56,446 nucleotides of DNA from a virus. The stretch covers positions 1-56,446 of the IMG/VR virus record IMGVR_UViG_3300042465_007438. One strand, 5' to 3'. Positions 1 to 56,446 of this stretch are shown piece after piece. The translations under genes were made by a program, and so were the position numbers. Each line of letters begins with the position of its first letter. Within the stretch, counting starts at the first letter, position 1. Below the pieces are notes generated by a model. It ran no database searches and had not been told where the DNA came from. It saw only the letters and a program-made list of their open reading frames with translations.

Positions 1-1349
1 TCATTAGCAGCAATCGGATCCAGAGCAGGAACGTGCTTAAACTCAACGATACCAAAGCTCATACGATAGCTGATAAAGTTCGGGCCATCGAAGTACAACA
101 TTTGGTTGTCGTTACCTTTAACGTAGCGATCGTGCTCGAAGGTAAGACCCATTGCCATTACAGTGTCAAGAATTTGACCACGTACCAATTTAAGACCACC
201 CAGACCAGTACCGATAACGATTTTGTTCTGACCATACGGATCGATCTTATCTTTCAAACGACTGGTTACCCAAGCATCGAGTTTACGCAGTTGGAAATTC
301 GGAATGTTGTAGTTATAGGTCGGGCCCATATTAAGCTGGTGGAACAAACCAATCGGAAGACGAACCTGAGTAGCACCTTCTACGTCAAGTACACCACCTG
401 CACCCCACATAGCGTAGTTTTCAACGTCACGTTCTACCATACGCTTAGCAAGCATTTCCACTTCGGGAATCCAAGCTTTCTTTACAATGTCAGCTTTAAC
501 AGCCTCGGCAGCTTGTTTTGCAGACATACCTTTATCCATGTATACACTTACCGGAGACTGGCCCTGACGAGAAATATCATAGGCAGCAGAACCCGGACGC
601 AGTTGATACATTTCAATGATTTTACGGTAGTTCTGAAGGCCGATTACACATTTCTGAGAAATGCGGCTCAGAGCAGCTTCACGAGTTACTGTAAAGTGAG
701 CATTAGCAAAACCCTCACCTACGTAGTTGTAAAACTCACGGTAGCCATTGGAGAAGTTACCTACGTCGTTATACGTTTGACCGTATTCGCCGAGTACAGA
801 ACCAATCTGGAAGAAGATAGTACCTGCTTGCAGAAGTTCTTTCGGAAAGTACTTAGCCTTCTTGTTGGTCGTGTTCAAACGAACCGTGTACAGGAAACCG
901 TCACCATCACGACGAATCTCGTCGGAAGTAACATACAGTTCTACGCCACCAAACTTGTTAGCAGTAATGATAGCGGAGTTACCAAAGGTACGTTTGTTCA
1001 GTTTGATTTTAAACGTAGTACCATCGATACCGGGTTTGTCAACGCCACTTACGTCCTCAATAATATAAGTAGGCTGTTCAGCAATAGGCTGCTGCCACTT
1101 ATAGATGTGACCTTCAGAGTGAAGAAGCCGGTTTTTACCCTGACCAATGAGATCCCACATACCTGGGCGCTCCATATAGCCAGTAGTAATCCAAGGAGTG
1201 ATCATACCCAAGTCAGTAGTATCCAAAGACTTGCTGGACTCCATACGCATCAAGTGCGCAGAATCCAGGTGTGTGGTATAATCATACTCTCGAGTTTGTA
1301 GATAAATACCGTTTTGTAGAGTCAACGGTACTGCTTGAGAAGTAGTCAT
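1..1349 (-). CDS. Major capsid protein, 3' end beyond the window
   Basis: The minus frame is open from an ATG at 1349 to the left edge, about 449 codons. I translated it by hand: it begins MTTSQAVPLTLQNGIYLQTR. It has no membrane segment or enzyme motif and is the most GC-rich gene of the left operon, using a narrow codon set (GGT, CGT, GTA), as expected of an abundant protein. It lies directly after a scaffold-like gene, in the usual order terminase, portal, scaffold, capsid. The call as major capsid protein is inferred from position, size and codon bias. A long plus-strand frame over the same bases is a shadow. Confidence 0.75.
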   Translation of the reverse strand, partial: MTTSQAVPLTLQNGIYLQTREYDYTTHLDSAHLMRMESSKSLDTTDLGMITPWITTGYMERPGMWDLIGQGKNRLLHSEGHIYKWQQPIAEQPTYIIEDVSGVDKPGIDGTTFKIKLNKRTFGNSAIITANKFGGVELYVTSDEIRRDGDGFLYTVRLNTTNKKAKYFPKELLQAGTIFFQIGSVLGEYGQTYNDVGNFSNGYREFYNYVGEGFANAHFTVTREAALSRISQKCVIGLQNYRKIIEMYQLRPGSAAYDISRQGQSPVSVYMDKGMSAKQAAEAVKADIVKKAWIPEVEMLAKRMVERDVENYAMWGAGGVLDVEGATQVRLPIGLFHQLNMGPTYNYNIPNFQLRKLDAWVTSRLKDKIDPYGQNKIVIGTGLGGLKLVRGQILDTVMAMGLTFEHDRYVKGNDNQMLYFDGPNFISYRMSFGIVEFKHVPALDPIAAN

Positions 1350-1373
1350 AATTTTGTTATTTATTTAAGTTTG

Positions 1374-2525
1374 TTAGATTTTTAGGTTCCATTTGATATT
1401 AGGCTTTTCTTGAGGTTTAGATTCGCCTTTACTTTCTACACCTTTGATTTTTCCGTATTTGTGCTCTTGAATAAACTTCTTTGTTTCTGTAGTCTTAACT
1501 TTGTTAGCGTAAGCTTTTTCAAACTTTTCCGGATCAGTAAGCAAAAGAGTTGCAAGTGCCAGATTTTCCAAAGAGCCTTTTGGATCATACTTGTTATAAA
1601 ACACAATAGCTTCCATTGGACTCATTAAAGCTTTTCGGTTTCCATGCGTAGTTACTTCAATTTCATCAGAAGTAAGTATAGTATGAATTCTGGCGGCTTC
1701 TTCTTTACTAAGTGGAATATCTCCTACTTTTCCTTTTTTAAACACATCAATCAATCGGCTAGAGAAATCTTCTTTTACTTGTGCTTCCATGTTCTTCAAA
1801 TATCGCTGTTGTTCTTCTTTGTACTTTGCAATTTCTTCTGCCGCTTTGTCAAGCTTAGGCTTAATCATTTTAGCTTCTTTTTCCAACAGCCCGGCTTCAC
1901 GAAGATTACTAATTTTTTCTTCCACTTCATCCGGGGTAAATCCTTCTTTTCCACGATACCATTCACGTAAGATCTTTTCTTGTCCGACAGTATCTGTAGC
2001 ACTCAGATCTTTAATCGTATTTTCAGCTAACAAAGTCTGCAGATAATAAGTAAGCTGAGACTTGTCTTTTGAATTCATATCAAACTCCAGAATTCTCCGA
2101 GTAGTATCAGAAATAGTTTCAAAAAACTCTTCAAACTCTTCCTGTACTTTTTTCTCAATGTTGTGCTCCAGCAATTTTACAAAAACTTCTTCATCTGCAT
2201 CTTGATCAGGATCAAATCCTTCGTAAGCTTCAGTGATAATGTTTTTTTCTGCAAGGAAGTTCACAAGTGCTGTTAGTCCTTCCGGTTCTTCATCCTCTGA
2301 TCCTTCAGTCTTTCCTAAAGAGATTTCAGCAGGTTTGTCAGTTGTTTTGGTTTCTGCAGGTTTCGTTTCTTCTGCCGGTTTTTCTTCTGATTTAGATTCC
2401 GGCTTAGAATCTTCTATTGCAGAAGCATCATCAACTGGAGTTCCAATATTAGAAAAATCAAGACTGACCAGACTTGCAAATTCTTTATCGGAAATTTCAG
2501 TTGGGTTTTGAAAATTAATGTCCAT
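1374..2525 (-). CDS. Head scaffolding protein (probable)
   Basis: 383 aa. Residues 25-85 are very acidic and rich in E, K, P and T; residues 110-285 are charged and predicted helical or coiled-coil; the C-terminus is basic (residues 345-383). This profile of a disordered acidic N-terminus, helical middle and basic tail is typical of phage internal scaffolds, which bind capsid protein and leave or are cleaved during head maturation. It lies between portal (73 bases upstream) and capsid (24 bases downstream). No protease motif was seen. Function is inferred from composition and order. Confidence 0.65.
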   Translation of the reverse strand: MDINFQNPTEISDKEFASLVSLDFSNIGTPVDDASAIEDSKPESKSEEKPAEETKPAETKTTDKPAEISLGKTEGSEDEEPEGLTALVNFLAEKNIITEAYEGFDPDQDADEEVFVKLLEHNIEKKVQEEFEEFFETISDTTRRILEFDMNSKDKSQLTYYLQTLLAENTIKDLSATDTVGQEKILREWYRGKEGFTPDEVEEKISNLREAGLLEKEAKMIKPKLDKAAEEIAKYKEEQQRYLKNMEAQVKEDFSSRLIDVFKKGKVGDIPLSKEEAARIHTILTSDEIEVTTHGNRKALMSPMEAIVFYNKYDPKGSLENLALATLLLTDPEKFEKAYANKVKTTETKKFIQEHKYGKIKGVESKGESKPQEKPNIKWNLKI

Positions 2526-2598
2526 ACTAAATTACTATGTTTGGTTAATAAATTACGTATTTTTCTAGCAATAATATAAATTTAAAGACACACCATAA

Positions 2599-5292
2599 TT
2601 ATGGTTTATTTTCTTTAGCTATTTCCAGTGCAATTCGAGACTTTTCTAAGTCAGCTATAATCTTATCTCTTTGTACTTGAAGTTTCTCTCTTTCCAGTTG
2701 AGACTTTTGACTATTACCTTCTTGTTGCATTCTTCGTTTCTCTAAAACTTCTTGAGCTTTAGAAGCTTTTTGTTCTGCAGCTGCGTTCATTTTCATATAA
2801 TACTCCTGCTCTTTGAGTTGTCTGTCTCTCAAGTTAGAAAGTTCTTCTGCTCCTCCTCCTTCTGAGAATTGAGACTGTCCTATCACTTTAATCTCTGCAA
2901 TTCGTACTTCATGTTCACGATCAAGTTCTCGCTGACGTGCTTCTTCTGCAAGCTTAGCATCAAGTTGTTCTTTCTGTTTGTTCAGAAGTTCCATCTGTTG
3001 CTGCTGTTGCATTTGAGCCTGCTGTTCTTGTTGAACAGTTTTATCTACTATGTTTTGTTTTAACTTATCGTAGATCTCAGCTACCGATTTAGAAGATAGG
3101 ATACCAATCTTGTCTAGCGCATCAGATCCCATTGTATTGTCATTTAACGCTAGCTGCTTGATAGTTTCAAGGACAATGTTTTCATCCATTCCTGAGGTCA
3201 CGTAGACCCCTAGATCGTGAATTAAAAGATCAGAAGGAATAGAGAACACAACTCTTTCTGCTTCATCATTGACAAACATTTGTTCTACTTGGTTATTCTT
3301 TAAAGCAAGATAACGAGCAAATTCAAGCATCGTATACCTTGCAAGTTCCATCGTTTGTAAATGTTCGTCATACAGATGCTTTAATTGAGTGATAGATCGG
3401 TTAATTCCCTGTGCTACTCCCATTGCAGTTTCGCTGGGAGAAATATCTCCAAGAAGTTGAGGTGATACACCTACCTGCATAAGACATTCATTCTTGCATA
3501 TCTCTGCAATCTTAGCTTTTTCTATTACTTCTGCTGTAACTGTAAGATCTACAAGTTGACCGTAGCCTCCCGTAGCAGAAAGAGTAGACTGACCTGTATT
3601 TAAAGGAGAAGAATCAATAGGAGCTATTTTTACATCTCGAGCCGTAAGAGCAAACTTAAGCATATTATTAGGCCCCCACTCTTCTCCCATAGTTTCTTTT
3701 GGAATCACATTGTGATTCATAGCATAAAACTTACCTATCTCTCCTTTTAACAGCTGGTCGTTCCTGTTCCACAAATAGTTATAGAATACTTGCCACGGTT
3801 TACATTTATCTACAACAGAAAGAATCTCGTTATATCGATTTGTAGCAGGGCCTCCATGAACTGGAATACTTGAACCGTAACGCTGTCCTCTTTTCGCTAT
3901 TTGAACTGGAAACTTCTCAAGTACTACAAAAATATCATCTGAATTATCCGGGTTAGGATTTACCGACAAGTTAATCTTTACGCATCTCCAGACTTCATTA
4001 ATGTAAAACCACTCTAAGTGCTCACCTTCAATTAAAGTAATTTCATTTTTCTCTTTGATTACTTCTGTGTTATACTTAGGCTTGTAAGAAATCTGATAAG
4101 AATCGTCTACTATTGTGTTATAGGTTTCTCCTTGAGTTCTAATAGTAAGCTTTCCTAACTTTCGTGGTACTTGAAGATACATATTAGTAACTTGTACCAG
4201 ACGCTCCTTATATTCTCCTCCTCTGTAATAAGTGTCTTTATATTTAGAGTCATTTGCCAGCTCTTTAAAAGCAAGGAAATTCTGAGCTGCTTCCAGATCT
4301 CCCGGAGTATCCAGATTGTACCGAGAAGGAGTATCAATGGTTAGCAGGGTTCTATAGTGCGTGTGGAGATTCTGAAGCTTCTCTATGTCTTGTTCAGTAA
4401 GTTTTGTACCAAATCTGGAAATAATATTTAGAGGAGATTCATATTCAAACCACGTAAACATTACAGCCTCACTAATATCATCGGTATAAGGAGATCTCAA
4501 ATAAGCGCAGTACCGAGGGTCAAGAACTTCAGGTTTATAGTCTGCATCATACAAGTTAATGTGAATAAAAGGAAGATCTGTTACAATTTTGTTTCTTAAC
4601 AGTTCCTTTTCGACATTTTTCATCTTGAATCGTTTCTCATCTAATTCAAGTTGATTATTTGCCCACTGCTCTACTGCTAGTCTGTAAGTCTTTTGGTAGT
4701 ATTTTTGAACTTGAGGGAGTTTTTCAAATAACTCCATTTGTTGTTGATAGACATCCGGTTGTTCTGGAGTAATACCTTGCTGAGAAAGACTTTGTTCATA
4801 CTGAAGCCTAATGGGCTGAAGCAGCATTTCTCTAATAGTGTTGTTCTTCTCCTCAATAATCTGATTAATAGCCTCTCTGTTCACCGCGAGGGCTGAAAAC
4901 TTAATGTACTGTTTAGATCTTTCTCCTACCAGTGTGTTAACAATGTTAGGAATAATAGGGTAAAACTTTAACTCATAATCAAGCTTTTCCCCTCCTAGCA
5001 TAGACAGTTCTACTTCATATTCAGACTCATCGGGAATGTAATCGGAAGAATCAATAATACCTGCTGCTAAGTTGAACTTCTTAGTTATTACGTCTCTTTG
5101 CTTATTGATCTGTTGACGAGCAATCCATTCATAATAGTAAACAAGTTCTTTTATACGTTTAAAATCGTCTTCCCGCTTCATTTCTTCGGAAAGAACAAAC
5201 GATATATCCAACCCGTCCTGAGAAATTCTAGTTCCAGGAATTACTTTTTTAGGTAACCCAGGTTGTACACCTAATTGTGGGGTCTTTGCCAT
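2599..5292 (-). CDS. Portal protein
   Basis: 897 aa, long for a portal but usual for large Bacteroidota phages. The portal ring sits at one head vertex, carries the packaging motor and passes DNA. Residues 1-700 form the mixed alpha/beta body; residues 730-897 are a highly charged Q/E/K-rich helical tail with a run of glutamines near 745-755, like the long C-terminal helices of portal barrels. It sits 32 bases after TerL and before the scaffold gene. No enzymatic motifs. The call rests on size, the coiled-coil tail and order. Confidence 0.75.
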   Translation of the reverse strand: MAKTPQLGVQPGLPKKVIPGTRISQDGLDISFVLSEEMKREDDFKRIKELVYYYEWIARQQINKQRDVITKKFNLAAGIIDSSDYIPDESEYEVELSMLGGEKLDYELKFYPIIPNIVNTLVGERSKQYIKFSALAVNREAINQIIEEKNNTIREMLLQPIRLQYEQSLSQQGITPEQPDVYQQQMELFEKLPQVQKYYQKTYRLAVEQWANNQLELDEKRFKMKNVEKELLRNKIVTDLPFIHINLYDADYKPEVLDPRYCAYLRSPYTDDISEAVMFTWFEYESPLNIISRFGTKLTEQDIEKLQNLHTHYRTLLTIDTPSRYNLDTPGDLEAAQNFLAFKELANDSKYKDTYYRGGEYKERLVQVTNMYLQVPRKLGKLTIRTQGETYNTIVDDSYQISYKPKYNTEVIKEKNEITLIEGEHLEWFYINEVWRCVKINLSVNPNPDNSDDIFVVLEKFPVQIAKRGQRYGSSIPVHGGPATNRYNEILSVVDKCKPWQVFYNYLWNRNDQLLKGEIGKFYAMNHNVIPKETMGEEWGPNNMLKFALTARDVKIAPIDSSPLNTGQSTLSATGGYGQLVDLTVTAEVIEKAKIAEICKNECLMQVGVSPQLLGDISPSETAMGVAQGINRSITQLKHLYDEHLQTMELARYTMLEFARYLALKNNQVEQMFVNDEAERVVFSIPSDLLIHDLGVYVTSGMDENIVLETIKQLALNDNTMGSDALDKIGILSSKSVAEIYDKLKQNIVDKTVQQEQQAQMQQQQQMELLNKQKEQLDAKLAEEARQRELDREHEVRIAEIKVIGQSQFSEGGGAEELSNLRDRQLKEQEYYMKMNAAAEQKASKAQEVLEKRRMQQEGNSQKSQLEREKLQVQRDKIIADLEKSRIALEIAKENKP

Positions 5293-5324
5293 ATTAATAA
5301 ATTAAGTGCGTAATATAATAAAAT

Positions 5325-7478
5325 TTATTTATTCTTTGTGAATGGAGAACCTAATTTTTTTTGTTGCATCATAGGTCTGGAACTAAACTGGCTGGGTAGT
5401 TTTACTAACCGACTGGGTTTGTTTGGTTCTTCGTACCCGTGCCTGACTGACTGTACCATATGTTTATTATGATAACTTTCTGCTGCTAACAGAGCTAGCA
5501 TAAAAGACACCAATGAGTCTGTGTTAAGTTTAGGAGTCCATCTTAGCATCTCTTGTAAAAGTCGTCTGTCTTTTATTCGAGAAACACCGTAAATAGTTTT
5601 TGATTCTCCTGTCTCTAGGTCAAACTCATCTGCAATAGGTTCTTCGCAATATAACACTGTTTTTTCCAATGCTCTTTTTTTAAACTCACCTTCCATCCTT
5701 ACTCCAATTTCATCTCTGATTGTAGAGTTAGGCATCATTTCAGTTACTGCAGTTAGTTCTCTTCTTCTAAATAAAAGTCTGGATTTACCTTTTCGTATAA
5801 CCCATTCTATAAAATCTTTAACGTTAGATTCCACTGCTACTCTGGCATTATAAAACTCTATTAAGTCTAAACATACCTGATAAGTCTCAGTTGCTTTTTT
5901 ATGTCGTCCTACATAAGAAGCTACAGGGTAGCCTTGAAGGACTTGTCCGTTTCTTTCATGAGTACACATATATATCGTGATGGCCATAAGCGACTTTGAA
6001 GTCTCTGTATCTAAGTTATAAATAGGGTCAACTCCTGCTACGTAAAGCCCAAAGGGAGGCGCATCTACAGGGAACTCGTAAATAATTACAGCTCCTCTGT
6101 TATCTTTCTTAGGATCAGGTTTAATTGAGTAAACAGGAGGATCGGTAGAGAATTTATGATACACCTTTCCTTTTGAATCCCTGTGTAATTCTACTACAAT
6201 GTCTTTATCTTTTAGGAGTTTTAGTTGCTGCTCCTTAAGTAGCTGGGTAGGAAAGATGTTATTCTCCCTTTGATCAAAAGCATCTTGTACTGTTCTGGGA
6301 TGTTGAGACTTCCACAACTTGTAAGAAGACTCATCTTTTTCTTTTTGTCTTTCTTCTTCTAAAGCAAGAAAGTCCAACGCCTGTTGAATGTTAGAATTAC
6401 CGTTTATGTCATAGCATTTAACTACCTGCCCTGAGTGCTCATCTTTATAAATGTAGTTCCACTCATCAGGAAAAAAGAATCCTATATCATCTCCAGAGCC
6501 TGAGAACACATCTTTTACTGATTTAATAGAATAAGCTTTAGGATTAAGAATGAACTCCTGAAGATCTTCTGCATCTTTAAGTTCCCCTACTGCTCCAGCC
6601 GCTACAAACATCCCTGTCTTTACACCGCCCAGTTTAATGTTCGGGTCGACATACCCTTTTACCTTTTTAAGATTTTGGTAAATACCCGCTTCTGTAGCGT
6701 ATATTTCTAACGCCGCACCTCCTACCGCCTTGGAAAAGTTCTTTTTAGTAGTAGCTCCTTTGATTCTACTTTTGTTACCTTTGGTTACTTTCTTCTTATC
6801 TAAAGATCCTATTGTCACCTCGATCTTTTGTTCCCAGTTTAATGTTTCATCAGGAGAAAAAGGTCTGTACCAGCCTGTATGTTCATTTAAATGATCTCGG
6901 TAATTCTGAAGAATACCCCATTCTCCTAAGACATACTCTTCTTCAAAGCCTACTATTTTAAGAGTTGCTCTTGTCCCAAACCACACTCTTCTTAACAGTC
7001 GAGCTACGTGATATAGACTTATACCTTTTTGGCGAGCTTTTACGCACGCTCCATCTATATCTTCTAACCAAGCTAATTGATAGTATAAATCGTAATGATA
7101 GTGACCATCCCAAATCTCAGGGAAGTCAGTGTTCATTTTAACTTTGTCAAAAATAGGAGTGTAGTTCCAAAACCAATAAAGATCCGGACTTATCCAGTAG
7201 TCATCTATAATAATTCCCTGAGTACACTTTCGCCTTTCGATCAACCAAAACTCTTTGTACTCCTTAGACTTAGGATGATAGTCAGTATACCTTTTATCTT
7301 TTTGAAACTTTTTAGCAGCCTGAATCCAATGTTCCGTATTTTTAAAATTGTACTTTCCTGGAAACTTAAAGCACGACTTTACAAAATTGTACCAATCAGG
7401 ATAAGTATCAAATGTCCTTTTAGACCACTCTTTAGTGCTGGTATTAAACGATAAAATAGTAAAAGGTTGAAATATCAT
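5325..7478 (-). CDS. terL: Terminase large subunit
   Basis: 717 aa, somewhat long for the family. It is the ATPase-nuclease motor that cuts concatemeric DNA and pumps it into the head. Visible parts: a Walker A-like segment ARQKGIS at residues 148-154 after the hydrophobic start of the ATPase core, an acidic Walker B-type stretch near 256-263, and the RNase H-like nuclease with GVDPI (D484), an acidic VAVESN near 547-552 and NTDSLVSF near 670. Its ATG overlaps the preceding stop by four bases (ATGA), so translation is probably coupled to the TerS candidate. The C-terminus is basic and low in complexity. Confidence 0.92.
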   Translation of the reverse strand: MIFQPFTILSFNTSTKEWSKRTFDTYPDWYNFVKSCFKFPGKYNFKNTEHWIQAAKKFQKDKRYTDYHPKSKEYKEFWLIERRKCTQGIIIDDYWISPDLYWFWNYTPIFDKVKMNTDFPEIWDGHYHYDLYYQLAWLEDIDGACVKARQKGISLYHVARLLRRVWFGTRATLKIVGFEEEYVLGEWGILQNYRDHLNEHTGWYRPFSPDETLNWEQKIEVTIGSLDKKKVTKGNKSRIKGATTKKNFSKAVGGAALEIYATEAGIYQNLKKVKGYVDPNIKLGGVKTGMFVAAGAVGELKDAEDLQEFILNPKAYSIKSVKDVFSGSGDDIGFFFPDEWNYIYKDEHSGQVVKCYDINGNSNIQQALDFLALEEERQKEKDESSYKLWKSQHPRTVQDAFDQRENNIFPTQLLKEQQLKLLKDKDIVVELHRDSKGKVYHKFSTDPPVYSIKPDPKKDNRGAVIIYEFPVDAPPFGLYVAGVDPIYNLDTETSKSLMAITIYMCTHERNGQVLQGYPVASYVGRHKKATETYQVCLDLIEFYNARVAVESNVKDFIEWVIRKGKSRLLFRRRELTAVTEMMPNSTIRDEIGVRMEGEFKKRALEKTVLYCEEPIADEFDLETGESKTIYGVSRIKDRRLLQEMLRWTPKLNTDSLVSFMLALLAAESYHNKHMVQSVRHGYEEPNKPSRLVKLPSQFSSRPMMQQKKLGSPFTKNK

Positions 7479-8008
7479 ACTTCGTCGTAATAGTTATCGT
7501 CAGCATCTTCATCAACTGCTGAACGTACACCTGCACGGTTTCTTTGTACTTCTTGTTTATAAGCGGTTTCTGCTTCTTGGTAAGCTTTGATAATCGAAGT
7601 AAGAGACTTTAAAGCATTTACTACTTGTGTGAAATTGCCGTCTCTTCCGTCTGTAATCGACGCATTATTTAAATAGTCAGATACATTCTCTACTGCTGAT
7701 TTAGCGCCGTCTAAAAGCCTCCTGATAGGCGAATAATAAAGTTCTTCGCACCTTTTAATAGCATTAATCATTACTATGTCAGTAGGATGATAAGCCACCG
7801 GAGGAAAGTCCTTTAATACTTGAGATTCTCTTTCAAGTTGAGAGTAATTTAAATAAGGAGATTCAGGATCCCACATTGCCCATAAATATTGAAAAGGGGA
7901 TACGTCTCTAGACGTATCCCACAGTTCTTTAAATTCAGGAATGCTTAATATAGATTCGTCAATCACAACCTTATCATCAAATACCGTAATTATTTTTGGT
8001 AAACTCAT
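7475..8008 (-). CDS. Small terminase subunit candidate
   Basis: 177 aa, ATGA-coupled both to TerL downstream and to the gene upstream. The middle (residues 75-150) is helical; the C-terminus is strongly acidic (DEDADD then YYDEV). Terminase small subunits recognise DNA and usually lie just before TerL, and an acidic tail could contact TerL. No helix-turn-helix can be identified by eye, so it may instead be another head-assembly protein. Confidence 0.45.
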   Translation of the reverse strand: MSLPKIITVFDDKVVIDESILSIPEFKELWDTSRDVSPFQYLWAMWDPESPYLNYSQLERESQVLKDFPPVAYHPTDIVMINAIKRCEELYYSPIRRLLDGAKSAVENVSDYLNNASITDGRDGNFTQVVNALKSLTSIIKAYQEAETAYKQEVQRNRAGVRSAVDEDADDNYYDEV

Positions 8009-8406
8009 AGAATTGTAATACCAAGTGTTTTAAGAATATTAAACCATTCGTCTTGCTCTACTTTAATGTTAATAGTCTCTGCCTGTCCTGATGAAACACT
8101 GACAATAGAAGCAGATACAATATTTACATCATGCGAATTATCTTTCTCAAACACCCAATCTCGAATTACTGTGTCAGTCATGTTCATATAGACTTTCATG
8201 TAACTGGTATTTTCTCCCGGATGTTTTGGTTCAGTAGGCTTTGGTTCTCCTCGTAGAAGATTTATGTCTTGAGAATCCTCCCACATTTTCAAATCATCCT
8301 GATATTCTTCCAGATCTTGCTGGTATTTTTGAATTTCTTCTGCAGTAATTTTTGCAGTCAATATTTCTAACTCCATGAAAACATCCTCGCATACTTTTTT
8401 ACTCAT
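8005..8406 (-). CDS. Hypothetical protein of the packaging operon
   Basis: 133 aa starting MSKKVCEDVF. I chose the ATG at 8406 because it overlaps the stop of the nuclease gene by eight bases (ATGAGTAA), which fits coupled translation; an upstream ATG at 8475 lies deep inside the nuclease. Residues 20-50 are Glu/Gln-rich and helical, then comes a proline-rich link and a beta-rich C-terminal half. No family recognised. Confidence 0.6.
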   Translation of the reverse strand: MSKKVCEDVFMELEILTAKITAEEIQKYQQDLEEYQDDLKMWEDSQDINLLRGEPKPTEPKHPGENTSYMKVYMNMTDTVIRDWVFEKDNSHDVNIVSASIVSVSSGQAETINIKVEQDEWFNILKTLGITIL

Positions 8407-10129
8407 TATTTTGTTTTTTAAACCAGTTAAGAATAGTATGAGCTTCCTTCTTTTTGTACTCGATAGGATACTCAATTACATTGACACACTCATTGTTCTC
8501 ATTTAGTATTGCGTGGTATATTTTAAGTTCCTTACAAGTAAATCCAAACTGCTCAAGCATATAAGCATACAAAGAAAGCTGAAGAGTGTAGTGCATTCCC
8601 GAGCAGTCTTCTAAATGCTGAACTGGAGAATTCATCATTACAGGCTTTCTCTCTTTAGAGATCTTGTCAAATCGCTTAAAAGACTCAAATTTAAGCTCTT
8701 GGTTTGTATTATGAGTAGGTAGATAATTTCTAGTAACTAAATAAGTATGCAGCGGGCTTTCTACAGCTATACAAATTGTAGGAATCGTATCTACTTTGTC
8801 AATTGACTTTATATACCTATGTTTTGACTTATAGAAACTAACATCAACCATTAGGGAATCATAGTCCTCATTCCTAGTTAAAAAGGGGGATTCTTTCATT
8901 GTAAAGGAAATACTAAAAGCTTCTATATTACTTTTACCAAATCCGGACGTTTTATATGGCATAACTGTAGGTTTTTCTCCCAAGCTAAACAAGATACTAC
9001 ACAACGCTTCTACCTGCCATTTTTTTGTAGTGTTCATAACACATCTTTTTCTAGTACGATTAAACGAACCATCTGTGTCCATAAATCCTCTCAGTAAATC
9101 CAGTCTCTGTTGTCTAGAACCCTTCAAGTACATATCCGGAAGATGTTTATTGTTTAATACACCCATCTCCTTTAGTTTGGTACGAAGCCCTATAATGGTT
9201 TTTATTTGAGCTTTACCACTTCCTCCTTGGGAAATATCGTTTCCTAATATGTAACCTCTAATTTCAATTTCTTTCCATAATTTACTATTCATGTTTGTAA
9301 TAGAGCCTGATGCTGCTGCCCCATCTCCTAACCAGCATCCGAATACATACGGATCTATTGGGAGATCCGCTTCAGGTAAATTAAGTGCTGCATTTTTGAT
9401 TGTCAACTTTTTTCCTTTACAGTCATAGTGTTCCATTATTTCTTTAGTTGTCATCACTTTCTCCACAGGTACCTTTTTATAGGTATAACTTGTAATCAAC
9501 CATTTGTGGTCTTCATCGCAAACTACTTCTTCATTTGTATCAAATTTGATTTTATAGCAAGGGTTATAATGTACATCAGATTTTGCTTTGACTTTTGTCA
9601 AACATCCTTGCCCATCAAATATTTCATCTCCTACTACTAAATCTTTGATAAGTTTAAATCCTACCTTAGTAGGTACTTCAGTATCTAAGGGGAATCCTTT
9701 GTAATCTCCTAAAAAGAAAGTCTTATCTTCATAAATCTCTACGATGTCTGCAGTTCCTACCGCATTATGAAGTAAGGAATATACGATTAGTTCAGGATAA
9801 ACACCCGGAGTAAGAGACTTGAGATCAAATGATTGTTTAAGTCCATTCTCTCTTACAATAGCAGGAACAGCTCCTTTTTTAGCCAAAGCTTCTTTTTCTT
9901 TTTCAAGGTGAAAAGCAGTCCCGCGCTCCTGACTTTTAATCTTCTTATCTTCCCACTCTTTTAAGATCTCTTCTTTGGTTATTCCTCTTTCTTTAGCTTT
10001 CTTTTCCGCCCAATAGTCAGCATCGAATTTCTCTTTAAGTAAAGAGATAATCGTACTTACTGAAGTAAGCTTCATATCAGGAGCAGATTCTACTGTGTAC
10101 TTGTGTACCTCTTCGTTAAATAAGATCAT
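8399..10129 (-). CDS. PD-(D/E)XK nuclease (Cas4/RecB-like) with an in-frame intein
   Basis: The precursor is 576 aa from the ATG at 10129, which overlaps the preceding stop as ATGA; an earlier ATG at 10159 would overlap by 34 bases. The extein is residues 1-144 plus 475-576, about 246 aa when joined, usual for phage Cas4/RecB-type exonucleases. The join restores the core: GTADIVEIY, then FLGDYK followed by TNQELK, in which D and K of the D-x-K motif bind metal. Downstream QLSLYAYMLEQ matches the Q-x3-Y helix of this superfamily. It probably processes DNA ends in recombination or packaging; host defence evasion is possible. Confidence 0.85.
   Translation of the reverse strand: MILFNEEVHKYTVESAPDMKLTSVSTIISLLKEKFDADYWAEKKAKERGITKEEILKEWEDKKIKSQERGTAFHLEKEKEALAKKGAVPAIVRENGLKQSFDLKSLTPGVYPELIVYSLLHNAVGTADIVEIYEDKTFFLGDYKGFPLDTEVPTKVGFKLIKDLVVGDEIFDGQGCLTKVKAKSDVHYNPCYKIKFDTNEEVVCDEDHKWLITSYTYKKVPVEKVMTTKEIMEHYDCKGKKLTIKNAALNLPEADLPIDPYVFGCWLGDGAAASGSITNMNSKLWKEIEIRGYILGNDISQGGSGKAQIKTIIGLRTKLKEMGVLNNKHLPDMYLKGSRQQRLDLLRGFMDTDGSFNRTRKRCVMNTTKKWQVEALCSILFSLGEKPTVMPYKTSGFGKSNIEAFSISFTMKESPFLTRNEDYDSLMVDVSFYKSKHRYIKSIDKVDTIPTICIAVESPLHTYLVTRNYLPTHNTNQELKFESFKRFDKISKERKPVMMNSPVQHLEDCSGMHYTLQLSLYAYMLEQFGFTCKELKIYHAILNENNECVNVIEYPIEYKKKEAHTILNWFKKQNNE
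8708..9697 (-). mobile_element. Class 3-type intein with LAGLIDADG endonuclease
   Basis: 330 aa, inserted between K and T of the nuclease metal-binding motif. Block A reads GFPLDTEVPTKVGF, so residue 1 is Gly rather than Cys or Ser. Block B has HKW, block F has ICIAVESPLH with Cys at the position usually Asp, and block G reads NYLPTHN followed by Thr. These give the W, C and T residues that define class 3 inteins, in which the block F Cys starts splicing. The endonuclease domain shows FGCWLGDGA and LLRGFMDTDGSFN, the two LAGLIDADG motifs. Excision joins FLGDYK to TNQELK. The class is inferred from motifs. Confidence 0.85.
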
Positions 10130-10335
10130 AGAGTCAAAGCTTTTACTGCAAACATACAAGCTACTTCAAGATTATACTTTGCATCTTCAACCCATCGAGT
10201 TGAGTCATCGTGTTTATTATGTGTGGAAATTGCGTTTACCTGATCGTAAAGATCAGCAAACATTTGCTTGATTTTGGTAACCTCTTCATTGGGAGAGAAA
10301 TCTACCCGCATTGCTTTTTGTCCTAAAGTCTGCAT
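10126..10335 (-). CDS. acb2: Acb2-like cyclic-nucleotide sponge (anti-CBASS), probable
   Basis: 69 aa. The opening MQTLGQKAMRVDFSPNEEV followed by IKQMFADLYD, and the end EVACMFAVKALTL, match what I recall of the Acb2 family of phages (small helical proteins with a V-x-F-N/S-P start and an E-x-A-x-M-x-A-V-K-A end). Acb2 forms hexamers that sequester cyclic di- and trinucleotides made by CBASS systems. The stop overlaps the nuclease start as ATGA. At 69 aa it is at the short end for the family. Identification is from remembered motifs only. Confidence 0.65.
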   Translation of the reverse strand: MQTLGQKAMRVDFSPNEEVTKIKQMFADLYDQVNAISTHNKHDDSTRWVEDAKYNLEVACMFAVKALTL

Positions 10336-10346
10336 ATTATTTTAGT

Positions 10347-10646
10347 TTAAATTATTTTACCAGAAAGTCTAAGCTCTTCTTTTTGCCCATTATCAAAATC
10401 TACCGTCAAAGATACAGAAAAAAGTCCTGATTTACCTACCTTATTTATATAGGTAGTAATTTCAAAGTCTGATTGTGCCGGTACTTCTTCTAGACGTTCA
10501 AAAGAAAAACAGCCACATGATACTCCCATTTGAGTTACTTTGATTGGTTTGTCGGAAGAATTAAATCCTTTCCATTTGTGTGTTTCTACATGTTCAGAAG
10601 AAACTTGTACGTGCTGATTGATTTTTTCAAATGCTATAGGTTTCAT
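10347..10646 (-). CDS. DUF1573-like immunoglobulin-fold protein
   Basis: 99 aa, all beta by pattern. SSDKPIKVTQMGVSCGC and the following strand pattern, ending in a GQKEELRLSGKI strand, look like DUF1573, an Ig-like domain common in Bacteroidota and their phages. No signal peptide, so it acts inside the cell or in the virion. Possibly a minor structural protein; no function is established. Confidence 0.6.
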   Translation of the reverse strand: MKPIAFEKINQHVQVSSEHVETHKWKGFNSSDKPIKVTQMGVSCGCFSFERLEEVPAQSDFEITTYINKVGKSGLFSVSLTVDFDNGQKEELRLSGKII

Positions 10647-10650
10647 AATT

Positions 10651-10938
10651 CTATTTATAAATATTAAAATTTTCCCATTGCTCTTTGGTCATCATCTTAG
10701 GGTAACACGGAGTTTCTGAAGAACAAGCTCGATCTTCAAACACCTTAGCAGAAACTTGACATCCACAATGCACACATTTGTCTTGATTGTAACACTCCGG
10801 ACTCTTTTGTTTAACCAGATCAATTCTCCACAAAGCTTGTTCTTCAATGTGGGGAGGAAGCTCTCCAAAATCGTTTAGAACTTTTCGGATATTTCCTTGG
10901 ATAAAACCTTTAATATTATTCAAAGTTATCTTCGCCAT
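10651..10938 (-). CDS. Small Cys-rich (zinc-ribbon-like) protein
   Basis: 95 aa. The N-terminal half is helical; the C-terminal half carries CYNQDKCVHCGC followed by C in RACSS and C in TPCYP, a cluster that could hold zinc. It overlaps the preceding gene by 23 bases. Proteins of this type occur next to structural genes in Bacteroidota phages, but I know no assigned function. Confidence 0.55.
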   Translation of the reverse strand: MAKITLNNIKGFIQGNIRKVLNDFGELPPHIEEQALWRIDLVKQKSPECYNQDKCVHCGCQVSAKVFEDRACSSETPCYPKMMTKEQWENFNIYK

Positions 10939-11353
10939 CGTCAGTTTTAGTAAGTTTTTTATTTTTATAAATGTATTGTAGTTCTTCTAGTTTTTTGGCA
11001 ATCCTTTCTTGCGCTTTATCATGCAATTCTCGTAGCTCTTCGTCAGTACAGTTCTGATAATCTTCTCTCTTTACTCCTAACAAAGATACTATCTTTGATA
11101 TAACAGCATTTCTTGATCCAGGTTTTCTATTTGTAAAGTAAGAGCTGTCTATCGTAGATTTACTTTTTAGTTCTACCTCTCTCATAATAAATGTACCTAA
11201 AGGATTATCAACTTCTATATGATTAAATCCTTCAATCTGATCTCTAATGTAAGAAAAGTATCCTTCTAAGATTTGATAATAATGCTCATCAGAAATAGAA
11301 AAAGGAAGTCTTTCCTTTACTTTATCTTTTATAGTATGGATGGTAGACTTCAT
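10916..11353 (-). CDS. Possible HU/IHF-like DNA-binding protein
   Basis: 145 aa from the ATG at 11353 (MKSTIHTIKD); an ATG at 11368 is also possible. Residues 25-50 are helical and are followed by NPLGTFIMREVELKSK, resembling the G-x-F strand entering the HU beta-arm, then a basic FTNRKPGSRNA segment. The C-terminal 60 residues are charged and helical. It overlaps the preceding gene by about 32 bases. The HU similarity is weak and by eye only. Confidence 0.5.
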   Translation of the reverse strand: MKSTIHTIKDKVKERLPFSISDEHYYQILEGYFSYIRDQIEGFNHIEVDNPLGTFIMREVELKSKSTIDSSYFTNRKPGSRNAVISKIVSLLGVKREDYQNCTDEELRELHDKAQERIAKKLEELQYIYKNKKLTKTDDGEDNFE

Positions 11354-11729
11354 TTTTAGAAGTGTCAAGTTTTACTAAGTTGATTTGCATGTAGTCAGAA
11401 TCAAGAATCAGCAACTTAGGATTTAAAGAAACAGTTTTGTCATCATTTCTTACCAAGTAACCCTGAGCAATTAAAGTACTGATGTAATTAATACAAGAGT
11501 TCTTAGATGTTAAAATACGATCACCTACAATTTTATCCTTAGCAGACGGGCCATAATAATATACGTAGGCCAAAATCGTAATGATCGTGTCGTTTAACAA
11601 AGGAATAGGAAAGTTGATAGACTGATTAAGTTGGAACTTTACAAACTCAATAGGAGGTAAGTGATATTCCTTAAAGAGTTTTTTAACTTCCTTTTTTTGA
11701 GCAGTATCTGCTTCGTTGGTAATATTCAT
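11322..11729 (-). CDS. Winged-helix DNA-binding protein, candidate regulator
   Basis: 135 aa. Residues 45-100 have a winged-helix pattern: a helix ITILAYVYYYGPSA, a recognition-type helix TSKNSCINYISTLIAQGYL, then a wing VRNDDKTVSLNP. The N-terminus is charged. It lies three bases after the small gene at 11733 and could regulate phage transcription. The family is not recognised. Confidence 0.55.
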   Translation of the reverse strand: MNITNEADTAQKKEVKKLFKEYHLPPIEFVKFQLNQSINFPIPLLNDTIITILAYVYYYGPSAKDKIVGDRILTSKNSCINYISTLIAQGYLVRNDDKTVSLNPKLLILDSDYMQINLVKLDTSKNEVYHPYYKR

Positions 11730-11732
11730 AGT

Positions 11733-11987
11733 TTATACTTTATTTTTTAAAAGTGCCTTTTTAATCTTAGACTCTACATTCAAGATATTCAGATCTAATG
11801 CCTGATATAATATAGTGTCAATATTGACATCAAGTTCATTGGCAATAGAAGTAGCTTGTTTCAAATTCAAATTCCATTTGTTTCTTTTAAATTCACTCAA
11901 AACAAAGGAAACTCCAAGTTCTTTTTCTTTAGCCTGCTTAATCAGGTTTTGAAAAAGCTGCTCTTTGTTAAATTCAGACTGGTTCAT
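11733..11987 (-). CDS. Small helix-turn-helix-like protein
   Basis: 84 aa. LGVSFVLSEFKRNKWNLNLKQATSIANEL has a helix-turn-helix rhythm; the C-terminus is basic (KIKKALLKNKV). Second in the leftward operon, 86 bases after the ATPase. It may bind DNA; no family assigned. Confidence 0.5.
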   Translation of the reverse strand: MNQSEFNKEQLFQNLIKQAKEKELGVSFVLSEFKRNKWNLNLKQATSIANELDVNIDTILYQALDLNILNVESKIKKALLKNKV

Positions 11988-12073
11988 AGTTTACATTTTA
12001 AGTTAGTAATTTTTTGTATAAAGAAATATGTTTAACTGACAATGCCGCAAATATACATAATTTTTATGAATTA

Positions 12074-13000
12074 TCAAACTCCGTAAATAAAATTAGCAGG
12101 GGCAGTGGTAGGACGAGAGTAAATTATCTCTTTACCTTCTCTGGTAGAAGTTATCTTTTTTTCTTTCTCCCAGTTTTGTCTAACTTTTTTAGCAGTATTT
12201 TCAGATCTGTTAATAAGTTCCATGATTTGTTTGTCCAACTCAGATGCTGTACACGGAAATTCAATTTGCTCAATTAGGTTTATGTTTTGCTTTAGGGTAA
12301 GCATTTCTGTAGACTCATTGAAAATAGCTTTCATCCCTAAAGGTTTACCTTCTCGAAGTTTAGTTGTTTCTATTGCAAAGTAATCTCGACGATCAGCAAT
12401 AGCTATACTGGAAACAACTTTCTGTTCCAAAAGAGAGCCAATGTGACCTCTGGCTTTAGTATGAAGTCCAGAGTCTTCGTTCTGGTGAAGGACACCAATA
12501 ATGGCACAGTCGTACTTTTCGATACCGTTCATTAATTCCTTGATTAAAGACACACATTGATCAATGTCATTAATGTTGTCTACGAAGTCTCCTAACTGGT
12601 CAATGATAATTACGTAAGGGTTGGTATTTCGAGCTATCTCCTTAAGGTCGGATAGTTTGTTACTAGACCCACAAATGTCAAAGAATTTAAGTTTGTCCTC
12701 ATAGCTAGGAGGACACTGATCTAGAACTTTGAGATAACGACGCTGAAGATGGTAGCGAGACATTTCCGTTGAGATGTAGACTACACATCTTCCCTCAGGG
12801 CAAGGTTGGTATTCAAAGTCAAGATCATCCGGGTTGCCAGACAAACCTACCATGAAGTTCATGGCAAGTCGTGATTTACCTGAACCTGTTTCCCCCTTTA
12901 CCAAACAAATAGAAGAGTTAGTAAGGAGTTCTGCATTTTCTTTCTTGATAAGAATGACAGGCCGCATGAATTGAGAATCTTTAGTTATTTCTATATACAT
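12074..13000 (-). CDS. RecA-fold ATPase (RepA/DnaB-like)
   Basis: 308 aa. Walker A GETGSGKSRL at residues 36-45, a strand YISTEM near 76, Walker B VIIIDQLGD near 130, and a sensor-type GVLHQNED near 167. This is the AAA_25/RepA-like core of hexameric helicases and related NTPases, without an N-terminal primase-type domain. The C-terminal 70 residues are charged, resembling a winged-helix end. It is the first gene after the promoter at 13020-13050 and could act in replication initiation or DNA handling before packaging. A separate DnaB-like gene exists at 35966. Confidence 0.75.
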   Translation of the reverse strand: MYIEITKDSQFMRPVILIKKENAELLTNSSICLVKGETGSGKSRLAMNFMVGLSGNPDDLDFEYQPCPEGRCVVYISTEMSRYHLQRRYLKVLDQCPPSYEDKLKFFDICGSSNKLSDLKEIARNTNPYVIIIDQLGDFVDNINDIDQCVSLIKELMNGIEKYDCAIIGVLHQNEDSGLHTKARGHIGSLLEQKVVSSIAIADRRDYFAIETTKLREGKPLGMKAIFNESTEMLTLKQNINLIEQIEFPCTASELDKQIMELINRSENTAKKVRQNWEKEKKITSTREGKEIIYSRPTTAPANFIYGV

Positions 13001-13019
13001 ACAAAGTTAAGATTTTCTG

Positions 13020-13050
13020 CAAAGGTAAAAAATGTTATTTATAACACCAA
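13020..13050 (-). promoter_or_regulatory. Bacteroidota-type promoter for the leftward operon
   Basis: On the minus strand TACCTTTG lies at 13027-13020, matching the Bacteroides -7 box TAnnTTTG. A TTG lies at 13050-13048 with 20 bases between, matching the -33 element. The ATG of the first gene follows after about 19 bases. This implies the host housekeeping sigma factor reads the left operon. Confidence 0.6.
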
Positions 13051-13159
13051 CAGTTTTTTTAAAGAAATTGTAGTTGTTGGTTTTGCTTAACTTTCATCAC
13101 CACCATATATATCCCCAAGTTGTTGGTGTTATTATAAAACCAGTATACTAAGCCCTAAA

Positions 13160-13204
13160 CAGCGTTACGTAGTCCGCCCTATAGGGGCGGCTACTTCTGC
13201 GCTG
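13160..13204. repeat. Long GC-rich hairpin in the divergent region
   Basis: Nested stem: outer CAGCG (13160-13164) with CGCTG (13200-13204); inner GTAG, one bulged T, then CCGCCC (13169-13179) with GGGCGG and CTAC (13185-13194). The loop is about five bases. There is no T-run on the plus side, so it is probably not a simple terminator. It may be an origin, operator or RNA element. Confidence 0.6.
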
Positions 13205-13592
13205 CTTATTAAGGGAAAGTTCAACTATCAAAGATAATAATGGTTTGTCTATACTGACTACAATACCAACAGTACTAAAAGTAAGGTGAAACATTATTGG
13301 TTATATTTTACAAACTAACTATCAAAGTTTGATACTACTATCAGCTGGCTGGTAATAAGTCAGGTAGTTTTGTGAAAAAGTTGAAACTTGTATCAATTAA
13401 ATAATAAAGATATAAATAAAAATTTTTTATAATTTTTTTTGGCAACTGCAATTTCTAAGTATAGTCGTGTGATGGGGTTACCCTACCACCAGACCTACGC
13501 ACCCGTCCTTGACTTGGCAGGTACCCCCCCGGTTGCTTGTTGCCGATAGTGGCTTTTATCCGGGATTTGTTTTACGTAAAATGCTTTATTTT

Positions 13593-14018
13593 ATGAACGC
13601 TCCTAAAGTTCGCAAGATTGTTGGTGAGATTGTGTCTATCTCACCGCTGGACAGCAACGAGATTACTCTCATTAGCATCCAGGATTCAGACAACGATCTG
13701 CACACCGTCAGTACTTCCAACAAATACTGGAAAGCCGTAGGGCGTTTCTTCCAGGTTGGTAGTATTGTGGCGATTGAGGCAGAAGTGCGGGTGAAAGATG
13801 TCACCGAGTACACCGATGCAGCAGGTGCTACGCAAAAGCACACCAGCGACGGTATGAATATTGCGAGAGTTACTGCATACTCCGCGTCTGCCTGGAAGTC
13901 CGCACTCACCAAGAAAACCATTGCAGAAATGGAGGCGGCACTCAATACCGTTGATGTGGAGCGCGCTAATGCATTCGCTACTTTCTACGGTGCAGCCCTG
14001 GTAGCCATGAAGAATTAG
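13593..14018 (+). CDS. Hypothetical OB-fold-like protein
   Basis: 141 aa from ATG 13593 (MNAPKVRKIV); an ATG at 13581 is possible. The pattern VGEIVSISPLDSNEITLISIQDSDNDLHTVSTS followed by GSIVAIEAEVRV suggests a five-strand OB-like barrel, with a helical C-terminus. Base composition is more GC-rich than the replication genes. A clear terminator follows. It might bind single-stranded nucleic acid; not recognised as a known family. Confidence 0.6.
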   Translation: MNAPKVRKIVGEIVSISPLDSNEITLISIQDSDNDLHTVSTSNKYWKAVGRFFQVGSIVAIEAEVRVKDVTEYTDAAGATQKHTSDGMNIARVTAYSASAWKSALTKKTIAEMEAALNTVDVERANAFATFYGAALVAMKN

Positions 14019-14056
14019 AGGCAGGTGCTACCGCATTAAGAGCACCCTTCACCGCC

Positions 14057-14092
14057 AACCTGTCGGACTTCACTGTCCGGCAGGTTTTTTTT
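14057..14092 (+). terminator. Rho-independent terminator
   Basis: Stem of AACCTG and CGGAC (14057-14068, T between) with GTCCG and CAGGTT (14075-14086), followed by a run of eight T. Ends the 13593 transcript. Confidence 0.85.
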
Positions 14093-14127
14093 AACGGCAT
14101 TAAATAGAAAAGTAAATATCTTAATAT

Positions 14128-14319
14128 ATGAAACAGTTACTGTTTGTTCTAATTCTTTGCTTAGCCGCTTCGTGCGGCAAAACGAAAACCTACAAAGTCC
14201 AACCCATTGGGAAGGACTTTGTAGAAATCCACAACCTCAACAGCGGATTCGCTGTTGGGGACACAGTAAAATTATCCGTTACCCGAAAGGTACGGATAAT
14301 TCAGATCCTACCTGAGTAA
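14128..14319 (+). CDS. Small outer-membrane-type lipoprotein
   Basis: 63 aa. A short basic start, hydrophobic LLFVLILCLAAS and Cys at residue 16 form a lipobox, so the mature protein is a lipid-anchored peptide of about 48 residues with beta character. Phage lipoproteins of this kind can act in superinfection exclusion or as outer-membrane spanins; here the role is unknown. The coding sequence is almost entirely made of five successive stem-loops (14164-14178, 14191-14223, 14238-14257, 14271-14300, 14305-14330). Confidence 0.75.
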   Translation: MKQLLFVLILCLAASCGKTKTYKVQPIGKDFVEIHNLNSGFAVGDTVKLSVTRKVRIIQILPE

Positions 14320-14330
14320 TCAGGTAGGAT
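14305..14330 (+). terminator. Perfect hairpin spanning the lipoprotein stop codon
   Basis: ATCCTACCTGA pairs with TCAGGTAGGAT around loop GTAA; the stop codon is in the loop. Only a short T-stretch follows, so it could be a terminator or an mRNA 3' protection element. Its core of 17 bases recurs at 22273-22289. Confidence 0.55.
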
Positions 14331-14666
14331 TTCACTAATGCACCATTTCTACTTCCCAAGGGTAGACAGTTGTAATAGATGTAGTAGGACTCTACATAAA
14401 AAGACCAGGGATCATAACAACTGAGTGCAGAGGGGTGAATTTTACGGATAGTTAAGTCCACACGAAGCCCGAAACGTATGTCGGGAGGGGGTAAAATCCA
14501 ATAGCGTGATGGGGTTGCTTAACTGACGTAAAAGTGGAATTCAAACGGCACCATGTGTCACCGTTACAGTCGGTAAAAAAAACTTAATAACTTCCCAAGT
14601 TGTTGAGGGCACCAGTTTCTTTGATTAAAAAGTAAGGATTAAACACTAACTTATAAAACATCTAAT
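14331..14666 (+). other. Stretch without a clear gene, locally structured
   Basis: Three frames are broken by stops. Short inverted repeats are present: TCTAC with GTAGA near 14347-14365, and CCCGA with TCGGG around 14470-14485. The phrase GTGATGGGGTT (near 14507) also occurs near 13471, and CCCAAGTTGTTG occurs near 14595 and 13114. It may be a structured leader or a non-coding RNA; no named family recognised. Confidence 0.35.
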
Positions 14667-14915
14667 GTGAAGAGCATTAGTTTAGTTGGCTACCTTATCA
14701 AAGTTTTAGGTGTAAAACACAAAACATACCCAGAGAAAACTGGTGGGTATGTTATAGACAAGATGCTTATCGGAAGCAACGTAGCCCTCTTTGGAGACTT
14801 GCTACACCGCTCCTGTAAGTTCCCAGAGAAGTCTTGTCATTTGTGGAATTCAAGCACTACGCTACCGGGTAATAACCCTTGCAGTACCGTTATAGCCGGG
14901 ATTTTTAACGTTTAA
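14667..14915 (+). CDS. Doubtful small protein with GTG start
   Basis: 82 aa from GTG. Composition is plausible (TYPEKTGGYVIDKMLIGSNVALFGDLL), but there is no ATG at the start and no recognised domain. The bases also hold hairpins, such as ACATACCCA paired with TGGGTATGT around 14726-14752. It may be a structured RNA instead. Confidence 0.3.
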   Translation: MKSISLVGYLIKVLGVKHKTYPEKTGGYVIDKMLIGSNVALFGDLLHRSCKFPEKSCHLWNSSTTLPGNNPCSTVIAGIFNV

Positions 14916-14931
14916 TTAAAATTGATTAGAT

Positions 14932-15147
14932 ATGAAAACAATGAAAGTCACAGTATTCGACGTACCCCAGCCCTTAGTTGGGTACGTCGAGGCAGCCCTT
15001 CAAGGGCTGCATTACCCAACTGTATTCCGTTTTAGAAACGGAATGCACGCCAGCACGTGGGCATCGAAAGATGCCTACGATTGCTGGGTGGCAGTCGAAG
15101 GTTTACTGAAGGCGAAAGGCCTTCAGTATGAAGTTCGGATTAAGTAA
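14932..15147 (+). CDS. Hypothetical 71-aa protein with hairpin-rich coding sequence
   Basis: 71 aa, ATG after an A/T-rich leader ending in GATAT. A small alpha/beta protein (MKTMKVTVFDVPQPLVGYVE...). Five perfect stem-loops tile the gene: 14957-14990 (11 bp), 14992-15010 (7 bp), 15024-15044 (9 bp, TAG loop), 15060-15075 (6 bp, GAAA loop) and 15104-15128 (10 bp). The protein has no recognised family; the RNA structure may matter as much as the product. Confidence 0.6.
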   Translation: MKTMKVTVFDVPQPLVGYVEAALQGLHYPTVFRFRNGMHASTWASKDAYDCWVAVEGLLKAKGLQYEVRIK

Positions 15148-15148
15148 G

Positions 15149-15190
15149 GCAACCCCTGCTGCTGTAAAGTAGTAGGGGTTGCACATTTTT
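15149..15190 (+). terminator. Rho-independent terminator
   Basis: GCAACCCCTGCTGC (15149-15162) pairs with GTAGTAGGGGTTGC (15169-15182) with wobbles, followed by a six-T run after GCACA. Confidence 0.8.
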
Positions 15191-15450
15191 TAAGCCTACT
15201 CAACTGAGTAGGGTGGCTACGTGGTTTCAAGACCTGTTCGTAGTTATGACGCGGAATACAGCATGATTCGCTCTGTTGTATAGTCCGGCATAGTTATCCA
15301 AGTAGTTGAGGATAACCGCAATCTTGATAGTCCGTAAATTACCTTAGGACTAAAGGCTGTTGATGATCACTTTGAGTGATATTGACAGTTAAGGTAGCGT
15401 AAGTCACAGCGTTAGACGTGACAGGTTATTGTTAAATCTGATATTCCAAT
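15191..15450 (+). ncRNA. Candidate structured non-coding or leader RNA
   Basis: No open frame of note between a terminator and the next ATG. At least five local inverted repeats follow each other: CTACTCA/TGAGTAG (near 15196), GTTATCC/GGATAAC (near 15293-15316), TAGTCC/GGACTA (near 15328-15351), ATCACT/AGTGAT (near 15365-15380) and GTCAC/GTGAC (near 15403-15422). No known RNA family recognised. Confidence 0.4.
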
Positions 15451-15819
15451 ATGGGACAGATTATTAACATGACACCTCATCCCATTCACATTTGTGGAGA
15501 AGACGGACAAGTTGTCCGTACTATCCCAACAAGTGGATGGGAACTTCGGCTGTCTACCTCTACGGAGGTAGTCGACCAATTTGATGGTATCACCATTACC
15601 AAAACGGTATTTGGTGAACCCTCAGCGGTTCAGGGTAAGTCCTTTGATGGACAGCCTAACCCGTGGGAGACAATCAATCGTAGCAATCGCTACGTCGTCT
15701 CTCAATTGGTTAAGAACGCCTTTGTAGGTCACTGGTTAGGTGATCTCTTAGTTGTTCCAGCCGAAGTGGTACGAGATTCCAGCGGCAACATCCTCGGATG
15801 TAAGTCGTTGGGTATCTAA
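15451..15819 (+). CDS. Conserved phage protein with N-terminal NMTPHPI motif
   Basis: 122 aa. MGQIINMTPHPIHI followed by IPTSGWELRLSTSTEVV and later NRYVVSQLVKNAF, then GDLLVVPAEVVRDSSGNILG, matches a widespread small phage family that opens NLTPH and carries a P-x-S-G turn. I know no secure function for that family. The gene is hairpin-rich: 15503-15519, 15554-15571, 15679-15694 and 15788-15801. Confidence 0.65.
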   Translation: MGQIINMTPHPIHICGEDGQVVRTIPTSGWELRLSTSTEVVDQFDGITITKTVFGEPSAVQGKSFDGQPNPWETINRSNRYVVSQLVKNAFVGHWLGDLLVVPAEVVRDSSGNILGCKSLGI

Positions 15820-15965
15820 TACCTACGAGGAACTGAGTAAAGTCTCAGTATAATCAAAGCTCTCTATACCAATTACAGTAGGTATATGAGTAACATAGGG
15901 GTTATACCCATGCACTGTAGGAACATAGAGTGATACACTATGTTACCGTCAATGTATCTGTAATT

Positions 15966-16038
15966 GATCCCGTAGCTCAAAGGATAGAGCACCTGCCTTC
16001 TAAGCAGGCGGTTACAGGTTCGAGTCCTGTCGGGATTA
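15966..16038 (+). tRNA. tRNA-Arg(TCT)
   Basis: 73 nt cloverleaf: acceptor GATCCCG with CGGGATT and discriminator A, D-stem GCTC/GAGC, anticodon stem CCTGC/GCAGG with loop CTTCTAA giving anticodon TCT, T-arm ACAGG TTCGAGT CCTGT. CCA is not encoded. It reads AGA, a frequent codon in this AT-rich phage. Confidence 0.92.
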
Positions 16039-16044
16039 CAAAAA

Positions 16045-16076
16045 AACACATCACTGCATTGGTGTTGTTTTTTATT
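16045..16076 (+). terminator. Possible terminator after tRNA-Arg
   Basis: AACAC (16045-16049) can pair with GTGTT (16062-16066), followed by G and six T. The stem is short. Confidence 0.35.
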
Positions 16077-16134
16077 TTACTTACTGATGCAGCAGAAAAC
16101 AAACACATACTGGCTCTGTATAAACCAGGTTGAT

Positions 16135-16815
16135 ATGAACAAAATATCATATTCTTTTCCTGTAAGTGGCAACGACGTTGCCGAACTTCTTTCACAAAAA
16201 CACCGCACTCCCAGCGGTGGAGAATTTAATAACCCCAAATCCTGGATCTGGGAAATCCGGGACAAATACTGCAAAGGAAAATTTGGCCTAGGAAAGGCCA
16301 ACTTCCGCATTTTTGCGGATAAATTAGTATTTGTAAACGCAGCCCAGAGTTACGCTTGGGTATGCGTATTCACCCAAGAATTTGCGGCAAAAAGAAAGGC
16401 AATCGCCGATTCTATTGCAGAAAAAAACGCCGCTGCTGAAGCAGAGGTACTTTCTTTCACCGGTGTTGCCGTCATTACGACGGGACACGAAACGTGGTCA
16501 CCCAGTGGCCGCGAGGAGTGGAAGAAAAAAGAAATAGTAAAATTTGAGAACGGAATTCCAGTAGAAATACTGGAATCCGATCACTACTCTTCCGAGTATA
16601 CCTCGGGAGACAGAGCGTACGGTCTAGAACCGTACGCAGAAGGGAAAGATTTTATGTTGACCGAAGATGCTTGGGAAACTTTAGTTTCCTGGTATCAGCC
16701 GACATTAGTAATCAAAGTCTTAACCCGTGACAACGGGCAGTATGAAGAACATGATTACCGTTTAAACGGGGAGTACGTGCCCTCTCGGGCATGTATGGAA
16801 CTGATTAAGCGGTAA
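16135..16815 (+). CDS. Hypothetical 226-aa protein
   Basis: I chose ATG 16135 (MNKISYSFPVSGNDVAELL); an ATG at 16087 lies too close to the tRNA. No membrane segment. Residues 95-120 are charged and helical (KRKAIADSIAEKNAAAEAEV); the rest is mixed alpha/beta with many aromatic residues. Not recognised. Strong stem-loops lie in the coding sequence: 16555-16576 (GAAA loop), 16615-16637 (9 bp), 16674-16689 and 16724-16737. Confidence 0.65.
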   Translation: MNKISYSFPVSGNDVAELLSQKHRTPSGGEFNNPKSWIWEIRDKYCKGKFGLGKANFRIFADKLVFVNAAQSYAWVCVFTQEFAAKRKAIADSIAEKNAAAEAEVLSFTGVAVITTGHETWSPSGREEWKKKEIVKFENGIPVEILESDHYSSEYTSGDRAYGLEPYAEGKDFMLTEDAWETLVSWYQPTLVIKVLTRDNGQYEEHDYRLNGEYVPSRACMELIKR

Positions 16816-16820
16816 TAAAA

Positions 16821-16848
16821 AACCTTGCACAAGTGATTGTGCAAGGTT
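16821..16848 (+). other. 12-bp perfect hairpin after the 226-aa gene
   Basis: AACCTTGCACAA pairs with TTGTGCAAGGTT around loop GTGA. There is no T-run after it, so it is a weak terminator candidate; it may stabilise the 3' end of the transcript. Confidence 0.6.
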
Positions 16849-16933
16849 GGTTCACGAACGGCTGAAAAATCCATGCCGTGTACTGTAAGTATGTGTGAAA
16901 TGGTAATATTATTTAACATTAAATTATTTACGC

Positions 16934-17131
16934 ATGATTGTAGTGCATATTTCCTTGCTCACGAACAATTACTATCACGTATTCAGCAGCAAAAAGGATG
17001 CTGTTGAATATGCGGAACTGTGTGAGTTAAACTACCAAGACGAATATGTCGTGGTAGTTGATACTACCACACAAGAACAAGTGTATTACCGGGATTATAC
17101 CGATAATGATGAGGAACCATCCTATGAGTAG
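16934..17131 (+). CDS. Small hypothetical protein
   Basis: 65 aa (MIVVHISLLTNNYYHVFSSK...), a beta-alpha start and an acidic end. The leader TTAAATTATTTACGC before the ATG is a recurring motif in this window. The gene contains a perfect hairpin at 17051-17070 with loop TGAT. Unknown function. Confidence 0.6.
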   Translation: MIVVHISLLTNNYYHVFSSKKDAVEYAELCELNYQDEYVVVVDTTTQEQVYYRDYTDNDEEPSYE

Positions 17132-17375
17132 TGATTGCACACGGGTCGAGTACGTGGTAAAAATCACCGCTATAACCTCGGAAGAGGATACTAGCGGGGG
17201 TTACATCACGCAGCACCGTCAGGTAGGCGGCATCATCATCGATTCGCAGTGGGCTGAAAAGTTCACTGGTAAAGTCGGTGATGAAGTCAAATGGTGTGAA
17301 TGGATCGAAAGCGAAGGTGTCTACGGGCACCTTATCGTAACAGGTCTGGGCACTATTGTTTACGTTAATGCGTAG
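17124..17375 (+). CDS. Small hypothetical beta-rich protein
   Basis: 83 aa starting MSSDCTRVEY. ATG 17124 overlaps the previous stop by eight bases (ATGAGTAG), the same coupling as at 8406. Strands VEYVVKITAITS and GDEVKWCEWIES, then a C-terminal VTGLGTIVYV. No family recognised. Confidence 0.6.
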   Translation: MSSDCTRVEYVVKITAITSEEDTSGGYITQHRQVGGIIIDSQWAEKFTGKVGDEVKWCEWIESEGVYGHLIVTGLGTIVYVNA

Positions 17376-17620
17376 ACACTACCAGTGGAGGGCATACTAA
17401 GTTGCTCAGGGATATAAAGTCAGAAGACTTCCCGCACGATAAAAGGTGTGAATAAACAAGGTGAGAATCTTTGTAATGGAAGGGAGTGGTTTCTGTTTTA
17501 TAAACAGAAATTCCTACGCTCTAAGCTTGAGCCACGTCGAAAGGCGGATGAAATGTAACTGAAGTCCAGCAGAGAATGGTATAAGGTTGCTTTTTTTAAA
17601 CAATTTAAATTTAATTTATT
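17376..17620 (+). ncRNA. Candidate structured RNA or leader
   Basis: About 245 bases without a good frame. It contains TTTCTG/CAGAAA around an AT loop (near 17489-17509), flanked by GGGAGTGG and CTACGCTC on the two sides, and several short GC stems. It does not fold into a tRNA by eye. It precedes a small gene through an AT-rich leader. Confidence 0.35.
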
Positions 17621-17812
17621 ATGGAATATCCAATTCAATTCTTCCCTACAGGATTTGACCGCATGTCCATCGAAGCCACCATGGAAGGGTGGCAGTTGTC
17701 CATTAATTGGACAGAGTTTGAGGAAGATGGACATAGTCACTGTTACGCAGAATATCTCGTAACAAAAGACAAGGCAGTGTTAATCAAAGGAGATTTTTAT
17801 CCCTTTGATTAA
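17621..17812 (+). CDS. Small hypothetical protein
   Basis: 63 aa. MEYPIQFFPTGFDRMSIEA, then a W-rich beta pattern (GWQLSINWTEF) and the acidic end KGDFYPFD. The leader TTTAAATTTAATTTATT precedes the ATG. It lies 59 bases before the first variable FGE-fold gene. Function unknown. Confidence 0.55.
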   Translation: MEYPIQFFPTGFDRMSIEATMEGWQLSINWTEFEEDGHSHCYAEYLVTKDKAVLIKGDFYPFD

Positions 17813-17871
17813 TAAGATAAGGCAGTCGTAAGATAGCTTCCTATTCTTTTATCATTAATTTATAATATTAT

Positions 17872-18495
17872 ATGATTGACATGATCTCAGTAGAAGGAGG
17901 TACTTTCCTTTTAGGAAAAGTAACTCCTATAGAACTCTCCGATTTCAAAATCGGAAAGTACCCCGTCACCCAAGCGCAGTGGCGGGAAGTGATGGGTAGT
18001 AATCCGTCGTGGTTTAAAAACTGCGATAATTGTCCCGTAGAAGACGTATCCTGGAACGATATTCAGGACTTCCTGAAAAAACTCAACGACCTCACCGGTA
18101 AAACCTACCGCCTGCCTACGGAAGCCGAATGGGAATACGCTGCACAAGGCGGAAATTATAGCCTTGGCTATAAATATGCCGGAAGTAACAACTTGCAAAA
18201 AGTAGGTTGGTACTTAGGCAACTCTGGCGGCAAAACCCACCCGGTAGGCCGGAAAAAACCCAACGAACTGGGGTTGTACGATATGAGCGGGAACGTATGG
18301 GAGTGGTGCTGGGATTGGTACGGGGATTATCCGCCGGATGCAAAGAAGGATTACGCCGGGCCGGAAAAGGGCTCTGGCCGCGTGATTCGCGGCGGCGGCT
18401 GGCTCCACAGCGCCAAGTTCTGCCGCGCCGCTAATCGCTACAGCAACACGCCGTCGCTTCGCGACTATGACGTCGGCTTCCGGTTAGCAATGTAA
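17872..18495 (+). CDS. FGE/SUMF1-fold protein with variable C-terminus (retroelement target 1)
   Basis: 207 aa forming a single formylglycine-generating-enzyme (C-type-lectin-like) domain: GGTFLLGK start, GKYPVTQAQWREVMG, PVEDVSW, YRLPTEAEWEYAA, GLYDMSGNVWEWCWDW, then RVIRGGGW and an end GFRLAM. It is unlikely to be an enzyme: phage proteins of this fold are usual targets of diversity-generating retroelements and bind receptors. The last 35 codons before LAM (18379-18483) form the variable repeat. There is no signal peptide or tail-attachment domain, so how it is displayed is unclear. A 14-bp hairpin follows 16 bases after the repeat. Confidence 0.85.
   Translation: MIDMISVEGGTFLLGKVTPIELSDFKIGKYPVTQAQWREVMGSNPSWFKNCDNCPVEDVSWNDIQDFLKKLNDLTGKTYRLPTEAEWEYAAQGGNYSLGYKYAGSNNLQKVGWYLGNSGGKTHPVGRKKPNELGLYDMSGNVWEWCWDWYGDYPPDAKKDYAGPEKGSGRVIRGGGWLHSAKFCRAANRYSNTPSLRDYDVGFRLAM
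18379..18483 (+). repeat. Variable repeat 1 of a diversity-generating retroelement
   Basis: 105 bases aligned with 21801-21905. Over the first 102 bases they differ at 18 sites, all at codon positions 1 or 2 and none at position 3, although the upstream parts of the two genes differ freely at third positions. This is the mark of adenine-directed copying from a template rich in AAC/AAT codons. Much more GC-rich than its surroundings. Confidence 0.85.
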
Positions 18496-18498
18496 AAA

Positions 18499-18532
18499 AT
18501 GCCTGTCTCAGCAAAAGAGCTGGGACAGGCAT
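18499..18532 (+). terminator. 14-bp hairpin after variable repeat 1
   Basis: ATGCCTGTC then CAGC pairs with GCTG then GACAGGCAT, with one wobble and a six-base loop; a short T-rich tract follows. It may be a terminator. Hairpins just downstream of variable repeats also serve as target-recognition elements in known retroelement systems. Confidence 0.65.
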
Positions 18533-18631
18533 ATATTTATGCAAATATAAGGTTCAAACTCCTTGTAAAACATATGCAGATGACACTAATGTGTAATGCA
18601 GATATTTGCAAAAAACTTTACTTAACATCCT

Positions 18632-18865
18632 ATGGATAACTTAGTAACAACCGATTACACGAACTCCAAAACTCCTTATCGGGTTCGGTTAATGGAGGAA
18701 CTTAACCCCCTTCATAGCTGGAGATTCGAAACCGAAGAGGAATGCCTAGTGGCGATTTCTCTTTGGCTTGCTACTCCTGCAGAAGCAAGAGAAGTCACTC
18801 ATTTTTATCATACGTTTAAAAACGTATTGAGAATGATAGGCTGCAATACTAGTTGGAGCCATTAA
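18632..18865 (+). CDS. Small hypothetical protein
   Basis: 77 aa: MDNLVTTDYTNSKTPYRVRLM, then helical EECLVAISLWLATPAEAREV. No domain recognised. Contains a perfect inverted repeat at 18810-18827. The bases between 18541 and 18631 hold no gene. Confidence 0.6.
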   Translation: MDNLVTTDYTNSKTPYRVRLMEELNPLHSWRFETEEECLVAISLWLATPAEAREVTHFYHTFKNVLRMIGCNTSWSH

Positions 18866-18927
18866 AAAAATAAGTTGTAGGTGTATATACTTAAACCTTC
18901 ATTTTTTTCACATAAAATAAAAAAATC

Positions 18928-19476
18928 ATGCGAATTGAACCATCACAAAGACTTGGGTTTTCCGAGTTTGCACAACACGCCTGCAATATGGCAAAAGAAA
19001 AACAAGTCTCAATAGAGTTTGATTGGAGTGGGATTGAATACGTTATTCCTCCAGGTACTCCATTTAAAGTTTTTCTAAAAAGAGCAACTGAGCTCCAGCA
19101 AGAAAGAATTAGAGAAAGGGAAACTTCTTTAGAAGGAATTAAATACAAAGAAGAACAAAGGAAAAAAGAAGAAGAGAGAAGACAACGATACTTAAACCTA
19201 ATGTGTGAGTTTCCAGATCTAGAAAATCTAGAAGAAACTCTAGACTGGTGCTATGAGATATTTAAAACGGGAAATTATTCTCGTAATTCCCGCATTTTAA
19301 ATGTATTCATAGCGTATTCATTAATTCCAGGAATGGAATTAGTATTTGATGATAGCAGTAAAGAAAGTTATGCTAAAATATTAATAGGAACCTTTCTAAC
19401 CGGCGTTGAAAACGGAGCAATACCAGAAGCGTTTCATCGCTTTTACAAGGATTTTAAAACAACATTTGCAAAATGA
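18928..19476 (+). CDS. Hypothetical protein with charged coiled coil
   Basis: 182 aa. Residues 50-90 are a very charged helix (TELQQERIRERETSLEGIKY then KEEQRKKEEERRQR), followed by a helical C-terminal domain. The stop overlaps the next ATG by four bases. Inverted repeats include 19322-19341 with loop GGAA. Unknown role. Confidence 0.6.
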   Translation: MRIEPSQRLGFSEFAQHACNMAKEKQVSIEFDWSGIEYVIPPGTPFKVFLKRATELQQERIRERETSLEGIKYKEEQRKKEEERRQRYLNLMCEFPDLENLEETLDWCYEIFKTGNYSRNSRILNVFIAYSLIPGMELVFDDSSKESYAKILIGTFLTGVENGAIPEAFHRFYKDFKTTFAK

Positions 19477-19769
19477 GCAACCTATATTGGAAAACCCAAA
19501 CAGGGCAACTTGTTTCCGTCGATGATATGACGGAAGATCACTTAAGGAATACCTTAAAGTGGATTATCAAAAATAATCCACATTTCTGTGCTGATTGTGG
19601 GTACATTGTACCTCCAACTTCAGTACATACAGAAAGGTGTCAACGAGTTGCAAAAAAGAAAATGGCTAAAGGTGCCACTAAATTTCGTCTCAACGGGGAC
19701 ATAGCACAGTCGTTTAACGACACTATGGAACAAGTTGAACAGGCGGAAGAAGCAAACTGGAATTACTAA
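19473..19769 (+). CDS. Small zinc-finger-like protein
   Basis: 98 aa with CADCGYIV then HTERC, a C-x2-C...H-x3-C set that could bind zinc (residues 39-56). The C-terminus is acidic and helical. ATGA-coupled to the previous gene. Contains hairpin 19559-19581 (9 bp). Possibly a nucleic-acid or protein adaptor. Confidence 0.6.
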   Translation: MSNLYWKTQTGQLVSVDDMTEDHLRNTLKWIIKNNPHFCADCGYIVPPTSVHTERCQRVAKKKMAKGATKFRLNGDIAQSFNDTMEQVEQAEEANWNY

Positions 19770-20004
19770 AAAAAACTGACCGGATTCGGTATTTAAGTTC
19801 GGCTCCTGTTTCGGAGTAAGAAACACATGATATTTCATTATGTGGTATTCTATTTACCTTGGGACTGTTAATGACATTGATCTATTTCAATGGATTAAGA
19901 TTAGTCTTAACTGATTTACATTACCCTTACCAGTCGGGGTTGGATAAAGAGAGAGACTGGTATTTTATTTTCAATTAAATTTTCATTACTAAATTTTCAA
20001 AAAA
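19770..20004 (+). other. Leader of the ClpX-like gene with terminator-type hairpin
   Basis: No gene. TACCAGTC (19928-19935) pairs with GACTGGTA (19955-19962), followed by TTTTATTTTC. It could terminate upstream reads or attenuate the ClpX-like gene, whose ATG lies at 20005 after an A-run. Confidence 0.5.
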
Positions 20005-20820
20005 ATGGTACAAGGACAAGAAACTGTAGTTAAAGACCTTACCCGTCTTATGACTATTTTTAAAAAATCAAATGCGGCTATACGCCCACACTTTATTTTG
20101 ACCGGTCCTTCTGGATCGGGAAAAAGTTTCACGATTAGCACTTTGTGTAGCACTCTAGATCTCCCTTTTGTGGAAATAAACGGGGCTCAGTTAACTAAGG
20201 AAGGAACATCAGGAAACAGTGTTTCTAAAGCGCTCGCCCCCTTAGTAAATATGAGTGCAAAACCGTGTGTCTGTTTTGTAGACGAGTTTGACAAACTGTT
20301 TATCAGTGGAAACTCCAACTCTGACTTGGCTCACGAAAGTACCAATGGAGTACAAAATGAATTCCTCAAGGTACTTGAATCTGATGAAGCAACTGTATAT
20401 GGAGATTACGGAAAATACATAAATGTTTCTGTAAAAAACGTATTGTTTGTTTTTGCAGGAGCATTCAACGGCCAGCCTGAAATTGGAATAGATGAACTTC
20501 GTAAATTCGGAATCAAAACTGAATTTATTGGACGAGTTGGTCTGGTTTACAATGTGCAACCTTTGACCTTAGATACGTTGTATTCTATTTTTGAATCGTC
20601 TACGCTTTTCAAAAATTATGTACAGCTAATGGCTAATGTCGATCTTGAAAAAGCAAAGGATGAAATCAAGGTTCAAATACAAAAGAACTTTGAAAATAAT
20701 ACCTTGGGAGCGAGGATGATTACGACTTTAATTCATCAGTATTTTATTAAAGGCGGCTTTAAGGACGACGAAGTAAAACACATTACATTTCAAGAAAAAT
20801 TGAATTTTGAAACTATTTAA
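20005..20820 (+). CDS. ClpX-like AAA+ ATPase
   Basis: 271 aa. Walker A GPSGSGKS at residues 34-41, Walker B CVCFVDEFDKL near 89-99, NEFLKVLES and FVFAGAF as in ClpX, then KTEFIGRVGLVYNVQPL (sensor 2/EFIGR region) and a C-terminal small domain TLGARMITTL. There is no N-terminal zinc-binding domain. ClpX unfolds proteins and feeds ClpP; no ClpP is seen here, so this may be a stand-alone unfoldase or may borrow host ClpP. ATPase confidence is high; its target is unknown. Confidence 0.85.
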   Translation: MVQGQETVVKDLTRLMTIFKKSNAAIRPHFILTGPSGSGKSFTISTLCSTLDLPFVEINGAQLTKEGTSGNSVSKALAPLVNMSAKPCVCFVDEFDKLFISGNSNSDLAHESTNGVQNEFLKVLESDEATVYGDYGKYINVSVKNVLFVFAGAFNGQPEIGIDELRKFGIKTEFIGRVGLVYNVQPLTLDTLYSIFESSTLFKNYVQLMANVDLEKAKDEIKVQIQKNFENNTLGARMITTLIHQYFIKGGFKDDEVKHITFQEKLNFETI

Positions 20821-21024
20821 ATGATGAAAAAAGATTTATCATTACCATTGCTAGGATTTACAATTCTAGCAATTTGCTTACTCCTCAGCCTTGTATCTTG
20901 TCGTAGTTATTATGCAGGATATGGTAAAGGACAAGCAAAGCACCGGAAGTGCGGCCAGAGGAATACAAACAGCCGTATTTTTGGGGCAATCCAGACAGAT
21001 ACGCTGTGCATATCAAAGCCGTAA
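20821..21024 (+). CDS. Small lipoprotein
   Basis: 67 aa. Lys start, hydrophobic ILAICLLLSLVSC with Cys at 27 as a lipobox, then a basic region KHRKCGQRN. It starts directly after the ClpX-like stop. Could be an outer-membrane spanin or exclusion lipoprotein; not proven. Confidence 0.6.
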   Translation: MMKKDLSLPLLGFTILAICLLLSLVSCRSYYAGYGKGQAKHRKCGQRNTNSRIFGAIQTDTLCISKP

Positions 21025-21314
21025 AACAAGAAGGCAATTTGAGTTCTCTCTAACCAGTACATATCCGAATCAGTTTTACTGAATAGATGTGGTAAAAAGA
21101 GAGTTACAACAATATCAAAGTGACGCACCTGAAGTGGAGCAATGCGATAAATCCTACAGACTATAAAGTTGAATGTCTGTAGTGGTCACAATGATACCCT
21201 GATGAATAAAATCTAATACCAATGGGTTAAATTGGTTTTTTACACAGTAAAATAAATAAACTCGATATTTTTATTTTTTTAAACTTAACAACATGAAAAA
21301 AAAAATAATAAAAC
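21025..21314 (+). ncRNA. Candidate structured RNA or leader
   Basis: 290 bases without a good frame. CTACAGAC and GTCTGTAG (near 21153-21182) make an 8-bp stem; CTCTC and GAGAG (near 21044-21101) enclose a second. It resembles the other gene-poor segments of this region in being packed with short inverted repeats. Confidence 0.35.
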
Positions 21315-22235
21315 ATGGAAAACAAAAAATTTATTGAAACGGTGCTCATCGAAGGTGGTACATTTTTATTGGGTGGCGAAGTAAATGTTACCGTACCTTC
21401 CTTCGAGATCGGAAAGTATCCCGTAACCCAAAAGCAATGGGTTGAAATAATGGGTACTAATCCTTCTCACTTTTCCGGTGATAGCCTTCCGGTTGAAAAT
21501 GTCAGTTGGGAGGACGTGCAGGCCTTCCTAACAAAACTGAATACCATAGACCCGAATAAAAACTACCGTCTTCCTACCGAAGCAGAATGGGAATATGCAG
21601 CTCGTGGCGGTAATCAATCGCAAGGATATGAATACAGCGGCAGCGATTTTCTGAAAGAAGTAGGTTGGTATTATGAAAATTCCAACGACAAAACCCATCC
21701 TGTCGGTCAGTTAAAACCCAATGAATTGGGATTGTACGACATGAGTGGAAATGTTTGGGAATGGTGCGAAGATCAAAGCGAAGATCAAAACGGCTCTTTC
21801 CGCGTGAATCGCGGCGGCGGCTGGTTCACCTACGCCGAGTTCTGCCGCGCCGCTTATCGCCGCGGCAGCACGCCGGCGCGTCGCTACAATAGCGTCGGCT
21901 TCCGCATTTGTCGTTCTCTTGTTAAAACAATGGAAACAGAGTCAATAACACAGGATTTATTAATAGACGTAAAAAGAGGGATTAAGTTCTTTTTTGAAGA
22001 ACAAAGTTATTCTTCTATTTATGAAGGAATCCGGGTACCTGTACGCGATTTAGGCATATTTGATATAAAACTATTAAGTATAAAGCCTGTAGTAAAAGTT
22101 GAAATTCATCTCGACCGTCCCGAGTTATTGGTTGGTTTTGGAGGATTAAGGCTAACAATGTTAGAAAACTTTCTTTCAAATAGACTTGAAGTACCAGTTA
22201 CTATTGATATCAAAGAGGTTACATTTTGGCCTTAA
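21315..22235 (+). CDS. FGE/SUMF1-fold protein with internal variable repeat (retroelement target 2)
   Basis: 306 aa. Residues 1-197 are a paralogue of the 17872 protein with the same landmarks (GKYPVTQKQWVEIMG, YRLPTEAEWEYAA, GLYDMSGNVWEWCEDQ, RVNRGGGW, VGFRICRS). Unlike usual targets, the protein continues about 104 residues after the variable repeat. That extension is alpha/beta (LLIDVKRGIKFFFEEQSYSS; PVVKVEIHLDRPELLVGFGG; PVTIDIKEVTFW) and not recognised; it may be an anchoring or partner domain. Start at ATG 21315 after an A-rich leader. Confidence 0.8.
   Translation: MENKKFIETVLIEGGTFLLGGEVNVTVPSFEIGKYPVTQKQWVEIMGTNPSHFSGDSLPVENVSWEDVQAFLTKLNTIDPNKNYRLPTEAEWEYAARGGNQSQGYEYSGSDFLKEVGWYYENSNDKTHPVGQLKPNELGLYDMSGNVWEWCEDQSEDQNGSFRVNRGGGWFTYAEFCRAAYRRGSTPARRYNSVGFRICRSLVKTMETESITQDLLIDVKRGIKFFFEEQSYSSIYEGIRVPVRDLGIFDIKLLSIKPVVKVEIHLDRPELLVGFGGLRLTMLENFLSNRLEVPVTIDIKEVTFWP
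21801..21905 (+). repeat. Variable repeat 2 of a diversity-generating retroelement
   Basis: Pairs with 18379-18483. The conserved frame RGGGW, FCRAA and VGF is kept while the residues between change. All 18 differences in the first 102 bases fall at codon positions 1 and 2. It is internal to the gene. Confidence 0.8.
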
Positions 22236-22272
22236 AAATCCAAAAAACGGAATCGAAGTAATCATCTGGTCA

Positions 22273-22289
22273 CTACCTGAGTAATCAGG
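22273..22289 (+). repeat. 17-base repeat shared with 14308-14324
   Basis: CTACCTGAGTAATCAGG is identical at both sites. Its core CCTGA-GTAA-TCAGG is a small hairpin. At the first site it spans a stop codon; here it is 38 bases after one. Confidence 0.7.
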
Positions 22290-22386
22290 ATAAATTAACG
22301 AATCCGAAATCCCTATGGGAAGATGGACTTCCAGTAGATTCCCACAGCATTGTTTACACCTTTAACAAGGTTTGGATGCTGTTTAT

Positions 22387-22458
22387 GATCCTGTAATTTA
22401 ATGGATAAAATGCAAATCTTCTAAATTTGTAATGCAGGTTCGATTCCTGTCAGGATCA
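22387..22458 (+). tRNA. tRNA-Arg(TCT), second copy
   Basis: 72 nt. Acceptor GATCCTG/CAGGATC with discriminator A, A/T-rich D-arm, anticodon stem CAAAT/ATTTG with loop CTTCTAA (anticodon TCT), T-arm GCAGG TTCGATT CCTGT. Same anticodon as the tRNA at 15966 but a divergent, AT-rich body, so not a recent duplicate. Confidence 0.85.
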
Positions 22459-22472
22459 CAATTAATAAAACT

Positions 22473-22551
22473 GCCCGGGTGGTGAAATGGTAAACACGTC
22501 GATTTTAAGCATCGATCCGTAAGGTTGCAGGTTCGAGTCCTGTTCCGGGTA
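22473..22551 (+). tRNA. tRNA-Leu(TAA)
   Basis: 79 nt. Acceptor GCCCGGG/TCCGGGT with end wobbles and discriminator A, anticodon stem TCGAT/ATCGA with loop TTTAAGC (anticodon TAA), a shortened variable arm, and T-arm GCAGG TTCGAGT CCTGT. Reads TTA, the most AT-rich leucine codon. Confidence 0.85.
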
Positions 22552-22611
22552 CATTCATTTACAATGCGGTATTTTATACCGTACTTTTTTTCATTAAAAC
22601 TTTTATATAAA

Positions 22612-23016
22612 ATGCGTACACTTATTATTGTTATTATCACCGCTTCCATTCTGTTGGGCGGTTACTGTTACGAAATCCAACGAGTTGCAAAGTTGGAAGA
22701 ACGTGCTAAGCTCGAATTGGAGTATGACTGCTGGAAAAACACAGCACAAATTCTCCACGACTCACTCCTTGCTACTACAGGCAGGGATGTGCCTGTACCT
22801 GTACTTATTTACTTTAAGGTAAAAACCCTTGAAGAAATACCTGATTCAATTTTAACAAATGAATCTTGTGCCCCTTGCTGGATACTTCATTCTGAAATAA
22901 ACACAGACGATGAAAAAAATCGTCTTTTGGACATCAATGAACTTTATTTTAACGATTATGAACTTGCCGCAGAAGTTCGAGCAAAACGCTCGGTTCAGTC
23001 TGCTAACGTACGTTAG
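22612..23016 (+). CDS. Membrane-anchored protein next to the lysozyme
   Basis: 134 aa from ATG 22612 (MRTLIIVIITASILLGGY). One N-terminal membrane segment, then a charged helix IQRVAKLEERAKLELEYDC. It overlaps the lysozyme gene by 107 bases. An inner-membrane spanin or lysis accessory is possible; no family assigned. Confidence 0.6.
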   Translation: MRTLIIVIITASILLGGYCYEIQRVAKLEERAKLELEYDCWKNTAQILHDSLLATTGRDVPVPVLIYFKVKTLEEIPDSILTNESCAPCWILHSEINTDDEKNRLLDINELYFNDYELAAEVRAKRSVQSANVR

Positions 23017-23761
23017 CAAAAGCAGTGTGTCAACGATAGCGTTTCATTCCGGAACACTATTGTTGATTGTAGTACTTTCTGGGATTATAGTTGGGCTTTG
23101 CTTAAAACCTAAGCAAGTTATAATTAGAGATACTCAGAAAATAATAGTACAAAAAGAAATCAAAACAACAGACACAGTATATGCCATGAAAGTAATTCCG
23201 GTAAATAAAAGTTGGTTTAGTCCAACTCCGGAAAAAAAACAAAAAATAGAAAACAAAACATCTGGATATACTAAGTATGAAAAAATTATGTGGGCATTGA
23301 AAACAGAAGAATCTTTTAGAAGTAAGGCCTATCCCGATGGGCCTTATTACTCTATTGGATTTGGATTCAACATGAACCCACATAATAAAAGAATGTTACA
23401 GCAACAAGAAAAAACACATTTGATTAAAGGTTGGGGTAAAGGTGCAACGACTACTTGGGAAAACTCTATTGTCTTAACCCAAATTTTTATTGATCACAAC
23501 ATTACCCCTAACTTAAAAAATCAGAAATTAACGCACGATCAGTATGTTGCTAAAGCTCTTAAGTTTTACAATAGCGGGTCTTTTTCTTTAGGATCTTGTT
23601 GCAACGGAAAAAAAGGTTGTGGTAATAGAAACAAAAACATTAGAACCCACCACAACAAACGAAGAAATTTTGAGTCTCGTTTGTACAAGGGAAGGATAAA
23701 TGATGCAACCTGGGACAAAATTAGAAAAAAAGCGATTAGCATCGAAATGAATCATCGCTGA
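22910..23761 (+). CDS. Phage lysozyme (T4-type fold) with membrane anchor
   Basis: 283 aa. Residues 48-65 are a membrane segment (TLLLIVVLSGIIVGLCL). The catalytic domain follows: WALKTEESFRSKAYPDGPYYSIGFGFN has the Glu of E-x8-Y-x-D and the G-x-G strand of T4-like muramidases. The C-terminus is basic, with several Cys and Asn (GSCCNGKKGCGNRNKNI). It probably cleaves peptidoglycan at lysis and may be held in the inner membrane until release. The ATG lies within the previous gene; no later ATG keeps the membrane segment, so the long overlap is probably real. Confidence 0.75.
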   Translation: MKKIVFWTSMNFILTIMNLPQKFEQNARFSLLTYVSKSSVSTIAFHSGTLLLIVVLSGIIVGLCLKPKQVIIRDTQKIIVQKEIKTTDTVYAMKVIPVNKSWFSPTPEKKQKIENKTSGYTKYEKIMWALKTEESFRSKAYPDGPYYSIGFGFNMNPHNKRMLQQQEKTHLIKGWGKGATTTWENSIVLTQIFIDHNITPNLKNQKLTHDQYVAKALKFYNSGSFSLGSCCNGKKGCGNRNKNIRTHHNKRRNFESRLYKGRINDATWDKIRKKAISIEMNHR

Positions 23762-23767
23762 TTCATA

Positions 23768-23849
23768 GCGCCCGTGGTGTAATTGGTAGTCACGAGGGAA
23801 AATCCCTTGATCTGAAAAGGTCGTGCAGGTTCGAGTCCTGTCGGGCGCA
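23768..23849 (+). pseudogene. tRNA-Leu(TAA)-type gene with deleted anticodon
   Basis: 82 nt. Acceptor GCGCCCG/CGGGCGC is perfect, D-arm is normal, the long variable arm GATCT-GAAA-AGGTC marks a Leu or Ser type, and the T-arm is intact. The anticodon arm reads AGGGA-AAA-TCCCT. Typical tRNA-Leu(TAA) has AGGGA, a seven-base loop, TCCCT, so four loop bases including U33 and part of the anticodon are missing. It cannot decode as written. Everything else is conserved, which suggests a recent loss or a non-decoding role. Confidence 0.75.
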
Positions 23850-23870
23850 CTAAATTAAAACTTTTATATT

Positions 23871-23954
23871 ATGATGAATGAAGTAAACTTAACAATCCTA
23901 ATACTATTTTCTCTTATTTTCATTTATAAAACAAGAAAGTATGAAAAAGAATGA
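23871..23954 (+). CDS. Possible 27-aa membrane peptide
   Basis: MMNEVNLTILILFSLIFIYK followed by TRKYEKE. One membrane helix and a basic end. It overlaps the next ATG by 14 bases. The leader AAAACTTTTATATT fits other genes here. Very short, so tentative. Confidence 0.35.
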   Translation: MMNEVNLTILILFSLIFIYKTRKYEKE

Positions 23955-24195
23955 TCTTCTACACCTTCGAGATAATCTGGAAACAGAAATCTCGAAAATT
24001 AAAAATTTCAACTTTAAAAGATCTTATCAAGTAACAGATATGGTATATCTACAACCTGCCAGTGTCCATAAAATTGTGGATGGTAGGTTTGTAGGTAACT
24101 CAGTCTGGGAAGATCAAACGATGGACGTAATAACTTTAGCGCCATCGGAAATAGATCTTGATAGTCTGATCTTTTTATATTCAGAAACACTTTAA
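23941..24195 (+). CDS. Small hypothetical protein
   Basis: 84 aa. A helical N-terminus (NDLLHLRDNLETEISKIKNF) then beta structure and an acidic C-terminus. No family recognised. Confidence 0.55.
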   Translation: MKKNDLLHLRDNLETEISKIKNFNFKRSYQVTDMVYLQPASVHKIVDGRFVGNSVWEDQTMDVITLAPSEIDLDSLIFLYSETL

Positions 24196-24230
24196 AAAAT
24201 ATTTTGCTGATTAAATAAATAAAAACCTTT

Positions 24231-24638
24231 ATGTCTTTCTTATCTAATAACTTAAAATCCCTAGCAGAAATCCGCAGAGATCTAACGGATTTAGCGTGGG
24301 AAACAACTGGAGAAATATGTCCAAAAACTCTTATGGGTGCATGTGCTATATCAGCAAAAATGGTTTATAAATTTTTAAAATCTAATAATATAGATTGTAA
24401 AATTATTCATAATGATGGTCATTTTTGGTGTAGAAGCATGGGTTATACAATAGACTTGACAATTTCACAATTTGAAAGTTCTATTCCCGGGGTTTATATA
24501 GAATCTGAAGAACTTGAAAATAAGTTTGACTTTTATAATAATGCTATTGTCTTAGAAGGAGACTTGACTCAAGAGTATTTGGAATCAATCCGTTGGCCAG
24601 AGTATCAATCTCCTTTTACTTATTATAACGAAGAGTAA
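24231..24638 (+). CDS. Putative papain/transglutaminase-like cysteine protein
   Basis: 135 aa. Cys in LMGACAISAKMVYKFLK, His in NDGHFWCRS and Asp in YTIDLTISQF give a Cys-His-Asp order as in transglutaminase-like and papain-like folds; the Cys begins a helix, as in that fold, and DLT-x-SQF is a common end of the family in bacteria. It may be a peptidase, deamidase or amidase acting on a host protein. Catalysis is inferred from motif order only. Confidence 0.55.
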   Translation: MSFLSNNLKSLAEIRRDLTDLAWETTGEICPKTLMGACAISAKMVYKFLKSNNIDCKIIHNDGHFWCRSMGYTIDLTISQFESSIPGVYIESEELENKFDFYNNAIVLEGDLTQEYLESIRWPEYQSPFTYYNEE

Positions 24639-24641
24639 ACA

Positions 24642-24869
24642 ATGAATAAAATCAAATACCCTTGGAAAAAAGCACCAGATGAAGCAAATTTTGCAGCAAC
24701 TAATAGTGACGGAATTGCTTTCTGGTTTGAAAAAAAACCTTCATTAGAACCTTTAAGATGGGCTCATATGTACAATGATAAATTAGCATATGTACCACAT
24801 AGTCCTAAAATAAAGGGTAAAATGACAACCAAAAATTGGGAAGATTCATTACAAAAGCGTCCTGAATAA
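24642..24869 (+). CDS. Tandem small paralogue A
   Basis: 75 aa: KYPWKKAPDEANFAATNSDG, then AFWFEKKPSLEPLRW and an end NWEDSLQKRP. One of three adjacent homologues sharing a Trp/Ala-x-D/N-x-x-G-x...(F/W)-x-x-KP core. Compact beta-type protein; function unknown. Confidence 0.6.
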   Translation: MNKIKYPWKKAPDEANFAATNSDGIAFWFEKKPSLEPLRWAHMYNDKLAYVPHSPKIKGKMTTKNWEDSLQKRPE

Positions 24870-25111
24870 TGGAAAAACAAGAAATAAATTACCCGTGGCA
24901 CAAAGCGCCCGATTGGGCGCAATGGGCCGCTATTGATCAAAATGGTGAAGCTTATTGGCTTGGAAAAAAGCCGTATTTAGGGATTAGAACATGGCAATGC
25001 AGTAACTATTCTCAATATTTTGATTGCGCTATTCCCAAAGACTTTAATTGGAAAAAATCACTACAAAAAAGACCCGATGGAAGTCTTAATCAAACCCCAG
25101 AAGTGGGTTAA
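24869..25111 (+). CDS. Tandem small paralogue B
   Basis: 80 aa: YPWHKAPDWAQWAAIDQNGE, then AYWLGKKPYLGIRTWQC and WKKSLQKRPDG. Its ATG overlaps the previous stop by one base. It contains a GCGCCC/GGGCGC hairpin at 24903-24918. Same family as its neighbours. Confidence 0.6.
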   Translation: MEKQEINYPWHKAPDWAQWAAIDQNGEAYWLGKKPYLGIRTWQCSNYSQYFDCAIPKDFNWKKSLQKRPDGSLNQTPEVG

Positions 25112-25319
25112 ATGGATAGCAATAGACGGGGACGGCGAAATATTTGGTTTTGAAGAAAAACCGTATGCCGTCCCCAGTCTAAAAAGCTGGTGGGGGTTTA
25201 AACGAAGAATGTTTCTGGGAGTCGATAGAACTACTGACTGGAAAGAACATTGGGAAACCTCTTTAAAAGAATATCAAATTTACTTAACTAAACTCTACTA
25301 TGAAAGGAGTATGGATTGA
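25077..25319 (+). CDS. Tandem small paralogue C
   Basis: 80 aa from ATG 25077 (MEVLIKPQKWVKWIAIDGDG), then FGFEEKPYAVPSLKSWWG and a longer end with HWETSLKEYQ. It overlaps paralogue B by 35 bases; an upstream ATG at 25020 would only lengthen the overlap. The most diverged of the three. Confidence 0.6.
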   Translation: MEVLIKPQKWVKWIAIDGDGEIFGFEEKPYAVPSLKSWWGFKRRMFLGVDRTTDWKEHWETSLKEYQIYLTKLYYERSMD

Positions 25320-25692
25320 ATCTCTCACAATGCAAGAGATTAAAAAAAAGTATCCTGATCTTAATGCTCAAGAATACCAATGTCAGATGCACCATCTAAA
25401 AATTAAAAAGATCGGCAGTCCTGTAGAAATTGAGGAAACAAAACAACACCAAAAAAAATGGTTTTACAAAGTGAAAGGTAAATGGTTTGATGAAACGCAA
25501 GTTTGTCCAGTCATTGATCCGGTCATAGAACTCTTAAACCAAATGCCTGAAAAGTTCAAAACGGTAGAATTTGTAAAAGCGGCTGAAGTGCAATACAAGA
25601 TGAAGCTAAATACGGTAGTATTACACCTTCAGCAGGCGAGAAAAAACAAACTAATCACAAACTATAAGTTTACATGGCAAAAATTATCTTAA
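25300..25692 (+). CDS. Hypothetical protein with helix-turn-helix-like ends
   Basis: 130 aa. N-terminus SLTMQEIKKKYPDLNAQEYQ resembles a small DNA-binding helix pair; C-terminal FVKAAEVQYKMKLNTVVLHL may be a second. The middle is basic. Overlaps the genes on both sides by about 20 bases. Possible DNA-binding protein. Confidence 0.5.
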   Translation: MKGVWIESLTMQEIKKKYPDLNAQEYQCQMHHLKIKKIGSPVEIEETKQHQKKWFYKVKGKWFDETQVCPVIDPVIELLNQMPEKFKTVEFVKAAEVQYKMKLNTVVLHLQQARKNKLITNYKFTWQKLS

Positions 25693-26057
25693 GTCTTTTT
25701 TTATTAATCCCGTGGACTTTACAGTCTCAGAAAATTTTCTTTGCTGATAAAAATCAAACAATAGAGTTTGAGTTAGATAGCATCAATATGATTTCACACT
25801 TCAACTACAATACAAGTAGGTTAGACACCATTCTTTCGTACTATGGTAATCCTAAAATGGATATTGTATGCGATGAAAAAGTAGAGAAATTTCTCTTTGC
25901 TTGTTATACAATCGATTTAAACGTCGAAGATGACTGGAGAGAACTCTTTTACTATTGCGGAATTGATTGGCAAAAACATCGTCGGTTTATTCCCAGTATT
26001 TTACTTCGAATAAATCCACGCTTAAGTGAATCAGACATTTTAAATATCTATCGGTAA
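25674..26057 (+). CDS. Exported hypothetical protein
   Basis: 127 aa with a signal peptide (MAKIILSLFLLIPWTLQSQK, likely cut after QSQ). The mature part is acidic, with three Cys (CDEKVEKFLFACY; YYCGIDW). Secreted to the periplasm by pattern; role unknown. The start overlaps the previous gene by 19 bases. Confidence 0.6.
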   Translation: MAKIILSLFLLIPWTLQSQKIFFADKNQTIEFELDSINMISHFNYNTSRLDTILSYYGNPKMDIVCDEKVEKFLFACYTIDLNVEDDWRELFYYCGIDWQKHRRFIPSILLRINPRLSESDILNIYR

Positions 26058-26222
26058 ATGTACATTGGAAAAAACTTAAAAATTGCAATTATAGTAATTG
26101 CAGGAATTTGTTTCCTTGACTACCTTTTAAACAGTGAGTTTTTCAGTATTTTAGAATACATAAAAACTTTCTCGTTTATCTCTCTTATTTTTTTATCGGG
26201 GTATCTTACTCCAAAACGTTAA
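26058..26222 (+). CDS. 54-aa membrane protein, possible holin
   Basis: Directly after the previous stop (TAAATG). It has two membrane helices: LKIAIIVIAGICFLDYLL and TFSFISLIFLSGYLT. Its size and topology are those of small holins, and lysis-type genes lie 3 kb upstream, but no sequence family is recognised. Confidence 0.5.
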   Translation: MYIGKNLKIAIIVIAGICFLDYLLNSEFFSILEYIKTFSFISLIFLSGYLTPKR

Positions 26223-26223
26223 C

Positions 26224-26472
26224 ATGGACTGGGACTTATTTGAATTATTTAAAAAAAAAAATTTTGTACAAACAAATGAAGGATTTATTTTCCGAATAGA
26301 AGACAACATTGGGGAGACGTACAGTCTCTCGAAAGGCAGATTTACAATAGAAAAAAATAAATTAGAATGGGTGCCGGGGTCACACGACCCTGTTATCCTC
26401 TCTAAGAAAAACATTCAGAAATTTTTAACAGATAAAGAAGCAGAAGAATTGCTTCAGAAAAAGACTCGGTAA
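26224..26472 (+). CDS. Small hypothetical protein
   Basis: 82 aa, two bases after the previous stop. Beta-rich middle (GFIFRIEDNIGETYSL), basic helical C-terminus. Contains hairpins GAGAC/GTCTC and GGGTC/GACCC. Unknown role. Confidence 0.55.
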   Translation: MDWDLFELFKKKNFVQTNEGFIFRIEDNIGETYSLSKGRFTIEKNKLEWVPGSHDPVILSKKNIQKFLTDKEAEELLQKKTR

Positions 26473-26509
26473 TTTCTTTTATTTCTTAATTTCTTAATTT
26501 TGTTTTTTT

Positions 26510-26983
26510 ATGCAAATGCATTCTTTTCTAAAAGTAACTGCTATTTCTAACCGTACGGCCTCCAATGGTCGTAAGTACCAAACAGTAAGTTTTAGCCCAA
26601 TCAAATATTTTGGGGATCAACAAATAATTTCCCAAGAAGTAAGAACCCGTAATATCTGGGACAAGGCTACCCTTGAAAACGGAGACATTATCAAGGCAGA
26701 TGGATTCTTTAACAAGTTGAATGTAGGTCAACTGGTCGAAGGAGAAATCATGTCTTTTAACACAACTCCGTACACCATTGGAGATAATGAAGTAAACACC
26801 TGGACAGGTGTAATCTTCAAAGGCGAAAATGGACTAAAAGTTGCTAACCAGCAGCTGAAGAGCAAGAACGCTCATGTGGTAGAAAACAACACTGTAAATC
26901 AACTTACCAGTGTGTTTACCCAAGCGGCTGTTCAAACTCCTGCTGTAGCCATCAGCATTCCGGTAGACGATATTCCGTTCTAA
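26510..26983 (+). CDS. ssb: Single-stranded DNA-binding protein (SSB-like)
   Basis: 157 aa. N-terminal OB-fold pattern (SFLKVTAISNRTASNGRKYQ, TVSFSPIKYF) and a flexible N/Q/T/V-rich linker that ends exactly DDIPF, the acidic tip by which bacterial SSBs recruit partners. Protects single strands during replication and recombination. The ATG could be 26510 or 26516. It has its own strong terminator, as expected of an abundant protein. Confidence 0.8.
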   Translation: MQMHSFLKVTAISNRTASNGRKYQTVSFSPIKYFGDQQIISQEVRTRNIWDKATLENGDIIKADGFFNKLNVGQLVEGEIMSFNTTPYTIGDNEVNTWTGVIFKGENGLKVANQQLKSKNAHVVENNTVNQLTSVFTQAAVQTPAVAISIPVDDIPF

Positions 26984-26996
26984 TTTTAATTACACC

Positions 26997-27031
26997 TACC
27001 CTGTCTGTAGCAATACAGACAGGGTACTTTT
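26997..27031 (+). terminator. Rho-independent terminator after SSB
   Basis: TACCCTGTCTGTA (26997-27009) pairs perfectly with its complement at 27014-27026 around loop GCAA, followed by a T-run. Confidence 0.88.
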
Positions 27032-27052
27032 TACTTGTACAATTTTTTACTT

Positions 27053-27265
27053 ATGGAAGCACTACCAGACTTTCTTATTGAGCTCATTAATGAGCAACAA
27101 TACATTAAAAATAAAATAGTTAAACTCAAGGCTTTTATTGCCTCACCCGAATTTGAAGAAATCCCATATACTACAAGGGATCTCTTGAACATTCAGTTGG
27201 AAGCAATGAATAAATACAATGAAGCCCTGTTAGGGCGATTAGAACAAATAAATATCGAAATCTAA
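27053..27265 (+). CDS. Small helical protein
   Basis: 70 aa from ATG 27053 (MEALPDFLIELINEQQYIKN). Helical hairpin pattern with SPEFEEIPYTTRDLLNIQLEAMNK in the middle; similar short coiled proteins are common in phages without known function. Confidence 0.6.
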   Translation: MEALPDFLIELINEQQYIKNKIVKLKAFIASPEFEEIPYTTRDLLNIQLEAMNKYNEALLGRLEQINIEI

Positions 27266-27295
27266 CTTTTTTTCATTACATTAAATACTTTTTAA

Positions 27296-27760
27296 ATGCA
27301 ACACGAACAAATTTATGTACTCGCTTCTCTTCTTCTGGGCCAAAAGAAAGGCTACGAAGATCTTGTAACCTTTGTTACCGACGAAGATACATTCAGTTCT
27401 ACGCTGGATGAACTTCACAATGCAGGTTACATTAACGGATGCAACCTTCTTCCTAAGGGATACAATGCCATTCAAACCAGCCCGGGCAATCTCTCAACTA
27501 AACAGATGGGGATCCGAATTAACGTTTATCTTAACTATCTGGCCAACAAAGGAGACTTTACAAGCTTTCTTTGCTTGTCTGAAGATCTTCAGCGTAAGAT
27601 CGCGGAAGTTCTTATACACAATCTGGCACGACTGGAAGATCAGAATCGGTATTCTTTGCTGGAAGAGTTTCACGAAACTGCTCCGGTAGAAGAAATCCCA
27701 ACTGTAGAAGCGCCGGTCGAAATGATCGATCTTCGCAAGAAATCTAAAAAGAACGCTTAG
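27296..27760 (+). CDS. Hypothetical protein
   Basis: 154 aa, helical, with winged-helix-like features in residues 1-70 (QIYVLASLLLGQKKGYEDLV; DELHNAGYINGCNLLPKGYN) and a basic C-terminus DLRKKSKKNA. It may bind DNA. Codon use is richer in GC than the genes after 27.9 kb. Followed by a strong terminator. Confidence 0.55.
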   Translation: MQHEQIYVLASLLLGQKKGYEDLVTFVTDEDTFSSTLDELHNAGYINGCNLLPKGYNAIQTSPGNLSTKQMGIRINVYLNYLANKGDFTSFLCLSEDLQRKIAEVLIHNLARLEDQNRYSLLEEFHETAPVEEIPTVEAPVEMIDLRKKSKKNA

Positions 27761-27767
27761 TTAAATA

Positions 27768-27805
27768 AGGGGTAGCGAAGTAATTTCGTTACCCCTACTT
27801 TTTTC
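27768..27805 (+). terminator. Rho-independent terminator
   Basis: AGGGGTAGCGAA (27768-27779) pairs with TTCGTTACCCCT (27785-27796), one wobble, then a T-run. Separates the SSB region from the glycosyltransferase cassette. Confidence 0.85.
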
Positions 27806-27825
27806 ACTATGCACGAAATATTTCA

Positions 27826-27833
27826 TATCTTTG
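27826..27833 (+). promoter_or_regulatory. Candidate Bacteroidota promoter -7 box
   Basis: TATCTTTG matches TAnnTTTG. A T-rich stretch, not a clean TTG, lies at the -33 position. It starts a 46-base leader for the glycosyltransferase genes. Confidence 0.4.
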
Positions 27834-27878
27834 GCCTTTGTGGCGAACCACATATAAACTTCATAAATTTAATAGATT

Positions 27879-28589
27879 ATGACACCTTTGCTAGATGTAT
27901 ATACAGTTACTTGGAACGAACAAATATTTTTACACGATTTTATAAAGTTCTACAAAAACAGATGTGAATGTAATATTATAATTTTAGATAATGATTCAAC
28001 AGATCAAACTGTAGAAATTGCAAAAGACTATGGCTGTGAAGTAAGATCTTTTTCGACAAATAATCAAATGGATGAACATACATTAATTAAAATAAGAAAT
28101 ACTTGTTGGTTAGATTCCACAGCAAAATTTCGGATTGTATGTGATTCTGATGAATTTGTAGATGTAAATCAAAGTATGTTAGAAAATGCAATTAAAGAAG
28201 AGTGGGACTATTGTATTTGTGAAGGATACGAAATGTTTGGATTTGGAGAAAAATGGGAAGCTCTAGTAAGAGGGATTAGAAGTGTTGGATATTGCAAACC
28301 AGTGTTATTTAAAGATACTATTCACGGGATGAATTTTGCTCCGGGAAGTCATTCAGCAAATCCTACTACTTTAAGGAGAGAAAATCCTTTATTTGTTATA
28401 AATTATCCTAAATTATATCATACTAAATGGAGAGACTATACTTACGGACTTAATAGGCAAAGAATTTTAGCACAAAGAGTATCTTCTAATTCTAAAAATA
28501 ACGGCTGGAATTTTCATTACGGCTTAGATGAATCTATACATAAAGAGTACTTTATGAATGGTTTAAAAAACTCTAAAGTAATCAGATAA
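27879..28589 (+). CDS. Family 2-type glycosyltransferase
   Basis: 236 aa. GT-A fold start: VYTVTWNEQIFLHDFIKFY, IIILDNDSTDQTVEIAKDY, then the metal-binding motif VCDSDEFVDV near residues 88-97. It would transfer a sugar from a nucleotide donor; the acceptor is unknown. Very AT-rich compared with upstream genes, which suggests separate acquisition. Its stop overlaps the next ATG. Confidence 0.85.
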   Translation: MTPLLDVYTVTWNEQIFLHDFIKFYKNRCECNIIILDNDSTDQTVEIAKDYGCEVRSFSTNNQMDEHTLIKIRNTCWLDSTAKFRIVCDSDEFVDVNQSMLENAIKEEWDYCICEGYEMFGFGEKWEALVRGIRSVGYCKPVLFKDTIHGMNFAPGSHSANPTTLRRENPLFVINYPKLYHTKWRDYTYGLNRQRILAQRVSSNSKNNGWNFHYGLDESIHKEYFMNGLKNSKVIR

Positions 28590-29437
28590 TGATATATCAC
28601 GAGTTATTTGGGCAGCATTTAAGATTAGGTAATTTTGCTTTTAAAATAGCTTGGAGTGTAAGGATGAAGCATATACATAATCTGGATACAGTTTACCCCG
28701 ATTATTACTTGTGGAAGTATTTAGAAACTTCCCCTTTGATTTATAACAGGACACAAGGGGAAATTTTACGACCTATAAACTGGGAGTGGTCTTTACAAGA
28801 ACAGGTGTTACTTGAACAAAGTGTATTAAGTAGAGAACATAGTATTGTAGCATTGAACTACTTTCTACAATCTCAGAATTGGTTTGATTCGTCGAAGAAA
28901 CAAGTAAAGGAATTCTTTACTTTTAAAGAAGAGTATGTAGATCAAGTAAAACAAAAGTATTCGTATATTTTTGATAAAGAGAGGCCTATAGCAATAGGAC
29001 TTCGATTAGGGGATTTTATCGGTCATGGAGACTTTTATCAAATTCCTTATAACTGGTATACTAAAACTCTTGAGGAAAATTTCCCTTATTGGAAAGAACG
29101 TCCAGTAGTTGTTTTTTCTGACGATATAGATAAGGCAAAAACTATATTTGCAGAATATCCTTTCTACTATCCGGATCCTAATAATACGCACACTCACTCT
29201 GAAAATTTCAAACATTACCATTCAGAGAAGGCTGCTGAGCAATTTGTATTAGGTACTTTAATAGATGATTGGATTATAGGAAATTCAACATTTAGCTGGT
29301 GGCAGGCATGGTTAGGAAATTATAACTCAGTAGAAGGCCAAGTTTTTCATTCTGGGAAATTATTTTCGCCTACTGGAAATATGAAACATGTAGATATTAC
29401 TCATTACTATCCATTTAAATGGAATTTAATAGAATAA
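28589..29437 (+). CDS. Alpha-1,2-fucosyltransferase-like (GT11) enzyme
   Basis: 282 aa. GT11 marks: an N-terminal GQHLRLGNFAFKIA motif, IAIGLRLGDF (HxRxGD type with His changed to Leu), VVVFSDDIDKA, and the conserved NSTFSWWQAWL near residues 232-242. These enzymes add fucose from GDP-fucose. The His-to-Leu change in the R-x-G-D motif is a departure from most members. Coupled to the preceding glycosyltransferase by a one-base overlap. Confidence 0.8.
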   Translation: MIYHELFGQHLRLGNFAFKIAWSVRMKHIHNLDTVYPDYYLWKYLETSPLIYNRTQGEILRPINWEWSLQEQVLLEQSVLSREHSIVALNYFLQSQNWFDSSKKQVKEFFTFKEEYVDQVKQKYSYIFDKERPIAIGLRLGDFIGHGDFYQIPYNWYTKTLEENFPYWKERPVVVFSDDIDKAKTIFAEYPFYYPDPNNTHTHSENFKHYHSEKAAEQFVLGTLIDDWIIGNSTFSWWQAWLGNYNSVEGQVFHSGKLFSPTGNMKHVDITHYYPFKWNLIE

Positions 29438-29478
29438 CTTTAAGATTAAAAATCTTACAATACCTATAATTTAGTTAG

Positions 29479-29652
29479 ATGAAAAAGAGACCATTAATTA
29501 AACCTGTTACAACCGTTGATAACTTTTATCACGATACACCGCGTATAGTGATTCATTCGCATATTAACTCTAAAGGTAAAATGCATCTTTCTAAAGAAGA
29601 AGCAGTGTTACTAATTGCAGATTTGTGGGAATTTGTAAATAGTCAAAAATGA
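29479..29652 (+). CDS. Small hypothetical protein
   Basis: 57 aa (MKKRPLIKPVTTVDNFYHDT...), ending in a helix LSKEEAVLLIADLWEFVNSQK. Overlaps the next ATG by four bases (ATGA). A compact single-domain peptide of unknown role. Confidence 0.5.
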   Translation: MKKRPLIKPVTTVDNFYHDTPRIVIHSHINSKGKMHLSKEEAVLLIADLWEFVNSQK

Positions 29653-31331
29653 AAATATTAGCAGTTTATACAGGAGAGGGTAGTAAGTATCATAGGGTAA
29701 AACTACCCCTCTCTTTTTTTAAAGATCACGAAGTCATCTTTACTGATGGACTTGATGAGTTTCTACTAACAGATATAGACATTCTTTGGATTCACTGGAA
29801 TTCTAAAGTACAGCCTGTCTACTTGTCTTTGTTTAGAGACAAATACAAGTTCAAAATCATCTTAGATATAGACGACAGTTGGAATGTACCTAATAATCAC
29901 GTCAGTCCAAATGTACAACTAAGCGCCTTGTTTAGTAAAGCCTATGCTGCTGTTGCAGATTGGATAATAGTCTCTAACCCGAAACTAATCCCTGAAGTAT
30001 CAAAAATCAATCTTAACATATCAGTTGTACCTAATCATATACCTTATGGATATGATCAGTTTAAACTGGTTACTGAATCCAAAGAAGACTTTATGAACAG
30101 AAGAATCAAAGTGGGATTCTTTGGAGGCCACAATCACTACAATGATTGGATGGAGATACAAGGTCAGATAAATACCTTAGTCAAGAATCCTCTGTTCAAA
30201 GAGCAAGCCGACTTTTACCTATGTGGATATTCTTCAACTAATGCGTGGTGGAATAAGTTAAAAGACAAGTTTCCTTATGCCAAACTTATACAAGGTAGTA
30301 AAGTCGAAGACTATATGCCTGTATACGATTTAGACATTAGTTTGTGTCCACTGGAAGACAATCACTTTAACAGGTGTAAATCAGATTTGAAAATTCTGGA
30401 AGCTGCTGCACGTAAATCTATATGCGTAGTAGATCCTATCTATAAAGAGTTGAGTATTCATGCCGATTCTCATTTTGTTGTAAAAAATGAAAAAGACTGG
30501 CATAGAATTCCACTTGATCTTATATCAGACAAGGAAAGACTCTACAATCTAAAAGAAAACTCCAGCAAACTATTGCTGCAAACAGAACATATAAACTCCA
30601 ACTACTCATCGAATCCTTATATAGAGATGGCAGTAAAACCTAGGATGAGATTGATGAGTCAAGACCCATACAGGTTTAGTGACTATTCAATCTGGTCTGT
30701 AAGTTACAAATCAGAGCAGATTTGCGAGTATACTCCATACTTGAATCAGATTAAAACAGTAGAAGAAAAATCTTACTTATTCGAGTATAATCCTATTCTT
30801 AAACTTATACCTAATGCAACAGGTAAGTACGTAGGGTGCTTCAGTTGGAAGTTTAATCAAAAGACAGGAATTACCAAGTATGAACTTGAAAGAGTACTAG
30901 AGCAGACAGACACTGATGTAATATCTTTCTGCTTTAAGATTCCTAAATACCTTCAAGTTTCAGAGTTGCATCACCCCGGATTCAAAGAACGATTTACTCT
31001 GTTATGTAAAGAACTTGGGTTGCCCTGTAAAGAACCTCAGGTTACAGTATATTCAAACTTCTTTGTGGCTAAGCCAGAAGTATACAGGGAATATTTATCG
31101 TTGCTTACAGAGGCAATCAGGCTGCTTGAGTACGAAAAGTATAAAGCTTTTGCAGACGCTAACTATAGATCAGGCCTAGATTCTGAAACTTTGTATGAAC
31201 ATACAGGTCTTAAGCATTATACATGGCATACTTTTCTACTAGAAAGGTTAATGTCTGTATGGATAGAGAATAAGAAATTAAAAGTAAAAGTATATACCAA
31301 TGACTTACTTCGTAGGAAAACACAATTATGA
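29649..31331 (+). CDS. Two-domain glycosyltransferase (GT-B type plus C-terminal module)
   Basis: 560 aa. Residues 1-320 look like a GT-B enzyme: MKILAVYTGEGSKYHRVKLP, IILDIDDSW, a GGH-type loop, and HFNRCKSDLKILEAAA near 238-253, the E-x7-E donor-site region. Residues 340-555 form a second module ending in ...LKHYTWHTFLLERLMSVWI, typical of capsular-type sugar transferases such as DUF4422. It may modify a phage structure or host glycan. Overlaps Pol A by 32 bases. Confidence 0.75.
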   Translation: MKILAVYTGEGSKYHRVKLPLSFFKDHEVIFTDGLDEFLLTDIDILWIHWNSKVQPVYLSLFRDKYKFKIILDIDDSWNVPNNHVSPNVQLSALFSKAYAAVADWIIVSNPKLIPEVSKINLNISVVPNHIPYGYDQFKLVTESKEDFMNRRIKVGFFGGHNHYNDWMEIQGQINTLVKNPLFKEQADFYLCGYSSTNAWWNKLKDKFPYAKLIQGSKVEDYMPVYDLDISLCPLEDNHFNRCKSDLKILEAAARKSICVVDPIYKELSIHADSHFVVKNEKDWHRIPLDLISDKERLYNLKENSSKLLLQTEHINSNYSSNPYIEMAVKPRMRLMSQDPYRFSDYSIWSVSYKSEQICEYTPYLNQIKTVEEKSYLFEYNPILKLIPNATGKYVGCFSWKFNQKTGITKYELERVLEQTDTDVISFCFKIPKYLQVSELHHPGFKERFTLLCKELGLPCKEPQVTVYSNFFVAKPEVYREYLSLLTEAIRLLEYEKYKAFADANYRSGLDSETLYEHTGLKHYTWHTFLLERLMSVWIENKKLKVKVYTNDLLRRKTQL

Positions 31332-33603
31332 TGAGTTCGAGTCTTGTACATTAGAAATGTGTATGGACTATCTAAAGACTCAGTCAGTAATTGGTATTGA
31401 CATTGAAACCTCTCGAAAGTATCCGAAAGGTAAATATGATGAGCGTATTTACCAGCCGGGTCTTGATCCTCATTTATCAAGGATTATAATGATTCAGGTA
31501 GGTACGTTAGAAAAACGATTTGTAATTGATGCACGATACATAGATTGTAGTTCCCTCAAGGAAATCTTAGAAGATAAGAACATCCTAAAGATAGGGCACA
31601 ATTTGGTGTTTGAAGGAAAGTTTTTCTTACTTCATCTTAACTCAAGAATAGTTAATGTGTGGGACTGTATGATAGTAGAAAAACTATTGTACAATGGTCT
31701 ACAACAATCTAACTCTCTTAAGTCTTTGATGAACAGGTATTTAGGAATTAAAAGTCAGACAGAAGAAACTTTGTTTGAAAATTCCAGCAAAGAGATAGAA
31801 GCAATAGTTAAAGATTTGGAAGAATCTTACTTGCTTAGTGGTAAGCCTTACAACGAAGACGACTTGTACGACCAAGCAATAGTAATCTTGGAAGATAAAG
31901 AAACTGTTGATAAGTCTATTCGTATGGGTTTTGTTAATATGAAAGATGAGCCATTTACGTTAGATCAAATACTTTATGGTGAATTAGATATTACTGCACC
32001 TCTAAGAATCTATGAACTTCAAAAGAAAGGCAGGCTAGTCTATAATGATGTATGGAACTACGAAGCACAGGAAAACCTAAAACAATCTCACGTCTTTAAT
32101 CCTGAGATAGGTATTAAACTGGAAAATAAGTTTACTCAGGTTATCGCTGAAGTTTCTTTAAGAGGTCTTAAAATAGACACAAATAAGTGGGCTGCATTAT
32201 ACGAATCTAATTATTTAGAGTGGACTAATCAAAGAGAGTTTCTAAACAATTACGTTGTAGAAAATCATCCTGACCATACTGCTTCAATAGATTTGTTTAA
32301 TGATAAACCTACTTGTGCAGTCGATTGGAATTCTCCGTTGGAAGTAACTAAGTTCTTTCAAAAATTAGGACTTGCAGTACAAGAAATGTCTAAGACTACT
32401 CGAAAGATCAGTTGGACAGTAGGTGCTAAAAGTCTGATCAGAAGTCTCCCTAATAACTATAAAGAAAAATTCTTTAAATACGAGTTTCCTGAAAGTATAG
32501 AAAATGGAAAAGACTTGGTGTTAGCCTATCTATTGTACAAGAAAACAGGACAGTTATGTACAGCATTTGGACATCAGTGGTTGAGATATGTGCATCCTAT
32601 TACAGGACGAGTACATTCTAACTTTCAACAAATCTTGAACACTACAAGGATGAGTTCTACTCGTCCAAATGTACAGCAGATCCCCGGTTCTGAAGAATAT
32701 AGAAAATGCTTTACTTGTGACCAAGGATTTAAAAACATTAACACCGATTATGCTTCACAAGAAGTTAGGGTGTTAGCAGAAGTTTCTGAAGTAGAATCGT
32801 TACGAGATTTCTTTATTGCAGAGCATCCTATCTTCAAACAGGATTTTCATAGCTTTACAGCTACTCAAATGTTTAGAGTAGTCTATAGTAAACCTGATCT
32901 TATTATTAACAAGAAAGATCATGCTGATGAAAGAAGTACCGCTAAAGCTTTAACATTTAGTCTTTCATACGGTGCAAGTCACAAGAGTGTAGCAAGAGAC
33001 ATGGGAATCACTGAAGATGAAGGAGAGAAGTTTGTAAATGGTTACTTTGACGGTTTCCAAGGGCTACGAGAAAACTTCGAGAAGGTTAAAAAACAGGCTT
33101 TACAAAGAGGCTGGATTGAAATAGACTCTTATACTAAAAGAAGATATTTCTTCCCTCACTTTGAAAAGATGAAAGATCTTCAGAAACAAGCTATGTCTTA
33201 CTACCCAGAAAACTATCGTCAAATGACTAGTGAAGAAAAAGCACTTTTCAAAGACGAGCTTTATCTGGAATTTCCTGAAGTAAAAGAGTATTGGAAAGAA
33301 TGGTCTATACTTAAAGGTAAGTTAGAAAGAGCAGCCCTAAACTTTAGAATCCAAGGAAATTCTGCAGGAATGATAAAACTTGCTGCTATTCTAATCTACA
33401 ACTATAGGTGGGACAACAATATTCAAGACGAGTTCTACACTGATAACATTGTTCACGATGAATTAAATCACAAGTCAATCGAAGAAAAAGCAGAAGACTA
33501 TGCTAAGATCATTGAAACATTAATGATTCAAGCAGGTAAGTATTTCTGTCCTAATGTTCCTATGGGAGCAGAGTCTAAGATTGGCGATTACTGGTATCAC
33601 TAA
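31300..33603 (+). CDS. DNA polymerase family A with 3'-5' exonuclease
   Basis: 767 aa. Exonuclease: VIGIDIETS near 31-39, GHNLVFEGKF near 100. Polymerase: TTRMSSTRPNVQQIPG, motif A INTDYASQEVRV near 480, motif B RSTAKALTFSLSYGAS near 547-562, motif C NIVHDELN near 715. All catalytic carboxylates are present. No 5'-nuclease domain. This is the replicative polymerase. The ATG lies inside the previous gene. Confidence 0.95.
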   Translation: MTYFVGKHNYDEFESCTLEMCMDYLKTQSVIGIDIETSRKYPKGKYDERIYQPGLDPHLSRIIMIQVGTLEKRFVIDARYIDCSSLKEILEDKNILKIGHNLVFEGKFFLLHLNSRIVNVWDCMIVEKLLYNGLQQSNSLKSLMNRYLGIKSQTEETLFENSSKEIEAIVKDLEESYLLSGKPYNEDDLYDQAIVILEDKETVDKSIRMGFVNMKDEPFTLDQILYGELDITAPLRIYELQKKGRLVYNDVWNYEAQENLKQSHVFNPEIGIKLENKFTQVIAEVSLRGLKIDTNKWAALYESNYLEWTNQREFLNNYVVENHPDHTASIDLFNDKPTCAVDWNSPLEVTKFFQKLGLAVQEMSKTTRKISWTVGAKSLIRSLPNNYKEKFFKYEFPESIENGKDLVLAYLLYKKTGQLCTAFGHQWLRYVHPITGRVHSNFQQILNTTRMSSTRPNVQQIPGSEEYRKCFTCDQGFKNINTDYASQEVRVLAEVSEVESLRDFFIAEHPIFKQDFHSFTATQMFRVVYSKPDLIINKKDHADERSTAKALTFSLSYGASHKSVARDMGITEDEGEKFVNGYFDGFQGLRENFEKVKKQALQRGWIEIDSYTKRRYFFPHFEKMKDLQKQAMSYYPENYRQMTSEEKALFKDELYLEFPEVKEYWKEWSILKGKLERAALNFRIQGNSAGMIKLAAILIYNYRWDNNIQDEFYTDNIVHDELNHKSIEEKAEDYAKIIETLMIQAGKYFCPNVPMGAESKIGDYWYH

Positions 33604-33668
33604 TGATTATATTAATTATTACATTGTTTATTCTGGCTTTAATTCAAGGTAGCTGGAGTAGAGATTAA
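33603..33668 (+). CDS. Possible 21-aa hydrophobic peptide
   Basis: MIILIITLFILALIQGSWSR then D; a single membrane helix. The ATG shares a base with the polymerase stop (TAATG). Short, so tentative. Confidence 0.35.
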   Translation: MIILIITLFILALIQGSWSRD

Positions 33669-33776
33669 ATTACTTATAAAACTTAAAACATGGTAGAACA
33701 ACGCTAAGTTCCAACTTGTCATGTTTATTATTTTTTTCAGATTAAAAATTCTTTAACATTTTTTAAATTATTTATT

Positions 33777-34043
33777 ATGCGTAACGAACTCAATCTTCTT
33801 AAAAAGTATGTAGGTGCTAAATTTGGATATGGAGAGCCTATACCAGATGGTACTTATGCTGTTCCTGCTCAAGAAAGTGCTTTTTTAAAAGTACAAATTC
33901 AAGATCAAAAACCTGTAGGAAATGATAATTTCACGTTGTACTGGGATGAAAATCTTACTATTAAACAAGAAGGTAGTATTAAACCAAATAACTTGACAGA
34001 AAGTAAGTTTTCAGAATTGTTCCGTGAAATTACTAATCTATAA
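33777..34043 (+). CDS. Small hypothetical protein
   Basis: 88 aa, N-terminal helix then beta strands (DGTYAVPAQESAFLKVQIQD; FTLYWDENLTIKQEG). The leader TTTTTAAATTATTTATT before ATG is the recurring motif. 13 bases before the helicase gene. Confidence 0.55.
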   Translation: MRNELNLLKKYVGAKFGYGEPIPDGTYAVPAQESAFLKVQIQDQKPVGNDNFTLYWDENLTIKQEGSIKPNNLTESKFSELFREITNL

Positions 34044-34056
34044 CTTTCGGACTTAA

Positions 34057-35259
34057 ATGAAGCATCTTTACGAAAAAGAAAAAGTAACCAGAGAAGAACT
34101 AGCCTACGAAGTAGGTAAATTAGCAGACCAATATCAGCACTTTCTCTTTGACGTAGTTATGCGTACAGGAAAGTCTATGTTGTTTACTGAACTTTGTAAA
34201 AAGTGGGAAGGTAAAATACTAATCTTAAGTGCTGCAGACTCCACTAATAAACAGTGGAGAGAAAACCTTGAAAAGTATAATCCTGAACTACTGGAAAGAG
34301 TAGACATTTATTGTTACCACTCTCTTCACAAGTTAGACCGAAATCTCTATTCTATCATTGGTTTAGATGAATACGAACTTAGTCGTTCCGATAAAAGGTC
34401 GAGTCAAATCTTTGAGTTTACCCCTAATCACTGGGTAGCTATGTCTGGTACTCTATCTTTTGAAGATCGACAAGAATTTAGACTACTTACTAACAACAAG
34501 TTCTACAATGTCAAAGTAGATCTTACTCAAGCAGTAAAGTGGGGTATTCTTCCGCAACCTAAGGTATATGCGGTCAGACTTGAAATGAATAATACTAAAA
34601 GATACTTGTTATACCATAAAGGTAAAGACAAAAGTAAAAAAAACGAGATTGTCACCTTTGATAGTCGCTGGGAATCTATAAAAAACACTGAAGTAAATAC
34701 ACTGATACAATGTACTGAACAGGAATACAATGAGTTGCTAGAACAAGACTATGGCTTTTTTAAAGGTCTGTTCGATAGGAATCCTACACAAGCTTTTAAG
34801 CTGAAATGGCTAAAGAAAGGTAACGAACGCAAACAGTTTTATGGAAGTCTGAAACCTCAGCACTTTAAGAAACTGTACAGTCAACTTCCTAAAGATTCTC
34901 GATGCTTAATCTTTTGTGTAGATACTAAGCAAGCAGACTTTATTAATAAGGAATTTGCTGTACATTCTAATCGTCCTGGAAGTTTAGACTTAGTAGAAGA
35001 GTTTAATTCTAAGAGAATTAATGTTATTGCTACAGTAAAAATGCTTGATAGGGGTGTAGATTTCTTTGACGTAGATTATGTAATTATTATCCAGCAGTCG
35101 GGAAAGCAAAATTCTCCACTTCAACAAATGGGTAGATCTTTACTAAGTGTAGCGCCTAAGATTATCACTTTCTATTATCCGGGAACACAAGACGAAAAGT
35201 ACGTACAAGGATTTTTGAGTAACTTTGAAGACTCATGGGTTATTCATAAAAAGCTTTAA
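34057..35259 (+). CDS. Superfamily 2 DNA/RNA helicase
   Basis: 400 aa. Motif I VMRTGKSML near 42-50, motif Ia-type LILSAADST, motif II GLDEYEL near 101 (DEYE in place of DEAD/DEAH), motif III AMSGTLS, motif VI QMGRSLL near 358. A compact two-lobe helicase of the kind used by Bacteroidota phages in replication or repair. It lies upstream of the DnaB-like helicase. Confidence 0.85.
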   Translation: MKHLYEKEKVTREELAYEVGKLADQYQHFLFDVVMRTGKSMLFTELCKKWEGKILILSAADSTNKQWRENLEKYNPELLERVDIYCYHSLHKLDRNLYSIIGLDEYELSRSDKRSSQIFEFTPNHWVAMSGTLSFEDRQEFRLLTNNKFYNVKVDLTQAVKWGILPQPKVYAVRLEMNNTKRYLLYHKGKDKSKKNEIVTFDSRWESIKNTEVNTLIQCTEQEYNELLEQDYGFFKGLFDRNPTQAFKLKWLKKGNERKQFYGSLKPQHFKKLYSQLPKDSRCLIFCVDTKQADFINKEFAVHSNRPGSLDLVEEFNSKRINVIATVKMLDRGVDFFDVDYVIIIQQSGKQNSPLQQMGRSLLSVAPKIITFYYPGTQDEKYVQGFLSNFEDSWVIHKKL

Positions 35260-35266
35260 ATAAAAA

Positions 35267-35461
35267 ATGGCCAGACCTACATTAGAACAGCAACAGATTC
35301 GATACAACAAGATTCAAGAAAATCCTCAATTAGTAGAATTTAAACTGAAGTTGTGTCGAAGATTACACATTGCAATATTAAAAGCTAGAGAAAAGCCTGA
35401 ACAAGAACGCTACCAATACCTTGAAGACTTCATTAATTCTACAATCGAAAAAATGTACTGA
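35267..35461 (+). CDS. Small helical protein
   Basis: 64 aa, charged and helical (MARPTLEQQQIRYNKIQENP...). Its stop overlaps the next ATG (TGATG). Unknown. Confidence 0.55.
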   Translation: MARPTLEQQQIRYNKIQENPQLVEFKLKLCRRLHIAILKAREKPEQERYQYLEDFINSTIEKMY

Positions 35462-35982
35462 TGATTAATCCAAACTTTATTAAAAAACTTCAAGAGTTTT
35501 GTACTGATGATCACGAAGTAGCAAAAGGGTTGCACTTCGGGTTTTTGTATACATTTAAAGATCAAGTGCCGTATCTTGAAGAGTATTTCTTAGAAGGATC
35601 AAAAAGTGTTTTTCCTTACGAAGATTACCAAATTTATGCAATTAACCTCCTTAAAAAGGACGTAGAAACAGGAGCTACTTATCTTACCATTCCTTTGTTT
35701 GCCAGTAAGGAATCAGGGGAATTTGAAGACTTTCTTCGTGTTTTGTCCAGATTACATATTAACTCAAAAGGACATTTTAACAACCAGTTGGGTTATGCAA
35801 TATTTGGAGATACAGACAAAGACGAATTCTATGTTTTAAAGTCTAAACTAGAAGGTGATTTTGACATAAATAAGTTAGCTAAAGTAGTAAGTAAATATTA
35901 TGAAACTACTAACTTTGCTCTAAAACTAAGCAATTACTTGAAAAATTCATGTATATTCGACTACAATGGGGCAACTGACTGA
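35461..35982 (+). CDS. Hypothetical protein in the replication cluster
   Basis: 173 aa, mixed alpha/beta, no recognised motif. Overlaps the DnaB-like gene by 17 bases. Its position between two helicases suggests a loader or partner, which is inference. Confidence 0.55.
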   Translation: MINPNFIKKLQEFCTDDHEVAKGLHFGFLYTFKDQVPYLEEYFLEGSKSVFPYEDYQIYAINLLKKDVETGATYLTIPLFASKESGEFEDFLRVLSRLHINSKGHFNNQLGYAIFGDTDKDEFYVLKSKLEGDFDINKLAKVVSKYYETTNFALKLSNYLKNSCIFDYNGATD

Positions 35983-37069
35983 GCATATTCTAAAGAATCA
36001 TACAGACTTTATTGAAGGGAAGATTAACTATCTTCCCTTTAATAGTCTTGGACAATTCACTGAGTGGCTTCCGGGAATTATGAGAGGCGATGTAACCTGT
36101 ATTACAGGTACTCCAGCCAGTTCTAAGACAAGTCTGTCTAAGTTTCTTTTAGAACACTCAGCTATTCCCTGGGCAATAAAACAAAAAAAGAACATTAAGA
36201 TATTAAGATTTGGGTTGGAAGAATCTAAAGATCAATATCTTTACAGTCTATTAAGTTACAGAGCATGGAAAGATCACGGTCTTCAGTATAACATTAAAGA
36301 CTTTCTTTCTATAGGCAGATCGATAGATAGACAAGACATTCCTAAGCTTGAAATTTCTGAAAAGAAAGTAGACTTAATGATGAACTATATCGATTATATA
36401 GATCATATCTATTCGAGTATAGGAATCTGGCAGTATGTGAGAAAGTTTGCTTTTAACAGAGGTAAATTTTATCGAGGAACTACTTTATTGACTGCAGAAA
36501 TAGACCTGAAAGAAGGCTGGACAAGTTATGTTCCTGATGATCCTGATGAGTTTATAGTTGTCGTAGTAGATAATCTTTCATTCATTTCCCCTGTAGGAGA
36601 CGAAGGAACAGGAGATAAAGGAACATGGATGGCAATATGGAACACTGTAGAATACTTAAGAAAGTTTGCAGCTAACAAGCTTAACTATTCGATAGTCTTT
36701 TTACAGCACCAGGATTCTACGTCAGAAAATCAGGAAAGTCGAAAGAATCAGACTATTCTTCCAACAGAAAACGGGCTTGGTAAAAACAAAGAAGTGGGTA
36801 GGTCTTATCTTAATCTAATAGGTGTAGCAAATCCGAACAAGATTAACTCTTCTGGTGCTGAACCAGTAATCAGAATTTGGGACAACCACGATTTAACTAA
36901 GTTTAAAAACTATTTAAGAACTATTAATATTCTAAAATCTCGCTTTGGCGAATCTAACGTACACCATTCTGTTTTATTTACTGGAAGAACAGGGTGGTTT
37001 AACCCTTTGCCTTCAGTAACAACAGATGATTATTCTAAAGTTTTAACAAGTTTAAACAATTACAAGTAA
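35966..37069 (+). CDS. DnaB-like replicative helicase (RecA fold)
   Basis: 367 aa. Walker A reads GTPASSKTSL near 48-57, with Ser where Gly precedes the catalytic Lys; ILRFGLEES follows as in DnaB motif 1a; Walker B FIVVVVDNLSF near 191-201; H3/H4 regions SIVFLQHQDS and a Arg-finger region near the end. The N-terminal DnaB domain is absent. It unwinds DNA ahead of the polymerase. Stop and next ATG overlap (TAATGG). Confidence 0.8.
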   Translation: MGQLTEHILKNHTDFIEGKINYLPFNSLGQFTEWLPGIMRGDVTCITGTPASSKTSLSKFLLEHSAIPWAIKQKKNIKILRFGLEESKDQYLYSLLSYRAWKDHGLQYNIKDFLSIGRSIDRQDIPKLEISEKKVDLMMNYIDYIDHIYSSIGIWQYVRKFAFNRGKFYRGTTLLTAEIDLKEGWTSYVPDDPDEFIVVVVDNLSFISPVGDEGTGDKGTWMAIWNTVEYLRKFAANKLNYSIVFLQHQDSTSENQESRKNQTILPTENGLGKNKEVGRSYLNLIGVANPNKINSSGAEPVIRIWDNHDLTKFKNYLRTINILKSRFGESNVHHSVLFTGRTGWFNPLPSVTTDDYSKVLTSLNNYK

Positions 37070-38666
37070 TGGCAAATCTAATTGGTATTGTTGCACCTTC
37101 CGGATGCGGTAAAACAACGTCTTTATTTCCTTCTAAGGAACTTGGCATTAAAGGACTTGATCCTAAAGAGACCTTGTACATAAATGTAGCAGGAAAACCT
37201 CTTCCAATGAGAGGGGCAACTAAACATTACAATCCGGAACTACCTCCGTCAAAAGGCGGCAACTATCTGGAAACTTCTAACATCGACGTAATCAAACAAG
37301 TATTGACATACGCAGATAAAGAAGAACGATTTAAAAACATAGTCATCGATGATGCGGGTTATCTGATGGGTTTTTCAGTAATGGAAAAAGCACGTGAGAA
37401 AGGGTAAACATTCATGCCCTTTTAAAATCTCTCTAATTGCTGGAAACCCCTTAGAGTCTACTAAACTACAACATAACTTGAAAAGGTAAATGTGAATGTT
37501 TGAAAATTAGTAGAATTGGGCAATCAGCAGCCAAGTACCTAAGTGCAAATAAGGTAAAGGTTCAACGACTATCGAAAACTGTAAAGCTAGTAGAGTAGGA
37601 TTTATTAATCCGAAACGGGAGAATTATTTATTTTGTAGTATATTTGCAATATTGTTCCACTAAAATACAACAATATGGCAAAAATCAAAAAGTATCCAAC
37701 AAGAATTAATGGTAAAATTACAAAAGAATATCGTGCTTGGAAAGCAATGAAAGCAAGATGTTATTCTTTATGTAATAAAACAAGCCATAATAAAAATTAT
37801 CATTTGAATAATATCGCGGTGTGTGAATCATGGATTAATTCATTTGATAACTTTCTTGATGATATGGGGTATGCCCCCTCAGAACAACATTCTTTAGATA
37901 GAATAGATAATAGTAAGGGTTATTGTAAGGAAAATTGTCGGTGGACGACAACTGATATTCAAGCAAAGAACAGAGGTTCTTTTAATATTGTCATTACACA
38001 TAATGATAAAACAATGGTATTAAAAGATTGGGCAAGAGAAATAAATATTGAATATACAACTTTACGAAAAAGACTTTTAAATGGCTTAACATTTGAAGAT
38101 GCAATTTCTAAAGATCCTTACAATAGACAAGTTTGGTATAATGGAAAAGCCCAAACTATAAAAAAGTGGGCTGAAGAATTAAATATACCTAAAGAAGTAC
38201 TTTATGATAGGAAACATAAAGGTTGGAGTGTCGAAAGAATGTTTACTACAAAACTAAATAATAAGATATAGTCTATTCTTTATCGAAAGATAAAGTACAA
38301 AATGATGAAAAGTGGACTGAGTTGGCTGCAAGTATGTTTTCTATTATTAATGCTGCTCGTAGTATGCGGCGAGATTTAAATCTCATTTTTATTTTTCACC
38401 AAGAAGTAGGTGAAGATGGAACTATGAAGATTAAAACGTCAGGAAAATTGATTGACAATACGATTTATATCGACGGACTATTTACTTTTATTCTATATGC
38501 AGAAGTAGTCAAGGACTTCACTACAGAAAAAGTAAAGTATGCTTTCCGCACTCGTCCAGATGGTAAGTCAACTTGTAAATCACCAGCTGGTTGCTTTGAA
38601 ACTGATCTTATCCCCAATGATATGGGTTTTGTAATTGATAAAATTAAAGAATACTATGAAGGATAA
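37069..38666 (+). CDS. Sak4-like RecA-family ATPase, split by a group I intron
   Basis: Exon 1 is 37069-37405 and exon 2 is 38305-38666. Joined, they give 232 aa with one continuous frame crossing the junction as MEKAREKG then YEKWTELAASMFSI. Walker A is GIVAPSGCGKTT at residues 6-17; Walker B is NIVIDDAGYLM; the end is FETDLIPNDMGFVIDKIKEY. This is the AAA_24/Sak4 kind of small RecA-like ATPase, which promotes single-strand annealing with SSB. Without splicing, exon 1 stops after 112 aa. Confidence 0.8.
37649..37676 (+). promoter_or_regulatory. Promoter box and start-codon hairpin of the HNH gene
   Basis: TATATTTG at 37639-37646 matches TAnnTTTG. Just after it ATATTGTT (37649-37656) pairs with AACAATAT (37669-37676), burying the first two bases of the ATG. 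Sequestered starts are known for intron endonucleases. Confidence 0.5.
37675..38271 (+). CDS. HNH homing endonuclease (intron-encoded)
   Basis: 198 aa. Residues 1-110 hold the HNH-type core: KARCYSLCNKTSHNKNY, CESWINSFDNFLDDMG, HSLDRIDNSKGYCKENCRW, DIQAKNRGS. Residues 115-198 carry two repeats of the NUMOD type (LKDWAREINIEYTTLRKRL and IKKWAEELNIPKEVLYDRK), DNA-binding helices usual in homing enzymes. It spreads the intron into intron-less alleles of the ATPase gene. Confidence 0.88.
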   Translation: MAKIKKYPTRINGKITKEYRAWKAMKARCYSLCNKTSHNKNYHLNNIAVCESWINSFDNFLDDMGYAPSEQHSLDRIDNSKGYCKENCRWTTTDIQAKNRGSFNIVITHNDKTMVLKDWAREINIEYTTLRKRLLNGLTFEDAISKDPYNRQVWYNGKAQTIKKWAEELNIPKEVLYDRKHKGWSVERMFTTKLNNKI

Positions 38667-38844
38667 CTGGGGCTATGAAATTGAAGATAGCATTACAGAA
38701 ATCTGGAGAGACAGAATAAATCACGAAACTGGAGAATATATAAAAGATAAAGAAATGTGGTCTCCCAGAGAATACGATGAATGGCAATCTTATCAACACG
38801 ATTTAGGGAAATCTTTACAAGACGAATTTCTCTATCTCGATTAA
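38656..38844 (+). CDS. Small hypothetical protein
   Basis: 62 aa from ATG 38656 (MKDNWGYEIEDSITEIW), acidic. Overlaps the ATPase stop by 11 bases. Unknown. Confidence 0.5.
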   Translation: MKDNWGYEIEDSITEIWRDRINHETGEYIKDKEMWSPREYDEWQSYQHDLGKSLQDEFLYLD

Positions 38845-38885
38845 AACAGTAACACACAATCTTGACTTTTAAATTATTATAACAC

Positions 38886-39572
38886 ATGAATGCAACAGAA
38901 ATGTACGGCGGAACAGGAGGTAAATCTTTCTCCTTTGCGCCGGGTTTAAACAAAAACGTTTACGTTAAAGACTGGGCACTTGAAGATTCAGAAGCAGGTG
39001 TAAGTCTAAAAATCAATTTTACACAAAGTGTCGATGGCGTACCAAAAGATCAGTGGTCTGTAATTACTCAGACTCTATACTTTCCAAAAGGACAGATTAC
39101 AGAAGGTCGTCTTAAGGTATTTTTTGGATCACTGGGCTCTTTTGTAGAACAGTTTGTAACGAAAGAACAAGCTATGGAGCGATACAAAGCAGTCATTCAA
39201 AAAAGCAATATCACTTCGTTTGACTTAGAAAATGATGCCACTCGAAACAATCAGCTGAAATCTATTGTACGTGCATGGTTTGATCTTATTCAATCTCAGT
39301 TTAGCCGTGTAGGAACTTTGGTATGTGGTTACACCGCACCAAAAGAAAAAGACGGAGAATTGAAACAATATCTTACCGTTGCGCGTTATGGTCAGGATAA
39401 CTGGTGGAAATGTCCTTTCCGTACAGGAGCAGATGAAACTCTTCCTACTGAAAAAGTAGAGTTCTCTAATCCTAACGATGCAAAGTACAACTACTGGTCG
39501 TATACTAAAACCACTACAAAGAAAGCGACTTCCTCGACAGCATCTTCAGATACTGTCCCAGAAAATTGGTAG
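38886..39572 (+). CDS. Probable ssDNA-binding or annealing partner protein
   Basis: 228 aa. Beta-rich core (KNVYVKDWALEDSEAGVSLK; LTVARYGQDNWWKCPFRTG), ending in a T/S-rich tail and VPENW. Phage genes placed just after a Sak4-like ATPase often encode an OB-type ssDNA-binding protein (DUF669/DUF2815 type), and the W/Y-rich strands fit. It lacks the DDIPF tip seen in the 26510 SSB. Inferred from position and pattern. Confidence 0.5.
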   Translation: MNATEMYGGTGGKSFSFAPGLNKNVYVKDWALEDSEAGVSLKINFTQSVDGVPKDQWSVITQTLYFPKGQITEGRLKVFFGSLGSFVEQFVTKEQAMERYKAVIQKSNITSFDLENDATRNNQLKSIVRAWFDLIQSQFSRVGTLVCGYTAPKEKDGELKQYLTVARYGQDNWWKCPFRTGADETLPTEKVEFSNPNDAKYNYWSYTKTTTKKATSSTASSDTVPENW

Positions 39573-39590
39573 ATTTTTCATGAGTTGAAT

Positions 39591-39632
39591 ACCCTCCCCG
39601 GTGGTGCAAAAGAGCACTGCCGGGGGTTTTTA
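39591..39632 (+). terminator. Terminator before the primase gene
   Basis: CCCCGG (39596-39601) with CCGGGG (39620-39625), extended by flanking pairs and an inner GTGC/GCAC stem, followed by TTTTT. The primase ATG is four bases after it. Confidence 0.75.
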
Positions 39633-39635
39633 ATT

Positions 39636-40619
39636 ATGTATCCATACTATACTCATAAGGAATTACTCGAAAAGATTGACCAGCAACAAGTGTGGTATAC
39701 CATGCTTGGAGTTATTCAGCTGGGTCAACACATTCTAAATCCTTTAAGACCAGATACAAATCCAGGATCTTGTTATCTACAAGAGTATAAAGGAAAAATT
39801 ATATTAATAGACTGGGCATCTAAAGAACATTCAGGATTAGATTGTATTTCAGCATATATGAAAATGTATCCTGACAAATCGTGGGACATTGTATGCAGTG
39901 ATTTACTAACCTGTAAGGTGTCTGCTCCTAGTCCATATGTATATCCTGGAATAAAAAAGAAGTCTAAGGTAATGTACTTTGAGCCTATTACTTGTGATTG
40001 GGAACAAAGACATATAGATTATCTTAAGCTTCGTGGAATACGAAGAGAACAAGTGGAAAGGGAATCTACCAGAGTCTGGGCTTGCAAAGGTTATATCTTA
40101 GAAAAAGAAGAACGGAAAATAGAGTATCATTTTGATGAGTTAGCATTTGCTTACAGACATGGTGAAAAATACAAAGTCTATTTCCCAAACCGCGAAAAAT
40201 ATAGGTTTATTGGAAATATAACTCAAGACGACATCTGGCATGTTAAACGTGGCTCAGATACGTTACTAATTTTAAAAAGTGCCAAAGATTTGCTTGTTAC
40301 TGAAAACCTATTAGATTACGATTTAAGTATGATACAAGGTGAAAACTTTGGTCATCCCAGTGATCTTATGGTGTTTAGTTGGGAAACAAGTTATAAACGA
40401 ATTATCTTGCTGTTTGACGGAGATGAATCAGGACTAAAAGGAATGGAAAGATTCAAATGTAAATTTCTAATTTCAAGTCCTGAAATAAAGTTTATACCTT
40501 TGGAACTTAGAGTTAAAGACCCGGATGAAATGTATATTAACTGGGGTAAAAAACGAACTAAAGATTATTTAACTCGATTATGTCAGGAGGATACTTTAAC
40601 TATGCCCAAAACAATATAA
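39636..40619 (+). CDS. DNA primase with TOPRIM domain
   Basis: 327 aa from ATG 39636 (MYPYYTHKELLEKIDQQQVW); the frame extends upstream only through the terminator. TOPRIM: LLILKSAKDLLVTE near 210-224 and IILLFDGDESGLKGMERF near 257-274, with DGDES holding metal. The first motif is K-S-x-K-D in place of E-G-x-x-D, a form I have seen in phage primases. The zinc ribbon is replaced by residues 15-75. It makes RNA primers. Overlaps the next gene by 40 bases. Confidence 0.85.
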   Translation: MYPYYTHKELLEKIDQQQVWYTMLGVIQLGQHILNPLRPDTNPGSCYLQEYKGKIILIDWASKEHSGLDCISAYMKMYPDKSWDIVCSDLLTCKVSAPSPYVYPGIKKKSKVMYFEPITCDWEQRHIDYLKLRGIRREQVERESTRVWACKGYILEKEERKIEYHFDELAFAYRHGEKYKVYFPNREKYRFIGNITQDDIWHVKRGSDTLLILKSAKDLLVTENLLDYDLSMIQGENFGHPSDLMVFSWETSYKRIILLFDGDESGLKGMERFKCKFLISSPEIKFIPLELRVKDPDEMYINWGKKRTKDYLTRLCQEDTLTMPKTI

Positions 40620-40909
40620 CTAACATTATCTGTAAGTTAGAAGAGGCATTAGAACAACAGGGAAAAGAAATACCTAAAGAAGAAAGATGGATGCCTGAAG
40701 ACTATTATAAAAAGTATCCTGAAGAAAAGCACTATCCTGTATATTCTGAAAAACTACAACAGGAATTTAAAAAAGGACTTTTATGTCTAAAAAAAGCCAA
40801 GATATATGCACAACGAATAGACTGGTTTTTGTCTTCTGATGATTCAGAAGAAACTTTTTATCAACGATTACACGAAGAATTAAAACAATTTGACAATGAC
40901 ACTCAATGA
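40580..40909 (+). CDS. Conserved phage protein (MSGGYFNY type)
   Basis: 109 aa. MSGGYFNYAQNNITNIICKL is the opening of a small family seen in Bacteroidota phages. Helical and charged. The start lies 40 bases inside the primase gene. No function known. Confidence 0.6.
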   Translation: MSGGYFNYAQNNITNIICKLEEALEQQGKEIPKEERWMPEDYYKKYPEEKHYPVYSEKLQQEFKKGLLCLKKAKIYAQRIDWFLSSDDSEETFYQRLHEELKQFDNDTQ

Positions 40910-41135
40910 GATAGCAACAATTTTTAAAAGGCAGATCAATGAAAGTAACAGTGAAGCTTTAAACTCAGCTTTGTCAGACGGACTGTTTTTCTTTAGAGCT
41001 GCAGAAGTTTATAGTAACGCACTTACTGCTCTTACTATGGAACAAGTAACTGAAGAAGCTTTTATTGAAATGATCGATAACGAAATGCTTAAACTATTTA
41101 GAGAACGTCTTAACGATGAGCAAACTATCAATTAA
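40890..41135 (+). CDS. Small helical protein
   Basis: 81 aa, helical throughout; overlaps both neighbours by 20 bases. Unknown. Confidence 0.5.
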   Translation: MTMTLNEIATIFKRQINESNSEALNSALSDGLFFFRAAEVYSNALTALTMEQVTEEAFIEMIDNEMLKLFRERLNDEQTIN

Positions 41136-41406
41136 ATCCAATGAATTTCTAATGATGCTTTTAGATAAGCAGTTAGAGCCTTATGGAGTTACTTGGATGG
41201 AATGTGAGGAAATACATAAACTAAGTGGAAAACCTCCTTATCATCAGTATACATTTAAAACTCTAGAAGAATTTGAAGCGTGGAAGAATTTCTGCATAGA
41301 ACAAATGAGGAACACTAAAGAACGATTGAGTAAAAAAAGAGCAGAAAAAGAATTTCACTGGCTACAAGCTACTTACGGACTAAAAGAAGAATACCGACAT
41401 GCTTAA
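41116..41406 (+). CDS. Small hypothetical protein
   Basis: 96 aa, basic helical end (RNTKERLSKKRAEKEFHW). Overlaps the next gene by eight bases. Unknown. Confidence 0.5.
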   Translation: MSKLSIKSNEFLMMLLDKQLEPYGVTWMECEEIHKLSGKPPYHQYTFKTLEEFEAWKNFCIEQMRNTKERLSKKRAEKEFHWLQATYGLKEEYRHA

Positions 41407-41773
41407 GATAGAAGATACTGTTGCTATTGTGATAGTTAATTCTCAGTTGAAAGAGGATTTCTGTTTCTTCTTAGGAGAGCAAAACTGGGTAGAAAAAGAC
41501 TGGGAAGGTTATGTAAGGGAATTTGAATCTAAAGGAATTATTCTTGTTGATTCAGAAAACTCTGTAGTACAACGGATGCTTGAGAAATCTTATAACCTTG
41601 ATCGGAAAATCATTTATTACTTTTTAGGATGTAATAATCTGATAAAAGACGTAGATATTTTCAGCCACTACATATTTGACACCAAAACCGACTGGGACAT
41701 TTTCTTAATTACTCACAATAATCTATACAATGCTAAATTTTCCGACACTAGAAACTTTGCAGGAATACCGTAG
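41399..41773 (+). CDS. Hypothetical protein
   Basis: 124 aa, alpha/beta (VAIVIVNSQLKEDFCFFLG), ending 44 bases inside the nuclease gene. No motif recognised. Confidence 0.5.
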   Translation: MLKIEDTVAIVIVNSQLKEDFCFFLGEQNWVEKDWEGYVREFESKGIILVDSENSVVQRMLEKSYNLDRKIIYYFLGCNNLIKDVDIFSHYIFDTKTDWDIFLITHNNLYNAKFSDTRNFAGIP

Positions 41774-42803
41774 TAATACGGGACTGTCTCAATCGTTTCT
41801 TAAAAAGGTACTTTCTAATGACACAAGAGAAATCAAGCAAACTGTTCCTATGATTATAGGAAGCCTTTTAGATGCTAAACTTACCAGTCCTAATCTGGTA
41901 GATAGTTTGTATCACAAAGGCATTGTAAAACGACCTAGTGATACTATCAAAGGATTTATAGACGAACTGTACATTCAAAAGGTTGAAGAGACTTCTAATT
42001 TCAAGTTTAAAGAATTTGAAGAGTATAAAGAGGTTATTATCTCGAAGGCTAGAGAGGCTAACTATCAGCCACGATGGGGAGATGATGCAGTCTGGAACTC
42101 CGTAGTTAAAGAAGGACAAGCTTACTGGGACGAATTGATAGAAGCACAAGGAAGAACATTAGTAACTGATGAAGAATGGCAAACTACCGAAATTATTACT
42201 TCAATGACAATGTCTAATTCTTTAACAGGACGCTATTTTGTTGATCAAAAAGAAGTAGATATTTACTATCAGTGTCCTTTGTACGGACAAGATGAAGCAG
42301 GACAACTACTGAAAGGACTTGCAGATATGATCGTAGTAGAACATGAAACTAAAACGATTTACCTGATAGACATAAAGACTTCAACTGCACGGAACATCCA
42401 AGAGTGGATGAACATTTGTCGACAAAAGAGTTATCCGTTTCAAATGTCGTTTTACCACTTTATGTTAAAACGTAGTCTTAAAGACTTTGTAGCAGAAGAT
42501 TATAAAATCCTTTGTCGCTGGATGGTAATTCCTTATTCAGTTGAATCATTTAAACCTTGGATTATTCCCTGCTCTGCTGAACTTTTACAAGTAGGTAAGT
42601 ATGGATATTCTGTTGTGAAAGACGTAAACGTATTAGGGAAAGCTATTTCATATGCTACTAACCCTTATAAAGACGGCTGGATGAACGCTTTGAGTGTGTA
42701 TAGACGTAGTCAGGAATTGGGAATTAAAGACTACGATGTAAAGTGGTATTTGCATAACGGAAAATTGAGTGAGGCGGACACAGAAAGTTTATTTTTTTCA
42801 TAA
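41730..42803 (+). CDS. PD-(D/E)XK exonuclease (RecB-like)
   Basis: 357 aa. An N-terminal helical part, then GSLLDAKL, GLADMIVVEHETKTIYLIDI followed by KTS (D...D-x-K), and FQMSFYHFML as the Q-x3-Y helix. A second nuclease of the same superfamily as the one at 8399, but intein-free. It probably resects DNA ends for the annealing ATPase. Its stop overlaps the next ATG by one base. Confidence 0.75.
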   Translation: MLNFPTLETLQEYRSNTGLSQSFLKKVLSNDTREIKQTVPMIIGSLLDAKLTSPNLVDSLYHKGIVKRPSDTIKGFIDELYIQKVEETSNFKFKEFEEYKEVIISKAREANYQPRWGDDAVWNSVVKEGQAYWDELIEAQGRTLVTDEEWQTTEIITSMTMSNSLTGRYFVDQKEVDIYYQCPLYGQDEAGQLLKGLADMIVVEHETKTIYLIDIKTSTARNIQEWMNICRQKSYPFQMSFYHFMLKRSLKDFVAEDYKILCRWMVIPYSVESFKPWIIPCSAELLQVGKYGYSVVKDVNVLGKAISYATNPYKDGWMNALSVYRRSQELGIKDYDVKWYLHNGKLSEADTESLFFS

Positions 42804-43507
42804 TGATAACTAATCGAACGTATTACTATTTATATCCTACGATAGAAGCTTTTGGCACTACGTTTCTTCAAGAGTTGAAGGAACTAACTGCTTATGGAAA
42901 GAAACCTATTGGGTCTTCCATTCACTCTATTTATATCGTAGATGTTTTATATTACAAAGCAAAGAAAAAATCTCTGGATATATCACAACTGGAAGAATTA
43001 CTATTTATGGTAATTGATACTAAAGGAGCAAAAAACGACACCTATATTAATGTGAGTGTCGGATATGCAAAGTTCCTTCAGTTCTTAAAATACTGTAGAA
43101 AGACTTCCTTTTATGTAAACGACTATTGGGTACAAGATGGTCACTGCTTTGTATTTAAAGTTCCTAAGAAGTTTTCTAATGCCTATAAAAAGTTTCTTAA
43201 ATCTCAATACTCTCAAATGTATACTCAGGAAGATATAAATCGTCTTGGGTATAAACTTGTAGTAGAAAGAAAAGGAGAGAAAGTTTACAACTTCATTGCT
43301 GCTGTTTTATTGAGAGATAAGGAAAGAGGTCTGCAGAAACTAGCTAAAGAAATTCAAGAACGATTTAGCGCAAATGTTCTTCCCGATGAGCCCGATGAAT
43401 ATGATCTTCCATGGCGTAAACAAGATGAATTTTTTCACTTCAAATATTTAAAAGATGATTTACAAGCAATTAGAGACATGGAAATGGAATTTAGAAGAAG
43501 CATATAA
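42803..43507 (+). CDS. Hypothetical protein
   Basis: 234 aa, basic, aromatic-rich (FLKYCRKTSFYVNDYWVQDG), with a helical C-terminus and DEPDEYDLP. It lies between a nuclease and thyX. Not recognised. Confidence 0.55.
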   Translation: MITNRTYYYLYPTIEAFGTTFLQELKELTAYGKKPIGSSIHSIYIVDVLYYKAKKKSLDISQLEELLFMVIDTKGAKNDTYINVSVGYAKFLQFLKYCRKTSFYVNDYWVQDGHCFVFKVPKKFSNAYKKFLKSQYSQMYTQEDINRLGYKLVVERKGEKVYNFIAAVLLRDKERGLQKLAKEIQERFSANVLPDEPDEYDLPWRKQDEFFHFKYLKDDLQAIRDMEMEFRRSI

Positions 43508-43724
43508 AGAAGTAGATTTTAGTATTCATGGTAAAGAGTTCAGAGCATTTGTAAAAATAAGTAAAGACAAACGAACTTGGACTATGCTTTATCAGAACGA
43601 ATCTAATCCGGACGATTGGTTTATACGAAAGGAAATATCAAGCCCGGAGTTATGGCAATATGGTAGACCAGTGCTTCCACAAACTTACAATCACCTGTTA
43701 AAAAAGTTGATAGAAAAAACATGA
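43455..43724 (+). CDS. Small hypothetical protein
   Basis: 89 aa (METWKW-type start within MIYKQLETWKWNLEEAYKEV), overlapping the previous gene by 53 bases and coupled to thyX by ATGA. Unknown. Confidence 0.5.
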   Translation: MIYKQLETWKWNLEEAYKEVDFSIHGKEFRAFVKISKDKRTWTMLYQNESNPDDWFIRKEISSPELWQYGRPVLPQTYNHLLKKLIEKT

Positions 43725-44695
43725 ATGTAAAAATCTTAGCAGATACTTACGGTAATCATAACTCAAGGGTAACTACTTTTCTTGTAGAGTATCCAAGATT
43801 TATAGAGCCGGAAGTATTAAGACATCGAGCTTTAAGTTTTTCTGCAGCCAGTTCAAGAGCAGTAAATCTTAATAAACACATCGAACGAGTAAAGTCTAAC
43901 TACTTTATTCCTTGGTTTACTAAAGATGCACGAGGAATGTCTGCTAAAGAATATCTTGACAAAGATCAAGATTCAAAAGCATCTATTCTTTGGAAATCTG
44001 CAGTAAAGGAGTCTATTGAAGTATGTGAATCCCTAAGTAAATTGGGAGTACATAAACAACACGCATCACGACTACTTCAGTCGTTTGAGTATCAGGAAAT
44101 GATTATTACTGGAACTAACTGGGAGTCATTCTTCGAGTTACGATGCCCTAAATATTACATTCCGGGATATGAAAAAGACTATTATCGTAGTTTGGTAGAC
44201 GTTATACGAATGACTGATAAATATGATCTCAAAGGTTTTGATTCTGAAAAACATAATGCGTCTTCTGCACAACCTGAAATCCAACATTTGGCGGAAAGAA
44301 TGTGGGATATATATAATCTTAGTGTTCCTAAAACTGGCGGCATTCATCTTCCTTTTGGCTTTAATGAGACTTTATCCTTAGAAGATAACTTAGCCCGCAA
44401 TGTAGCACAATGTGCCCGTATAAGCTATTTGAGCGACGTAGACGACATTGAAAAAGACAAGGTTCTATACAACAAGTTAAAAGCTGAACATCACTGGTCT
44501 CCGTTTGAGCACATTTGTTTTCCTATGAGTTTAAATGAGTGGAGTCTGTTCTCTACTTCAGTCTTTTATAAAGACAAAGAAGGAAAACAAATGGTACGTA
44601 CAGACAGCGGACTATGTAAGAATTTTAAAGGGTTTATTCCGCTACGATTTATTGAAGAAAATAACTTAGATTTCAACAGATATGGAAATACTTAA
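43721..44695 (+). CDS. thyX: Flavin-dependent thymidylate synthase
   Basis: 324 aa, longer than many ThyX. LRHRALSFSAASSRAV near residues 38-53 contains the RHR-x7-S motif that binds FAD and dUMP, and HWSPFEHICFPM near 257 is the conserved H-x-S-x-F-E/H region. It makes dTMP from dUMP using flavin and methylene-folate. It works with dut (52011) and the reductase (55113). Confidence 0.93.
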   Translation: MNVKILADTYGNHNSRVTTFLVEYPRFIEPEVLRHRALSFSAASSRAVNLNKHIERVKSNYFIPWFTKDARGMSAKEYLDKDQDSKASILWKSAVKESIEVCESLSKLGVHKQHASRLLQSFEYQEMIITGTNWESFFELRCPKYYIPGYEKDYYRSLVDVIRMTDKYDLKGFDSEKHNASSAQPEIQHLAERMWDIYNLSVPKTGGIHLPFGFNETLSLEDNLARNVAQCARISYLSDVDDIEKDKVLYNKLKAEHHWSPFEHICFPMSLNEWSLFSTSVFYKDKEGKQMVRTDSGLCKNFKGFIPLRFIEENNLDFNRYGNT

Positions 44696-44774
44696 CCTTA
44701 TTGTTACTCGACATGGTGAAGTGACAATCATTCATTCTTTTGTAATGGGCCTTCGCCTACTTCTCGTGTTATAA
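44682..44774 (+). CDS. Doubtful 30-aa peptide overlapping thyX end
   Basis: ATG within the last codons of thyX gives MEILNLIVTRHGEVTIIHSF then VMGLRLLLVL. No leader or family supports it. The following bases to 44818 are an AT-rich leader with the motif TAAATTATTTAACC. Confidence 0.2.
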   Translation: MEILNLIVTRHGEVTIIHSFVMGLRLLLVL

Positions 44775-44818
44775 ATTATTTAACCTATGTATATAGGTAT
44801 TTACCAAAAGATTAATTT

Positions 44819-45109
44819 ATGTACATCTCAATTTATAAATCAGACCCTCCTGTTAAGTGGAACTCTTTAGTAGAATTTGCGACTAAAGAGCTAAGTATTT
44901 ATAGGACAGAAAAAGGAACTTTTAAACAAGATGCTTCTTTCAAAGTATATCTTAATATTAATTGGGAATCTTCAGTATGGGGCGGCTTTATCGGTCAAGA
45001 CAATGAAGAAGCATTAAAAGGATTTGTCAAGTCCAGAGAGTTTCTTGATCTATGTACTAAACTAGACTACAGTATTTACTCAACACAAAAATTAAACAAT
45101 GCTGATTAA
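44819..45109 (+). CDS. Small hypothetical protein
   Basis: 96 aa, alpha/beta with W-rich SVWGGFIGQDNEE. Overlaps the next ATG by 11 bases. Unknown. Confidence 0.5.
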   Translation: MYISIYKSDPPVKWNSLVEFATKELSIYRTEKGTFKQDASFKVYLNINWESSVWGGFIGQDNEEALKGFVKSREFLDLCTKLDYSIYSTQKLNNAD

Positions 45110-45230
45110 ACTTACCGGAGATAGCAGTTGGGATTTGTTCATTAACTCTATGAACGAAGATCTAACCAATTTAGCCAAGACTATAAACTATGGGTTCGAT
45201 GATCTTTTCGAGTCTTTAAACATTTGGTAG
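45099..45230 (+). CDS. 43-aa small protein
   Basis: MLIKLTGDSSWDLFINSMNE then DLTNLAKTINYGFDDLFESL. It fills the space between its neighbours and overlaps the upstream gene by 11 bases, which supports it. Unknown. Confidence 0.45.
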   Translation: MLIKLTGDSSWDLFINSMNEDLTNLAKTINYGFDDLFESLNIW

Positions 45231-45232
45231 TT

Positions 45233-45430
45233 ATGTCACAAGAAAAAGATAAAATAAAAGAAGAGGAAATGCCTCCTGATTATTACCCTCCTAAAGATTT
45301 AGCAAATATTATCTGGGGAGTTTGTTTTGATTATAAAGATGTTGAAACAAATAACATTCAAGAGAGAGTTAAACTTGCTTGTTTCTTTGTAGAAAAAATC
45401 TATAAACTTCACAATCATAACACAACATAA
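45233..45430 (+). CDS. Small hypothetical protein
   Basis: 65 aa from ATG 45233 (MSQEKDKIKEEEMPPDYYPP), acidic start, helical end. The next ATG follows at once. Unknown. Confidence 0.5.
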   Translation: MSQEKDKIKEEEMPPDYYPPKDLANIIWGVCFDYKDVETNNIQERVKLACFFVEKIYKLHNHNTT

Positions 45431-46147
45431 ATGCAAACAGTAGAGCAACTAGAATCAATGCTAGCAGAAGCAAAACTTCTGGCTAAAAAACAAGAAGATG
45501 AAAAAAAACTAAAACAACTTCAACAGTGGGTAGGTAAATGCTTTTCAAGTCATGTGTTTCAGCGACTACCTAGGCCAGGTAAAAATCTGTATATTCGTAA
45601 AATTGAAGACGTAAAAATAGATCCGGATGGAAGAGCTCAATATTACTTTCACCAATTAGAATTCATGAATTGGTATGATGGTAAATTTAAAGTTGAAGTA
45701 CAACGTTCTTGCTCTAATGAACCCTATCCTACATGGATTGCTTCTTGGAGTCACGAAATTACGCCTGATTTATTTGATGTGATAGCAGATCAAGTTAAAG
45801 CTCATGCCGAGACATACTTTGATGTGATCTCTAATTTGTTCAAACAATCTGATTCCATTACCAATGGAGATAGTTGTAATGAAACTGCAAAAACAACCTT
45901 GATAGAATCAGCTGGTTATACTTTTTTACCGCTGCCAGATAATGTGTTACAAATACTTAGCTGGAATAACCATCCGTTTATATACGAAGGGAAACTGCTT
46001 AATACTCCGGAAAGCATCAGCATAATTAAAATCATTGCTGATAATCTTATAAAAAATGCAAGAGATTGGGGAGGGACAATTCTATCCAGAGATCAGCCTC
46101 GATATGAAGCACTAATTTCTTTTTATAACAAATACAAGGACGTATGA
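45431..46147 (+). CDS. Hypothetical protein
   Basis: 238 aa; an N-terminal coiled coil (residues 1-35), a beta-rich middle and a helical end. ATGA-coupled to the DUF932-like gene, suggesting joint action. Not recognised. Confidence 0.55.
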   Translation: MQTVEQLESMLAEAKLLAKKQEDEKKLKQLQQWVGKCFSSHVFQRLPRPGKNLYIRKIEDVKIDPDGRAQYYFHQLEFMNWYDGKFKVEVQRSCSNEPYPTWIASWSHEITPDLFDVIADQVKAHAETYFDVISNLFKQSDSITNGDSCNETAKTTLIESAGYTFLPLPDNVLQILSWNNHPFIYEGKLLNTPESISIIKIIADNLIKNARDWGGTILSRDQPRYEALISFYNKYKDV

Positions 46148-46854
46148 ATTACACAAAGCTTTTAACTACTGAGAGTGAACTCAGAGCAGTACCTGTTCAG
46201 TCAACTCGTACTTACACAGCTATTCCTCACGGTAAAGTAATCGATGATGTTCGTTACTTTACTCTCAAAGCGGGATTTCGTATCTTAGAAGAAACGTATA
46301 AACAATGTAACTTTGGAGCTATTGCACAAGGTGAGTATCGAATCCAACATATCGATGATGAAGATATGGGGTTACAAATGATTTGGCAAAACTCTACTAA
46401 TAAACAAGTTAGTTTTAAGTTTGCTTTAGGGGCTCAAGTCTTCATTTGTGGTAACGGAATGGTCTTTGGAGACCAAGGTGCATTTAAACGAAAGCATAAA
46501 GGAATTGCTGATATTTTCACCTATAACAAGATGGAAGAAATCATAGGCAATTCTGGAGAAGCTTTTGAAAATATGATTTCTGTAAAAGAACAACTTAAAG
46601 GAATCGAACTGTCTCGTGAGTTGCAGTCTTCTTTCTTAGGTCAACTGTATGCACAAGAAGAAGTTCTTTCTATCAGTCAGGTAAAGATTGTAAAAGATCA
46701 AATGGATGAGCCTTCCTTTGATTACGGAACAGGACAAAATAATGCTTGGACTTTTATGCAGCACTGTACTCACTCGTTTAAGGAGATTACTCCACGAGTG
46801 TATTTGCCAAAACAGATTGAGCTGACTAATTTCTTTCAAGAGAAAGTTTTGTAA
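46144..46854 (+). CDS. DUF932-family phage protein
   Basis: 236 aa. ALGAQVFICGNGMVFGDQGA in the middle resembles the core of DUF932 proteins found on phages and plasmids (N-G-M/L and FK-R-x-H-K). Role unknown; found near recombination genes. Followed by a terminator. Confidence 0.7.
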   Translation: MNYTKLLTTESELRAVPVQSTRTYTAIPHGKVIDDVRYFTLKAGFRILEETYKQCNFGAIAQGEYRIQHIDDEDMGLQMIWQNSTNKQVSFKFALGAQVFICGNGMVFGDQGAFKRKHKGIADIFTYNKMEEIIGNSGEAFENMISVKEQLKGIELSRELQSSFLGQLYAQEEVLSISQVKIVKDQMDEPSFDYGTGQNNAWTFMQHCTHSFKEITPRVYLPKQIELTNFFQEKVL

Positions 46855-46913
46855 CATCTAAGCTAGACTGAAATATTAAAACTAAATAATTTGTTAGAGA
46901 GTGAGTTTATCAC

Positions 46914-46945
46914 GGGGGTCTGTATATTACAGATCCCCTATTTTT
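46914..46945 (+). terminator. Rho-independent terminator
   Basis: GGGGGTCTGTA (46914-46924) pairs with TACAGATCCCC (46928-46938), then TATTTTT. The next ATG is 13 bases later. Confidence 0.8.
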
Positions 46946-46957
46946 AACCTTTAGATT

Positions 46958-48496
46958 ATGAGACTAGAACACTTTGATAAGTTTGTAGAATCCCTTAAAG
47001 AGATGGTTTCTGAAAAAAACCGACTTTCTGAAAAAACCCGACTCTTCCGCTCTTGGGTAGGAGACTACTCCTCAGATATACTTAACTTTATAAATCAACA
47101 TGAAGAAGTAGAAAAAGCTTTTCAACAAGAAAATGCACCAGGACAATATCGTCAGTTTAATATATTTGACCATCCCTCTTTTATAGGAGTAAGTTCTCAA
47201 GATCCTAGTAAAATATCTTATCTGACTTGGAATGCAATAGTAAAACATAACCTGCTTAGGGTAAAATTTCGTAGTAAAGAGTCAGAAGATGTAACTATAT
47301 GGAAACATATTGAAGATTTTAAAAATGAATTAACTATAGCATTAGTTCAGGATTGTGATCTTGTAGACTTTTACGTATATAATGCTTATGATCCTAATTG
47401 TAGAATTCATGCAAAGCCGGGTAAAGTATTTAAGCAGCTTTTCCCAGATTTAAGTGATTCAGAAATCGAGCGTTTTTCTACTCAATATCTTGCTCATATG
47501 AATCCAAAGTATGATTTCAAGTTAGTAAGCGGGAAAGATATTGCTCGATATTACTATTACGAAAACTACATAGAATGCAGCGGAGAACTGGGAGAATCCT
47601 GTATGAGAAATGTAGCAATGTCTTACTTTGACCTTTATACTAAGAATCCACAAGTTCAACTTGCAATTCTTGTAAACAGTAAGGATAAGATTGCAGCTCG
47701 AGCCTTAGTATGGGACAATCAGTATTATGATCGTATCTATGCGATTAATTCAGTTTTTCAGCAGCAGCTTAAAACTCAACTTGAGAAACTTAAACTAATT
47801 AATATATGGTATGGAAGAACTTACCTTGAAGATGAAGATCCTGTTATTGTCAAATTAGACGAGACTAATTTTATCTATTATCCTTTCTTGGACTCCTTGT
47901 ATCTGTTGAATACTGATACTAACGAGATTTCTAACTCGTTAACTATAGAGCCAAACAGATGCTTAGGGAGCACTGGAGGAGGATATGGAGAACGTAATGG
48001 AAGTACTTGCTATCATATTAACAACAACAGTGACCTTAAAGAATACTTTAATTCGCACTCGTGTGATAGTTGCGGAGATAGCTGCAACGAAGTATATGTA
48101 ACTCCTGATGACACTTGTCTTTGTTCAGACTGCTCTCGTTGGTGCTATTACACAGAAGAATACTATCATTATAATGACGTAGTTGTTACATACGCAGGGA
48201 ATAACTGCCACGAAGATGAGGTAGTTCGATTGTTTAACGGAGAGTATGCTTATAGTCAAGATAGCAGCCTCGTAGAAATATCAGGAGTATATTACCTAGA
48301 CAACCAGGTAGGCATATCTGAAATAGACAATGAATATTACGACTTAGACCTATTATCTAACCACACCATTGGTGACACTACTTATTATTGCACAGATGAA
48401 CAAGCAACAGAATTATTATCAGAATACTTACAGCAACAAGAAGAAGAACTTGAAAACTCCAGTGAAGAAACTGGGATCCACTATACCAAATCTTAA
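46958..48496 (+). CDS. Phage protein with SCMR motif and C-terminal zinc cluster
   Basis: 512 aa. Residues 200-300: GELGESCMRNVAMSYFDLYT, NPQVQLAILVNSKDKIAARA, a pattern seen in large phage proteins of unknown role. Residues 365-410: CDSCGDSCNEVY, CLCSDCSRWCYYTEEYY form Cys pairs likely to bind zinc. The C-terminus is acidic. Overlaps the peptidase gene. Confidence 0.6.
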   Translation: MRLEHFDKFVESLKEMVSEKNRLSEKTRLFRSWVGDYSSDILNFINQHEEVEKAFQQENAPGQYRQFNIFDHPSFIGVSSQDPSKISYLTWNAIVKHNLLRVKFRSKESEDVTIWKHIEDFKNELTIALVQDCDLVDFYVYNAYDPNCRIHAKPGKVFKQLFPDLSDSEIERFSTQYLAHMNPKYDFKLVSGKDIARYYYYENYIECSGELGESCMRNVAMSYFDLYTKNPQVQLAILVNSKDKIAARALVWDNQYYDRIYAINSVFQQQLKTQLEKLKLINIWYGRTYLEDEDPVIVKLDETNFIYYPFLDSLYLLNTDTNEISNSLTIEPNRCLGSTGGGYGERNGSTCYHINNNSDLKEYFNSHSCDSCGDSCNEVYVTPDDTCLCSDCSRWCYYTEEYYHYNDVVVTYAGNNCHEDEVVRLFNGEYAYSQDSSLVEISGVYYLDNQVGISEIDNEYYDLDLLSNHTIGDTTYYCTDEQATELLSEYLQQQEEELENSSEETGIHYTKS

Positions 48497-49559
48497 ACTT
48501 CTTGATTGGCTTGTACAAAATCAAAGTGTTTCCTATTCAGAAGAAATGGAAGCATTTATAACTTTATTACATAACTACTGTCTTGAGAAAAACTATACAG
48601 TAGTTCAGGATCATATAGGAAATCTTTATGTCACAAAAGGAAAAGCCGATTCGTATGCTTGTATAGTAGCCCATACAGATACTAATCAAGATATTCAAGA
48701 GTCCGTTCAACTGGTACAAATTGAAGACATTCTCATCGGCTGGAATAACGTAACTTCAGAACAAGTAGGCCCGGGATTTGACGATAAACTGGGTATTCTT
48801 ATAGCACTTCAATGCTTAGAATATTTCTCAACTCTTAAAGTCTTTTTTCCAGCTTTGGAAGAAGTAGGATACAAAGGTACTTCAGTAGCAGACATGAGGT
48901 TTTTTGACGATGTAAATTTCTGCATTCAGCCGGATAGAAATTCGTATAACAACGACATCATCACTTTTACTAACGGTATTGAAACTGCAGGAAAAGACTT
49001 TATTAACACTATCCAGGAACTAGGGTTACTAGACGAGTATTCTTACAAAGAAGCAAATGGTGTAGGTACAGACATTGGAGAGTTGAAACACAAAGGACTA
49101 AAGTGTGCCGCAGTAAACATTTCTTGTGGTTATTACAACGAACATACTGACCAAGAAGTATGTTCTGTATCTCGTCTTCACAATGCACTTAATTTTATCA
49201 TCGATATTATTGTGCAAATAGGCCACTGTAAGTTTGAACATATTCCGGTTAAGAAAGCAGTTGTTCCAGTTAATAGATATTGGGGTGACTATTATGACGA
49301 ACCTAAGAAAACAGAATGGTATCATTTTAGTGCATTTAATGGTGTGTGGGAAAAAGTTATTAACGAAGATGATCTCGTATACTTAGAATATGAACACTGT
49401 ACTGAATGTGGGCATCCTCTGATAGATACAAAAGATGATAATTACGGAGTAAGGTATGAATGTAGGAATTGTGACAGTTCATTTTTCTCGGTAACTAAAC
49501 ATGAAAATAAAAGCAACAAAACAAACAAAGGAGGGAATACCGTATCTGGCCTTTGGTAA
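48396..49559 (+). CDS. Zinc metallopeptidase-like protein (M20/M28/M42 type)
   Basis: 387 aa from ATG 48396; ATG 48369 is also possible, and both lie far inside the previous gene, so the true start may be later. Metal-site motifs in order: AHTDTNQ (H-x-D), PGFDDKLG (bridging D), PALEEVGYKG (E-E), QPDRNS (D), EHTDQE (H), as in aminopeptidases. A C-terminal zinc ribbon CTECGHPL and YECRNCDSS follows. It may trim peptides or counter a host defence. Overlaps the next gene by 59 bases. Confidence 0.75.
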   Translation: MNKQQNYYQNTYSNKKKNLKTPVKKLGSTIPNLKLLDWLVQNQSVSYSEEMEAFITLLHNYCLEKNYTVVQDHIGNLYVTKGKADSYACIVAHTDTNQDIQESVQLVQIEDILIGWNNVTSEQVGPGFDDKLGILIALQCLEYFSTLKVFFPALEEVGYKGTSVADMRFFDDVNFCIQPDRNSYNNDIITFTNGIETAGKDFINTIQELGLLDEYSYKEANGVGTDIGELKHKGLKCAAVNISCGYYNEHTDQEVCSVSRLHNALNFIIDIIVQIGHCKFEHIPVKKAVVPVNRYWGDYYDEPKKTEWYHFSAFNGVWEKVINEDDLVYLEYEHCTECGHPLIDTKDDNYGVRYECRNCDSSFFSVTKHENKSNKTNKGGNTVSGLW

Positions 49560-49911
49560 AGAGAAGTATCTGGAATTCCTTTCCACAATGAGCGACGGAA
49601 CTGAAGTGATTATAGATATTCTTGCAAAAAGAAGTCTAAGTCAAAATAAGTTGCTACATTTGTGGATTGGAATTCTGGCTTCTGAATGGGGAGAACCATC
49701 TGCTCATGTAAAAGCTAAACTAGTATGTGATTTTTTTGGATGTGAAGAAATAGAATACAATGGCAAATCTTATATTGTTCCTGTATCTACTTCTACTCTT
49801 GACAAAAAAACATTTACAGAAGGACTTACCAATATGTATATATGGGCATTAGAAAACGGATACAATTTACCTTCACCGGACGAGTATTTGGCTTATGGAA
49901 AAATGGATTGA
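49501..49911 (+). CDS. NinB-like recombination protein
   Basis: 136 aa. KRSLSQNKLLHLWIGILASE and TSTLDKKTFTEGLTNMYIWA, then NGYNLPSPDEY, follow the NinB/Orf pattern (S-x-x-Q-N-x near the middle, helical C-terminus). NinB helps phage recombination mediators. Assigned by eye. Confidence 0.6.
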   Translation: MKIKATKQTKEGIPYLAFGKEKYLEFLSTMSDGTEVIIDILAKRSLSQNKLLHLWIGILASEWGEPSAHVKAKLVCDFFGCEEIEYNGKSYIVPVSTSTLDKKTFTEGLTNMYIWALENGYNLPSPDEYLAYGKMD

Positions 49912-50095
49912 TATAAACGACAAGTTACCTGAACACAACAAGCTGGTCTTAATCCTTACTTCAGAAGAAGGATATAGACTGGCAGAGTATCAGCCTACTT
50001 ATCTGTATTGCTGGAGAGGAAACAGTGGAGTTAATTACAGTACGAAAGAAATAACACACTGGATGAAGCTTCCTGATCCTCCTGAATTAAAATAG
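49895..50095 (+). CDS. DUF551-type small protein
   Basis: 66 aa. WIDINDKLPEHNKLVLILTS and the end ITHWMKLPDPPE are the marks of DUF551, a common phage protein of unknown role. Confidence 0.75.
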   Translation: MEKWIDINDKLPEHNKLVLILTSEEGYRLAEYQPTYLYCWRGNSGVNYSTKEITHWMKLPDPPELK

Positions 50096-50096
50096 T

Positions 50097-50339
50097 ATGA
50101 GACTTTTTCTAACGTCTTTTCTACAAGTTTTCTTAGTTTCTATCAACACTATCTTTCTAACTAAAGGATTTGTGATAGGTATTATTACAACTTCATTAGC
50201 AATTAACTGGGTGTGGATGCACAATCTTAAGCGAACAGTATCTTGTGATACTAAGGACAAGGTAGTTTATTCTGTAGGTGCAACGACAGGATCTATAAGT
50301 GGCTATTATTTCAGCAAACTAATATTTTCAATTCTATGA
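50097..50339 (+). CDS. Small membrane protein
   Basis: 80 aa with two or three membrane segments (LQVFLVSINTIFL, FVIGIITTSLAINWVW, and a weaker one near the end SGYYFSKLIFSIL). Role unknown. Its stop overlaps the next ATG by four bases. Confidence 0.6.
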   Translation: MRLFLTSFLQVFLVSINTIFLTKGFVIGIITTSLAINWVWMHNLKRTVSCDTKDKVVYSVGATTGSISGYYFSKLIFSIL

Positions 50340-50662
50340 CTTTATTCAAAAGTACAGAGACACAAGGTGAGTATACTATTACTCTTTTCACTCCTATTGA
50401 TTCACCGGGAACAATTCTTCGATTTTCTCACTACCCTTCAGTAGATGAAGAGCCGGAGTTTATTGCTATCGAGCATAATATCTTGGGAGAGTCAGTAATT
50501 CCTGTAAGACTTCAGAAAGCCAAACGTACCAAACAGTCTAAGGACGTTGAATACTTTGACGTAGAAGTTCCGCAGAAAGTGTACCAGCCGGTGTTTCTAA
50601 AAGTCAGTAAGCCTGAGGAAGTTCAGACATTGCTGGCTTATTTGAACTCTCATCTTATCTAA
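50336..50662 (+). CDS. Hypothetical protein
   Basis: 108 aa, beta-rich (GEYTITLFTPIDSPGTILRF). Ends before a strong terminator. Unknown. Confidence 0.55.
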   Translation: MTLFKSTETQGEYTITLFTPIDSPGTILRFSHYPSVDEEPEFIAIEHNILGESVIPVRLQKAKRTKQSKDVEYFDVEVPQKVYQPVFLKVSKPEEVQTLLAYLNSHLI

Positions 50663-50673
50663 CCAAACTATTT

Positions 50674-50703
50674 ACCGGGGGTGAAATTCCCCCGGTATTT
50701 TTT
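50674..50703 (+). terminator. Rho-independent terminator
   Basis: ACCGGGGG (50674-50681) pairs with CCCCCGGT (50689-50696), then ATTTTTTT. The next ATG follows in four bases. Confidence 0.85.
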
Positions 50704-50706
50704 ATT

Positions 50707-51168
50707 ATGGTACGAGAAATAGAAAAGAATAAAAAACACTACGACTTTATAAATCAATATTTATTACTTCCTGAGTACGAAGTATATTTGACTAAAGATC
50801 ACTGGAGACAACTGGGATATTATTCTCATAGTGGAAGATTAGTAGGAAGTATTATTTTTGCAGTTCAACCGACTCGAACATTAATACTTTACACTGTAGT
50901 TACTTTGGACTGGAGGGGTACAGGGATAAACAAACAACTTGCAACCGCAGTAGAAAGAATCTCAGCAGAACTAAATAAAACCAGAGTTTCAGTAAATATC
51001 AGACAAACAAACACAGCTTCATTAATATCGTTTTTAAAAAGTGGTTACCTAATAAGCCGCTCGACGGATAGCTATAATAATGGAGAGAAAAAAATATCTT
51101 TAGTAAAACAACTTAAATATGTACAGCAAGCAGAAAAAAGCAGTACTCAAGAAATGCCAGATTTGTGA
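50707..51168 (+). CDS. GNAT-type acetyltransferase
   Basis: 153 aa. ILYTVVTLDWRGTGINKQLA is the beta4-alpha3 acetyl-CoA site (R-G-x-G), followed by TRVSVNIRQTNTASLISFLK and a final strand region, as in GNAT enzymes. The substrate is unknown. It overlaps the NinG-like gene by 50 bases. Confidence 0.7.
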   Translation: MVREIEKNKKHYDFINQYLLLPEYEVYLTKDHWRQLGYYSHSGRLVGSIIFAVQPTRTLILYTVVTLDWRGTGINKQLATAVERISAELNKTRVSVNIRQTNTASLISFLKSGYLISRSTDSYNNGEKKISLVKQLKYVQQAEKSSTQEMPDL

Positions 51169-51754
51169 CAAGTTAGTTCCTCAGTTTTGGAAAACTTTAA
51201 CTATTCAGGGCATAAGAAAGAAAGTATGTCAACGATGTGCAGAAAGGTACGCTAAAGATAAAGAAAAGCAGAAGAAAGAAAAGCTCAAGTTAAAAAGAAA
51301 GATTCAGCGAGAAAGAATCACTGAAAAGAAACTTGACACAGTCTTTTCTAAACTGGTTAGAAATATTTATCCTCCGCATTGTCATTCGTCTAAGGTTCCT
51401 ATAACTGTCGAGACTAGTCAGGCTGCTCACTTAATAGGAAGAAACAATCGATGTGTAAGATGGGACTTAAGAAATGTCTATCCTACTACTCCTGAGCAGA
51501 ATATGTATAATCAACTTCACGTAATTAAACTAGCAAAACGGTTAGAAGAATATTACGGGATAGACATAGATCAGTGGGAATCTATATCAAAGTCTACTAT
51601 ATGTAAGCTTAATGATACTGATCGAAGGTATATGTACGACATATTCAAGGATGCCTTAGACGAAACGTATTCAATCTTACTTCAGAATAATCCTTATGAA
51701 AAACTTAGCGAGTTAAGAAAGAAAGTTATTGAACAAACTAAACTTGTATTATGA
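51119..51754 (+). CDS. NinG/Rap-like recombination nuclease
   Basis: 211 aa. N-terminal CQICDKLVPQ...VCQRC zinc site, a very basic coiled helix, then AAHLIGRNNRCVRWDLRNVY followed by PTTPEQN, matching the NinG H-x...R-x-x-R-W-D/N...N pattern. NinG is a structure-specific endonuclease linked to recombination. Coupled to its neighbours by overlaps. Confidence 0.8.
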   Translation: MYSKQKKAVLKKCQICDKLVPQFWKTLTIQGIRKKVCQRCAERYAKDKEKQKKEKLKLKRKIQRERITEKKLDTVFSKLVRNIYPPHCHSSKVPITVETSQAAHLIGRNNRCVRWDLRNVYPTTPEQNMYNQLHVIKLAKRLEEYYGIDIDQWESISKSTICKLNDTDRRYMYDIFKDALDETYSILLQNNPYEKLSELRKKVIEQTKLVL

Positions 51755-51996
51755 CTTGGTTAAACACTTTGCTGCAACTTTTTACTCCTTACCAACTAGG
51801 AGTTGTAAGTAAGAAACTTGTATACACTAATTTCGATGACTCGGAACGGTACTTCTTTATCGTAAAGATTAACAATGAATTGTGCGACTTTGAAGTATCG
51901 GAATCTATGGTTAAGAAATATAAAAAAGACCAATGGATTCTAATGAACACTGTAACGTACTCTAATGCACGATATGTAAAAAGTATTATTTTCTAA
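51751..51996 (+). CDS. Small hypothetical protein
   Basis: 81 aa, beta-rich (VVSKKLVYTNFDDSERYFFI). ATGA-coupled to the NinG-like gene. Unknown. Confidence 0.5.
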   Translation: MTWLNTLLQLFTPYQLGVVSKKLVYTNFDDSERYFFIVKINNELCDFEVSESMVKKYKKDQWILMNTVTYSNARYVKSIIF

Positions 51997-52010
51997 CTAA
52001 ACTTTATCAG

Positions 52011-52442
52011 ATGACAGTCAATTTTAAGCTTGTTCACCCTAACGCAGCACGTCCTGTATATTCTTCAGATGGAGCTGCAGGACTTGATCTTGTAGCAGTA
52101 ACACGAGAGTGGGATGCAGACAATCAAGTTTTTATTTACGACACAGGAGTAGCAGTAGAAATTCCTGAAGGTTATGTAGGACTTTTATTTCCTCGATCTT
52201 CGATTTATAAAACACAACTAGGACTTGCAAATTCAGTAGGGGTAATTGACTCAGATTTTCGAGGATCTATTAAAGTGATTTTTCGAGATCTTAATCAGAC
52301 TCACGATTCTATTTGTTACAAAGTAGGAGATCGAATTGCTCAATTAATGATTGTTCCTTTTCCTCGTATTGAAGTAAAAGTGATTGATGTACTTAGCGAA
52401 ACTAATCGTGGAAATAAAGGCTTTGGAAGCACAGGAAAATGA
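52011..52442 (+). CDS. dut: dUTPase
   Basis: 143 aa. All five trimeric-dUTPase motifs are present: AGLDLVA (residues 24-30), PRSS (near 61-64), GVIDSDFRGSIKV, GDRIAQLMI, and RGNKGFGSTG at the end. It hydrolyses dUTP to dUMP, keeping uracil out of DNA and feeding ThyX. The catalytic Asp of motif 3 is present. Confidence 0.95.
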   Translation: MTVNFKLVHPNAARPVYSSDGAAGLDLVAVTREWDADNQVFIYDTGVAVEIPEGYVGLLFPRSSIYKTQLGLANSVGVIDSDFRGSIKVIFRDLNQTHDSICYKVGDRIAQLMIVPFPRIEVKVIDVLSETNRGNKGFGSTGK

Positions 52443-52630
52443 AATATACAGTAACTATTTGTAACACCGACATTAAAGTAGAATCTTCATTGCCTGAACT
52501 AGCAGCGATGAAAGCAGTAGAACAGTACGATGGAAACTATCTAGGAAAACTTATTAAAGTAAGTTCTGAAGATTTTCAACGCTACTTTAATGTAGAAGAA
52601 CTGTTAAACTACATGGAAGATGAGCAGTGA
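52439..52630 (+). CDS. Small hypothetical protein
   Basis: 63 aa (MKYTVTICNTDIKVESSLPE), ATGA-coupled to dut. Alpha/beta. Unknown. Confidence 0.5.
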   Translation: MKYTVTICNTDIKVESSLPELAAMKAVEQYDGNYLGKLIKVSSEDFQRYFNVEELLNYMEDEQ

Positions 52631-52865
52631 CATTACAGCTTGTAGCGGAGAAGGATGTCCTATTAGAGAGTCCTGTCACCGATACACTAATCCCCGGGGA
52701 GAACTTCAGTCTTTCTTTACTACTGTTCCAGGTAAACAAGTAGGTGATCAGTGGAAGTGTGATATGTACTGGGGAAATTTTCAAGAATCAATTCATCAAC
52801 ATTTAAAAGAAATAAGTAATGGAAATCGGAATAAAAGAGACCGAGGGGAAGATCAGAGTCGATGA
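52620..52865 (+). CDS. Cys-rich small protein
   Basis: 81 aa. CSGEGCPIRESCHRY and WKCDMYW carry four Cys and one His; the C-x4-C-x4-C cluster could bind zinc or an iron-sulphur centre. Basic C-terminus. Similar small proteins occur in Bacteroidota phages. Confidence 0.55.
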   Translation: MSSDITACSGEGCPIRESCHRYTNPRGELQSFFTTVPGKQVGDQWKCDMYWGNFQESIHQHLKEISNGNRNKRDRGEDQSR

Positions 52866-53136
52866 AGTGTGGGGTAGATTTCAGCTTTACATGGCAGAAG
52901 CTATGACTAAATCTAAATCTAAATACCCCGATAAAAACTGGATGAAGCCTATGGAAAATCCTGAAGATCTTATTAGCTCAATCGAGCGACATATGCTTCA
53001 GGTTAAAATAGCTATTCAAGAAGATCGACCTGAGCTGCTTACAGATCCGGAAGACGGAGTAGATCATTTGGTAAAGATTGCCAACAACTGTTTTATGCTT
53101 CAATATCAACTAGAACATTACGCTACTTTTCAATGA
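52819..53136 (+). CDS. Hypothetical protein
   Basis: 105 aa, helical (VWGRFQLYMAEAMTKSKSKY; HLVKIANNCFMLQYQLEHYA), possibly a nucleotide-pyrophosphohydrolase-like helical bundle, although no EXXE-EXXD set was found. Overlaps the previous gene by 47 bases. Confidence 0.5.
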   Translation: MEIGIKETEGKIRVDEVWGRFQLYMAEAMTKSKSKYPDKNWMKPMENPEDLISSIERHMLQVKIAIQEDRPELLTDPEDGVDHLVKIANNCFMLQYQLEHYATFQ

Positions 53137-53531
53137 CTATTAAAGACATTTCTGAAACTAATATAACACTTCAAGAATCCAGCGACTTATCGGGGTGTTT
53201 TATAGAAATTGGACTTCCTGTAAATTTGTGGTGCGGTGAAAATCCAGAGTATTTCTCAAAAGAAGAAGGACTGGAGCTGGCAATACTAATTAAATCAGCG
53301 GTTAGTCTGGCACTAAAAATAAATCCTGATGATCCGGTAAAAGGACTTATGGAACTTGAAAAAAATATACCTGATATTAACAACGGATCACAAACTATTA
53401 CGGAAGTGGTAGTTGAAAATTATGCTTTAAGAAAAGAAATTTCCTATATGAGATATGGGTTTATTTTGTCTACAGCAGTTAGTATCTTGTGCATATTAGG
53501 AAGCGTAGCAACGTTAATTTTCAGACCATAA
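53133..53531 (+). CDS. Hypothetical protein with C-terminal membrane segment
   Basis: 132 aa. The soluble part is acidic; residues 112-130 (FILSTAVSILCILGSVATLI) form a membrane anchor. Unknown. Confidence 0.55.
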   Translation: MTIKDISETNITLQESSDLSGCFIEIGLPVNLWCGENPEYFSKEEGLELAILIKSAVSLALKINPDDPVKGLMELEKNIPDINNGSQTITEVVVENYALRKEISYMRYGFILSTAVSILCILGSVATLIFRP

Positions 53532-53584
53532 AAATTATTAATTTCTAAACTATGTTTTCAAACTATTTTAAACTAAATTTATCT

Positions 53585-53935
53585 ATGAAGAAAGTATTGT
53601 TTCTAATTCTTTTCTCTGCCGCTTTCACACTGAAAGCACAAACCATTCCCAGCGTACTGGATAGTATTCCTAACCCTTCGGGAAGTTATCTTGACACTGC
53701 TTACTATCATGTACTTTTTGCAGTTCCTAATCAGCTTGCTAAAGTACAACCTGCTCGTGTAATTATTCGGTATATTACTTACGATAACGTACCAGCCCCA
53801 AAACCGATTGAGCAATGGTGGGAAGTAGTAGCAAAAGGTAATTTTCAGAATCCTAGCAGTAAAGTAGTGTGGGCTAAAGTACCTTATAATCTTTCTAATG
53901 TAGTATGGGTAGAACGAATCAAAACCGTCAACTAA
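53585..53935 (+). CDS. Exported hypothetical protein
   Basis: 116 aa from ATG 53585 (MKKVLFLILFSAAFTLKAQT), with a signal peptide cut after KAQ. Mature part is beta-rich. Unknown. Confidence 0.6.
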   Translation: MKKVLFLILFSAAFTLKAQTIPSVLDSIPNPSGSYLDTAYYHVLFAVPNQLAKVQPARVIIRYITYDNVPAPKPIEQWWEVVAKGNFQNPSSKVVWAKVPYNLSNVVWVERIKTVN

Positions 53936-54435
53936 TTGCAGCAGCATTAGTGTTCTTTGGAACTCTGATACTTGTATTTTCTACTAAAAGTGGCAAAGTA
54001 GTCACTGTAGAAAAGACTGTACACGATACTGTTTTTTTAGAACAAAAAGTAATAGGAAAAGAGATCGATACTGTCTACAGTACAAGAACCAGATTTTTCC
54101 AAAAATGGGAGTTTGATTCTATTTATTTTGTAGTAGAGCGAGATACTATAAAGGTAGATTCAATAGTGCGAGATACTTTAATTATTAAGTTAGCAGACAC
54201 TATTGTTTTACCTTATGACTCTTTACTACTTACAGATACTCTTGGAAAGTATTTATTTACTCAAGCATACTTTGGAAAAGATACCACTGAACACTACCAG
54301 ATGGACTGGGCTATAGGTATTAATAACAATGAGTTGGTCTATTTTGAACCGGTTATTACTGTTAATCCTGGGGCTTCCAGATGCACTGTAAAAGAAGCAA
54401 TTAGACAATGGTGGCATTCACTAAAATCTAAGTAG
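53905..54435 (+). CDS. Membrane-anchored protein with DT-rich stalk
   Basis: 176 aa. Residues 9-25 are a membrane segment, followed by repeated DTV/DTI/DTL units (VHDTVFLEQ, IDTVYST, ERDTIKVDS, VRDTLIIKLADTIVL) that look like an elongated beta stalk. Overlaps the exported gene by 31 bases. It may be a spanin-like or envelope protein; not recognised. Confidence 0.55.
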   Translation: MGRTNQNRQLIAAALVFFGTLILVFSTKSGKVVTVEKTVHDTVFLEQKVIGKEIDTVYSTRTRFFQKWEFDSIYFVVERDTIKVDSIVRDTLIIKLADTIVLPYDSLLLTDTLGKYLFTQAYFGKDTTEHYQMDWAIGINNNELVYFEPVITVNPGASRCTVKEAIRQWWHSLKSK

Positions 54436-54657
54436 ATGTACAAGAAGAAAGACTTTGTAAAAGAAGCCGTAAAAGATGATGACGTAATGGTGTGGTCTAC
54501 TAAAGACGGTAAGTATTACGTTTCTACTGCAGATGACGACCTTGCTGAGTGGTTTGCTTACTATAAAACAACGTATGGCTGGGAAGAACTTTATGCAGGC
54601 GATTCTTTTGAAGACTGTATAGATCAAATTAACTTACACATTGAAACTCATGGATAA
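54436..54657 (+). CDS. Small hypothetical protein
   Basis: 73 aa, acidic, Trp-rich (VMVWSTKDGKYYVSTADDDL). Starts straight after the previous stop. Unknown. Confidence 0.5.
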   Translation: MYKKKDFVKEAVKDDDVMVWSTKDGKYYVSTADDDLAEWFAYYKTTYGWEELYAGDSFEDCIDQINLHIETHG

Positions 54658-54829
54658 CATGTATGACTTACTAGTCGAAGAAAACATTTCTTTAAAAAAA
54701 CAAGTAATAGCTTATGAAGATAAGCTTATTGTTCTTACTAACATTCTTGGACTTTTGAAAGAAAGTGAAAACATCACTACACATCACGAGACGCTGATTA
54801 AGCACTGCTTAGAAGTGATTAATAAGTAA
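54641..54829 (+). CDS. Small coiled-coil protein
   Basis: 62 aa, helical (VEENISLKKQVIAYEDKLIV). Overlaps its neighbour by 17 bases. Unknown. Confidence 0.45.
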   Translation: MKLMDNMYDLLVEENISLKKQVIAYEDKLIVLTNILGLLKESENITTHHETLIKHCLEVINK

Positions 54830-54858
54830 CCATTAAAACTTACCATTTATTGAAATAA

Positions 54859-54892
54859 AGGTCGCTGTAGTAATACAGCGGCCTATTTTTTC
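54859..54892 (+). terminator. Rho-independent terminator
   Basis: AGGTCGCTGTA (54859-54869) pairs with TACAGCGGCCT (54874-54884), loop GTAA, one wobble, then ATTTTTT. The next ATG is at 54895. Confidence 0.85.
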
Positions 54893-54894
54893 CT

Positions 54895-55086
54895 ATGATA
54901 GAAATCAACGTAGATGTACTAGGGTTATGGAGATGGAAACTCTATGACGAAAATGGTCTGATACTTATATCTTCACGAGAATTTAAAACTCGTAAGGAAT
55001 GTGAAGAGAATATTAAACAGACTAAAGAGCAACTAAATCGTCCGCATACTGAAGACGACTATCCGGAATTTATCTCTCACTATTAA
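54895..55086 (+). CDS. Small hypothetical protein
   Basis: 63 aa (MIEINVDVLGLWRWKLYDEN), beta strands then a charged helix. Resembles small DUF1508-like proteins by strand pattern only. Unknown. Confidence 0.5.
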   Translation: MIEINVDVLGLWRWKLYDENGLILISSREFKTRKECEENIKQTKEQLNRPHTEDDYPEFISHY

Positions 55087-55112
55087 ATATTATAAATTAA
55101 AAACACTGATAT

Positions 55113-56446
55113 ATGAATTTAGATAACAAAATTTTAAGTGACATTACTGTTCATATGAAATACGCAAAGTTCCAACCGCTTCTTAGCAGACGTGAAAACT
55201 GGAATGAAATCGTACAACGTAATATGGATATGCACATTAGAAAGTTCCCTGAATTAAAATCGGAGATACGAGAGGCATATCAATTTGTCTTTGATAAAAA
55301 AGTGCTTCCGTCTATGCGATCTATGCAGTTTGCCGGGAGACCTATTGAAATCAATCCAGCAAGGATTTATAATTGTGCCTATCTTCCTGTTGATGACTGG
55401 AGAGCTTTTTCTGAAATCATGTTTCTATTGTTAGGAGGTACAGGAATAGGATTCAGCGTACAAACGCATCACATAGAAAGTCTTCCTGAAATAAAAAAAC
55501 CTACTAAAGATAAGTCTCGTCGATTTTTAATTGGAGATAGTATTGAAGGATGGGCAGACGCAGTTAAAGTGCTTATGAAGTCATACTATAAGGGGGGAGC
55601 ATCAGTTAGATTTGATTATAGTGATATTCGACCTAAAGGTGCACTTCTTGTTACTGCTGGTGGTAAGGCTCCAGGGCCAGCTCCTTTAAGAGAATGTCTT
55701 GTAAAAATTGAAGGTATCTTAGAAAGTGCAGAAGAAGGTAAACGGCTAAGTTCTCTTCAAGTACACGACATTGTTTGCCATATTGCAGATGCTGTATTGG
55801 CCGGTGGTATTCGTCGGGCAGCATTGATAAGTTTGTTTAGTGCCGACGATGATGAAATGATAGCATGTAAATCCGGTAACTGGTGGGAATTGAATCCACA
55901 AAGAGGCCGCGCTAATAATTCCGCTGTATTGCTAAGACAGGAAGTTACCGAGGAATACTTTTTTGATTTGTGGAAAAGAATAGAACTTTCAAATTCCGGA
56001 GAGCCGGGAATCTATTTTACAAATGATTCCGATTGGGGTACTAATCCATGTGTAACTGGCGATACTGAAATACTTACCAAAAAAGGGTATGAAAAAATAG
56101 AAAACTTAATAAATAAAGAAGTTGAAATTTGGAACGGATTTGAATGGTCTAATGTAACTCCTAAAATAACTGGATATAATCAACCTATAATTAAAGTCAC
56201 TTTGTCTGATGGAAGAGAATTAACTTCTACCCATTATCATAATTGGCACATAGCTGAAGGATATAACGGTAAAAGCAAAAAAGTTAAAACTCAAGACTTA
56301 AAAATTGGAGATAAAATTATCAAATACAAATTTCCAATAATCGAAGATGGTGTAGATGAAGTTACTTTAAAAGAAGCTTATACTCAAGGATTTATATCCG
56401 CAGAAGGAATGGAGGACTATAACTATATATGGTTGTATGAACCTAA
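55113..56446 (+). CDS. nrdJ: Class II (B12-dependent) ribonucleotide reductase, truncated at the window edge, with intein
   Basis: 444 codons visible from ATG 55113 after an AT-rich leader. VLPSMRSMQFAGRPIEINPA and RIYNCAYLPVDDWRAFSEIM, then FLLLGGTGIGFSVQ, are typical of adenosylcobalamin-dependent ribonucleoside-triphosphate reductases; the Cys of NCA is a redox Cys. The active-site motif N-P-C-x-E is interrupted at Cys 313 by an intein. It makes deoxynucleotides for phage DNA and does not need oxygen, fitting an anoxic host. The 3' part lies beyond the window. Confidence 0.85.
   Translation, partial: MNLDNKILSDITVHMKYAKFQPLLSRRENWNEIVQRNMDMHIRKFPELKSEIREAYQFVFDKKVLPSMRSMQFAGRPIEINPARIYNCAYLPVDDWRAFSEIMFLLLGGTGIGFSVQTHHIESLPEIKKPTKDKSRRFLIGDSIEGWADAVKVLMKSYYKGGASVRFDYSDIRPKGALLVTAGGKAPGPAPLRECLVKIEGILESAEEGKRLSSLQVHDIVCHIADAVLAGGIRRAALISLFSADDDEMIACKSGNWWELNPQRGRANNSAVLLRQEVTEEYFFDLWKRIELSNSGEPGIYFTNDSDWGTNPCVTGDTEILTKKGYEKIENLINKEVEIWNGFEWSNVTPKITGYNQPIIKVTLSDGRELTSTHYHNWHIAEGYNGKSKKVKTQDLKIGDKIIKYKFPIIEDGVDEVTLKEAYTQGFISAEGMEDYNYIWLYEP
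56049..56446 (+). mobile_element. Intein in the reductase, 5' part only
   Basis: Block A CVTGDTEILTKKGYEKIE starts at the Cys of the N-P-C active site; block B is LTSTHYHNW. A LAGLIDADG-type motif begins in QGFISAEGMEDYNYIW. Starting with Cys, it is an ordinary class 1 intein, unlike the one at 8708. The C-terminal blocks are outside the window. Confidence 0.85.

Follow-up and report, generated by a model that had tools for sequence, protein, structure and literature searches.

The window analysed here (the whole stretch of DNA, 56,446 nucleotides, positions 1 to 56,446 of IMG/VR virus record IMGVR_UViG_3300042465_007438) carries genes of a double-stranded DNA (dsDNA) tailed phage (terminase, portal and DNA polymerase); PHROGs matches place the first two on the minus strand. 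Judged by its genes, the phage is crAss-like: TerL has 24–27% identity over ∼90% to its matches, which come mostly from crAss-like or Bacteroidota phages, and both TerL and the DNA polymerase are related to those of crAss-like phages, as in Crassvirales. No capsid or RNA polymerase genes were identified in the 56-kb record, and the record looks incomplete (Crassvirales genomes are about 95–105 kb). A non-coding divergence region separates the left-going unit, which holds terminase and portal, from the right-going unit and, given these gene orientations, is the probable start of early transcription. Gene order suggests that the genes of the adjoining hairpin zone (Table 1) are probably transcribed first (immediate-early).

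Table 1. Features of the hairpin zone and its surroundings, with positions in the window
Feature	Position	Strand	Basis or measure
Non-coding divergence region between left-going (terminase, portal) and right-going units	13001..13508	.	ORF orientation
Dense short-hairpin zone in early genes	14000..19800	+	Stem counts, folding z, codon-preserving shuffles
63-aa lipoprotein-like ORF, five successive hairpins	14128..14319	+	z −5.1; −7.1 with span ≤40 nt
71-aa ORF, five hairpins	14932..15147	+	Codon-shuffle z −4.8; −6.9 with span ≤40 nt
122-aa conserved small protein (PHROG 30542)	15451..15819	+	Codon-shuffle z −4.4
tRNA-Arg (TCT) within zone	15966..16039	+	
242-aa ORF, strongest gene-level signal	16087..16815	+	Codon-shuffle z −8.6
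12-bp intergenic hairpin, GTGA loop	16821..16848	+	
65-aa ORF, hairpins at 16980, 17030, 17051	16934..17131	+	Codon shuffles, stem list
63-aa ORF, hairpin 17780–17812	17621..17812	+	Codon shuffles, stem list
FGE-sulfatase (SUMF1-like) gene	17872..18495	+	PF03781, E 2.6e-48
77-aa ORF in zone	18632..18865	+	Codon-shuffle z −4.2
182-aa ORF, hairpin 19322–19341 with GGAA loop	18928..19476	+	Codon shuffles, stem list
98-aa ORF, hairpin 19556–19584	19473..19769	+	Codon shuffles, stem list
AAA ATPase (PHROG 5534), first gene of fading part	20005..20820	+	Codon-shuffle z −6.9
Fading zone, several genes with weaker but significant excess, up to DNA polymerase	20821..33603	+	Folding z, codon shuffles
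Checked hairpins	15503–15519, 15679–15694, 16555–16576, 16615–16637		
Checked hairpins	17051–17070, 18156–18173, 19322–19341, 19559–19581		

A sequence-only reading had claimed dense perfect stem-loops at 14.1–19.8 kb and a thinner pattern downstream, and both claims hold. With loops of 3–8 nt, 14–20 kb contains 21 stems of at least 7 bp (2.4 expected from dinucleotide shuffles) and 12 of at least 8 bp (0.7 expected), and no 2-kb bin outside 12–30 kb has more than three stems of at least 7 bp. The sense-strand folding z per 100 nt, relative to shuffles, is −2.66 at 14 kb, −3.17 at 15 kb, −3.70 at 16 kb and −2.29 at 17 kb, weakens to between −1.7 and −1.3 at 18–20 kb and to about −0.8 to −1.5 at 20–28 kb, and averages about −0.5 beyond 33 kb. 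The polymerase and helicase genes were said to be unlike the zone; this is true of the helicase (34057–35259), which has little or no excess, but not wholly of the DNA polymerase gene, which has a small, significant one (−0.03 kcal/nt vs −0.04 to −0.18 in early genes).

Codon-preserving shuffles, which keep both protein sequence and codon usage, do not reproduce the stem density: summed over the early genes, 37 stems of at least 6 bp face 9.0 expected. Energy z is −3.1 to −8.6 for most early genes, and 14667–14915 is weaker (−1.7). Coding parts of the zone carry 4.2 stems/kb and non-coding parts 2.1/kb, and the unpaired fraction is 0.451 vs 0.505 in shuffles (shuffle sd 0.006). The folding excess is due only to hairpins spanning at most 40 nt and saturates at 40 nt; long-range folded RNA was rejected because spans above 40 nt contribute nothing. 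A structured non-coding RNA (Rfam families, giant phage RNAs) was likewise rejected, since zone genes with homologues are coding and only tRNAs and pieces of group I introns are credible family matches.

No relatives of the early zone were found in IMG/VR (five proteins or alignments). Three fragments (L002, L072 and L073) come from relatives and end short of the zone; the left end of L002 has the same weak but significant excess as the fading part. Against L002, helices in the downstream, weakly structured genes are not individually conserved and compensatory changes are not in excess. A hairpin zone of the same kind lies in the probable early region of one unrelated phage, the siphophage contig L070, where perfect stems reach 20 bp. 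A homologue of the AAA ATPase also lies downstream of the hairpin zone in L070. A comparable zone is missing in the other 69 surveyed loci and in eight phage genomes that were profiled in part or in full (phi14:2, crAss001, N4, Pollock, SPO1 and JWF, among those named, have none). Host-takeover zones in general were rejected as the common denominator because neither the terminal redundancy of SPO1 nor Achromobacter JWF has any such signal; the EAb13 terminal repeat has a mild excess only.

These comparisons bear on a co-transcriptional role, in which hairpins in the nascent RNA would prevent R-loops and deny Rho loading when early transcription is fast or poorly coupled, as it might be with a virion RNA polymerase of the kind that crAss-like phages carry. 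In its favour, the excess comes entirely from hairpins small enough to form where RNA emerges from the polymerase, and it is greatest where the probable early unit begins, declining further along; in addition, crAss001 and phi14:2 have annotated genes for a virion-type RNA polymerase. However, phi14:2, crAss001 and N4 have virion RNA polymerases but no such zone (with Pollock, they led us to reject this polymerase as the common cause), L070 belongs to a siphophage group in whose read parts no such polymerase was seen, and the translated parts of the zone are richer in stems than the non-coding parts. We consider this role unlikely, but it is a live rival.

The eight hairpins for which coordinates had been given all proved to be perfect inverted repeats, their arms 6–9 bp long. 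Full pairing would leave two of them (15503–15519 and 18156–18173) with loops of 1 or 2 nt, so effectively they have 7-bp arms and 3–4-nt loops. The stems listed earlier for the 216-base gene (11, 7, 9, 6 and 10 bp) were right to 1 bp (11, 8, ∼9, 6 and 10 found). The last hairpin of the lipoprotein-like ORF (14305–14330) runs across the stop codon, and the 242-aa ORF, for which no relatives were detected, has hairpins at 16280, 16555, 16588, 16615 and 16774. The hairpins have no common sequence, and no repeat family in 12.9–21.4 kb covers them. Mobile palindromic elements (RPE/REP-like) were rejected because the hairpin copies share no recognizable sequence, and a conserved promoter or RNA motif because CCAAGTNGTTGNGG, with 7 matches vs 2.25 by chance, covers few hairpins. 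Hiding of a specific RNase motif was rejected as well, since this phage and L070 have no di- or trinucleotide that both consistently keep in paired positions. Pairing register by codon position shows a slight, non-significant preference (22/13/13).

Several features support selection for folded mRNA. The mean excess is −0.085 kcal/nt on the sense vs −0.063 on the antisense strand, the sense strand being stronger in 10 of 12 genes (p 0.002) and, in L070, in eight of nine (p 0.008). The 4-nt loops on stems of at least 6 bp include five GNRA and one UNCG, with zero of their complements. Near-perfect stems contain 14 G·U vs 3 A·C pairs, which is supportive only, given 23:13 elsewhere in the genome. 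Start regions are more accessible than random zone positions (0.53 vs 0.45, p 0.005). The FGE gene has −0.048 kcal/nt vs +0.003 (sd 0.010) in 26 bacterial homologues, so its excess is absent from them; a diversity-generating retroelement acting on FGE genes was rejected, as no reverse transcriptase was found in the record.

These data also weigh on a mutational origin, in which template switching during replication would write and repair perfect inverted repeats (quasi-palindrome correction) and selection would only purge harmful ones. Stems are often perfect, reaching 20 bp in L070, and the 122-aa protein has three in-frame insertions (8, 4 and 3 aa), missing in seven homologues, each of which sits within a hairpin and supplies part of it; template switching has also been considered for coding palindromes of nematomorph mitochondria (PMC6649704). 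Yet a DNA-level process would treat both strands alike, and the strand symmetry expected of template-switch products is absent, the sense strand being significantly stronger in both phages. The G·U bias, within the limit given above, and the GNRA/UNCG loops without their complements point the same way, and the excess is confined to one zone and spares starts. Templated correction, which the sequence-only reading had offered as a cause, leaves the strand asymmetry unexplained if acting alone, although it may supply raw hairpins such as those in the insertions; as a full account it is improbable, though also a live rival.

Translational or dosage control, in which hairpins would slow ribosomes or couple neighbouring genes and so limit toxic early proteins, would fit the enrichment of stems in coding sequence and the small early genes, plausibly involved in host takeover. 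We regard it as very improbable: starts are more open than random zone positions, and hairpins lie all along genes and between them with no conserved placement. A function in single-stranded DNA (origin, packaging or polymerase entry sites) would agree with the antisense folding, which is also in strong excess, and N4-type polymerases use DNA hairpin promoters. Nevertheless, the lack of a common sequence, the sense-strand preference and the tens of sites scattered in reading frames make such a function extremely unlikely.

Our results support the view that local mRNA folding in the probable early genes is a product of selection. The earlier proposal of selection for folded mRNA stands on the codon shuffles, sense-strand bias, open starts, G·U pairs and loops, and bacterial homologues, but not as to which benefit is selected. 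Two of the refuting conditions set with that proposal, an equal stem density in codon-preserving shuffles and an equal density in 31–44 kb, were checked, and neither refuted it. The absence of shared hairpin sequence and of downstream helix conservation fits a bulk property, not specific sites, and recurrence in an unrelated phage suggests that the form of the first messages helps them to persist or function in the host cell. We tentatively propose that the probable immediate-early mRNAs are shaped into chains of short self-contained hairpins, for the most part through the choice among synonymous codons, with some contribution from small in-frame insertions. The hairpins would form while the RNA leaves the polymerase, be melted one by one by passing ribosomes and act as generic armour, leaving little unpaired RNA open to endoribonucleases that need single strands, to RNA-guided interference (Cas13, type III) or to RNase toxins while phage messages are still few. 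Protection against single-strand-specific RNases or RNA-guided immunity would be the most likely benefit; structure in a target RNA can make its detection by type III CRISPR weaker by as much as two orders of magnitude (PMC8682760). The armour reading is weakened because no single motif is consistently hidden and other phages manage without such a zone. Also counting against it, unpaired runs of at least 12 nt are only modestly reduced, less than wanted for armour against guide-directed cleavage. A wider reading, in which certain dsDNA phages protect their earliest transcripts against RNA-targeting immunity or RNases by recoding and slight protein lengthening, a trait evolved independently in unrelated phages, is possible but more doubtful.

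Dense local folding kept by a dsDNA phage only in its probable early mRNAs would imply that the transcripts of DNA viruses can come under selection for their shape, perhaps as a passive counter-defence against RNA-targeting systems; in the armour reading, this defence would be written in RNA shape, not in protein. This opens a testable question: is it RNase, Cas13/type III, Rho or R-loops that makes unstructured early phage mRNA costly? Because the trait is detectable from sequence alone, its distribution can be measured against host defence repertoires.

In line with the earlier statement that no described DNA-phage system with this pattern was known to its author, we found no precedent in the open-licence papers searched. 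In bacteria, coding regions are under selection for local mRNA structure (Katz and Burge 2003, as cited in PMC6563262); there too, sense-strand structure is maintained through synonymous choice, but the phage effect exceeds it many times over and is confined to a few kilobases, and the FGE gene's 26 bacterial homologues show no excess on average. Rickettsia palindromic elements (as cited in PMC6649704) also bring hairpins into proteins by in-frame insertion, but are a mobile sequence family, whereas the phage hairpins share no sequence. Nematomorph mitochondrial palindromes are likewise perfect inverted repeats in translated genes with both arms coding, but their arms are 15–142 bp (mean 43) and spread across the mitochondrial genome (PMC6649704), whereas the phage arms are mostly 6–12 bp, dense and restricted to one genome part. 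Whole-region RNA structure is familiar from RNA viruses: genome-scale ordered RNA structure (GORS) in positive-strand RNA viruses is pervasive coding-sequence folding linked to persistence and immune evasion (PMC3695492, PMC7642675). The phage zone resembles it in folding beyond protein and codon-usage needs (z to −8.6) with no one conserved element. By contrast, GORS belongs to RNA genomes of mammalian viruses and spreads over all or most of the genome, while the structure described here lies in dsDNA phage mRNA, occupies 14–20 kb plus a fading tail to ∼33 kb and is built only of hairpins spanning at most 40 nt.

Short hairpins are concentrated in a plus-strand zone at 14.0–19.8 kb of the window: stems of at least 7 bp with loops of 3–8 nt number 8 at 14–16 kb, 7 at 16–18 kb and 6 at 18–20 kb (0.8 expected per 2-kb bin), against 0–3 per bin outside 12–30 kb. 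This bears out the zone-specific stem density described in the sequence-only reading, whose eight coordinate-listed hairpins are all present (8/8). The mean sense-strand folding z per 100-nt window is −2.66, −3.17, −3.70 and −2.29 across 14–18 kb and weaker further downstream; the lowest 3-kb mean in the zone is −3.15, and windows belonging to neither the zone nor its fading part reach −1.1 at best. All folding energies are predicted, with small numbers of shuffles (4–40) per test.

The hairpin excess is no by-product of the proteins or their codons. Permuting synonymous codons within each gene leaves 9.0 stems of at least 6 bp versus 37 observed, so the described pattern withstands codon-preserving shuffles, and the codon-shuffle energy z is −4 to −8.6 in most early genes. 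The FGE-sulfatase gene has an excess of −0.048 kcal/nt in its phage copy, while 26 bacterial homologues average +0.003 (sd 0.010), each against its own codon shuffles; the structure is therefore imposed in the phage. A second FGE/SUMF1-like gene lies ∼3 kb away; a diversity-generating retroelement serving such genes was rejected, as the record contains no reverse transcriptase.

Codon choice is the source of most hairpins. Homologues of a 122-aa protein of the zone occur in Paenibacillus phages, in an Altiarchaeum virus and in environmental viruses. The window protein alone has three insertions (8, 4 and 3 aa), which lack counterparts in these homologues; 3/3 fall within hairpins as read from the sequence. 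This suggests tolerance there of small insertions that contribute an arm plus a loop; in a gene largely covered by hairpins, the coincidence is suggestive, not proof. The raw hairpins may originate from template switching, a process that has been considered for palindromes within coding sequence of nematomorph mitochondria (PMC6649704). Non-coding gaps of the early region share a repeated motif, CCAAGTNGTTGNGG, possibly a promoter or RNA element (7 window matches at up to 2 mismatches versus 2.25 by chance).

Several features concern the RNA itself. With base-pair span capped at 30 or 40 nt the excess is already full (−0.091 and −0.099 kcal/nt), and spans over 40 nt add none in the zone. The gain over codon shuffles is −0.085 kcal/nt on the sense and −0.063 kcal/nt on the antisense strand of the window; sense exceeds antisense in 10 of 12 window genes (p 0.002) and in 8 of 9 genes of L070, an unrelated siphophage contig with a similar zone (p 0.008). 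Near-perfect stems contain 14 G.U wobbles and 3 A.C mismatches, which, given 23 to 13 elsewhere in the genome, is no more than supportive of RNA pairing. Among 20 hairpins with stems of at least 6 bp and 4-nt loops, five loops are GNRA and one UNCG, and none is a complement of either. Accessibility is 0.53 around start codons and 0.45 at random zone positions (p 0.005). Local span, sense bias, G.U pairs, loop types and open starts point to RNA in translated messages.

We file the record as a putative crAss-like phage because the phage-collection matches of its terminase come mainly from crAss-like or Bacteroidota phages, and crAss-like phages are among the fullest matches of its DNA polymerase. 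The 56,446-base record is apparently incomplete, since neither capsid nor giant RNA polymerase genes were recognised in it. Portal and terminase are among left-going genes; after a 500-base gap, right-going small genes begin at ∼13.5 kb, and right-going replication genes (DNA polymerase, helicases, primase, dUTPase and thymidylate synthase) occupy 31 kb onwards. From position and gene type, we infer that 13.5–20 kb is transcribed early. Two parts of the replication region are probably split by a homing intron, and one left-going ORF may carry an intein or other shared inserted domain, as its mixed PHROG matches suggest.

Coordinates of features in the window and in related or compared contigs
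Feature	Sequence	Coordinates	Detail
ORF with mixed matches	window (minus strand)	8399–10159	exonuclease-like start, then segment with hits to unrelated PHROGs (terminase, primase, DnaC-like)
CCAAGTNGTTGNGG repeats	window	13115–13128, 14595–14608, 15298–15311	
122-aa protein	window	15451–15819	
FGE-sulfatase gene	window	17872–18495	
Second FGE/SUMF1-like gene	window	21315–22235	
Group I intron pieces (RF00028)	window	37428–38295	flank HNH endonuclease ORF (37675–38271)
Terminase match	L072	3318–6530	717 aa over 3.2 kb
Hairpin runs within reading frames (example)	L070	6493–6903	
parS-like palindromes	L070	7236–7251, 7391–7414	TGTTCCACGTGGAACA

Three fragments from relatives of the phage, L002, L072 and L073 (polymerase 71%; terminase 75% and 57%), all leave the zone outside, and IMG/VR searches with five proteins or alignments found no homologous counterpart of it. 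The left end of L002 matches the 23-kb region of the window and has a raised folding excess there; both phages therefore have the trait's fading part in common. In five downstream genes shared with a relative, window helices are retained only at the rate sequence identity permits, with no compensatory excess. The stretched terminase match in L072 indicates an interrupted gene (intron or intein).

Our survey covered 70 phage loci, 69 obtained via the ATPase gene neighbouring the zone (PHROG 5534), a sample thus built around a single gene family. L070 is the one locus where the mean z of any 3-kb stretch falls below −2.3: its best stretch is at −3.21, and the median over the best stretches of the loci is −1.32. 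L070 encodes a lambda-J-like tail protein and a terminase nearest those of Acinetobacter phages such as EAb13 (47%). Its zone, where stems reach 20 bp and the codon-shuffle z drops as low as −7.4, follows the primase, a place occupied in EAb13 by the terminal repeat, to which a mild folding excess is confined, and first genes. Some intergenic hairpins of L070 are terminator-like; hairpin runs also occur within reading frames. Two parS-like palindromes in its probable early region may belong to a partition system or act as a decoy for host ParB. No comparable zone occurs in the profiled parts of JWF, N4, Pollock, phi14:2, crAss001, SPO1, ProJPt-Bp1 and cr273_1, the last reaching z of −2.1 in one early kilobase.

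The sense-strand bias and confinement of the excess, its persistence against codon shuffles and its recurrence in L070 are signs of selection on the shape of early mRNA. To this extent the sequence-only proposal of selection for folded mRNA stands; resistance to RNases or RNA-guided attack is a possible driver of it. Shielding early messages against RNA-guided interference or cleavage specific for single strands is the benefit we tentatively rate highest, because it needs no sequence conservation, local hairpins suffice and the early zone fits. A type III CRISPR complex is weakened in vitro by target structure, by up to two orders of magnitude (PMC8682760). Sharply targeted armour is disfavoured, since no consistently hidden short motif was found and long unpaired runs are reduced only modestly in the zone. 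The facts favouring shielding also fit hairpins acting on nascent RNA (Rho, R-loops).

The sequence-only reading knew of no described DNA-phage system with this pattern; likewise, no description of a comparable hairpin zone in a dsDNA phage turned up in the open-licence literature searched. Weak local structure in bacterial genes is cited in PMC6563262. Pervasive coding-sequence structure is a feature of RNA viruses, namely the genome-scale ordered RNA structure of positive-strand RNA viruses (e.g. PMC3695492).
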